From the IMG/VR virus record IMGVR_UViG_3300026953_000014, positions 1 through 32,843 of that record: 32,843 bases of DNA; one strand, given 5' to 3'. Both the position numbers and the translations under genes were made by a program. The stretch comes from a virus. Under the pieces are notes generated by a model. The model was given only the letters and a program-made list of their open reading frames with translations, had not been told where the DNA came from and did not search any database. Every line of letters begins with the position of its first letter. Within the stretch, counting starts at the first letter, position 1. Below are positions 1 to 32,843 of this stretch, in pieces.

Positions 1-255
1 TCACTCGCCATCCTTCTGCAGCTCAACCATCAGATCGCGGCCTTCGATCACAGCATCGAGTGCTCGCAACCACCTATCCGATTTGGCAACCTCTTCTTTG
101 CGGACCTCTGCTGCGCGTGGATGACCATCACGAAGGTGCAATGCTATCCACCCCTCGTTGAAATCCCGGTGCTCCTGAATGTAGGAGCGAAGGCTCTCCA
201 GATCGGCCTTTGTCGAAGCGGAGGTATCCTGCTGGCGACGTGTCACCCCGCTCAT
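1..255 (-). CDS. Hypothetical early phage protein, 84 aa
   Basis: I do not recognise this protein. It is 84 residues long, charged and predicted mostly helical, with no cysteine cluster, signal peptide or membrane segment. The ATG at 255 is chosen because it overlaps the upstream stop as ATGA and has a strong GGAGGA ribosome site just before it; an in-frame start at 351 would lie deep inside the upstream gene. It is the last gene of the leftward early operon that lies inside the window, and its stop codon occupies bases 1-3, so the operon may continue beyond the left edge. Expression is presumably coupled to the triple-HTH gene before it. Confidence 0.7.
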   Translation of the reverse strand: MSGVTRRQQDTSASTKADLESLRSYIQEHRDFNEGWIALHLRDGHPRAAEVRKEEVAKSDRWLRALDAVIEGRDLMVELQKDGE

Positions 256-920
256 GCGATCCTCCGGATGGGTTGTGTGTGGCGGTTCCAGCGGTGCTCT
301 GCCCACTTCTGTGCCGTGTCCAGCACGGGCGCGTGGCACTCCGGGCACCATTTGACCGTGCCAATGATGGGGCGACTGCGCTGCGCGCGCGGCAACCCTA
401 CACGCTCGCGTGGCGCTGGACCTGCAGGCATGCGCGTTGCTCGCACTTCGCGCGGCGCGTACTCCTTGCGCGCGAAGCGTATGCCGAGCAGCGGAGCCTT
501 GTGCGCCACGGCGCTCACGCTGCGGCCTGCTGCCTTTGCCACATCCTCACGAGAGCCGCCTGCTGCAGCAATGCGGCGCATGGTCTCGATCTGCGCCTCG
601 CTCCAGTCCGTGCAGTGGTGACGCGGCGTGCCATTGAGCCGCAGCTTGAGGCCGCGCACCTTGTTACGCACAGCGTCAACGCTCCGGCCCGCTGCCAGCG
701 CGGCGTCTTCCGTGGTCCCGCCCGCCTCAATCACTCGGCGCATTGCGTCGATCTGCGGCTGCCTCCACTCGCGCAGCGGCTGCAGTGAGATGCCCTCCTG
801 CTGAGCCACACGGCGCAGCAAACGCTCACTGCGGTGCATGGTACGCGCAACCCTGGGCACGGTCATCGTGCCCACCAGCGCTTTGAGCTGGGCTGTATCC
901 TCCGGTGTCCACGGCCTCAT
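252..920 (-). CDS. Triple helix-turn-helix repeat protein with C-terminal C2H2 zinc finger
   Basis: The 222-residue protein contains three Myb/GcrA-like helix-turn-helix repeats, each opening with a conserved Trp: W4, W52 and W106. Repeats 2 and 3 are clearly duplicated, sharing the pattern AGG-x2-ED-A-x2-AGRSV-x-AV followed by a Leu/Arg helix. An Arg/Pro-rich linker leads to a C-terminal finger with C192, C195, H209 and H214, spaced CX2C-X13-HX4H like a classical C2H2 finger. Start ATG 920 overlaps the upstream stop as ATGA and follows an AAGGGGG ribosome site; an earlier in-frame start at 971 lacks support. The architecture indicates sequence-specific DNA binding. Its place far down the early operon, in a phage with no recognisable Mor/C protein, makes it my best candidate for the late-gene activator; that role is inference. 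A DNA-packaging or replication adaptor is an alternative. Confidence 0.75.
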   Translation of the reverse strand: MRPWTPEDTAQLKALVGTMTVPRVARTMHRSERLLRRVAQQEGISLQPLREWRQPQIDAMRRVIEAGGTTEDAALAAGRSVDAVRNKVRGLKLRLNGTPRHHCTDWSEAQIETMRRIAAAGGSREDVAKAAGRSVSAVAHKAPLLGIRFARKEYAPREVRATRMPAGPAPRERVGLPRAQRSRPIIGTVKWCPECHAPVLDTAQKWAEHRWNRHTQPIRRIA

Positions 921-1144
921 CGTTTGCCCCCTTGCTTCCGCGCCTGACGCGTGCGCGCCACACTCTCGCAAATGAAATCAACATTGTTAAGCAGCACGCC
1001 GTGCAGGTCAGGCAGCGAGATACGGTCGTCGCAGTCGTAGAACACGCGGCCGCCGGGCAGAATGCCGACCACGATAAAGGCATCGCTCAGCCGCCGCGCC
1101 TGCTGAACGTGTCCGAGGATGGTGCGCTCTTTGTCCTGGCTCAT
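917..1144 (-). CDS. Hypothetical early phage protein, 75 aa
   Basis: I do not recognise this protein. It is 75 residues, with a central hydrophobic beta-like stretch (FIVVGILPGGRVFY) and a basic C-terminus ending KQGGKR. ATG 1144 overlaps the upstream stop as ATGA and follows AAAGGAG; the in-frame start at 1186 would extend into the upstream gene without a ribosome site. The C-terminal codons double as the ribosome site of the following triple-HTH gene. Translation is probably coupled on both sides. Confidence 0.7.
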   Translation of the reverse strand: MSQDKERTILGHVQQARRLSDAFIVVGILPGGRVFYDCDDRISLPDLHGVLLNNVDFICESVARTRQARKQGGKR

Positions 1145-1329
1145 CGGCGGCGCTCCTTTCTGACGATTGCAACGGCGGCAGCACACTCGTCTTCCGGAAC
1201 AGGCACGCCATTGAGAACGAGGTTGGAGATCGAGTCCGCGTGTGGCGTCTCTGCGAGCAGCAGCGTGATCACTTCGAGGACAAGCTTGCGCGGCTCTATC
1301 GCCTGCTGTCTTTCAGACGTTGGGCTCAT
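1141..1329 (-). CDS. Hypothetical small early protein, 62 aa
   Basis: I do not recognise this protein. It has 62 residues: a helical N-terminal half (KLVLEVITLLLAETP) and a helical C-terminus rich in Ala and Arg. The start at 1329 is chosen for the AAGGAGG ribosome site six to eight bases upstream; it overlaps the end of the preceding gene by 17 bases. It overlaps the next gene by ATGA. Short length leaves some doubt, but the tight chain of overlaps on both sides supports translation. Confidence 0.6.
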   Translation of the reverse strand: MSPTSERQQAIEPRKLVLEVITLLLAETPHADSISNLVLNGVPVPEDECAAAVAIVRKERRR

Positions 1330-1618
1330 CGGCCGCCTCCTTCCACGGTTTGAAGCCGGTGCACGCGCAGGTCTCCCAGCCACAGGCTGGAGCCATGCCG
1401 TCGTCGTGGACCGATAGCGGATGGCCACACACCAAGCAGAGCTGCTGCTCATCTACCGTCTCGATCTCCTTCTCGCGACGTTCGACGATCTCGTCGAGCA
1501 GCACGACCAGGCGCGCGGCGCGCAGGCGCACAGAGCTGGAGGCGTCGGTCTGCTTGGAGACGTGGTCGAACTCTTCGCGCAAAATCAAGATCTGGCCGAT
1601 CGGGATATGTTCAGGCAT
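1313..1618 (-). CDS. Small Cys-rich protein with coiled N-terminus
   Basis: The first 60 of 101 residues look like a charged helix or short coiled coil. The last third holds a Cys/His cluster: C61, C64, H66, H71, C79, C84 and C86, consistent with one or two bound zinc ions. Function unknown; such ribbons in phage early proteins usually mediate nucleic-acid or protein contacts, which is inference. The start ATG overlaps the preceding gene by 8 bases (1611-1618), and the end overlaps the next gene by 17. It is one of about seven Cys/His-rich genes in this operon. Confidence 0.7.
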   Translation of the reverse strand: MPEHIPIGQILILREEFDHVSKQTDASSSVRLRAARLVVLLDEIVERREKEIETVDEQQLCLVCGHPLSVHDDGMAPACGWETCACTGFKPWKEAADEPNV

Positions 1619-1925
1619 GGTCGTCCTCCGTCGCTTCCCATTTCAGCGGGAAGCAAGCCGCGTTGAAGTTGTCAGCTCGCTCGCAGGTAGCATTCAAGGT
1701 GTCGATCAAGACGGCACATCCCGGGTAGAACTTGATGGTGTTTCTAGCGGCATGCGCTTTCGCCGCCTTTGGATCTGCGTGCGTGCTTTCAACGCTCATC
1801 GACTCGGTGGCCCTATCGAGATCGAACTCCCTCGGAGGCGGCAACTTCCAGACGATGAAAATCAGCACATACCGCTGCGGCTTCAGATGTTCAGGGATCG
1901 TCAACTTCGCGATCAGAGAATTCAT
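1611..1925 (-). CDS. Hypothetical early phage protein, 104 aa
   Basis: I do not recognise this protein. It is 104 residues with a hydrophobic N-terminal beta-like stretch around residues 18-28 (RYVLIFIVWKL) and a mixed remainder containing three cysteines that do not form an obvious zinc pattern. The ATG at 1925 overlaps the upstream stop as ATGA. It is probably cytoplasmic; the hydrophobic stretch is too short and interrupted for a confident membrane span. Confidence 0.65.
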   Translation of the reverse strand: MNSLIAKLTIPEHLKPQRYVLIFIVWKLPPPREFDLDRATESMSVESTHADPKAAKAHAARNTIKFYPGCAVLIDTLNATCERADNFNAACFPLKWEATEDDHA

Positions 1926-2386
1926 CGCGCACCCTCCTGTTCGAGCTCGACGCGGAGTTGGCCGAGCGCCTCAAGCGCGGCGTGGCGGCTGTCTGCGGCG
2001 CGGAGCACTGCGAGCTGGGCGCGTACCTGGTCGATCACGTCCGTGCGCCACACGCAGCGATCCTCGTCGGTGACCATCAGGTAGTAACCGCCGCCGCCGA
2101 TGTTCTTTGAGCTGCCGATCGGCAGCCGGTAGTTGAGCCGCAGTGTGCGCACTGCCTGCTTCACGGCGCGCGCGTTGAGTTGCGTGTCGCCGGAGATGGT
2201 GGCGAGGCTGACGGCCCGCGCCACGCCGCGGTGGAACCGCACGCAGCGCAGCACGGCTTTCTCGTCATCGGCCAGCGGCAAGCCCAGGTCGCCGCCACGG
2301 CCGCCATAGATCAGCCACTCAATCTCGCGGTCGATGCGTCCGGCGAATTGTTCCGGGGTCTCCGGAAACAGCGAAGGCGTGCTCAT
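1922..2386 (-). CDS. Winged-helix-like early protein, 154 aa
   Basis: Residues about 40-110 look like a winged helix: a helix beginning DDEKAVLRCVRFHRG, a recognition-helix candidate LNARAVKQAVRTLR, and a wing ending in GGGGYYLMVTDED. The GG-x-YYL turn after a Leu/Arg helix recurs in small phage replication and regulatory proteins. A helical C-terminus (residues 120-154) could serve for oligomerisation. The function is probably DNA binding, target unknown. ATG 2386 overlaps the upstream stop as ATGA. It is the second candidate, after the triple-HTH gene, for a regulator encoded in the early operon. Confidence 0.7.
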   Translation of the reverse strand: MSTPSLFPETPEQFAGRIDREIEWLIYGGRGGDLGLPLADDEKAVLRCVRFHRGVARAVSLATISGDTQLNARAVKQAVRTLRLNYRLPIGSSKNIGGGGYYLMVTDEDRCVWRTDVIDQVRAQLAVLRAADSRHAALEALGQLRVELEQEGAR

Positions 2387-2640
2387 TGGATGGTCGCTCC
2401 TGGCTGAAGATCGAGTGCGTGCTGCGCCTGGTGGGCAAGCTGGACCAGGCGGTTGATCTCAAGCGTGATTCCGTTGACGATCTCCATCTGGTCGGCGTAG
2501 TAGTTGCGCGCAGACGTTGCCACAGCCACCTCCTGCGCCCGCAATGCTCGCCGCAGCACTTCAACGGCGGCCGTCATCTCCACCAGGTGGTTCTGTTGCG
2601 CGGTGAGTAGCGCGTCCACCTTGAGAAGCATCTCGTTCAT
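2383..2640 (-). CDS. Hypothetical helical (coiled-coil) early protein, 85 aa
   Basis: I do not recognise this protein. Almost all of its 85 residues are predicted helical, with hydrophobic residues in heptad-like spacing between residues 4 and 75, so a coiled-coil dimer is likely. It has no cysteine and no membrane segment. ATG 2640 overlaps the upstream stop as ATGA, and its ribosome site (GAAAGGGGGCAAGCG) is the coding end of the preceding gene. Confidence 0.65.
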   Translation of the reverse strand: MNEMLLKVDALLTAQQNHLVEMTAAVEVLRRALRAQEVAVATSARNYYADQMEIVNGITLEINRLVQLAHQAQHALDLQPGATIQ

Positions 2641-2924
2641 CGCTTGCCCCCTTTCAGCACGCGGATCGCCGCGTAGTTGTGGCCGACGTGCCAGCCCTTG
2701 CCGTGTGGGCAGCGGTAGGGCGTCATCACATAGTCGTGCTGCCGCTTCCGCCTGATCAGCAGCCCCAGATAGCTCCGCGCCTCGGCCTCGTCGTGTAACG
2801 AGAGCTTTTTGCAGAGCGCGCAGAACTCCGTGTGCTCCAGCCGCCGGCGCGCATCCGTGTCGTCCGACCAGGTGAGTTCGGTCAGACGGTGCTGCGGCGT
2901 CGGCTCTTTCGCGCGGCGGGTCAT
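2637..2924 (-). CDS. Small zinc-ribbon-like protein, 95 aa
   Basis: A CX2C knuckle (C35, C38) is separated by a helix from a second half-site around residues 70-82 (YRCPHGKGWHVGH) with C72, H79 and H82. The pairing of a CX2C with a C-P-x-G-x-GWH motif is familiar from small phage zinc-finger proteins of unknown function. The basic middle segment (LLIRRKRQ) could contact nucleic acid. The start at 2924 is four bases after the preceding stop and has an AGGTGA ribosome site. The C-terminal KGGKR encodes the ribosome site of the following gene. Confidence 0.75.
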   Translation of the reverse strand: MTRRAKEPTPQHRLTELTWSDDTDARRRLEHTEFCALCKKLSLHDEAEARSYLGLLIRRKRQHDYVMTPYRCPHGKGWHVGHNYAAIRVLKGGKR

Positions 2925-2928
2925 GGGC

Positions 2929-3234
2929 TTACTTCACCTGGACCGCGCCGTCAGCGAAGACGGCCTGTTCGCGGTGAATGGGGCATACGTCGATCGTGTC
3001 GTTGAACCGCTGAAAGCCACCGCCAATCTGAACCGTGCCCCGGCCAAGCGTACGTGCGCAGCCGTCGCACATCTCCGAGTCACAAGTGCGGCCGTTCCCG
3101 ACAGGAAAGTCGCAGAGCTTGCCGCCGTAATAGTCCTTGCCGCAAAACTTGCAATGCCGCTTCGACCCGCGCGAACTGCGGCGATGAACGTGCATCACTG
3201 TTCCGTCTGGCGTCTTGAGCCATTCACAGGGCAT
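2929..3234 (-). CDS. Cys-rich zinc-binding protein, 101 aa
   Basis: The 101-residue protein is dominated by Cys and His: C28, C31, C41, C51, C56, C59, C84 and H87. The spacing suggests two interleaved or cross-braced zinc sites, resembling treble-clef or FYVE-like ligand patterns, although no specific family is recognised. The start overlaps the preceding stop by one base (TGATG) with GGGAGA upstream. Unlike most genes in this operon it ends in a short four-base gap. A role in nucleic-acid or protein binding is inferred only from the metal-site pattern. Confidence 0.75.
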   Translation of the reverse strand: MPCEWLKTPDGTVMHVHRRSSRGSKRHCKFCGKDYYGGKLCDFPVGNGRTCDSEMCDGCARTLGRGTVQIGGGFQRFNDTIDVCPIHREQAVFADGAVQVK

Positions 3235-3536
3235 CAGCGATCTCCCGCGGTGAGCCGCAACGTGCCGTTGCCGATGGCGCGCACTGGCCTGTTCATTGGC
3301 TCGGGCGCATCATCTTCGTCTGCGAGACTCGTCGCCTGCTCCCAAAGCTTGTGCACGTCGTCTGCGAGCGAGCGCAGGTTGGAGCAAACCAGATAGGCGC
3401 GATCTGCCGGGCCGCCCACATAGCGCATCCTCTTCAGGCCGCTGCGCTCGATCTCGTGACGCAGCGCCATCAGGTCGCTCGTTGCCTGTTTGGAGTCGGC
3501 GATGAGCCGGTCCAGCATGGATGTGCGGCGGCTCAT
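3234..3536 (-). CDS. Hypothetical helical early protein, 100 aa
   Basis: I do not recognise this protein. Residues 5-75 look helical, with an acidic region near residues 70-80 (EDDAPEP). ATG 3536 is chosen because it overlaps the upstream stop as ATGA with GAGGTGAAG upstream; a longer in-frame start at 3647 would give an Arg-rich extension that looks like out-of-frame translation. The stop overlaps the next start by one base (TGATG). Confidence 0.65.
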   Translation of the reverse strand: MSRRTSMLDRLIADSKQATSDLMALRHEIERSGLKRMRYVGGPADRAYLVCSNLRSLADDVHKLWEQATSLADEDDAPEPMNRPVRAIGNGTLRLTAGDR

Positions 3537-4069
3537 TGCTTCACCTCGCCGAGCGTTCCGGCGATGGGCACAGAGAGATCTCCGCGCGCACCGAAGGTGG
3601 CGTAGGCAAACGCCTCGGCCTTGTCGTCGACGTCGAGCGTCCCCCACCAGCCGTCCAGCTCGTCCTCGCCGACGTGCAGGATGGCCGTGGCCGGCGCAGG
3701 CGTCTCCTGGGCGTTGCAGATCGTCGCGCTTACCGGCGCTGCCGTCTCATCACCGGCCGCCGTCGTCTCGCTGGCTGCCGTTTTCGTCTCGGGACGAGGA
3801 TCTGCCTGGTAACCCGCGACGTGCGCGAGAAAGCGAACGCGTCCGTATTTGGTCGACCGCCAGTAGTTAACCCGCTCAGTAGTGTCATCGTGAGCGTGGC
3901 ATCCAAAGAAATCAACAAAGGTCATCTGCGCCAACTCGGCCAACGCGGCACGCACCGCGCTCTTGGTGTAGCGGCTCACAAACGTGTCGCGCATGAGTTC
4001 GTCGAGCGTGAGCGGACGCTCGGAGCAGCAGAGTGCACCGAGGACGACATTTTGCAGAAGATCGGTCAT
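3533..4069 (-). CDS. Winged-helix N-terminal domain protein, 178 aa
   Basis: Residues 1-60 resemble a winged helix: helix 1 (LLQNVVLGALCC), a turn (ERPLTLDELMRDTF), and a putative recognition helix (TKSAVRAALAELAQM), followed by a region with aromatic residues that could form the wing. Residues about 88-135 are Thr/Ala/Glu-rich and probably disordered, and a conserved-looking acidic tail (DELDGWWGTLDVDD) follows. The domain order, DNA-binding head plus flexible linker plus tail, suggests a regulator or adaptor. ATG 4069 overlaps the upstream stop as ATGA with a GGAGGTG ribosome site; the start at 4099 is less likely. Confidence 0.65.
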   Translation of the reverse strand: MTDLLQNVVLGALCCSERPLTLDELMRDTFVSRYTKSAVRAALAELAQMTFVDFFGCHAHDDTTERVNYWRSTKYGRVRFLAHVAGYQADPRPETKTAASETTAAGDETAAPVSATICNAQETPAPATAILHVGEDELDGWWGTLDVDDKAEAFAYATFGARGDLSVPIAGTLGEVKQ

Positions 4070-4248
4070 CGCACACCTCCAAAGAAGCCGCCCCACCACA
4101 GCAGGCCAAGTGAGATTGCGGTGCTGACCAGATCAATCCAGATGTTGTAAGGTGGACGCGGCTTGCCGTGGTTGACCAGGGCATAAGCCGTCCCATAGAT
4201 GACGAGAACAAGCCAGATGATCTGTGGAACGTGGAGGGTAAAGGTCAT
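4066..4248 (-). CDS. Small two-span membrane protein, 60 aa
   Basis: The 60-residue protein has two hydrophobic segments, about residues 8-25 (VPQIIWLVLVIYGTAYAL) and 38-56 (LVSTAISLGLLWWGGFFGG), joined by a short Lys/Arg/Pro loop, so it should sit in the inner membrane as a hairpin. Its location among early rather than lysis genes argues against a holin; superinfection exclusion or membrane anchoring is possible but unproven. ATG 4248 overlaps the upstream stop as ATGA. An upstream in-frame start at 4395 falls inside the preceding gene. Confidence 0.65.
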   Translation of the reverse strand: MTFTLHVPQIIWLVLVIYGTAYALVNHGKPRPPYNIWIDLVSTAISLGLLWWGGFFGGVR

Positions 4249-4829
4249 TTCACACCGCCCTTCTGCTTGGCGGCTTTCTTCGCCTCGCGTGCTGCCTTGT
4301 TGGCTTTCTTCTCCGCAGCCTTCGCCTCTTTCTCCTGCAGTGCGGTGACAAGGTCCACGGACAGAGAGGGCGCACTGGTCTTCGCGTTGAAGCACAGCGC
4401 GTAGAGCGTGAGGATCTCGGTCTGTTCGGATTCGAGCAAGCCGCCGATGCCGATCTTCAGCAACTCGGCGGCGTTCTTTTGCAACGCGAAGCTCTCGACG
4501 GACTCGAACATCTGCGCGAACAGGGCTGACTTCCGGTGATCCTTGAGCTTGTTACGCAGTGCGGCCACAGCCGCATCGACGATCTCGGTCTTGGTGTTGA
4601 CGGTGGAGTCGGCAACGTACAGCGTGCCGAACAGTCGTCTGGTGCGCGGCGCGGTTTCCGGCACGGAGCCAAACGTCCGGACGGATTCCAGCAGCGGGGC
4701 CTTTGCCTCGCTGAGTATTTTCTGCGCGCGCTCGACGTTGGCCGCTGCAGAGTCGACAAGAGCGCACATATCGTCGATCTCGGTTGTGGTGGGCATCGTG
4801 GGCGTGGAGGTTGCAAGAGCGGTTGCCAT
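4245..4829 (-). CDS. Lys/Ala-rich early protein, possibly Gam-like
   Basis: The 194-residue protein has a helical N-terminal domain (residues 18-55), a beta-like segment (residues 66-80), a second helical region, and a strongly basic Lys/Ala tail from about residue 165 (EKEAKAAEKKANKAAR). The plan of a coiled N-terminus, beta hairpin and helices downstream of the MuB-type gene recalls the Mu Gam family of DNA-end-binding nuclease inhibitors, but I see no decisive motif, so this is only a suggestion. ATG 4829 is preferred over ATG 4835 because the AAAGGAA ribosome site abuts the latter. A 30-base gap separates it from the preceding gene. Confidence 0.65.
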   Translation of the reverse strand: MATALATSTPTMPTTTEIDDMCALVDSAAANVERAQKILSEAKAPLLESVRTFGSVPETAPRTRRLFGTLYVADSTVNTKTEIVDAAVAALRNKLKDHRKSALFAQMFESVESFALQKNAAELLKIGIGGLLESEQTEILTLYALCFNAKTSAPSLSVDLVTALQEKEAKAAEKKANKAAREAKKAAKQKGGVK

Positions 4830-4859
4830 GAGCATTTCCTTTCGGGGTGGAGCGTTGGA

Positions 4860-5090
4860 CTACAGGGTTTCGAGCCACTGGCTGAAGCGCTTCGTCGCGC
4901 AGCCCTGGCCGCAGAGGTGTTCGATCTTGGCATCGGGGTCATTGACCGGCGTGCCCATCGGCGCGAAGCCGATGCCGATCTCCCCCGGCGCTTCCGGCGT
5001 GGGCGGAATGGTGGCGGCGATGATCCAGTGGTTGGTCTCGCCCTTGTCGCGCCCGCAAACGTCGCAAATGATGTGCCCGGGGACTTCCAT
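4860..5090 (-). CDS. Small Cys4 zinc-binding protein, 76 aa
   Basis: The protein carries two Cys pairs: C9/C12 in a CDVCGRDKGETNHW segment and C60/C64 in HLCGQGC, separated by a Pro/Gly-rich loop. This should form one Cys4 zinc site. The start is placed at ATG 5090, which overlaps the previous stop as TGATG with AAAGGCGG upstream; a GTG three bases earlier is possible. It is the last of three consecutive small Cys4 genes. Function unknown. Confidence 0.7.
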   Translation of the reverse strand: MEVPGHIICDVCGRDKGETNHWIIAATIPPTPEAPGEIGIGFAPMGTPVNDPDAKIEHLCGQGCATKRFSQWLETL

Positions 5091-5269
5091 CACTTGCCGC
5101 CTTTCTCGCAGTGCTTAGGGCAGTAGTCGCGCGATCCCTTTTGTATCCACCCTTCGGTTTTGAGGCGGATTCGGATCTGTTGCGCGTCGAAGAACAGCAT
5201 CGAATGCGGCCCGGAATGAGCTTTGCATCCGGTAGCGTCACAGCGGATGTACAAGACGCGGTCGAGCAT
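5090..5269 (-). CDS. Small Cys4 zinc-binding protein, 59 aa (paralogue of next gene upstream)
   Basis: It has 59 residues with ligands C10, C15, C50 and C54. It shares a plan with the 77-aa protein at 5269-5502: a Cys-Asp start of the first half-site at position 10, a central helix with TE-x-GW or TGW, then G-x2-DYC and a second Cys, ending in KGGK. This points to tandem duplication. ATG 5269 overlaps the previous stop as TGATG behind an AAAGGTGG ribosome site. Function unknown; a single zinc knuckle in a protein this small usually mediates binding. Confidence 0.7.
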   Translation of the reverse strand: MLDRVLYIRCDATGCKAHSGPHSMLFFDAQQIRIRLKTEGWIQKGSRDYCPKHCEKGGK

Positions 5270-5502
5270 CACTTGCCACCTTTCTGCACTGCGGCGCGTG
5301 CCGCGGCATTGCGATGATCCTTTTCGCAGGCCGTGCAATAATCCTGGCCGCCGTAACGCTGCCATCCGGTGCGAGACGCTTCCGTGCGCAACATCGCCGA
5401 CGTGTATATGGCTGCGTCTTCCGGTTTGACAGTGCCGTTCGGATGCATCGGAAACAGAGCGCCACAGTCGTCGCATTGGAGCGCAATCCAGGTGCGTCGC
5501 AT
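5269..5502 (-). CDS. Small Cys4 zinc-binding protein, 77 aa
   Basis: The 77-residue protein has a CX2C at C10/C13 (QCDDCG) and a second at C56/C59 (DYCTACEKDH), with a helix between them, giving a Cys4 zinc ribbon. It is similar in layout to the 59-aa product encoded immediately downstream. ATG 5502 overlaps the preceding stop as TGATG; an in-frame extension to 5625 would overlap the upstream gene and is rejected. The final codons (KGGK) form the ribosome site for the next gene. Confidence 0.7.
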   Translation of the reverse strand: MRRTWIALQCDDCGALFPMHPNGTVKPEDAAIYTSAMLRTEASRTGWQRYGGQDYCTACEKDHRNAAARAAVQKGGK

Positions 5503-5807
5503 CACTGCCCCGCTTTCTGGATTGCGTCGAGGATGTGCTGCACGCGGCCGGTGGCGAACGCCTCTACGATCCGGCTGAACATGATTGCCGTGCAGACGGC
5601 CGCGCAGATGACCAGCGGAGCCCACAACCGCCGCGCGATGCGCACCGCGGCCATCTCCCAGGCCGGCAGCGGGTCAATGTGCGTCTTGGAGTACTCGCTG
5701 CAAGCCTCGCGCCGTGACGCATCCCAACGGTCAACAGCAGCTGGCGTGTAGATGCCTGGTCCCGGATCGGACCAGACGTCACTCGACTTGTGTGCCTGCG
5801 GATTCAT
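5502..5807 (-). CDS. Single-span membrane protein, 101 aa
   Basis: A hydrophilic N-terminus of about 60 residues, rich in Asp, Ser and Pro, is followed by one hydrophobic segment at about residues 62-80 (LWAPLVICAAVCTAIMF) and a short helical tail. It is likely an inner-membrane protein. ATG 5807 overlaps the stop of the MuB-type ATPase gene as ATGA, so it is translated directly after the transposition genes. I do not recognise the family; host-membrane exclusion functions are common at this position but unproven here. Confidence 0.65.
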   Translation of the reverse strand: MNPQAHKSSDVWSDPGPGIYTPAAVDRWDASRREACSEYSKTHIDPLPAWEMAAVRIARRLWAPLVICAAVCTAIMFSRIVEAFATGRVQHILDAIQKAGQ

Positions 5808-6811
5808 GCTGCCTCCTCGGGTACCGCGGCGGCGGTGAATGCCGCGCGGATCTGTGTAAGGGCGTTTGTGAGTGTGCGGACGTTGATGTATTCGCGCTGC
5901 CCGTCAAAGGCATCGCGCGTGGTGGCACCAGCGACCAGCGAAGCGATCTGCTTTTCTGCCTGTGCGGCTGGCATCTGGTCGAGCAGCTCACCGATCTCGC
6001 GGTGGATGATGCCGACCGCCTCGGGACGTTCGAGACCGGGCAGCTTGACCTTTGCGATGAGGCGGGAGTTCCACTGCTCGAGAGTTGCGCTGAACTGATC
6101 GAACTTCTTCTTGAGGTCGTGCGACCCGGCCAGGAGCAACGAGAAGTACGGCGGCCGGTCGAGCAGCTCGCGCACCGTCTCCAGGCTTTCGAGATCCAGG
6201 TGCTGTGCTTCGTCGATGACCAGCAGAACGCGCTGGCCTGTGAAGTCGAAGCGGATGTTATTCAGCATCTGGTCGATCTCGTTGGTGCAACGGCAGCCGC
6301 AGGATTGCGCGATGCGCCGCACGAAATCGCGGGGGCGGATGCCCTGCCGCGCGTAGACGTAGAACGCACGCGCGCCGTCCGCCTTGGCGATCTCAGCCGC
6401 GTTGACGGCCGCGACCTCGTGTTCGAGCACGAACGTCTTCTGCGATCCCGGAGGCGCGTACAGCATGTAGGCCACGGGCCGTGGCAGCAGCTGCTGGAAC
6501 AGGCGGTGAATCTCGCGCACGTTGGCCGTGTCGTAGAGCTCGCCCGCAACCGAGGTCACCGGGCCGACTGGATGCGCGACGATGAACTCGTCGATCGCGC
6601 GGACCAGATTGTGCGCGGAGCGGGCCACCTGCTCATAGCGATCCGCAAAGAAGTGATCTATCGAGACGCGCGAGTATCCGATGCGCGCAGCGAAGTCGGG
6701 GATCGCCAAACCAGTGCGCGCAAGATAGTCGCGTAGCCGCGCGCGGCAGGCGGCGTTGAGGTCGGCCTCTGCCTGAAGTGCGATCTTGTTACCTACCGTA
6801 TCGATTTTCAT
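5804..6811 (-). CDS. MuB/TniB-type AAA+ ATPase, transposition target protein
   Basis: This 335-residue protein should be the ATP-dependent partner that captures target DNA and activates the transposase. Residues about 25-60 form an N-terminal helix-turn-helix, as in MuB. The AAA domain follows: Walker A at 119-126 (APPGSQKT, K125), Walker B at 195-204 (VLLVIDEAQH, D200/E201), and a sensor-1-like LAGS at 227-230. The residue before the Walker lysine is Gln instead of the usual Gly, an oddity that keeps Lys and Thr. Size fits the family (about 310-340). The gene starts at ATG 6811, overlapping the transposase stop as ATGA; the A-then-B order matches Mu-type phages. Identification is firm; details of DNA preference are unknown. 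Confidence 0.93.
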   Translation of the reverse strand: MKIDTVGNKIALQAEADLNAACRARLRDYLARTGLAIPDFAARIGYSRVSIDHFFADRYEQVARSAHNLVRAIDEFIVAHPVGPVTSVAGELYDTANVREIHRLFQQLLPRPVAYMLYAPPGSQKTFVLEHEVAAVNAAEIAKADGARAFYVYARQGIRPRDFVRRIAQSCGCRCTNEIDQMLNNIRFDFTGQRVLLVIDEAQHLDLESLETVRELLDRPPYFSLLLAGSHDLKKKFDQFSATLEQWNSRLIAKVKLPGLERPEAVGIIHREIGELLDQMPAAQAEKQIASLVAGATTRDAFDGQREYINVRTLTNALTQIRAAFTAAAVPEEAA

Positions 6812-8955
6812 TTTTTGAGAGCCTCCAAAAAGCTGTTGGCGATATCCGAGGCGCTGGCAGGCGCGACGGCGGTGGTGTCGGGACGCAGCTTGCGTTTGCG
6901 CTGCGTCGTCAGAGTGTCGAGAGCGGCCGGGAGCTGAGGACGGCTGCAGAGCTCATCCAGTGCGGAGCGAGCGCCCTGTGCGCGAGCCACTCCGGCAATG
7001 GTGGAAATGGTTTGCCGCGTCGCCTTCTCCAGGCCGCGGCGAGTGGCCATCGATTCACCGATCTGCCGCTGCGTTGCGTCGTCGCCCGGCGCGAAGCGGA
7101 TCATGGGCTCACATTCGAGCCAGGCCAGAAAGCGGCCGTCGGTATCACACAGCGCGGCGCTCTCCGGGTCGGCAGGGTCATAGGCGATCAGCACGTCCGC
7201 CTTGCGATCGGAGAGCTCGTGCATGGTGACCCATGCCTGCTGATCGTTGGGGCGGGGCTGGTAGCGGCGCTTATTGAGGGTGATGGCGCACTCTCGGACC
7301 GGGCGGCGCTCAAAATCACACATCAGGAGTGCGCGTGTAGCTTCGTCCGGAACGGGCCGTTGCTCCGGGTTGCGCTCGGTGGAAAACACCTCATTGGGAG
7401 AGCGTCCATCCATGCCCTTGCCGGAGTGCGGAGCATTGTTGTAGCGCTTGATCCAGGCAAGGCACGCCAGAATGACGTCACTCGCCATCGGATGCTTTGA
7501 CTCGGCCACGCGGCCAGCGCGCAGCAGCCAGCGGTGCTGCATCATCGCTTCTTCGGTCAGGTCAGGCCGCGTGAACGGCGAGCCGCTGGTATATGTCCGC
7601 CAGAGCGCGTCGAACTGCATGTGCAGCGTGCGGAAAAAGCGCTCGATGTGCTTCGACTGCGGATGGCGCGGGATGCAGTACTGCATGGAGATCCCGAGCC
7701 GCGCCGCAAACCCCGTCTGCTCGATGCGCTCAATCTCTGTGTTCCACCAGTCGGCGGGTGCGGCATCTGAACGCGCCTGATACGTCTCCGATCCGCGCTT
7801 TGCGCCCTTGCCGAAACGGTGCATGTCTTTGCCGTTGTCGGTGTAGATCACCTGCGGCGCGCCGTAGATGAGCCCGTTGTTGAGCGCAGCCGACAGCGAG
7901 CGAGAGCTGCCCTCCCAGCTCCAGCAGACGCCCACCACCTTGCGCGAGCGCAGGTCGATAAACGCGGTGAGCCGCATGCGCACTGGAGCGCCCCAGGGCG
8001 CATCGTCGAAGCAATTGTTGGCGACCTCGACGTCGTGGATCATGTGGTCGCAGACCCATACGTCACCTGCGTAGACATCGGAGTAGCCGCGCGTCAGGTA
8101 GGGAGAAACCCGCTCGCGGTAAGCGCGGCGGCCCTCGCGCGCCAAGATCTTCATGGCTGGCGAGATCTCGCGATCAAGGAACGCGCGCACCGTCTCGCGG
8201 CTGGGCAGATCCTCGTGCGAGAGTCCGAGCGTTACGGCGTTCTCGCGGATGCGGCGGTACACGTCGGCTACGCTCTGCGGCCGCTGCGGCATCTGGCCCG
8301 CGGGAACGGTGCGAAGGTCTATGTCGCCGAGATACATCCAGGCGGCAAAGGCCGCGACGTCATGGTGCTGTGCAAACCAGCGGCTGTGGCCCTTGTCTGC
8401 ACGAATACGGTCGGCGAGCGCGTTGGCCCCGCCCTGGCTGCGGTAGCGAGCCAGCCAGCGCTTCAGCGTGCGTGGAGAGACGCGGGGCGAGCTCGTCGCC
8501 GCGATGTACTCGATCATGCGCTCCAGGCTCGTAACGCGGCGGCCGCGGGAGATTTCGAGGGCCGAGTAGCGCTCGGGATCTTTGGCGTAATCGATGATGG
8601 GAGACAACAGCGCCATGCGCTCTTCGGCCTGTGCTTTTGCGTCGGGGTCAGAGAGCACGATGCGCGCCTCCGGTTCTGCAGATGCCGCCGCGAACAATGG
8701 ACCCAGAGCTGCGGCCGGCGGCGGAACGATGGCGAGAGCGGTGGACGGAGTAGGCTCTGGGATGGAGTCCGCGAAATATACCGATACTGCATGTCCTGCT
8801 GAATCAACCTCACCTGTCGGCCGGGCGATAAGTAGGTTCTTCCGGCGGAAGAAGGTTCGACGCGACCAACCGGTTCGCTGCATCACTTCGAGTGCGGTAA
8901 TCCAGCGCGAATCCGATGACGCCGGAACGATGGCGAGCTGAGGAGCGGCGGTCAT
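6808..8955 (-). CDS. Mu-type DDE transposase (MuA family)
   Basis: The 715-residue protein catalyses phage integration and replicative transposition. An N-terminal DNA-binding region (residues 15-65) begins ITALEVMQRTGWSRRTF, and further helical DNA-binding modules lie at about 130-265. The RNase-H-fold rve core spans about 295-450. Its likely catalytic triad is D303 (in GDVWVCDH), D373 (YTDNGKDM) and E438 (HPQSKHIERFF); D298 is the alternative first Asp. A Mu C-terminal beta-barrel region follows (about 570-640), then a basic tail presumably contacting the ATPase. Length is close to MuA (663). ATG 8955 overlaps the upstream stop as ATGA. The intact triad suggests an active enzyme. Confidence 0.95.
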   Translation of the reverse strand: MTAAPQLAIVPASSDSRWITALEVMQRTGWSRRTFFRRKNLLIARPTGEVDSAGHAVSVYFADSIPEPTPSTALAIVPPPAAALGPLFAAASAEPEARIVLSDPDAKAQAEERMALLSPIIDYAKDPERYSALEISRGRRVTSLERMIEYIAATSSPRVSPRTLKRWLARYRSQGGANALADRIRADKGHSRWFAQHHDVAAFAAWMYLGDIDLRTVPAGQMPQRPQSVADVYRRIRENAVTLGLSHEDLPSRETVRAFLDREISPAMKILAREGRRAYRERVSPYLTRGYSDVYAGDVWVCDHMIHDVEVANNCFDDAPWGAPVRMRLTAFIDLRSRKVVGVCWSWEGSSRSLSAALNNGLIYGAPQVIYTDNGKDMHRFGKGAKRGSETYQARSDAAPADWWNTEIERIEQTGFAARLGISMQYCIPRHPQSKHIERFFRTLHMQFDALWRTYTSGSPFTRPDLTEEAMMQHRWLLRAGRVAESKHPMASDVILACLAWIKRYNNAPHSGKGMDGRSPNEVFSTERNPEQRPVPDEATRALLMCDFERRPVRECAITLNKRRYQPRPNDQQAWVTMHELSDRKADVLIAYDPADPESAALCDTDGRFLAWLECEPMIRFAPGDDATQRQIGESMATRRGLEKATRQTISTIAGVARAQGARSALDELCSRPQLPAALDTLTTQRKRKLRPDTTAVAPASASDIANSFLEALKK

Positions 8956-9413
8956 AGGTCCACGCCCTCCAAATCGGATTCCAGCTGTGCGATAGAGCGC
9001 GATGCCCGCTTCTGGCGCAGATATTCGCGACCGAGCTCGAGGAGTTTGATCTCATCAGCGCCAATGACCAAGAGGCCCGCAGCCTCTGCACGGCATTTCA
9101 GGAGATCGTTATTTCTGGTGGCGCTGCAGAATGCCCGGTCCCAGGCGCCAGGCCAGCGATGCAGCTCTTTGGACTCCGCGGTAAATGCGGTGAGCATGCG
9201 CGCCGTAACCGTGATGCCCAAGAGGTCAGACATCGCATCCGCAATCTGCTCACGGCTCAAGCCAGAGTGTTTGATGGAAGCGGTGACGACGCCGCGTACC
9301 AGCAAATCGTCGTTCATGCTGCCAGGGCGCGAATTGATGGAAGAAATCCGGTCGAAAAGTGGCAGTGACTTTTCAGGTGCCCTGACCGACGATTGGAAAC
9401 GTGATGCACTCAT
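8952..9413 (-). CDS. DNA-binding-like accessory protein upstream of transposase
   Basis: The 153-residue protein is mostly helical. The stretch at about residues 45-95 reads as an HTH-like domain (GLSREQIADAMSDLLG then TARMLTAFTAESKE), with a conserved W at residue 87 region (RWPGAWDRAF). Similar proteins sit directly upstream of the transposase in other Mu-type prophages as I recall them, with function unassigned. ATG 9413 overlaps the Ner-like gene's stop as ATGA; an internal ATG at codon 33 is possible but less well placed. Role is probably regulatory or transposition accessory. Confidence 0.75.
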   Translation of the reverse strand: MSASRFQSSVRAPEKSLPLFDRISSINSRPGSMNDDLLVRGVVTASIKHSGLSREQIADAMSDLLGITVTARMLTAFTAESKELHRWPGAWDRAFCSATRNNDLLKCRAEAAGLLVIGADEIKLLELGREYLRQKRASRSIAQLESDLEGVDL

Positions 9414-9622
9414 GCCGCACGCCTCGCTTCGCGATCCAACATCCGCTTCCGTTTGCGAAGTTCTTTCGCCAACGCGCGGGTCACACGGTCACTGACGCGT
9501 TTCCCGTGAGCCACCAGGCGGACATGTTCGTGCGAGAGGCAGAGCTGCCGCGCGACCTCTGCGACAACTCCCCGGGTTTGTTTTGTTTGCTCGAACGTGG
9601 GCACTACCGAGATAAAATCCAT
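9410..9622 (-). CDS. Ner-like small helix-turn-helix protein, first early gene
   Basis: The product is 70 residues. Residues about 18-52 look like a helix-turn-helix (VVAEVARQLCLSHEHVRLV), and the tail is strongly basic (KELRKRKRMLDREARR). As the promoter-proximal gene opposite the repressor it fits the position and size of Ner/Cro-type negative regulators. The ATG at 9622 is chosen because in-frame starts at 9658 (ATG) and 9673 (GTG) lie inside the palindromic operator and the proposed -10, so a transcript starting near 9647 would not contain them. A GAGAGAG ribosome site lies about 12 bases upstream, slightly far. The last bases overlap the next gene by ATGA. Confidence 0.75.
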   Translation of the reverse strand: MDFISVVPTFEQTKQTRGVVAEVARQLCLSHEHVRLVAHGKRVSDRVTRALAKELRKRKRMLDREARRAA

Positions 9623-9642
9623 GGTGGAAATCAACTCTCTCT

Positions 9643-9675
9643 TTGTGAAATTGAGCATAATGCTCTGTTTCACAA
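9643..9675. promoter_or_regulatory. 33-bp palindromic operator of the genetic switch
   Basis: Two 16-base arms flank a single central A (9659). The arms match at 14 of 16 positions: TTGTGAAA, two mismatched bases, then GAGCAT. It lies between the divergent early operon and the repressor gene and overlaps the -10 elements of both proposed promoters, as expected for a repressor or Ner binding site. Two-fold symmetry fits a dimeric Xre-type repressor. No second copy was noticed nearby. Confidence 0.75.
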
Positions 9676-9683
9676 TGCGTCAA
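9654..9683 (-). promoter_or_regulatory. Leftward early promoter (sigma-70 type)
   Basis: On the minus strand a -35 of TTGACG (9678-9683, five of six consensus bases) is followed after 18 bases by a -10 of TATGCT (9654-9659, four of six). The -10 lies in the centre of the palindromic operator, so repressor binding would block it. The predicted transcript start, near 9647, is about 25 bases ahead of the Ner-like start codon. Confidence 0.6.
9656..9661 (+). promoter_or_regulatory. Candidate repressor promoter -10 element
   Basis: CATAAT on the plus strand matches five of six -10 consensus bases and overlaps the early promoter's -10 on the other strand. No good -35 lies 16-18 bases upstream, so this promoter would be weak or need activation. 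Its predicted start, near 9668, precedes the repressor's GTG at 9692 by about 24 bases. Confidence 0.4.
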
Positions 9684-9691
9684 GGTTTTTT

Positions 9692-10213
9692 GTGCCCGCT
9701 AAGCCCAAAAACATCGAAGTTGACTCGGAAGTGGCCAAGCATATTCGGCAGCTTCGCGAGTCCAGGAAGGAAAATCAGACCGCGTTTGCGCGCGTCCTCG
9801 GCGTACTTCCGTCGAATGTTTCCAAGTGGGAGATGGGAAAGAATTGCCCGCAACCACGGGTGTTTGCACAGCTTGCAAATCTCGCAGAAGGGGAAGCACG
9901 TACTTTTTTTCAGGAACAGGCTGGGGTACTGGGAGGTACGCAAGAATTCCCCGAGCGTCAATTGACGGAGCAGGCCAAGCGGAGCGCGCGAATGGCCTTC
10001 GCCTTCAATACGGTGGAGAAGAAGCGAGGAATTGCTTGGAACCCGGAGCTGCTGGCTTTGGTTATCGAGACGGTATCTCGAAAGCTAAAGCAGAGAGGGC
10101 GCACCCTTTCTGACGCCAGATTTGCCGAGCTATGCGTATTGTTCTACGAGTTTTGTTCCATGCGTGGAACTGTGGACTCCGATATGGTGGAGCGATTAAT
10201 CAAAATCGCTTAA
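9692..10213 (+). CDS. Xre-family transcriptional repressor
   Basis: The 173-residue product has an Xre/Cro-CI helix-turn-helix at residues 17-66: IRQLRESRKENQTAFARVLG, then a recognition helix in PSNVSKWEMGK. The C-terminal part (about 95-173) is helical and probably dimerises; no LexA-type Ser/Lys protease signature is evident. GTG 9692 is chosen because AAGG lies six bases upstream and the start falls just right of the operator; earlier in-frame starts (such as 9401) would run through the operator and the Ner-like gene. Divergent placement against the transposition operon marks it as the lysogeny repressor, the functional counterpart of Mu c. Confidence 0.8.
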   Translation: MPAKPKNIEVDSEVAKHIRQLRESRKENQTAFARVLGVLPSNVSKWEMGKNCPQPRVFAQLANLAEGEARTFFQEQAGVLGGTQEFPERQLTEQAKRSARMAFAFNTVEKKRGIAWNPELLALVIETVSRKLKQRGRTLSDARFAELCVLFYEFCSMRGTVDSDMVERLIKIA

Positions 10214-10231
10214 CTATACCGGAGAGATGAA

Positions 10232-10531
10232 GTGACAGAACGAGAGAAGCTGTACTTCGTAAAGCGGATCGGAGACATGATGGATTCCACTAACGAACTC
10301 GACCTGAACAAAGAGGAACCGGGAAGCGGAAACACTATCAATGTCAACTCAGCTGACAACAGGGTTGCCGCCCGTGACTATATCGAGATCAATATTCATC
10401 TGAGCGATCAGGAGGCAGCAGGATTAGGCTCTGGAGAAGAGTCACCAGGCCTGACGCACCAGGAGCTGATCCGCCAGATTCGTAGTCTTGTCTCGCGCGC
10501 AGTGCGAAGTGTCCCGCAGGAAGCGGCCTAA
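10232..10531 (+). CDS. Small companion protein of the repressor, 99 aa
   Basis: Family not recognised with certainty. A central beta-like stretch (NTINVNSADNRVAARDYIEI, residues about 34-53) resembles the N-V-A-G/A-RD-Y motif seen in small proteins encoded beside phage repressors and in toxin-antitoxin-like effectors. The C-terminal helix (LTHQELIRQIRSLVSRAVR) may oligomerise. GTG 10232 follows GGAGAG at five bases and lies 18 bases after the repressor, so the two are probably co-transcribed. It could modulate the repressor or act in superinfection immunity; this is inference. Confidence 0.65.
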   Translation: MTEREKLYFVKRIGDMMDSTNELDLNKEEPGSGNTINVNSADNRVAARDYIEINIHLSDQEAAGLGSGEESPGLTHQELIRQIRSLVSRAVRSVPQEAA

Positions 10532-10539
10532 AGCCGAGC

Positions 10540-10565
10540 GCCGGAGCGTTGTACGGCGCTCCGGC
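10540..10565 (+). terminator. GC-rich hairpin after the repressor operon
   Basis: A perfect 9-bp stem (GCCGGAGCG / CGCTCCGGC) with an 8-base loop begins nine bases after the stop codon at 10531. No T-run follows (ATTATCGAT), so intrinsic termination is uncertain, but the position at the end of the immunity operon fits a terminator. Confidence 0.5.
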
Positions 10566-10631
10566 ATTATCGATAGGAGCACCAAAGGTCTTAAGGATCG
10601 GCGCATGACCGGTCAGAAAGTGAGACACAAA

Positions 10632-11636
10632 ATGAAGATAATTGCCCTAGCTGTCATCCTTTCTTCGGTTCCTCTGTTCGCGCAGAATTTTGAATTGAGG
10701 GAGCGTCCTAACGAGACCACGCGCATTTCTATTTTCCAGGCAGTGAGCGCGACCGCATCTGATGGGATCGACGCAATTCGTGCAGATGGTTCCTACAAGT
10801 GGAGCGTCACGCCAATCATCTCGAAGACATGGCAAGGTCAGGGAAAGGCGCTCCTCTTAGCGATCGAAGTGATCGGCAGTAATCTTCAGCCTTCAACTGC
10901 AGTGTTCTCGGTAGACGGAAAGAACTTCGTTTTGCAATCAGCCGACTGGCGAGTTGATAGCCGCGGGAACCTTGCAGCTCTTTTCGACAAAGAGTGGCTC
11001 GTACGTAACATTGCGAGTGCACACGATGTTTCGATCACTGTTTTTGCTCCGTCTCCGCTAACCGCAGATTTTCACGATGGGGATTTGGCCGTCTTTAGAT
11101 CGATGGTGCATGCCTATGATTCGGATGCGATGCATCTGGCGGCTGGAGAAGCAACGCCCGAGCCGGTTGTGCATATCGTTCCGTTTTCTGAAAAGAAGAG
11201 CCACACGCAGGTGAAAATAATTGCGCAGGAATCGTCGACTACGCCCTACGAGTGGGAAGTCAACGGGAGGATGGCAATGAGCTGTTCTGGAAATGCCTGC
11301 AGTGGCTATTACAGCACTCCGAAATCTGGGGTCCAGCAAGTTCAAGGTGCCGTCCTGAAGCTGCTTCGCCCGGATTCCTCTATCGTGATCGTGCAGTGCG
11401 TTTCAAAGGTGAATACGCTCTCAAGCGCAATTCTGGCGATAGATGCAGTCAATGCCGGAGACCCAAATTCTCCGACGGTTTATCGCGATTGCAGGGTCCC
11501 AACCCCTGACACTGTTGCAGACGCCGAATTCAAGCGTGATACGGTTAAACTCTCTTGGAGATTTGACGGTGCGAAGCATAGTGATTCCGAGACCTATCAG
11601 ATCGTCGGGGTGCTCGAACCAGTCAGCAATCATTGA
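10632..11636 (+). CDS. Secreted protein, probable lysogenic-conversion (moron) gene
   Basis: The protein has 334 residues from ATG 10632, with a clean signal peptide (MKIIALAVILSSVPLFAQ, cleavage likely after AQ). An in-frame start at 10488 would bury the signal and run through the hairpin. The mature part is beta-rich. The last 120 residues hold four cysteines likely paired as disulfides and a block (GAVLKLLRPDSSIVIVQC, then YRDCRVP, then SETYQIVGVLEP) resembling, from memory, a protein type common in Acidobacteriota genomes. Base composition is visibly lower in G+C (about 45% in sampled lines) than in the late genes. It sits between immunity and lysis modules, away from either operon, typical of cargo expressed from the prophage. 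Function unknown. Confidence 0.75.
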   Translation: MKIIALAVILSSVPLFAQNFELRERPNETTRISIFQAVSATASDGIDAIRADGSYKWSVTPIISKTWQGQGKALLLAIEVIGSNLQPSTAVFSVDGKNFVLQSADWRVDSRGNLAALFDKEWLVRNIASAHDVSITVFAPSPLTADFHDGDLAVFRSMVHAYDSDAMHLAAGEATPEPVVHIVPFSEKKSHTQVKIIAQESSTTPYEWEVNGRMAMSCSGNACSGYYSTPKSGVQQVQGAVLKLLRPDSSIVIVQCVSKVNTLSSAILAIDAVNAGDPNSPTVYRDCRVPTPDTVADAEFKRDTVKLSWRFDGAKHSDSETYQIVGVLEPVSNH

Positions 11637-11668
11637 GAAGAATCTGTATCTCTAGCGGGCGGCTGTTC

Positions 11669-11674
11669 TATACT
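11669..11674 (+). promoter_or_regulatory. Candidate late promoter -10 element
   Basis: TATACT matches five of six -10 bases but has no recognisable -35 at the usual distance. A good -10 with a poor -35 is the form of Mu promoters that need the C activator, including the one before the lysis gene. It lies about 330 bases upstream of the lysin. This is weak evidence from one hexamer. Confidence 0.25.
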
Positions 11675-11757
11675 CACCGGGACAGGGATGAGCACGCCGG
11701 GGCAGTCCCGAACTCTTCTTCGGTCACTCCTGTTTCTGGCGTGAATTCGCATTAAAT

Positions 11758-11778
11758 CGCCGCCCTTTCCGGGCGGCG
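11758..11778 (+). terminator. Perfect GC hairpin
   Basis: An 8-bp stem (CGCCGCCC / GGGCGGCG) with a five-base loop (TTTCC) lies about 120 bases after the secreted-protein gene. It is not followed by a T-run. It may end the conversion-gene transcript or act as a barrier between it and the late operon. Confidence 0.45.
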
Positions 11779-11796
11779 AACTTGTCTCCCCGCTTA

Positions 11797-11854
11797 AAAC
11801 TATTCCATCTCATCCGTCTCTCGCGTGTTCATCACGGCGCGGCGAAGCCGCGCC
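11797..11854 (+). repeat. Duplicated 58-bp element, copy A, with GAA-loop hairpin
   Basis: The element opens with AAACTATTCCATCT and closes with a perfect hairpin, GGCGCGGC-GAA-GCCGCGCC (11836-11854). It matches copy B at 21216-21273 at 51 of 58 positions with no gap. Weaker similarity continues to a shared CCGTGA at 11886-11891. Both copies lie in the same orientation in non-coding DNA just before a late module, here the lysis genes. Confidence 0.85.
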
Positions 11855-12005
11855 CTAGGCTGGACTCACCTAAGGGGAAGCGACACCGTGAATCGCCCTT
11901 GAGAAAGGAGATCGCGGAGACTCGCCAGAGCGCGCGGGCAATGGCCCGGATGCAGGCAAAACAACCTGCTCCACCGGGCCGCCGCGTTCCCCAGGTGGAG
12001 GCCTG

Positions 12006-12521
12006 ATGAACGCGCAGCAGAACGCATTCCTGCAGATGGTGGTTCCACCCGCGCAAGCCGCGCAGCGCCGCTGGGGCGTGCCGGCATCGGTGTCGATCGC
12101 GCAGGCCATCCTCGAATCGAGCAACCAGGCAGGCTGGGGCCAGAGTGAGCTGACGCGCACGGCAAATAATCTTTTCGGCGTCAAAGCTGAGCACCTCAAC
12201 GATCCGAGTTCGTACGTCGAATTGCCGACGCACGAGGTGCTGAACAATCACCTCGACATGGTCGAGGACAAGTTTCAGCGCTACGACAGCCCTGTTGAGA
12301 GCTTCGATGATCACGCGCGGCTGCTGGCAACGGCGCGACGCTACCAGCCAGCGATGGCCGTGATTCACGACTCGACGGCGTACTGCGAAGCGCTGGAGGG
12401 ATGCGGATACTCGACCAACCCTCTGTACGCGGAGACGCTCGAAAAGCTGATCCGGATCTACGACCTCACGCAATTCGACGTGACCGACGACTCGACGGCC
12501 AGTGCATGGGTGCGCGGATGA
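12006..12521 (+). CDS. Glucosaminidase-type endolysin (GH73/FlgJ-like)
   Basis: The 171-residue enzyme should cleave peptidoglycan glycan chains at lysis. Residues 5-65 match the glucosaminidase fold: FLQMVVPPAQAAQRRWGVP, then SIAQAILESSNQAGWGQS with the probable catalytic Glu at residue 37, then ANNLFGVKA. A second conserved block (YDSPVESFDDHARLL) follows at about 95. There is no signal peptide, so release would need the holin encoded nearby. Start ATG 12006 has GGTGGAGG upstream; the stop overlaps the next gene as ATGA. Length fits single-domain phage lysins. Confidence 0.88.
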   Translation: MNAQQNAFLQMVVPPAQAAQRRWGVPASVSIAQAILESSNQAGWGQSELTRTANNLFGVKAEHLNDPSSYVELPTHEVLNNHLDMVEDKFQRYDSPVESFDDHARLLATARRYQPAMAVIHDSTAYCEALEGCGYSTNPLYAETLEKLIRIYDLTQFDVTDDSTASAWVRG

Positions 12522-13231
12522 CGACTTGGGCAAAATACGTTGCAGGCGTAGCGGTGATCGTGCTGCTGGTGCTGGCAGGCCGCGCGTGGCTAGCTCAGCA
12601 CGATGCAAATCTTGCGGCTGATTCGGCGAAGGGCGCCAGCGCGCCGGTGATTGCCGCGGCGCAGAAACAGATAGATGCTGCGAAGGCTGACGCCGCGAAG
12701 GCAGCATCGGATCGCGACGCGCAGCTGGCGGCGATCGAGCGGCAGCGCAAGGTGCCAGTCACGCCGCAGACCTTTGTCGCGGAGCTGCCGAAGACGATTC
12801 CGTCTCTACCGGAGCCGGTGACTGTGGTCTCGTCGTCGGCGACAAGTTCCGAGAAGCCTGCAGAGACCGGCAGCAAGGCGGCCGCGGGAGGCGTGTTGAT
12901 ACCCGCGGCCGACCTGCAGGCGCTCCAGAACTACAAGCTCGACTGCGACGCGACGGGCGTAAAGCTCGACGCCTGCCAGAAAATCGCCAACGCGCAGCTG
13001 GCGGAGCTGGCCGCCAGCCACACGCAGCTGCAGGCGGTGATCGCTGAGCGCGATGCGGATGAGAGGGTGCTGAAGGGCGGCACATTCTGGCATCGCTTGC
13101 TGCAGACGACGAAGTGCGTAGCGATCTCCGGCGGCGCGGCCGCGGCTGGTGCCTGGGTCGACAAGAGCCAGCGTGCGCGCGGTGCGGCGATCGGTGCAGT
13201 CACGGGCACGGTGGTTTGCGAGGCGTTCTGA
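12518..13231 (+). CDS. Membrane-anchored coiled-coil protein, possible spanin
   Basis: The 237-residue protein has an N-terminal membrane segment (residues 8-26, VAGVAVIVLLVLAGRAWLA), then an Ala/Lys-rich coiled coil (about 45-75), a Pro/Ser-rich linker, a second helical part, and a hydrophobic Gly/Ala-rich tail near the C-terminus (VAISGGAAAAGAW). Three of its cysteines are in the C-terminal half. The plan of inner-membrane anchor plus periplasmic coiled coil beside the lysin fits an inner-membrane spanin (Rz-like), although it is longer than usual. ATG 12518 overlaps the lysin stop as ATGA. Confidence 0.7.
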   Translation: MTTWAKYVAGVAVIVLLVLAGRAWLAQHDANLAADSAKGASAPVIAAAQKQIDAAKADAAKAASDRDAQLAAIERQRKVPVTPQTFVAELPKTIPSLPEPVTVVSSSATSSEKPAETGSKAAAGGVLIPAADLQALQNYKLDCDATGVKLDACQKIANAQLAELAASHTQLQAVIAERDADERVLKGGTFWHRLLQTTKCVAISGGAAAAGAWVDKSQRARGAAIGAVTGTVVCEAF

Positions 13232-13512
13232 TGGGCGCGCTAGATGAGATCGAAAAGCGGGCGGTTGGCTTTCTGGAGGAGAGCGACGGTTCGAAGTCGG
13301 CGAGCCGACTGTGCATGGTGCTCGTTATCGGCGTCACGCTCGGGGTTGTGTTGGGACTCTTTTTCAAAATCCGAGGCCCGATCTCGATGGCGGAGTTCAG
13401 CCTGGCCGTCGAGAAATTGGGGCTCTTCGCGGGGGGCACTTGTACTGCCCTCTATGGCATCAACCGCTTCGGCGATTTCGCTACCAGGCCAAAAGGCCCG
13501 GACAAGGAGTGA
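13231..13512 (+). CDS. Holin-like two-span membrane protein
   Basis: The 93-residue protein has a charged N-terminus and two hydrophobic segments at about residues 28-46 (LCMVLVIGVTLGVVLGLFF) and 59-78, ending in a charged tail (RPKGPDKE). Size, topology and position between the lysin and other membrane proteins fit a class II holin that releases the lysin. ATG 13231 overlaps the previous stop as TGATG. A longer in-frame start at 13114 is rejected because it gives an Arg/Cys-rich out-of-frame-like extension. Confidence 0.7.
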   Translation: MGALDEIEKRAVGFLEESDGSKSASRLCMVLVIGVTLGVVLGLFFKIRGPISMAEFSLAVEKLGLFAGGTCTALYGINRFGDFATRPKGPDKE

Positions 13513-13517
13513 ACCGT

Positions 13518-13694
13518 ATGTGGTACGTCGCATGTGTTCTTTTGGGCGTCGTTGTCGGCGCAGGTCTCTATCGTCGCTTCGGCGCTTCGGCTTCGGCAAA
13601 GTTCGCCCAGGTCGAGACGGCTGTGCGCAACCTCGAGCTCTCTGTGAGCTCACGCCTGCAGGCGGTCGAAGAAGCGCTCGGCCTCAAGAAGTAG
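13518..13694 (+). CDS. Small single-span membrane protein, 58 aa
   Basis: One membrane segment (residues 2-19, WYVACVLLGVVVGAGLYR) is followed by an amphipathic helix to the C-terminus. ATG 13518 has AAGGAG eight bases upstream; a GTG at 13509 overlaps that ribosome site. It is probably part of the lysis cassette, as an antiholin or accessory spanin, but this is inferred only from context and topology. Confidence 0.65.
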   Translation: MWYVACVLLGVVVGAGLYRRFGASASAKFAQVETAVRNLELSVSSRLQAVEEALGLKK

Positions 13695-13868
13695 AGTTCG
13701 CCGCCGCATAGACGGCGCTGAAAGGACGTAGCTCGCCAGATGGACTGTATCGCAATCGTTGTTTCGATCGTGCTCCTGCTGGCGATCCACTCGGAAATCC
13801 GGCGGCCCTGTCCGCAGAGCCGCACGCATCACACACGCGCACTGCGCATTGCCCTGGGAGAGTCACCT
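13695..13868. other. Short stretch before the Ig-like gene
   Basis: No independent gene is supported. The frame of the downstream Ig-like gene stays open from an ATG at 13740 and would add a 43-residue N-terminus with a membrane-like segment (CIAIVVSIVLLLAIHSEI), but its AAAGGA site is 13 bases away. A small GC stem (CGCCG/CGGCG) lies near 13699-13714. Confidence 0.4.
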
Positions 13869-14198
13869 ATGAATTCAGCAGTTCTGATCGTTGGCCAGTC
13901 GACGATTGCCAAGGCCGTTCCGCTTGAGTCGGACGGCACCACCGAAAACATCAACGCCGTGGTCACGTCGGCGAGCTGGTCAGTCAGCGATCCGGCCATC
14001 CTGGAGCAGACCGTCAACTCCGACCTCACTGCGACCTATAAGGCCCTGGCGGCAGGTACGGCGAGCGTCAGCCTCTCGGCCGTTGTGACCGATGCAGACG
14101 GCACGATCACCACCCTGTCCGCGTCGGCCACGGTGAGCGTCAGCGCTCCTCCGGCGCGCACGGCGAGCATCGGCATCGAGTTCAGCACGCCTGCCTAG
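13869..14198 (+). CDS. Ig-like (Big-type) beta-sandwich protein, 109 aa
   Basis: The sequence reads as one bacterial Ig-like domain: a beta strand (SAVLIVGQSTIAKAVPLE), the characteristic W-S-V-S-D-P motif at about residues 38-43, then TYKALAAGTASVSLSAVVTD. Big-type domains occur on phage surface proteins, where they bind host-cell carbohydrates. ATG 13869 has GGGAGAG seven bases upstream; without the possible 13740 start there is no signal peptide. Placement before the terminase genes is unusual for a virion surface protein. Its role may be decoration of the particle or host surface. Confidence 0.7.
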   Translation: MNSAVLIVGQSTIAKAVPLESDGTTENINAVVTSASWSVSDPAILEQTVNSDLTATYKALAAGTASVSLSAVVTDADGTITTLSASATVSVSAPPARTASIGIEFSTPA

Positions 14199-14215
14199 AC
14201 GGCGATCCACTCAAC

Positions 14216-14237
14216 GCCGGCGCGCTGATGCGCCGGC
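14216..14237 (+). other. Perfect GC hairpin between two small beta-protein genes
   Basis: An 8-bp perfect stem (GCCGGCGC / GCGCCGGC) with a six-base loop fills most of the 63-base gap before the next gene. No T-run follows. It belongs to the series of hairpins in late-region gaps. Confidence 0.6.
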
Positions 14238-14261
14238 ACAACCTTAAAGCGGGAGAGACCT

Positions 14262-14771
14262 GTGAGACGACACATCGGATTGCTGATTGCCCTGGCGCTG
14301 CTGCTGCCCATCGCGGGTCTCGCCGCAGCGCCAACGAAGCCTGCGGCCGCATCCGCGAAGACGCCGAGCACGCGGCTGACGCTGCGCGCCCAGGCGAGCG
14401 GCACCACGACGGGCGTGCCCAGCGGCATCGATTACAGCTGGACGCCTGGCGACAATGCTGCGCCGCCCTGCTCGACCACGACAACGACCAACTGCATCCT
14501 CGGCCAGCAGCTGACGATCACGCTGCCTGGCGGCGGCGAGCTCATCATCCAGGCCGGCACAGGCACGGGCCAGATCGGCCCAGCTGATGCGGCGTACTCA
14601 TGGGCACCCGGCGGGCAGATTGCCTACGGGACATATCAATCGAGTTTGGTGACGGCGGCCTACGACAACAGCGGTGCGCTGATCCTGTCCTCTGCTGCGG
14701 TGGCCACAACGGTCAACGCACTGACGACGCTCAATCCGCCGACCGGGCTCGCGGGCGTGGTGCACAAGTGA
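14262..14771 (+). CDS. Exported beta-rich protein with signal peptide, 169 aa
   Basis: The GTG start at 14262 (GGGAGAG upstream) begins a signal peptide, RRHIGLLIALALLLPIAGLAA, with cleavage likely after AAA. The mature part is Thr/Gly/Ala-rich with a repeated YSWTPGD / YSWAPGG motif, suggesting two copies of a small beta motif. It has two cysteines (PPCSTT, NCILG) that could pair. I do not recognise the family. It forms a run with the Ig-like gene before it and the lipoprotein-like gene after it, with which it overlaps by TGATG. Confidence 0.65.
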   Translation: MRRHIGLLIALALLLPIAGLAAAPTKPAAASAKTPSTRLTLRAQASGTTTGVPSGIDYSWTPGDNAAPPCSTTTTTNCILGQQLTITLPGGGELIIQAGTGTGQIGPADAAYSWAPGGQIAYGTYQSSLVTAAYDNSGALILSSAAVATTVNALTTLNPPTGLAGVVHK

Positions 14772-15079
14772 TGCGGATCCTCGCCATTGCGGTGATCTGC
14801 TGCGCGGGCTGTGCCGCGGCGCACCAGCGGCCTGTCGAGTTGACCTGGACGGGCGACGGCAACGACGGCACACTCGGGTCGGCCGACGTAGCCGTCTGCG
14901 GAGCTCGTGACTGCAAAACCGGCTTTGAGGTCCGCGACGAGACGGCCGGCACGTCGACGCCGCTGCCGATTACGTCGCGGAGCTATCTCGGATCGGACGC
15001 GACGCATCGGTATGCGATCCGGACTGTCGGCCTCGATCACGAGGGCAGCGTCCTGGTCTCGCCCTGGGAGGAACCATGA
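14771..15079 (+). CDS. Small exported fibronectin-like protein, possible lipoprotein
   Basis: The 102-residue product starts with a short hydrophobic signal ending in cysteines (MRILAIAVICCAGCAAAHQ). C15 could be lipidated, though the preceding residues are not a standard lipobox. The rest resembles a single fibronectin type III-like domain (RPVELTWTGDGNDGT, later YAIRTVGLDHEGS). ATG 14771 overlaps the previous stop as TGATG. Beside a spanin-like gene it could be an outer-membrane spanin partner, but the beta-rich body fits a binding protein better. Confidence 0.6.
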   Translation: MRILAIAVICCAGCAAAHQRPVELTWTGDGNDGTLGSADVAVCGARDCKTGFEVRDETAGTSTPLPITSRSYLGSDATHRYAIRTVGLDHEGSVLVSPWEEP

Positions 15080-15312
15080 GGGCGGCAACGGGGCAGTGGA
15101 AGCCGAACAACCGGCGGCAGCGGGAGCTCTGGCAGAAGCTCCTCTTTGTATGGATAGGGCTCTTCCTTTTCGGTGCGCTTTGCGCCTGCCTCCAGAGCTG
15201 TGACGGAGGCGGCGGCTACGGCCGCAGATGTTTCGCCCGGCGGGGCACTTTCGGGGTGCCGGAACGGGCCGGAAGACGATTTTCGGATTTCGGGCCGCCA
15301 CGAGGGCGGTGA
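15076..15312 (+). CDS. Small membrane protein, 78 aa, uncertain C-terminus
   Basis: A basic N-terminus (residues 1-20) and one membrane segment (about 22-40, LLFVWIGLFLFGALCACL) look genuine, and ATG 15076 overlaps the previous stop as ATGA. The last 30 residues are Gly/Arg-rich and read like translation of non-coding G-rich DNA, so the functional gene may have been truncated or frameshifted. Role unknown; perhaps lysis-related by location. Confidence 0.5.
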   Translation: MRAATGQWKPNNRRQRELWQKLLFVWIGLFLFGALCACLQSCDGGGGYGRRCFARRGTFGVPERAGRRFSDFGPPRGR

Positions 15313-15360
15313 GGCGTCGGGTAAGGGGATGGGCGCGAAAAATTCAAGAACGGCGTTCTC

Positions 15361-15396
15361 GGGGCGCTGGCGGGCGAAACAGGGGCGGTTTTGGGG
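15361..15396 (+). other. Canonical G-quadruplex motif in a G-rich stretch
   Basis: Four G-runs (15361-15364, 15372-15374, 15382-15385, 15393-15396) are separated by three loops of exactly seven bases, meeting the standard G-quadruplex rule. They lie within the non-coding gap 15313-15439, whose plus strand (and the preceding 80 bases) has many other runs of three to five Gs. No other gene or repeat is seen in this gap. Confidence 0.6.
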
Positions 15397-15439
15397 TCTG
15401 GTTTGACCCCCGAAGGACGAAAAGGGGGAGCTTGGGGTG

Positions 15440-15958
15440 ATGGAGGCGGCATTGGGCGAGGTGAAATTGCCGAGCGGCGAGGTGGAGGCGAAGTTCCGGT
15501 CTGGGTGGCTACGGCATTTCCGGGTCGTCCTGAGTTCAGCGAGTGGCGCGGCGGTGGTGCTGGGCATTTTTACCCTTCTCCAGCAGCGCCCTTCGGAGGG
15601 GTTCCGGTTGCTGGACTCGTGGGGGCCGTGGCCAGTGCTCGCGATTGTGGTGCTTGTCCTGGCCGCGCCCTTTCTCGCCAGGCTGAGCGAGACCATCGGG
15701 AGTGCCTTCACGGCGATCGTCGCTCACACGCAGCGGACGGCCGACGCGCAGACCAAGACGGCCGAGGCACTGAGCGAACTCGCCGACTACGGCAAGCGGC
15801 AGTTTGAGGAGGTGGAACGACTGGCCGTGTATGCGGCCAGGGAGTTTCCGGGGGTCTATGAGCGCTTCGATCAAACAGACCAGGCGCTCAAGGAGCTGGC
15901 GACATCGATGACGCTGCTTCACCAGCGGCTCGATAGCGGCAAGGGGGAAAGCAGGTAG
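15440..15958 (+). CDS. Two-span membrane protein with C-terminal coiled coil
   Basis: The 172-residue protein has membrane segments at about residues 32-48 (SSASGAAVVLGIFTLL) and 63-81 (WPVLAIVVLVLAAPFLARL), followed by a long amphipathic helix from about 85 to the end, probably a coiled coil. I do not recognise the family. The start is placed at ATG 15440; a GTG just before it is possible. It is four bases from the next gene and may be the last lysis-related or a membrane-associated structural gene. Confidence 0.6.
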   Translation: MEAALGEVKLPSGEVEAKFRSGWLRHFRVVLSSASGAAVVLGIFTLLQQRPSEGFRLLDSWGPWPVLAIVVLVLAAPFLARLSETIGSAFTAIVAHTQRTADAQTKTAEALSELADYGKRQFEEVERLAVYAAREFPGVYERFDQTDQALKELATSMTLLHQRLDSGKGESR

Positions 15959-15961
15959 GCA

Positions 15962-16294
15962 ATGGGGACCGAGATGAGAGCGGAACGCGAACTGATTCAG
16001 GCACGCCGGCGACGGGGCATCATCCTCAAGCTGGTGCGGCAGGGGCATGAGAACCAGTTTTCGCGCATGGATGACTTCGAGGTCTGGGCCATGCTGCAGA
16101 AACTGGGCCAGAGCATTGGCCGGGACCAGGCACTGACCTTGCTGCAGGATCTCGAAGTGCTCGACTACATCGACTACAAGTCGTCGATCAATGAAATCAC
16201 CGGCCGCACTGAGCTGAGCCAGATCCAGCTCACGGCAAACGGACTGCGGTTCGTGACAGCCGGCCGCAGCAATGACGATGTGCTGTTCGCCTGA
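15962..16294 (+). CDS. Small winged-helix-like protein before terminase genes
   Basis: The 110-residue protein contains a helical core followed by a beta wing (VLDYIDYKSSINEITGRTELSQIQLT), consistent with a winged helix. Mu-type phages carry a similar-sized protein immediately before the DUF3486/terminase genes as I recall, with unassigned function. ATG 15962 follows AGGTAGG; ATG 15974 is an alternative. A role in packaging initiation or DNA recognition is plausible from position only. Confidence 0.7.
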   Translation: MGTEMRAERELIQARRRRGIILKLVRQGHENQFSRMDDFEVWAMLQKLGQSIGRDQALTLLQDLEVLDYIDYKSSINEITGRTELSQIQLTANGLRFVTAGRSNDDVLFA

Positions 16295-16296
16295 CC

Positions 16297-17043
16297 ATGA
16301 CAAAGCCGAGACCAAAAACCGGAGAACCACGCGTCAAGCGGCAGCCGCTCAAGATCGACCAGCTGCCGCAGCCTGTCCGCGAATCGATCCAAGGGCTCTA
16401 TGATCGCGGGCGCACTTGGATGGAGATCGAGGAGCAGTCAGCACGGCCCTACAGCGATCAGTGGGAGCAGGACGGCGGCGGCTTTGTGCCATGGGAAAAG
16501 CTCGATCTGACCGTGCTCGAGGAGTTTCCGCAGCTGCGGATCCCGAAGTCGACGCTGCAGCGCTGGTATGACTTGCGCGTGCGCCAGGCGCGAGACCAAG
16601 TGCTCCGGGAGAGCGCCAAAGCGCGCGAGTTTGCGGCCGCGTTCGCTGGGGCTGATCTCAGCGGCGCAAACTCCGCTGTGGTCAACGCGCTTCGCGACCA
16701 GGTGTTTTCGCTGATGCAGGAAGCGAGCGTCAGCGATCGCATGCTGCTGGTGAAGAACCTACAGAACCTCACGCTGGCCATGACCCGCATTCAGCGAGTG
16801 GAGCTGCAAGCCAAACGTGTTGATGCGGACATTGCAAAGGCCGAGGCCGAGCGCGCCAAGCTCGCGGCCGAGGCTGGCGATCCGCGCGAGATTTACCTGC
16901 TCGCCGCGCAGGATCTGCTGAAGAAGCTGCGCAGCCGCAAACAGGTGCGCGAAGTCATCGACCCGATTCAAGAGGATCTAGTCCAGGAGCTATCTCATGC
17001 CGCTGAAGCGTTCGCAAAACAAGTCGAAGCGTCAGCGGCGTGA
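16297..17043 (+). CDS. Terminase small-subunit-like protein (DUF3486, Mu gp27-like)
   Basis: The 248-residue protein has an N-terminal HTH-like segment (residues 20-100) containing KIDQLPQPVRESIQGLY and, after a Trp-rich loop, IPKSTLQRWYDLRVR, then a long helical part with a coiled coil at about 165-190 (KRVDADIAKAEAERAKLAAE). This fits the DUF3486 family placed before the large terminase in Mu-like phages, which recognises phage DNA for packaging. It ends 47 bases inside the large terminase gene. ATG 16297 follows the previous stop by two bases. Confidence 0.8.
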   Translation: MTKPRPKTGEPRVKRQPLKIDQLPQPVRESIQGLYDRGRTWMEIEEQSARPYSDQWEQDGGGFVPWEKLDLTVLEEFPQLRIPKSTLQRWYDLRVRQARDQVLRESAKAREFAAAFAGADLSGANSAVVNALRDQVFSLMQEASVSDRMLLVKNLQNLTLAMTRIQRVELQAKRVDADIAKAEAERAKLAAEAGDPREIYLLAAQDLLKKLRSRKQVREVIDPIQEDLVQELSHAAEAFAKQVEASAA

Positions 17044-18628
17044 CGAAGCCGGCGCAAGCCTACGTGCGGCGTTCGACAAAGTCCCCGTCAATGTCCCCGT
17101 AGCCAGCGCCGATCCGACGCGCAAAGATGCAGGTCAGCTGCTCAACCAGGCATGGCAGCTTGCCACGGACATCACCGCATTCGCGGTGAAGTACCTACAT
17201 CACTTCATGGAGGATCCGGAGACCGGAAAATTCATTGAACCGGCCGAGTTCCACCGTGAGCTGTATACGATCCTGCTCACTGAACGCTTCGCAGCGATCG
17301 CTGCGCCACGCGAACACGCAAAGTCGACCGTTGTCTCGGTTATCTTTCCGCTTTATTGCATCTGCTACAAGCTGCGCCGCTTCATCGTTCTCATCGGCGA
17401 TACGCAGCCGAACGCAGCGCTGCAGCTCGCCTCGATCAAGGAAGAACTCGAATCCAACGCCAAGCTGCGCGAGGACTTTGGCGACCTGGCTGGCGACAAG
17501 AAGTGGGACGTCAACGATTGCCGCACGTCCACGGGCATTACGATCGTCGCCCGCGGTGCAGGCCAGAGCATGCGCGGCCTGCGTTATCGGCAGTACCGCC
17601 CTGACCTGATCATCTGCGACGATCTCGAAAACGAAGAGGGCGTCGACAATCCAGAGACGCGCGAAAAGCTCATGAAGTGGTTCAAGGGAACTGTCATGAG
17701 TCTGGGCAAGAGCGCCCAGATCTTCGTGGTCGGTACGATCCTGCACTTCGATTCGTTCCTCTCAAATCTGTTGGACCCCGAGAAGTTTCCGCGGTTCGTA
17801 AAGCGGCGCTACGAGGCCGTCGACGACGAGTGGACAGTGGAATCGGTGCTGTGGTCGGCGAAGTGGGACCTGCAGTCGCTGAAGGATAAAGAGATCGACG
17901 TCGGTTCGATCTTCTTCAACCAGGAGTTTCGCAATCGTCCGATCAGTGCCGATACACAGGTGTTTCAGGAGGAGTGGATTATCCGGCATCAGTACCGCCG
18001 TGCGGAGCTCGAAGGGAAGCAGGTCATCAAGGTGACCTACTACGACCCGGCGATCAGCCAAAAGCGGCGTGCAGATTTCTTCGCGTCAGTGACGCTGGGA
18101 GTCGATTCTGAGGGCGTGCTGTTCGTGGACCGCGCTACGCAACACAAGATGCCGTACACGAAGCAAAAGCAATTCATCCTGGATCGCTACGACGAGGAGC
18201 AACCATACATCGTCGGCATCGAGATCCAGGCGTACCAGGAAGCGCTCAAGCAGGAAATCGACGAGCAGAGCCGGAAGACAGGCCGATACATCAACGTGGT
18301 CGGTGTGGCGAACCTGACGGACAAATTTCTCCGGATATCGAGCATCTCGTCTCTGGTCGAAAACGGCACGATCCGCTTCTGCCTGGATGGCACACAGAAG
18401 ACGCTGATCCAACAGCTGCTCTACCTGGGCAAGATCAAGGACGATCTGGCTGACGCGCTGCAGGGCGCTGTTCAGCTGGCGCGTATGTTCAACGGCCGTG
18501 CGGCGTTCGCGGTTTCTAAAACGCAGACAGGTGGCCGCAATCCAGATGCCGGCCGGGAAATTATGGGCGGCCATAGCCGCGGAAGCGGCGATTCCATCGT
18601 CCGCGAGAGGAGATCGAGATGGGCTTGA
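16997..18628 (+). CDS. Terminase large subunit (packaging ATPase and nuclease)
   Basis: The 543-residue motor protein has an ATPase domain with a Walker-A-like motif at residues 103-111 (APREHAKST), a Walker B at 203-210 (DLIICDDL, with E211), and the nuclease domain starting near 345. Nuclease acid residues are likely D350 (TYYDPAIS), E409 (VGIEIQAYQ) and D483/D486 (DDLADAL). The R-E-H-A-K-S loop is typical of terminases packaging by headful, as in Mu-like phages. It should cut and pump phage DNA with its flanking host DNA. The basic N-terminal 15 residues may bind DNA. AGGAGC precedes ATG 16997, and the gene overlaps its neighbours at both ends. Confidence 0.93.
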   Translation: MPLKRSQNKSKRQRRDEAGASLRAAFDKVPVNVPVASADPTRKDAGQLLNQAWQLATDITAFAVKYLHHFMEDPETGKFIEPAEFHRELYTILLTERFAAIAAPREHAKSTVVSVIFPLYCICYKLRRFIVLIGDTQPNAALQLASIKEELESNAKLREDFGDLAGDKKWDVNDCRTSTGITIVARGAGQSMRGLRYRQYRPDLIICDDLENEEGVDNPETREKLMKWFKGTVMSLGKSAQIFVVGTILHFDSFLSNLLDPEKFPRFVKRRYEAVDDEWTVESVLWSAKWDLQSLKDKEIDVGSIFFNQEFRNRPISADTQVFQEEWIIRHQYRRAELEGKQVIKVTYYDPAISQKRRADFFASVTLGVDSEGVLFVDRATQHKMPYTKQKQFILDRYDEEQPYIVGIEIQAYQEALKQEIDEQSRKTGRYINVVGVANLTDKFLRISSISSLVENGTIRFCLDGTQKTLIQQLLYLGKIKDDLADALQGAVQLARMFNGRAAFAVSKTQTGGRNPDAGREIMGGHSRGSGDSIVRERRSRWA

Positions 18629-20307
18629 TTCCGCAGCGAGTCAAAGACATGCTTACGCGCCGGAGCACGACCGAGCGCATGAATGCCACCGTGATGACCA
18701 CGGCCGAATCCTTGCGCTGGGATGCAGCGCACAAGGATGGTGAACAAAAGAAGCTGTTCGATCTGGCTCAGTCGATCCTAAAGACCGGCAAGCTGACCAA
18801 AGAGCAACGCGCGCAGATGCAGGAGTTCATGACGTCGGAGGCCGTCGCGCCGCAGCTCTTCACGCTGACCACGGGCGACGGCGAAGATCCCGGTTTCCGG
18901 CGCATTACGTCGCTGGCCACGCTGCGCGACCTAAACCCGCTCATGCATGACCGCATGCTACAGGTCTGCTATTTTCTCCGCGTCACCACGCCGTTCGGCA
19001 AACGCATCGTCGAGATCCTGACTGACTACACCATCGGCAAGGGCGTGCGCATCACCGCGAAGGATCCGCGCGTGCAGGATGTGATCGACGACTTCTGGGA
19101 CGACGAAGTCAACAACATGGACGACAACGTCGAGCAGTGGTCAGACGAGCTGACCACGTTCGGCGAAGAATGCATCCCGGTGGCTGTCAATCCTGTGAGC
19201 GGCCAGGTGCGCGTCGGTTACATCGACCCGATGAACATCGACACCATCCAGTTCGCGGAGATGGCCACAGCCAACGGCACGGCGTCGATCAATGTGCCGT
19301 ACGCGGTACGTCTACGCCGCGAAGTGGGTGAAGTTCTGCAGAAGCCGATGCAGTTGGTGCGTCGCATTGAGGACGTGAATTCGCCGGCATTTGGCTTTCT
19401 GGACGGTGAATGCTTCTACTTCACGCTGAACAAGGCAAAGTCTGCGAGCCGCGGCTTCAGTGAGCTGTTCGCTCTGGCCGACTGGATCGATCTGTTCGAC
19501 CAGATGATCTTCGACTTCGGCGACAAGGTGCGCTTTCTCAACCAGTTCATCTGGCACTACACAGTGAACGGTGCCGACAACACGAAGGTCAAAGAGTTCA
19601 AGGATTCGCTCACCAAAGATCCGCCAAAACAGGGCGGCATGCTTGTTACGAATGAGCAGGTGAAGGCGGAGCCGCTGACTCCGGATTTCAAGGGATCGGA
19701 TATGAACGACGGTTCGTCGATGGTCAAGAAGTACGGCCTCGGCGGTGCGGGTATTCCGCCTGTGCTGATGGGTGACGGTGACGACGCAAACCGTGCGGCG
19801 TCGCTCGAGATGAACGCGCCCTTCGTCAAGAAGATCCAGAAGCGCCAGAACCACCTCGGCCGTTGCCTCACGCAGGTGCTGACATTCCAGATCGAGTGGG
19901 CGCAGCGTGTAGGCGCGTTGCCTAAGGGAATCGACACGAGCTTCGCGATCGAGTTCCCAGAGATCGTAGTCAAGGATCTGGCGAAGGGTGCGAGCACGCT
20001 CACTGGCGTTGCCACGGCTGTGCAGACAGCGCAGGAAGAAGGCTGGATCACTGGCGCTACTGCGGCGCGCGCCGTGCACACCGTTATGAGCGAGATCGGC
20101 GTCGACATCCCCGACACGGCCGAGGAGTACAAAAACGCCCAGGATGAGAAGAAGCAGCGTGACGCAGACAAACAGGCGCAGTTCTACGATCAAGGACGCC
20201 TGGCTGCAGCGCTGAACGCGAAAACGCCGAACGGCAACGGTGATGCAGCAGGCGAAGGCCCCGACGCCGAGATGATCAACGATGCGGATGCCAAGGAGCC
20301 TGAATAG
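18619..20307 (+). CDS. Portal protein
   Basis: The 562-residue protein forms the dodecameric ring through which DNA enters the head. Evidence is position after the terminase, size, and portal-like features: an N-terminal helical region, a central block (residues about 105-215) with RVTTPFGKRIVEILTDYTIG and an acidic VIDDFWDDEVNN, a long helix near 300-330, the segment GGAGIPPVLMGDGDDANRA (about 375-393) typical of portal helical cores, and an acidic Ala/Asn-rich C-terminus. A GAGGAGA ribosome site precedes ATG 18619, which overlaps the terminase end by ten bases. It is longer than the Mu portal (gp29), so the exact portal family is uncertain. Confidence 0.88.
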   Translation: MGLIPQRVKDMLTRRSTTERMNATVMTTAESLRWDAAHKDGEQKKLFDLAQSILKTGKLTKEQRAQMQEFMTSEAVAPQLFTLTTGDGEDPGFRRITSLATLRDLNPLMHDRMLQVCYFLRVTTPFGKRIVEILTDYTIGKGVRITAKDPRVQDVIDDFWDDEVNNMDDNVEQWSDELTTFGEECIPVAVNPVSGQVRVGYIDPMNIDTIQFAEMATANGTASINVPYAVRLRREVGEVLQKPMQLVRRIEDVNSPAFGFLDGECFYFTLNKAKSASRGFSELFALADWIDLFDQMIFDFGDKVRFLNQFIWHYTVNGADNTKVKEFKDSLTKDPPKQGGMLVTNEQVKAEPLTPDFKGSDMNDGSSMVKKYGLGGAGIPPVLMGDGDDANRAASLEMNAPFVKKIQKRQNHLGRCLTQVLTFQIEWAQRVGALPKGIDTSFAIEFPEIVVKDLAKGASTLTGVATAVQTAQEEGWITGATAARAVHTVMSEIGVDIPDTAEEYKNAQDEKKQRDADKQAQFYDQGRLAAALNAKTPNGNGDAAGEGPDAEMINDADAKEPE

Positions 20308-20309
20308 CA

Positions 20310-21206
20310 ATGGCGAGCTCCCGCGCACAGGCCTACGCGCAGCAGCTGGCGGACCTGACGGACCAGGCGAAGGCGCTGACGCCGGAGGCGCAGAAGCGCA
20401 TCCTCAAGCTGCTGGAGGACGCAAACCGCGAGATCCTCGCGGATCTGGCGCGTACGCCTCCGGATAGCTATACAGCCGCGCGTCTGCAGGCTCTGAAGGC
20501 GCAAGTCGATCGTGTGATGGGCGAATTCGCTCGCCAGGCATCCAGCCAGGTCGAATCGATGCAGATGCAAACGGCGCTCGATGCGGCGCACGCGGTCGAT
20601 GCCACTGTGGCCGCCGCTACAGGTAGGCTCGCCGTGCAGCCTGTGCTCGATCGCGCATCGCTCCAGGTGATCCAGGGATACACGGCCGACTTGATTACGG
20701 GGCTGAGCCATGAGGGCGCAGCCAGGGTAAACGCGGCAGTGCAGCGCGCGTACCTGGGCGGATCCAACCTGCAGCAGCTGACGGCGCAGATCGGCCGGGC
20801 GCGCTATGGCGCGGAGTACACCGGCATCTTCGGAGCGATCGGCGAGCACACAATGTCGGTTGCCAGCAACGAGATCATGCGCGTCCACTCCGTCACGTCC
20901 TACACGCGCATCAAGGACCTTTCCGAGCAGCATCCCAACCTCGGCAAGGGATGGCGGCACATCCCGGCGGCGCGCGTGCCGCGTCTGGCGCACATCAAGG
21001 CAGACGGTCAGGTGGTCAAACCCGATGAGCCGTTTGTAGTCGCCGGCGAAGATTTGATGTATCCTCGAGACCCGAAGGGCTCTGCGGCAAACACGATCAG
21101 CTGTCACTGCCTTCTCTATCCGGCCGTTGCTGCAGCAGACCTCAAGCCCTCCGACCGCGAGCGCGATCTGTTGATACAGCACGGTATCTCGGTAGTTTCC
21201 GCCTGA
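20310..21206 (+). CDS. Phage head morphogenesis protein (Mu gpF / SPP1 gp7-like)
   Basis: The 298-residue protein has a helical N-terminal two-thirds and the diagnostic C-terminal region of the Mu F-like family: VPRLAHIKADGQVVKPDEPF (about 226-245), then a GEDLMYPRDPKGSAANTISC segment with the conserved Cys/His pair (CHC, 271-273). These proteins are minor head components bound near the portal and needed for DNA packaging or ejection. The start is ATG 20310, two bases after the portal stop. It is the last gene before the second copy of the duplicated hairpin element. Confidence 0.88.
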   Translation: MASSRAQAYAQQLADLTDQAKALTPEAQKRILKLLEDANREILADLARTPPDSYTAARLQALKAQVDRVMGEFARQASSQVESMQMQTALDAAHAVDATVAAATGRLAVQPVLDRASLQVIQGYTADLITGLSHEGAARVNAAVQRAYLGGSNLQQLTAQIGRARYGAEYTGIFGAIGEHTMSVASNEIMRVHSVTSYTRIKDLSEQHPNLGKGWRHIPAARVPRLAHIKADGQVVKPDEPFVVAGEDLMYPRDPKGSAANTISCHCLLYPAVAAADLKPSDRERDLLIQHGISVVSA

Positions 21207-21215
21207 TTTAGCTAT

Positions 21216-21273
21216 AAACTATTCCATCTTTTCCGGCTCGCGCGGCTTCACCACGGCGCGGCGAAGCCGCGCC
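21216..21273 (+). repeat. Duplicated 58-bp element, copy B, with GAA-loop hairpin
   Basis: This copy begins AAACTATTCCATCT and ends with the same perfect hairpin GGCGCGGC-GAA-GCCGCGCC (21255-21273); it matches copy A at 51 of 58 positions. A TATAAA box overlaps its start (21213-21218). Similarity continues more loosely to a shared CCGTGA at 21310-21315. It fills the 126-base gap between the gpF-like gene and the capsid-maturation genes. Confidence 0.85.
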
Positions 21274-21332
21274 ATAAGCTTGCCTCGTAGTCATCGCGCA
21301 AAGCGTTGACCGTGACATGGAGGCACCCACCA

Positions 21333-21686
21333 ATGGCAAACGAAACGACCCTTCCTGCAGCGCCGGCGCACCTGCCTGAGAGCGCAAAGAAGCAGTGGCG
21401 CGCTGGCTTCGCCAAAGCGTTCGAGCTGGCCAAGCGCGATAACCCCGAAGACACCAATGCGCAGCGTTCCGCGGCGACCAAGTCCGCAAACGCTATGCTG
21501 GCGATTCCTGAGCCGAAGTCGGCCGCCGACATCGACGCGCTCGAAGAGTGGCAGGTCATGCCCAAGACTCGCGAGACGCGCGACGTTGAAGGCGTCAGCA
21601 CGCGCGTCTGCGTCACGAGCGACGGCCGCAAGTACTCGTTCCCCGTTGAAGACGAAGTCTCGACGTCGAAGGGCAAGAAGAACTAG
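21333..21686 (+). CDS. ChaB-like protein, 117 aa
   Basis: The N-terminal half (residues 10-60) resembles ChaB-domain proteins: LPESAKKQWRAGFAKAFELA with conserved Trp, then a polar loop and helix (AQRSAATKSANAML). The C-terminal half is beta-like and ends in a Lys-rich tail. ChaB-like genes are often found beside the capsid protease in siphophages; their role in head assembly is not established. ATG 21333 is chosen for GGAGG nine bases upstream; in-frame TTG 21306 lacks support. It is 39 bases before the capsid fusion gene. Confidence 0.65.
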   Translation: MANETTLPAAPAHLPESAKKQWRAGFAKAFELAKRDNPEDTNAQRSAATKSANAMLAIPEPKSAADIDALEEWQVMPKTRETRDVEGVSTRVCVTSDGRKYSFPVEDEVSTSKGKKN

Positions 21687-21725
21687 GCGTACCGCTCAGC
21701 CCTGAACCGAGGAACACGGCCCACG

Positions 21726-24131
21726 ATGACAAAGACAAATCAGCAATTTCTTCTTACGGCGGAAGCGGACATCTCGCTCGATGAGCGGATGTCGCTTCTG
21801 AACGGCGCTCTGCTTGAGGCGTTCGGCCGCGATGAGGACGGCTGCCAGCGCTTCTACCTGCTCGACGCGTTCGATGAGTATCTGATCGCGCGTGGACCGG
21901 AGCAGAAGCTCTACCGCGTGCCCTACACTCTCGCGGATACGGATGTGACGTTCGGCGACGCGCAGGAAGTCACGCAGGCTTACGTGCCTGTAGCTGAGAG
22001 CTGCGCCTTTGTCGCGGAAGCCGATGCGGGCTCCGAAAGCGGCAAATACCAGATCGTTGTGCTGAAGGCTGGATGGGGCACGGGCGCAATCAACGGTCGT
22101 GCGCTCCCGCACTATTTTCCGAAAGAGTTCGTCGCGAGAGTGGCTGAGGCCGTTGCGAACAAGCCGTTCGGCCGCCGTCACCCTGACCAGAACGGCCCCG
22201 ATCCGACGGGCGCGACCGATCCGCAGCGCATCGCGGGATGGCTTGAGGCGGGCGGCATGGTCGGCGATGAGGCGCATGCCACGGTGAACCTGTTCAGCGC
22301 TGAGAGTGACCTGCGCTCCCGCCTGGACGACGCGCGCACTGCGAAGAAGATGGATCTCTTCGCCGTCTCGATGCTGGCCACCATCGGCTACAAGGCCGGC
22401 ATGGTCGACGGCAAGCAGTGCATTGTCGCCGAATCCTTGCCGGAGCTCTATTCCGTCGATCTGTGCCAGCGTGGCGGTGCGGGCGGACGTTTTCTGACGG
22501 CATCCAGCGAAGCCGCCAGTTCTGTTGCAGCGCTGCAGCTGGGCGCTGTTGATGCCAACTCCACTGCGATCGCCCCACAGGCTCGCACCAACCGCGGCGG
22601 CGTTGCGATCGCTGCTGAAGGAGCATTTATGAAGAAGTCGATTCTTCAACTGCTCGACGCGCTTCGGAAGAACAACGCCGCGCGCTGCGCCGAGCTCTCT
22701 CTCGAATTCCACTCGACTGCCGAGGCGGACTATCCGGCGTTTCTGGAAAAGGTCACCACGGCGCTGGCTGGCGGCGCTCCCGCGACCGGCACATCTGCGG
22801 CGGCCGTGACGGCCGAGTCGGCTGCGCAGATCCTGGCTGACGCGCAGCGCGTACAGTCTCGCAATCGCATGGAGTCGAAGTTTGTCGACTCAAAGCTGCC
22901 CAAGCCTGCGCTCGAGCTCGTGCGTGGTCACCTGGAAGCAATGCTGACCACTGAGGCTCAGCTGTCTGACGAGAAGATCGACGCCGAGATTGCCAGCGTT
23001 CGCAAGGCGTTCGCGGCCTTTGAGAACGTCGGAACCGTTCACCCGCGCGCCGGCGTCGTGCTGGAATCCGGCGAGAAGCAGGCGCTGGCGATGGAAGCTG
23101 CGCTGGGCGTCAAGGAGTCGATGGGCAAGGGCGTCCCCGCCTTCCGCGGCCTCCGTGAGGCTTACACCACCATCACTGGTGACTGGAACCTTGAGAAGCT
23201 GGGCCGTGGCTTCACGGGCAACGTCAGGCTGACGTCGGAAGCCGTGCTGACTGGCGACTTCCCGAACATCCTGCTGAACTCGATGACCAAGCGGCTCCTG
23301 CAGGATTGGTCGGAGGACCAGCTGGCCTGGCTGTCCGACATCTACACGAAGGCCAGCATCAGCGATTACAAGCTGCAGGATCGCGTGCGTGAGGGCTACT
23401 TCGGCGAGCTGGCGACGGTCAACGAAGGTGCCACCTATCAGGAAATCACCAAGCCGACCGACGAACGCGTGAGCTACTCGGTTGCGAAGCGCGGCGGCAT
23501 CCTGACGATCAGCGAGGAGACCATCCGCAACGATGATCTCGGCGCAATCTCGCGGTTTCCCGGCCGCCTGGCGCGTGCCGGCCGCTGGACTCTGCGGAAC
23601 TACATCACCAACTTCCTCGCGGCCAACGTCACCTATGGCGGCGACTCTGTCTCCTTGTTCAACGCCGGCCATAACAATCTCGGCGCGACTGCCCTCTCTG
23701 TGGACGCGTTGATCGCAGCCGAGCTCGCGATCAGCACGCAGACCGAGAAGGACTCAGGCGAGCCGCTGGGCCTGACGATGGACTGGATCATGGTGCCGCC
23801 GGCGCTGCAGGCTACGGCGCGCGCAATCAACCAGACCGACACCGCGGGGTCGAACCAGTTCTTCCAGCGGTTCGGCGCAAACAACGAGCGCATCTACGTC
23901 AATCCGAAGCTGACCGATGCGAATGACTGGTATGTCGGAACGCGGCAGTCGAACGCTCCGTTCCTCGAAGTCGGCTTCCTCGACGGCATCGATCAGCCGC
24001 AGATCTTCCTGGCCAACCAGCCCACCGTCGGCACGCAGTTCACCGCGGACGAGCTGCAGTACAAGGTCAAGATGGTCTTCAACGGCGCGATCGTCGACTA
24101 CCGCGGCGTCTACAAGGCCGTCGTCGCCTAA
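21726..24131 (+). CDS. Prohead protease / scaffold / major capsid protein fusion
   Basis: The 801-residue polyprotein has three parts. Residues 1-100 match the beta-rich head seen on some prohead proteases (LYRVPYTLADTDVTFG). Residues about 108-245 are the serine protease: GRRHPDQ with probable catalytic H152, the GW segment at 171, and S215 in DLFAVSMLA. Residues about 300-430 are helical and Ala-rich, fitting a scaffold. From about 450 on is the major capsid protein, with a conserved block at about 645-700 (HNNLGATALSVDALIAAELA, later LTMDWIMVPPALQATARA). The protease would remove the scaffold after shell assembly. Protease-capsid fusions are known in phages. An internal ATG at 22629 behind AAGGAG could yield scaffold plus capsid alone. 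A strong hairpin follows the gene. Confidence 0.9.
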   Translation: MTKTNQQFLLTAEADISLDERMSLLNGALLEAFGRDEDGCQRFYLLDAFDEYLIARGPEQKLYRVPYTLADTDVTFGDAQEVTQAYVPVAESCAFVAEADAGSESGKYQIVVLKAGWGTGAINGRALPHYFPKEFVARVAEAVANKPFGRRHPDQNGPDPTGATDPQRIAGWLEAGGMVGDEAHATVNLFSAESDLRSRLDDARTAKKMDLFAVSMLATIGYKAGMVDGKQCIVAESLPELYSVDLCQRGGAGGRFLTASSEAASSVAALQLGAVDANSTAIAPQARTNRGGVAIAAEGAFMKKSILQLLDALRKNNAARCAELSLEFHSTAEADYPAFLEKVTTALAGGAPATGTSAAAVTAESAAQILADAQRVQSRNRMESKFVDSKLPKPALELVRGHLEAMLTTEAQLSDEKIDAEIASVRKAFAAFENVGTVHPRAGVVLESGEKQALAMEAALGVKESMGKGVPAFRGLREAYTTITGDWNLEKLGRGFTGNVRLTSEAVLTGDFPNILLNSMTKRLLQDWSEDQLAWLSDIYTKASISDYKLQDRVREGYFGELATVNEGATYQEITKPTDERVSYSVAKRGGILTISEETIRNDDLGAISRFPGRLARAGRWTLRNYITNFLAANVTYGGDSVSLFNAGHNNLGATALSVDALIAAELAISTQTEKDSGEPLGLTMDWIMVPPALQATARAINQTDTAGSNQFFQRFGANNERIYVNPKLTDANDWYVGTRQSNAPFLEVGFLDGIDQPQIFLANQPTVGTQFTADELQYKVKMVFNGAIVDYRGVYKAVVA
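22618..22631 (+). promoter_or_regulatory. Internal ribosome site and start inside the capsid fusion gene
   Basis: AAGGAG (22618-22623) lies five bases before an in-frame ATG (22629-22631, codon 302), right at the protease/scaffold border. Use of this start would give a 500-residue scaffold-capsid product, so that capsid could be made in excess over protease. This parallels nested scaffold genes in protease genes such as lambda C/Nu3. Confidence 0.65.
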
Positions 24132-24177
24132 CCCATCCACCACGCAGCAGCACAGAGTGCAGTAGTCGCATTGCAGG

Positions 24178-24204
24178 GCGGCCCCGGATGATCTCCGGGG
24201 CCGC
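24178..24204 (+). terminator. Strong hairpin after the major capsid gene
   Basis: A perfect 11-bp stem (GCGGCCCCGGA / TCCGGGGCCGC) with a five-base loop lies 47 bases after the capsid stop. No T-run follows, so it may act as a partial terminator or protect the abundant capsid mRNA from 3' decay. The next gene starts 17 bases later with its own GAGGAG. Confidence 0.55.
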
Positions 24205-24221
24205 AATGAAAGCGAGGAGTC

Positions 24222-24611
24222 ATGCAGGACAGTTTTCGTAGGAGTCATCTCACGCTGCCGCTTCCCGCGGCGCTCGCCGTCTCAAACGGGCAGGTGACGT
24301 TCACGGCGACGCAGAAGACGCGCATCCGCGCGGCTGAGCTTTGTTTGTCGGACTCCGGCGCTGGCGCGGGTTCGACTGCCGTACAGGTCAACGTAAATGG
24401 CGTTGCCATCACAGCTGCCGGAGATCTCTCGATCGCCGGGGGCGCCGCCGCGAAGTCGATCTCAAAGACGATCAGCAAGGGATCAAACCAGTTCCCTGGC
24501 GGCGCACTTCTGAACATCGGCGACACGGTCACGCTCGACCTGGTGAGCGTGCCGGCTACCGCGCCGAAAGCGGCGTTCGTCGTGCTCGACCTGGTTCAGG
24601 TTGACGCTTAA
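24222..24611 (+). CDS. Small beta-rich capsid-associated protein, probable decoration protein
   Basis: The 129-residue protein is Ala/Ser/Thr/Gly-rich with regularly alternating hydrophobic residues (QVTFTATQKTRIRAAELCL; TAVQVNVNGVAITAAG; NIGDTVTLDLVSVP), indicating an all-beta sandwich. Placement immediately after the major capsid gene, isolated between two hairpins, and its size fit a head decoration or cement protein. No specific family is recognised. ATG 24222 follows GAGGAG at three to five bases. Confidence 0.65.
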   Translation: MQDSFRRSHLTLPLPAALAVSNGQVTFTATQKTRIRAAELCLSDSGAGAGSTAVQVNVNGVAITAAGDLSIAGGAAAKSISKTISKGSNQFPGGALLNIGDTVTLDLVSVPATAPKAAFVVLDLVQVDA

Positions 24612-24619
24612 CCCTAACA

Positions 24620-24649
24620 GCCGCAGGCGCTGAATGTGGCGTCTGCGGC
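24620..24649 (+). terminator. Hairpin after the putative decoration gene
   Basis: An 11-bp stem (24620-24630 with 24639-24649, one G-U pair) and an eight-base loop begin nine bases after the stop codon. There is no T-run. It is the counterpart of the hairpin after the capsid gene. Confidence 0.5.
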
Positions 24650-24671
24650 CCACTTTACCCGGAGATGCGCG

Positions 24672-25406
24672 ATGCCGTTTTCGATTCAGGACTTCGTCGA
24701 CAAGATCCCCGACGCGATCGAGGATGATGCGGCATATCTGGGCGGTACGACTGGCACGCTGCTGCCTGCCCTGGTGGTGCGCACCATCGTGCAGCGCTAT
24801 TCGCAGGACCGGCCGCTTGACGTCGTCTCGGACGTGCCAGGTAATGGCACAAACTATCTGGACATTCCCGTCGCGCCCGGCTCGGGCTCTGACGTGCCGG
24901 TGTTTGAACCGGAGTTCTCGACGGTGCGGTCGATCGAGTATCCGATCGAGCAGCAGCCGCCGCAGATGGTGCTTGACTCGGACTTCCGCGTCTATCGCGC
25001 GCCCAGCGGGTACAAGCTCCTCATCAACTTCGATACGCCCATCGTGGGCGATGTCTGCAGGGTGACCTGGACGGCGCGCCATCTGGCGGACGGATCGACA
25101 GTGCTCGACCGCGATTTTTATGCAGTGGTCGATTACGCCGCATCTCTTGCTGCTGACAGGCTGGCTAGCCGCTATGTGCAGACCGGCGATTCAACAATCC
25201 AGGCTGACGTCGTCAACTACCGCTCGAAATCGCAGGAGATGCTGACGATCGCGAAGAACCTGCGCAAGCGGTACTTCAACCACATGGGCATCGATGAGGG
25301 CGCGAACGGCAGCAATGAGCAAGCGCCGGCCTTCGCCCTGGGCCATCAGTACCTGGAACAGAACTCTGGTGTGGACCGGCTGGTGCACGGGAAGTACACA
25401 CGATGA
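24672..25406 (+). CDS. Head-tail adaptor-like protein, 244 aa
   Basis: The first 60 residues form helices like those of head-tail adaptors (FSIQDFVDKIPDAIEDDAAY, then LVVRTIVQRYSQDRP), followed by a beta-rich central domain (residues 75-160) and a helical C-terminus. In Mu-type siphophages a connector gene lies here, between capsid and gp10-like genes. I am not certain of the family; the inserted beta domain makes it larger than simple adaptors. ATG 24672 has CGGAGA upstream; ATG 24636 would overlap the hairpin. It overlaps the next gene as ATGA. Confidence 0.65.
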   Translation: MPFSIQDFVDKIPDAIEDDAAYLGGTTGTLLPALVVRTIVQRYSQDRPLDVVSDVPGNGTNYLDIPVAPGSGSDVPVFEPEFSTVRSIEYPIEQQPPQMVLDSDFRVYRAPSGYKLLINFDTPIVGDVCRVTWTARHLADGSTVLDRDFYAVVDYAASLAADRLASRYVQTGDSTIQADVVNYRSKSQEMLTIAKNLRKRYFNHMGIDEGANGSNEQAPAFALGHQYLEQNSGVDRLVHGKYTR

Positions 25407-25942
25407 ATCCGGGCGCAAAAATCACGGGCGTGGCTGAAGCGCCGGCAGAGATCCAGGCAGCCGTGCGCATCGGCACCCGTGCGGGCCTCGAAGAGCTCGG
25501 TGCGAAGGGCACGGATATTGTCCAGCGCAATATCACGACTCCGTTCGAAGGCAAGCCTGCCGCCGTCTTCTCAGGTAATCTTGCGGGCTCCGTCTTCTCT
25601 GACTTCCAGCCGCTTCCAGACGCCGCGCGGGAAATCATCGGCGTTGGCACGTCAATGGGTGCTGACCGATATGCCGCGCCAGTGGAAACGGGCGCTCGGC
25701 CGCACATGCCGCCTCCGGAAGCGCTTCTGCCGTGGGTGATGAAGAAGTTCAGTGTCGAGGACGAAAAGGACGCGCTCTCCCTGGCATTCGCTGTGGCGAA
25801 GTCGATTGCGAAGAAGGGCACTCAGGGGCATCAGATGTTTTCCCGCGGCTTAGAAGAACTGGACCCGATGATCGTTCCCGCGCTTGAGAAGAACATCGCC
25901 CTCGCGTTGGCGCAGGCCGGTTTCGCGGAGGTGGGCGCATGA
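25403..25942 (+). CDS. HK97 gp10-like head-tail joining / minor tail protein
   Basis: The 179-residue protein has features of the gp10-like family: an N-terminal helix pair, RNITTPFEGKPAAVFSGNL at about residues 42-60, then ADRYAAPVETGARPHMPPPE (about 86-105), a Pro-rich turn before a long helix, and a KKGTQGHQMF motif at 137-146. Members join head and tail or complete the tail. It starts at ATG 25403 and is translationally coupled on both sides by ATGA. Confidence 0.8.
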   Translation: MNPGAKITGVAEAPAEIQAAVRIGTRAGLEELGAKGTDIVQRNITTPFEGKPAAVFSGNLAGSVFSDFQPLPDAAREIIGVGTSMGADRYAAPVETGARPHMPPPEALLPWVMKKFSVEDEKDALSLAFAVAKSIAKKGTQGHQMFSRGLEELDPMIVPALEKNIALALAQAGFAEVGA

Positions 25943-26439
25943 ATGCAGTCGATGTGATTGACGCTGTTTGCGACCGCATCAAGACGGTCGAGGGCGTAGG
26001 CCCCAACGTCTACAACATGCTGCGCAATTCCATCACGGAGGCGCAGTTCAAGCAGATCTTCTTCGACGCGACGACAGACCCCGCCAACCCGATTGTGCGT
26101 GCATGGCGCGTAACCCGCGTGGGCTTCAACGATCAGGATGAGGCCATGAATGCAGTGCGGCGCACGCACACCATCGAGATTTCCGGCTTCATGTCCTACA
26201 AGGACGGCGTTTCAGAGCCGATCTTCCAGACACTGATCGATGCCATCGCTGATGCATTCGACCCTCTGGGGGGCGGCAATGGCTCGTCCTTGCGTCGGTT
26301 TGTCGATGCCGAGCATCCGGACGGCCGCTTCGACTGGTCTGGCCCTATGGCCGCCAGCGGCCCGCGGCTGGGCACTCTGGGAAATGCGCTTGTGCATGCA
26401 GTGGTGTTCACGTATCCGGTTCAACAGTTCCCGCTCTGA
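25939..26439 (+). CDS. Tail terminator-like protein, 166 aa
   Basis: It shows the pattern of tail terminator/completion proteins: an N-terminal helix (VIDAVCDRIKTVEGVGPNVY), beta strands around RRTHTIEISGF, a long helix (PIFQTLIDAIADAFD) and a final beta hairpin ending in VVFTYPVQQF. Its place directly before the tail-tube gene supports this. These proteins form a ring that caps the tail and fixes tube length. ATG 25939 overlaps the previous stop as ATGA. Confidence 0.7.
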   Translation: MNAVDVIDAVCDRIKTVEGVGPNVYNMLRNSITEAQFKQIFFDATTDPANPIVRAWRVTRVGFNDQDEAMNAVRRTHTIEISGFMSYKDGVSEPIFQTLIDAIADAFDPLGGGNGSSLRRFVDAEHPDGRFDWSGPMAASGPRLGTLGNALVHAVVFTYPVQQFPL

Positions 26440-26451
26440 GGAGGAGCAACT

Positions 26452-27477
26452 ATGCCAACTGTCTTCACTACGCAACGTTCCATCCTGCGCAATCTCGTCC
26501 TCGGCGGCGTTGTGCAGACTGATGCCGCCCAGGTTCTGGCCGACACCGCGCTCACTTACCGTGCCCGTCCCGACACGAGCGGCTTTTTCAACATGGAGCC
26601 CGAGGTCGAGTCCGACTATGAGTACGCGGGCAAGGGCACGTCCTTTGCGACCGAATCGCGCGAGATTGCGCGCAGCCGCTCCGGAGACGCGAAGATGCGC
26701 TGCGACGACTACGTCATTGGCTGGCTGCTTGCGATGGTCATGGGGAATGACACGATCACCGCACCCGTAGCGCCGGAGACGCGCACCACGCATGCGTTCA
26801 CCTGGCGTGATGACGGCGCGCCAGCCCAGGTGACAAACATCTACGTCGAAGACGCGCCGGGACTGAAGTACAAGCTGCTCGACACGAGCTGCACCAAGGT
26901 TGTGCTCAGTGGCACCGACAAGGGCTCGGTGATGGCGCAGGCCAGTTTTATCTCCACCGGCAAGTACCAGGACGGCGCGATGGTCACATTGCCCGATCTG
27001 CCCACGGCGAAATACCTGGCTGGATCGGATTCGATCTTCAAGCTCGGCGTGACTGGCGCGCCGGCGTCGATGGCACCGCGTGTCTTGAGCTGGGAGCTGA
27101 CGCTGGATCACGCCAACGACGCTTTCCGCGCCTGCGGCGGCGGCCTCTATCCGTACTTTATCCGCCTCGGAAACCCCGTCATGGGACTGAAGGTGGTCAT
27201 TGCCGTCGACACGACGAGCGATATCCGCGACTGGCAGGTTGCCCGCACAGAGCTCGAGGCCCAGCTCTCGATCGTGAGCGGCACCGTCTCGCTCAACGTG
27301 GACATTCCGCGGCTCGTCATTCGCAAGGCCGACCTGGGCGAGACGAACAAGTATGTGACGTACACGCTCGATCTCGAAAAGGACGACATCCTGAAGCCCA
27401 CCGATGGCCAGATCTGCACGGCCACGCTGCTCAACACGGTGGCCACCAGCTACCTGACCGCCTACGCGGGCGTTTAA
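26452..27477 (+). CDS. Tail tube (major tail) protein, 341 aa
   Basis: The 341-residue protein is largely beta-stranded with long stretches of alternating polar and hydrophobic residues (HAFTWRDDGAPAQVTNIYVE; SWELTLDHANDAFRACGG; VARTELEAQLSIVSGTV), as in tube proteins. Size, position between terminator and chaperone genes, a GAGGAG ribosome site and a stable hairpin right after the stop (high expression) all fit. No sheath gene accompanies it, so the tail should be non-contractile. The exact tube family is not identified. Confidence 0.75.
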   Translation: MPTVFTTQRSILRNLVLGGVVQTDAAQVLADTALTYRARPDTSGFFNMEPEVESDYEYAGKGTSFATESREIARSRSGDAKMRCDDYVIGWLLAMVMGNDTITAPVAPETRTTHAFTWRDDGAPAQVTNIYVEDAPGLKYKLLDTSCTKVVLSGTDKGSVMAQASFISTGKYQDGAMVTLPDLPTAKYLAGSDSIFKLGVTGAPASMAPRVLSWELTLDHANDAFRACGGGLYPYFIRLGNPVMGLKVVIAVDTTSDIRDWQVARTELEAQLSIVSGTVSLNVDIPRLVIRKADLGETNKYVTYTLDLEKDDILKPTDGQICTATLLNTVATSYLTAYAGV

Positions 27478-27485
27478 GCGCGCTT

Positions 27486-27505
27486 GGGGCCGCACACGCG
27501 GCCCC
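27486..27505 (+). terminator. Hairpin after the tail tube gene
   Basis: A perfect 8-bp stem (GGGGCCGC / GCGGCCCC) with a four-base loop (ACAC) begins eight bases after the stop. A TTTT run occurs only 12 bases later. It may limit read-through or stabilise the abundant tube mRNA. Confidence 0.5.
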
Positions 27506-27530
27506 TGCATTGCTGATTTTGGAGGATGAG

Positions 27531-28250
27531 ATGAGTGAGGAAGTGATGCCAATGCTGCCGCTGGATGGGCTGCGGCAGATCAATCTGAAGGCAGGCAAAC
27601 AGGTCTACAGCTATTATTTCCGCCGGCTGACCGACAAGGACTGGGCGACGTATTACGCGGGCATCATCAATCGCACGCTGCAGACGGATGGCCACCGCGA
27701 GCGTGTCTACGAGGCGGAGGCAGCATCCATCGCACTCGTCGAATCCACGCTGACGCGCGTGGAAGGCTTCGGCGACGTCGCCGCGGTTGATCACTGGCAG
27801 GCCGCGATTCCGCTTCGGCATCGCACCGCTCTCGGAATGGTGCTGCGGAACGTCGGCGCTTCCGCAAACCTGGTCAAAGAAGCCGCGCCTTTCGGCACGG
27901 AAGAAGTGACGCTCGCAGCGGTATGGCCTCTCGACGGAAAGTCTTTTCTCTACGACGGACTGATCCATCGCTTCAAGCACATTTCTCCGGATCAGCTGAA
28001 GCGCTTCAACTACGAGTCGGCCCGCGTCCGCGTGGAGGGCGACGGTGAAAACGCCGTATCGAGCTACCCATCGCGGCAACTGATCGCGATGAGGCTCTAC
28101 GACGATCTGATCGAGAGTGTGGACGGCTATGCGATATCCGGGCACGCACTGAAAGGCGTGGAGGCTATCCGCGCGGAGATGGATGGGGCGCACAAGGCCG
28201 CGGCGGTCCTCCAGCTCTTCGAAGGCGGCGACGACGTAGCGGTCGAATGA
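27531..28250 (+). CDS. Tail assembly chaperone-like protein, 239 aa
   Basis: Position between the tube and tape-measure genes fits the chaperone that coats the tape measure during tail assembly. The protein begins with beta strands (GLRQINLKAGKQVYSYYFRR), then a mostly helical body and an acidic end. It is longer than typical chaperones (about 120-160 residues). ATG 27531 has GGAGGATGAG directly upstream; TTG/ATG at 27510 is less well placed. The next gene begins in the -1 frame with an ATGA overlap, the usual arrangement for the chaperone pair. Confidence 0.6.
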   Translation: MSEEVMPMLPLDGLRQINLKAGKQVYSYYFRRLTDKDWATYYAGIINRTLQTDGHRERVYEAEAASIALVESTLTRVEGFGDVAAVDHWQAAIPLRHRTALGMVLRNVGASANLVKEAAPFGTEEVTLAAVWPLDGKSFLYDGLIHRFKHISPDQLKRFNYESARVRVEGDGENAVSSYPSRQLIAMRLYDDLIESVDGYAISGHALKGVEAIRAEMDGAHKAAAVLQLFEGGDDVAVE

Positions 28251-28612
28251 AGCTCGCCCTGGTCCGGCGTGCGGCGGCGGAGTACTTCTCGGAGGGCTTT
28301 CAGTATGGCGACATTGCACGAACGATCGAGAACACGCCCCCGGAGGAACGTGTGGCCGCCTATGAAAGCCTCCGGCCGCGCCGCACGGTTCCCGAGGGCT
28401 GTTTTGTTTGGATCGCGCACCTGGTGTGGCTGGAGGGGATGCTCAAGGTTGCCCCGATCCAGCTCACGGCAGAAGAGGCGGCCAGCCTGCAGGTGCTCAA
28501 AGAAGAACGGCAGCACTTTCAAGCAACGCATCCGGCTTGTCCGCGCTGCGGCCTACCAAACTCACCGCATGCGTTCCGCTGCCGCGAATGCATGGCAGAA
28601 ATCCAGCACTGA
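28247..28612 (+). CDS. Second tail-assembly gene with C-terminal zinc ribbon
   Basis: The 121-residue protein has a helical N-terminal region and a Cys4 ribbon at the end: C98, C101, C112 and C115 (CPRCG and CREC). It starts at ATG 28247, overlapping the previous stop as ATGA, and lies in the -1 frame of that gene, which is where the frameshifted part of lambda gpGT lies. I found no canonical slippery heptamer in the last 100 bases of the overlap, so coupled re-initiation is the simpler reading. The zinc ribbon is unusual for this position. Confidence 0.65.
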   Translation: MKLALVRRAAAEYFSEGFQYGDIARTIENTPPEERVAAYESLRPRRTVPEGCFVWIAHLVWLEGMLKVAPIQLTAEEAASLQVLKEERQHFQATHPACPRCGLPNSPHAFRCRECMAEIQH

Positions 28613-28621
28613 GGGCAACTG

Positions 28622-31600
28622 ATGGCGACTGCAGTACAGCTTGAGCTCATCGTCGACGAGAAGGGCGCGGTCCAGGGCGTGCGTGCATTCGATGCGGCGC
28701 TCAAAGGCACAGCATCGTCCACGAGCAGCCTTGACGCGACTCTGCAGCGGATGAATACGCAGATGAGTCAGGTTGGCCAGCGCGGTGCACAAGCTGGCCA
28801 GCAGGCTCGCAATGGATTGAAGGCAGTCCACCAAGAGAGCCTTTCGACGCGTGAAGGCATTCACCTGATCACCGAAGAATTTGGTATCGAACTGCCGAAG
28901 GCGTTTAAAAAGTTCGTGGCCGAAAGCTCAGCCGCTGAGGTAGCAGTGAAGGCGCTCAGTGGCGCAATTGCAGGCATTGCAGGCATCCAGATCGGCGTGA
29001 TGCTTTTTGAGCAGGTGGCAGAGGGCGCGAAGAAGCTCTGGGAAAATATGCTGAACGTCGATGCTGCGATCGAAGAGTACAACAAAGAAGTCAAAAAGGC
29101 TCAGCAGGCGGACTTCGGCAACACACACTCGATTGAAACCACGCGGCTGCGCATCGAAGAAGCCAAGCAAATGGTCGAGGCATACCGCGCTGAGGCGGAA
29201 AAGCTCGACAAGACGGCAAATCATAGTTGGGTCCACGCGCTCGACCCGGCCGCTCCATACATGATGTGGCAGGCCAACCAGGCGAATAAACAGGCCATGG
29301 ACTGGCAGCGTACCGCTGACAAGATGCAGCAGCAGTCGCTGCCCGAGCAGCGGCATCAGCAGAATCTTGGCCAGATTGAACTCCAGCACGCAGGTGATGC
29401 ACGCCTGCAGGGCGAGAAGAAGATCACTGCGGAGCTGGAGAAGCAGCGATCGATTAACGCAGAGAATGCGCGCTATGCCCGCGAGCAGGACAGTGCTCTG
29501 GGAAACCCGGTAACACAGACGAGCTTGTGGACGAAGAACCCCCTCTCGCGTTCCATGCCTATCTCTGGAGCACCAGGCCCCGAGCAAGAAGCTGCCGATG
29601 CAAGAGCAGCGGCGCAGGCAGATGCCGAGCGCTTCAATCTCGAGAGGCAACAGGCGCAGGAGATGATGCAGCTGCGGCATGCAGCGGCGGAAGCCGGTCT
29701 CGCGGGATCGCGTCTCTATCACCAGCAGGAAGCCGACGCGATTGAGGATCTGAAATACAAGGAGATCGATCGCACTGCCGCGGCTACGCTGATCCGCGAG
29801 CGTTTCCATAAAGAAGAGATGAAGCGGCTGGATGAAGAACGCGAGGCCGTAGCTGATCGACGTGCTGCCGCCGACTCTATGAATCTGACCGGCGTGCCGA
29901 AGATCCAGGCCGACATGGTCGAGCAGATTCGCAAGATCAACGAGAGCAAAACTTATGTCAATGAGGGCGATCGGCAGGCTGATATTGCAACTGCGCGCGA
30001 AACGGCACTCAAAAAGCAGGAAGCTCTTGATCGCGACTACACCAAGAAAGTCGACGATCTCGCAGATGAGCGCGTCTCGCACGAGGTCAAGGGCTTCGCG
30101 CAGATCGAATTTGAGCGGGAGCGTAGCCTGCGCAAGGCGCTCGACGACTACCAGACGCAGTATGGAAAGAAGACAGACTCTCCGGCCTACCAGGCCAACA
30201 TCGGCACTCTGAACCGGCAATACGCCACGATCAATGGCACTGCTGCGGACAGGACCGCCGAGTTGCGCGAGCGCGGTTCGGCAGAAACAGCGCAGATCGA
30301 GTCTGAGGCGCGCGTGGCCATGCTGAGTGCTGAAAAGCAGCAGACCGCGGCGATCGTCGCCGAATATGACGAGCGTGTACGGCAGTATCGCGAACAGCTC
30401 GACCAGAACCTGATCCAGGAAGAAGACTTCAATCGCCGCGTCGTAGCTGCGGCCGAGCAGCGTGATGCGCGACTCGTTGAGTCTGCACGCCAGGCGCGCG
30501 AGAAGATGTCTGGCGAGTTCGCGCGCTTCTTCCAGAATCCTTTGAATGCGCTGAAAGAGATGGGCGACAAGGCTGCTGGCGAAGCCGCAGCCGCAGTAGT
30601 GCAGCGCCTTCAGAATCGCGCTGGCGTGACAGCCTCAGCGGAAAGCGGAACGGGCGGAATATTCGATCGTATTGCCGGCGTGTCGCGTGGAGGCCGAGAT
30701 CTGGAGCGGCGCAATGCAGGCGGCGGTCGCAACGCCGCAGCGGCCGCGATGATGTCCGTTGCGCAAGCTCGCATCACCATCGGAAGCGCAATGATCTCGG
30801 GCGGCTTTACCGCGCCTGGCTCACCAGGTGCGCTCGCCGCTGGTGCTCCGGCTTTCTATGGTGCTACCGGCAGCGGCGTCTCCGGCAACTTTGTGAACGG
30901 TTCAGATGGCTCGATGTCGCTCGTCGGGAGCGGCGGCTACAGTTCGTCTGGCGCGACTGGAGATCTTGCTCCCGCGGGTGCGACTGGCGGCGGCACAGTC
31001 GGAACAGGTATCAGCTTCGCGCAGAAGGGCGTGGGTCTGTTCTCCGAGGCAAAGGGAATCTTCGGTCGCGGTGCCAGTACGACGGGCGATGCGACTGGCG
31101 GATTTGCAGACACGCAAAGCATGACAGTGCCGGGCTCATTCGGTAAGGACGGCACGTTCAAGTCCGGCGGAACCGGCGGAAATGGAAGCATGCTCGGTGG
31201 CGGCGGCGTGATGGCAAATGCTGCCGGAGCGGCGGGCGGAGCAGCTGGCCTGTATAGCGCGTTCCAAGGCGGCGGCGGCTTCGGCGGTGCGTTGAGTGGC
31301 GCTATGAGCGGAATGCAACTTGGCATGTCCGTAGGCGGCCCCATGGGTGCTGCAGTGGGCGCAGCGGCGGGAGCGGTGATCGGCGCGATTGGATTTGGCG
31401 GCCGCGAGAAGGCGCGTGTCTACGATCTCAAGACAGTGAGGCCACGGATCACCGCTGACACGATGGGCTTCCAGGCTGGCAGCACCGACTATATGTCGGC
31501 CTATAGCGATATGCAGAGCCTCGACGTCGAGGCTCGCAAGACGCTCAGTGGAATGGGGCCGGCAGCGAAGTCTTATTACTGGGACACGGTCAATAAGGAA

Positions 31601-31999
31601 ATCAAGCAGGCCGAGGGACGTCTGACCGGCGAAGCGCGCGCTGGGCGCAGCAAGTACACAGAATCAGCGGCGCAGTATGCCGTTGGGACCGACTCAGTGC
31701 CGCGCACTGGCTATGCCGTCATCCACGAGAACGAGCGTATTACCCCGAGCGATCAGAATGAGCGCATCACACGCGCGCTCGAGGCAGGTGCTTCTGCAGA
31801 GTCGATCGCGCGTGGATACCGCTCAATGATGGAAGCCAACAGTGCGCCATCCAGTTCCGGCGGCGATCGCACGCTGCAAATGAATGTCAGCGCCCTCGAC
31901 GCGAAGAGCGTGGCGCAGATGCTGCACACACACAAGCACGACATCCGGTCAGCCTTGAATTCGAGCTACGCCGAGAACTCCGGAGGCGCGGATGCCTGA
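28622..31999 (+). CDS. Tail tape measure protein, 1125 aa
   Basis: This is the longest gene of the window, in the standard tape-measure position. An N-terminal coiled region is followed by a hydrophobic segment at about residues 112-135 (GAIAGIAGIQIGVMLFEQVA), long charged coiled coils (about 150-670) rich in Glu, Gln, Lys and Arg, a Gly/Ala-rich zone (about 695-925), and a C-terminal block (AVGTDSVPRTGYAVIHENER) resembling the conserved end of many tape measures. At roughly 0.15 nm per residue it predicts a tail of about 170 nm, consistent with a siphophage. Its last eight bases overlap the next gene. Confidence 0.92.
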   Translation: MATAVQLELIVDEKGAVQGVRAFDAALKGTASSTSSLDATLQRMNTQMSQVGQRGAQAGQQARNGLKAVHQESLSTREGIHLITEEFGIELPKAFKKFVAESSAAEVAVKALSGAIAGIAGIQIGVMLFEQVAEGAKKLWENMLNVDAAIEEYNKEVKKAQQADFGNTHSIETTRLRIEEAKQMVEAYRAEAEKLDKTANHSWVHALDPAAPYMMWQANQANKQAMDWQRTADKMQQQSLPEQRHQQNLGQIELQHAGDARLQGEKKITAELEKQRSINAENARYAREQDSALGNPVTQTSLWTKNPLSRSMPISGAPGPEQEAADARAAAQADAERFNLERQQAQEMMQLRHAAAEAGLAGSRLYHQQEADAIEDLKYKEIDRTAAATLIRERFHKEEMKRLDEEREAVADRRAAADSMNLTGVPKIQADMVEQIRKINESKTYVNEGDRQADIATARETALKKQEALDRDYTKKVDDLADERVSHEVKGFAQIEFERERSLRKALDDYQTQYGKKTDSPAYQANIGTLNRQYATINGTAADRTAELRERGSAETAQIESEARVAMLSAEKQQTAAIVAEYDERVRQYREQLDQNLIQEEDFNRRVVAAAEQRDARLVESARQAREKMSGEFARFFQNPLNALKEMGDKAAGEAAAAVVQRLQNRAGVTASAESGTGGIFDRIAGVSRGGRDLERRNAGGGRNAAAAAMMSVAQARITIGSAMISGGFTAPGSPGALAAGAPAFYGATGSGVSGNFVNGSDGSMSLVGSGGYSSSGATGDLAPAGATGGGTVGTGISFAQKGVGLFSEAKGIFGRGASTTGDATGGFADTQSMTVPGSFGKDGTFKSGGTGGNGSMLGGGGVMANAAGAAGGAAGLYSAFQGGGGFGGALSGAMSGMQLGMSVGGPMGAAVGAAAGAVIGAIGFGGREKARVYDLKTVRPRITADTMGFQAGSTDYMSAYSDMQSLDVEARKTLSGMGPAAKSYYWDTVNKEIKQAEGRLTGEARAGRSKYTESAAQYAVGTDSVPRTGYAVIHENERITPSDQNERITRALEAGASAESIARGYRSMMEANSAPSSSGGDRTLQMNVSALDAKSVAQMLHTHKHDIRSALNSSYAENSGGADA

Positions 32000-32843
32000 G
32001 ACTGACATCCTCAATCCGATCGCGGGCATTGACTGGTCGATCGGCGATTCGATGAACCCGAGCTACGGGTTTGAGAACGATCGCCCATCGACCATGCTGC
32101 GCAAACGCACTGTAGGTGGCGGCCCCTGGTCACGGGAGATGGACGCATCGCCCCATGTCTTCACGCTTGGTTGGCGGGGCCGCACGCTTGCCTGCGCAAT
32201 GCGGCTGCGCCAGTACTTCGAGCAGTACGAGGGCGGCGACTACTTCACGGTAGTCGACCATGATGCGGGCGGCCGCCACTACGTCGGCACCTTCACGACG
32301 GGCGTCAAAATCGTTGACTCGGAGAACAACAAATACGACGTCGAGGGCGTGCGATTCGAAGAGATTCCGGGAGTGCCGATGGTGCAGTACCCGTCGAACT
32401 GGGATCGCGACTCAGTGTTTTTCGGCGCATGGAATGATCGTGTCGAGCAGAAGCTCGCAACGAGCGGTTCGTGGACACAGGGTGTAGTCAGTGCGGCCCC
32501 GGCCATTATGCTTGGCGGATTTGCGCGCACCTATCAAACGACGCGCTGCATGACAAATCCCGGCACGACGGCTGGAGATTACGCGCCTTTTGTATATCGC
32601 GGCTACGGCTTCAAGCTTTGGATGCAGACAGGGCCTGCGCAGGGCAAAGCTGACGTGTATGTGGACGGCGTGCTCAATACGACGGTCGACTGCTACGCGG
32701 CCGCCTCAGCCGTCGCAGCGGTGCTCACGCTCACCAACCTCTCTCTCAATATCCACGACATCAAGGTCGTGGTGGACAGCACCAAGAACGCGCTCTCCAC
32801 GGGCACAGCAATCGGCTGGTACGGCCTGCAGGTGATGCGATGA
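31992..32843 (+). CDS. Distal tail-like protein with C-terminal beta-sandwich, 283 aa
   Basis: Following the tape measure, this gene should encode the hub that ends the tube. The N-terminal 130 residues look like a distal-tail beta domain (DASPHVFTLGWRGRTLACAM, later GGDYFTVVDHDAGGRHYVGT). Residues about 145-283 read as a second beta-sandwich of the carbohydrate-binding type (KLWMQTGPAQGKADVYVDGV), possibly a host-surface binding module. ATG 31992 overlaps the tape-measure end by eight bases. The stop codon ends exactly at the window edge, so later tail genes are outside the view. Confidence 0.7.
   Translation: MPETDILNPIAGIDWSIGDSMNPSYGFENDRPSTMLRKRTVGGGPWSREMDASPHVFTLGWRGRTLACAMRLRQYFEQYEGGDYFTVVDHDAGGRHYVGTFTTGVKIVDSENNKYDVEGVRFEEIPGVPMVQYPSNWDRDSVFFGAWNDRVEQKLATSGSWTQGVVSAAPAIMLGGFARTYQTTRCMTNPGTTAGDYAPFVYRGYGFKLWMQTGPAQGKADVYVDGVLNTTVDCYAAASAVAAVLTLTNLSLNIHDIKVVVDSTKNALSTGTAIGWYGLQVMR

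Follow-up and report, generated by a model that had tools for sequence, protein, structure and literature searches.

Among transposable phages, late control has been worked out in detail for Mu with its Mor/C proteins. In Mu, the C-activated late promoters before lys and I have poor −35 and −10 elements and share a 10-bp match (PMC4461284). A second point of reference is the small winged-helix protein BldC of Streptomyces, a host developmental regulator mostly discussed as a repressor, whose DNA contacts are spaced 9 bp apart and whose sites are 9-bp direct repeats (PMC5859096, PMC11963761).

We analyzed a 32,843-base IMG/VR contig of a Mu-like phage (the window, meaning the whole stretch of DNA analyzed) that carries two copies of a noncoding element. 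We judge it likely that the two copies are late promoters of this phage and that a small phage-encoded protein of the HTH_17/BldC/Xis type acts on them. Like Mu Plys and PI (PMC4461284), they would form a pair of late promoters for lysis and head-morphogenesis genes with mutually similar sequences, they have a −10 without a good −35, and they probably depend on a phage activator, the candidate gene for which lies at the mor/C position. The Mu pair also supplies the precedent that the sequence-only reading, which knew of no such paired element in described transposable phages, had missed. Unlike in Mu, tandem 9-bp (or 18-bp) direct repeats replace the C site, a palindrome sits in the spacer of some lysis promoters, and no Mor/C protein (PF08765) was found in 38 relatives, a comparison to which the window, its left end missing, does not contribute. 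The system works like Mu late control and is not a member of the Mor/C family.

The likeness to BldC on the smeA-sffA and whiI promoters (PMC5859096) lies in a small winged-helix protein without a coiled coil, whose modeled fold is the nearest, and in 9-bp direct repeats of variable number with coverage reaching the −10 region. In contrast to BldC, the protein here would be a phage late activator, and a two-domain form with 18-bp repeats exists among these phages. HTH_17-class excisionases (Pukovnik Xis 4J2N, lambda Xis, RdfS; PMC11963761) have the same type of fold and assemble cooperatively head to tail on DNA, as we propose here by analogy; however, their sites are the attachment sites of tyrosine integrases, whereas those described here would be promoters and belong to a transposable phage.

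The two copies and their phage

The minus strand of the window carries MuA- and MuB-like genes, the former marking the Mu-like type and the leftward early operon, and the plus strand carries endolysin, Mu gp27-like terminase, TerL, portal, F-like, and capsid genes. The window’s relatives are IMG/VR contigs and, more distantly, Acidobacteria MAGs; an acidobacterial host (presumed Acidobacteriota) is therefore likely, as judged from these kin. No GenBank phage matched the region at the DNA level, and the single distant portal relative there was Microcystis phage Mae-JY22. Our comparisons drew on about 100 related metagenomic contigs, which are kin to one another. An apparent cargo gene with a signal peptide (10488–11636, plus strand) lies between the regulator region and copy A and was found, among the relatives compared, only in L027 (and L029).

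The copies, at 11797–11854 and 21216–21273, align without gaps at 51 of 58 bases, as first described, and the match extends to 11792–11867 and 21211–21286 (63 of 76 identical). Within the 32,843 bases, BLAST recovered the second copy at E 2.5e-18 and no third; a degenerate form of the lead likewise matched only these two sites of the window, with 0 expected in shuffles. The earlier placement also held: both copies are noncoding, on the plus strand, and ahead of the endolysin gene (12006) and of a small precapsid gene (ATG 21333). The features are as follows.

6808–8955, minus: MuA-like transposase (PHROG transposase, 4.4e-77; Mu-transpos_C)
11801–11836, plus: copy A array, four tandem 9-bp units TATTCCATC TCATCCGTC TCTCGCGTG TTCATCACG, the putative array to which the activator of the lysis promoter would bind (lag-9 and lag-18 periodicity across the lysis promoters of 33 relatives)
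11836–11854, plus: palindrome of copy A, GGCGCGGC-GAA-GCCGCGCC, lying in the spacer and separated from the −10 by 1 nt (8-3-8-1 geometry; covariation)
11856–11861, plus: predicted lysis promoter −10, TAGGCT (TAnnCT ranks first among 256 patterns in lysis leaders)
11868, plus: predicted lysis transcription start, at the A of TCA and 7 nt past the −10 (TCA kept at that spacing in 31 aligned promoters)
12006–12521, plus: endolysin gene, the first clear gene 3′ of copy A (PHROG endolysin families, best 1.8e-41)
21220–21255, plus: copy B array, four tandem 9-bp units TATTCCATC TTTTCCGGC TCGCGCGGC TTCACCACG, the head promoter’s putative activator array (with syntenic counterparts in L004, L020, and L032)
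21255–21273, plus: palindrome of copy B, the same in sequence as in copy A (head-site counterpart missing in L004, L020, and L032)
21275–21280, plus: predicted head promoter −10, TAAGCT (its place relative to the array matches that in copy A and that of the TAATCT of L004, L020, and L032); a start is expected near 21287
21333–21686, plus: small gene directly 3′ of copy B, in a scaffold-like position (ORF with ATG at 21333; syntenic in relatives)
21726–24131, plus: capsid gene 3′ of copy B, 801 aa, major head and protease families (PF25209, 2e-35; PHROG head families)

Anatomy of the probable promoters at the lysis and head sites

Each copy looks like an activator-dependent late promoter in which tandem 9-bp units lead, through a palindrome or a plain spacer, to a −10 and a start. 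In 44 nonredundant lysis leaders, anchored on a downstream CCAGAG motif, TAnnCT was the most enriched of 256 gapped patterns (32 of 44 observed vs. 10.1 expected, z 7.1; the next pattern reached 4.8). Across 31 aligned promoters a TCA is conserved with its A 7 nt after TAnnCT, a distance that is the spacing of a presumptive −10 and its start. No −35 signal rose above chance in these promoters (TTGACA match 2.49 vs. 2.69 in shuffles). The TATAAA of copy B, earlier pointed to as a potential promoter element, does not qualify as the −10: it is not conserved, whereas the TAnnCT just 3′ of the hairpin is.

Upstream of the box, the promoters repeat themselves. Over bases −75 to −18 relative to TAnnCT, self-similarity in 33 lysis promoters was 0.360 at lag 9 (z 8.3) and 0.366 at lag 18 (z 7.8), figures that shared descent of the promoters inflates; the next strongest lag was 2 (z 4.0), and random genomic sets never exceeded 0.326 in 500 draws. 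Array starts are quantized at 55 (6 × 9 + 1) bases from the −10, as in both window copies, or at 64 (7 × 9 + 1), as in L010 and L027. The units are also in phase with the −10 (G 264.8 vs. a rotation null of 35.7, s.d. 11.1), a value to which common descent contributes.

A profile built from the two copies recovered the element from relatives, at one syntenic position or at both; these sites share the lead CTATTCCATC, a run of 9-base units of TATCGCAGC type, and the TAnnCT box. The sequence-only reading had joined lead and hairpin into one shared element; the lead is indeed kept in relatives, but the hairpin is not always. In some relatives the head copy lies between the small gene and the capsid gene rather than before the small gene, and no clear −10 was found in those with the copy directly before the capsid gene. 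Many relatives also have a long hairpin (10–14 bp) directly 5′ of the capsid gene’s ribosome-binding site (L048:13127–13263, L040:5566–5660, L030:13092–13190, and others). These hairpins are unrelated in sequence between phages, often follow CTATTCCA-type units, and have no clear −10.

We then matched each phage’s head region against its own upstream half. The best match lay ahead of the lysis gene both in the window and in L004, L018, L020, L024, L037, L045, L046, L047, and L054, and in a comparable region, in which no homologous endolysin was found, in L027 and L033. Pairs were strong in the window, L033, L045, and L047 and weak in L018 and L046; several genomes, among them L005, L010, L017, L025, L031, L035, L036, L038, L043, and L048, had no within-genome pair. 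The pairs of L024, L033, L037, and L045/L047 are unrelated in sequence to that of the window. Both sites change sequence in step while keeping their position, as expected if they were read by one phage-specific factor.

The spacer palindrome and the lysis leader

The hairpin GGCGCGGC-GAA-GCCGCGCC was confirmed as an 8-bp stem closed by a loop of GAA (−16.2 kcal/mol). With at least seven of eight pairs, the 8-3-8 geometry recurs at a distance of 1 nt upstream of the −10 in 10 of 33 lysis promoters, compared with 0.3% in shuffles. The suggested check for compensatory changes was positive: 91% of cells pair across 13 sequences, G-U changes occur as well, and one stem pair is A-T instead of G-C in four of the 13. 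Stem covariation exceeded 500 of 500 shuffles, a figure inflated by kinship among the sequences. The loop varies freely (GAA, ATA, AGA, GTT, TTT, ATT, TCC, ACA).

These stem changes, together with the long hairpins that several relatives have before the capsid gene too, could mean that function resides in the hairpin, as an RNA element of read-through transcripts such as an insulating terminator or a processing site, with the lead incidental. We hold this to be improbable. The hairpin is missing from many lysis promoters and from the head sites of L004, L020, and L032, while the 9-bp array and −10 stay; because these head sites do without it, it is not the essential part. It is followed by CTAGGCT or ATAAGCT rather than by a terminator U run, and it keeps a fixed 1-nt distance to the −10 with an unconstrained loop. 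It also lies at about −13 to −32, upstream of the predicted start, and would therefore be outside the promoter’s own transcript, contrary to the proposal of a structured leader. An N4-type hairpin promoter needing the GAA loop was rejected as well, given the freely varying loop and the relatives’ head sites without a hairpin.

The element is palindromic, GC-rich, and intergenic, and low-scoring partial matches occur in genomes of the presumed host phylum, features that would suit a host REP-like repeat captured twice. As far as we searched, this origin is excluded for practical purposes: 396 Acidobacteriota genomes held no full-length copy (best 41 bits), and the palindrome with any loop occurred in 29 of 297 genomes, mostly as a single copy and with unrelated loops. 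In 2.9 million viral contigs, GCGCGGCNNNGCCGCGCC followed by N-TAnnCT matched eight contigs; seven of the matches are lysis promoters of this group, and the eighth lies in an unrelated phage. The earlier interpretation is thus borne out in part, its duplicated late promoter being well supported and its structured leader and captured repeat not.

On the promoter reading, the palindrome is a partly conserved addition to the lysis promoter, perhaps an operator for a second regulator; that role, or an aid to promoter opening, is a guess. The window’s head copy probably arose by copying of a lysis-type promoter.

The lysis leader itself has the look of a structured RNA, in the window (11868–12005) and in about 46 relatives. 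It has a hairpin right at the 5′ end (e.g., AGACC-TGAAC-GGTC), a covarying stem around AAAGGAG, the conserved CCAGAG, and a further long stem. The loosely conserved tail ending CCGTGA that had been assigned to copy A is the 5′ arm of this separate covarying stem (CCGTGA at 11886–11891 with TCGCGG at 11912–11917). Strong leader stems occur in 26 of 46 leaders, compared with 7.4 expected and a shuffle maximum of 13. RNAalifold gave a weak consensus on a misaligned alignment, and no Rfam family reached its gathering score; a Hammerhead_II match scored 16 bits where the cut-off is 37 and was taken as a chance hit.

A candidate activator and its domain number

The window contig ends inside the early operon, at base 1. 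In relatives this operon runs on to a GemA-like gene (a weak Pfam match, below the cut-off) and then to a last gene at the place of Mu mor/C, which encodes an HTH_17 (PF12728) winged-helix protein of one domain (about 88 aa) or two. Four one-domain proteins match PF12728 at or above the Pfam cut-off, as do most two-domain ones. An HTH_17 match is present in 37 of 50 contigs with the lysis region; no contig of 36 kb or longer lacks one, and a few of the matches diverge (G028, G035, G036). From these genomes we infer that the window’s phage encodes its own HTH_17 activator beyond the contig’s left end, and that this protein would bind the arrays and activate.

The one-domain model (pLDDT 81) is nearest in fold to Pukovnik Xis and BldC–DNA complexes (Z 8.1 to 4J2N, 7.8 to 6AMA, and 7.7 to 6AMK, over 51–54 residues); Foldseek gave probability 1.00 but E above 0.001.

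Another early gene of the window (252–971, minus strand) encodes three tandem Myb/GcrA-like helix-turn-helix repeats and a C-terminal CxxC...H...H motif. It was set aside as the activator, having a clear relative in one phage (L032) and a weak one in another (L043). The contig of L032 continues for ∼2.3 kb beyond the genes matching this part of the window, with a GemA-like gene and an HTH_17 gene.

If the HTH_17 protein reads the arrays, domain number should track repeat length. Before computing, we set the prediction that one-domain genomes would show 9-bp and two-domain genomes 18-bp periodicity, with classes assigned from the proteins; the idea had come from two examples noticed by eye, and one of them (L155) belongs to the test set. 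Lysis promoters of one-domain genomes (n = 13) gave z 8.4 at lag 9 and 4.8 at lag 18, and those of two-domain genomes (n = 17) gave 0.8 and 4.1, so that domain number tracks repeat length (p 0.003 on label permutation). Head sites leaned in the same direction. Most one-domain head sites had lag-9 z values of 1.4 to 4.4. At two-domain head sites the lag-9 z never exceeded 0.9; L037 and L038 reached 3.4 at lag 18, and several others had neither 9-bp nor 18-bp periodicity.

Some evidence favors a different arrangement, in which another phage regulator, such as the protein of 1922–2386 (minus strand), drives the late promoters and the HTH_17 protein is a repressor or controls transposition. That early gene is conserved in 19 relatives and its product appears winged-helix-like by eye, with no Pfam match, and the best PHROG matches of the HTH_17 protein are excisionases, a frequent role of HTH_17 proteins. 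We nevertheless think this arrangement unlikely: the link between domain number and promoter repeat length was shown for no other gene, the HTH_17 gene lies at the Mu mor/C position, and its fold relatives bind 9-bp repeats.

With the HTH_17 protein as activator, late control would run as follows. Late in the lytic cycle, the small winged-helix protein of the HTH_17/BldC/Xis type would be made from the last early-operon gene and would assemble head to tail on the tandem 9-bp units upstream of a −10-only promoter, whereby host RNA polymerase would start 7 nt after TAnnCT. Transcripts from copy A would serve the lysis genes, and those from copy B the scaffold and capsid genes. A broader proposal, on which our confidence is evenly divided, is that a widespread Mu-like group runs its late program by a filament-forming activator of the BldC/Xis type, with the count of winged-helix domains setting the repeat length (one for 9 bp, two for 18 bp), ladders and activator coevolving in each phage, and the spacer palindrome adding a second, lysis-specific control.

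The promoter layout known from Mu is apparently served here by proteins of an unrelated class, ones that assemble along DNA. Nature provides one- and two-domain versions, each with its own ladders, and with them a ready-made experiment on the way winged-helix regulators arranged head to tail measure DNA; the promoters and the position of the activator gene are regulatory landmarks for annotating poorly known soil phages.
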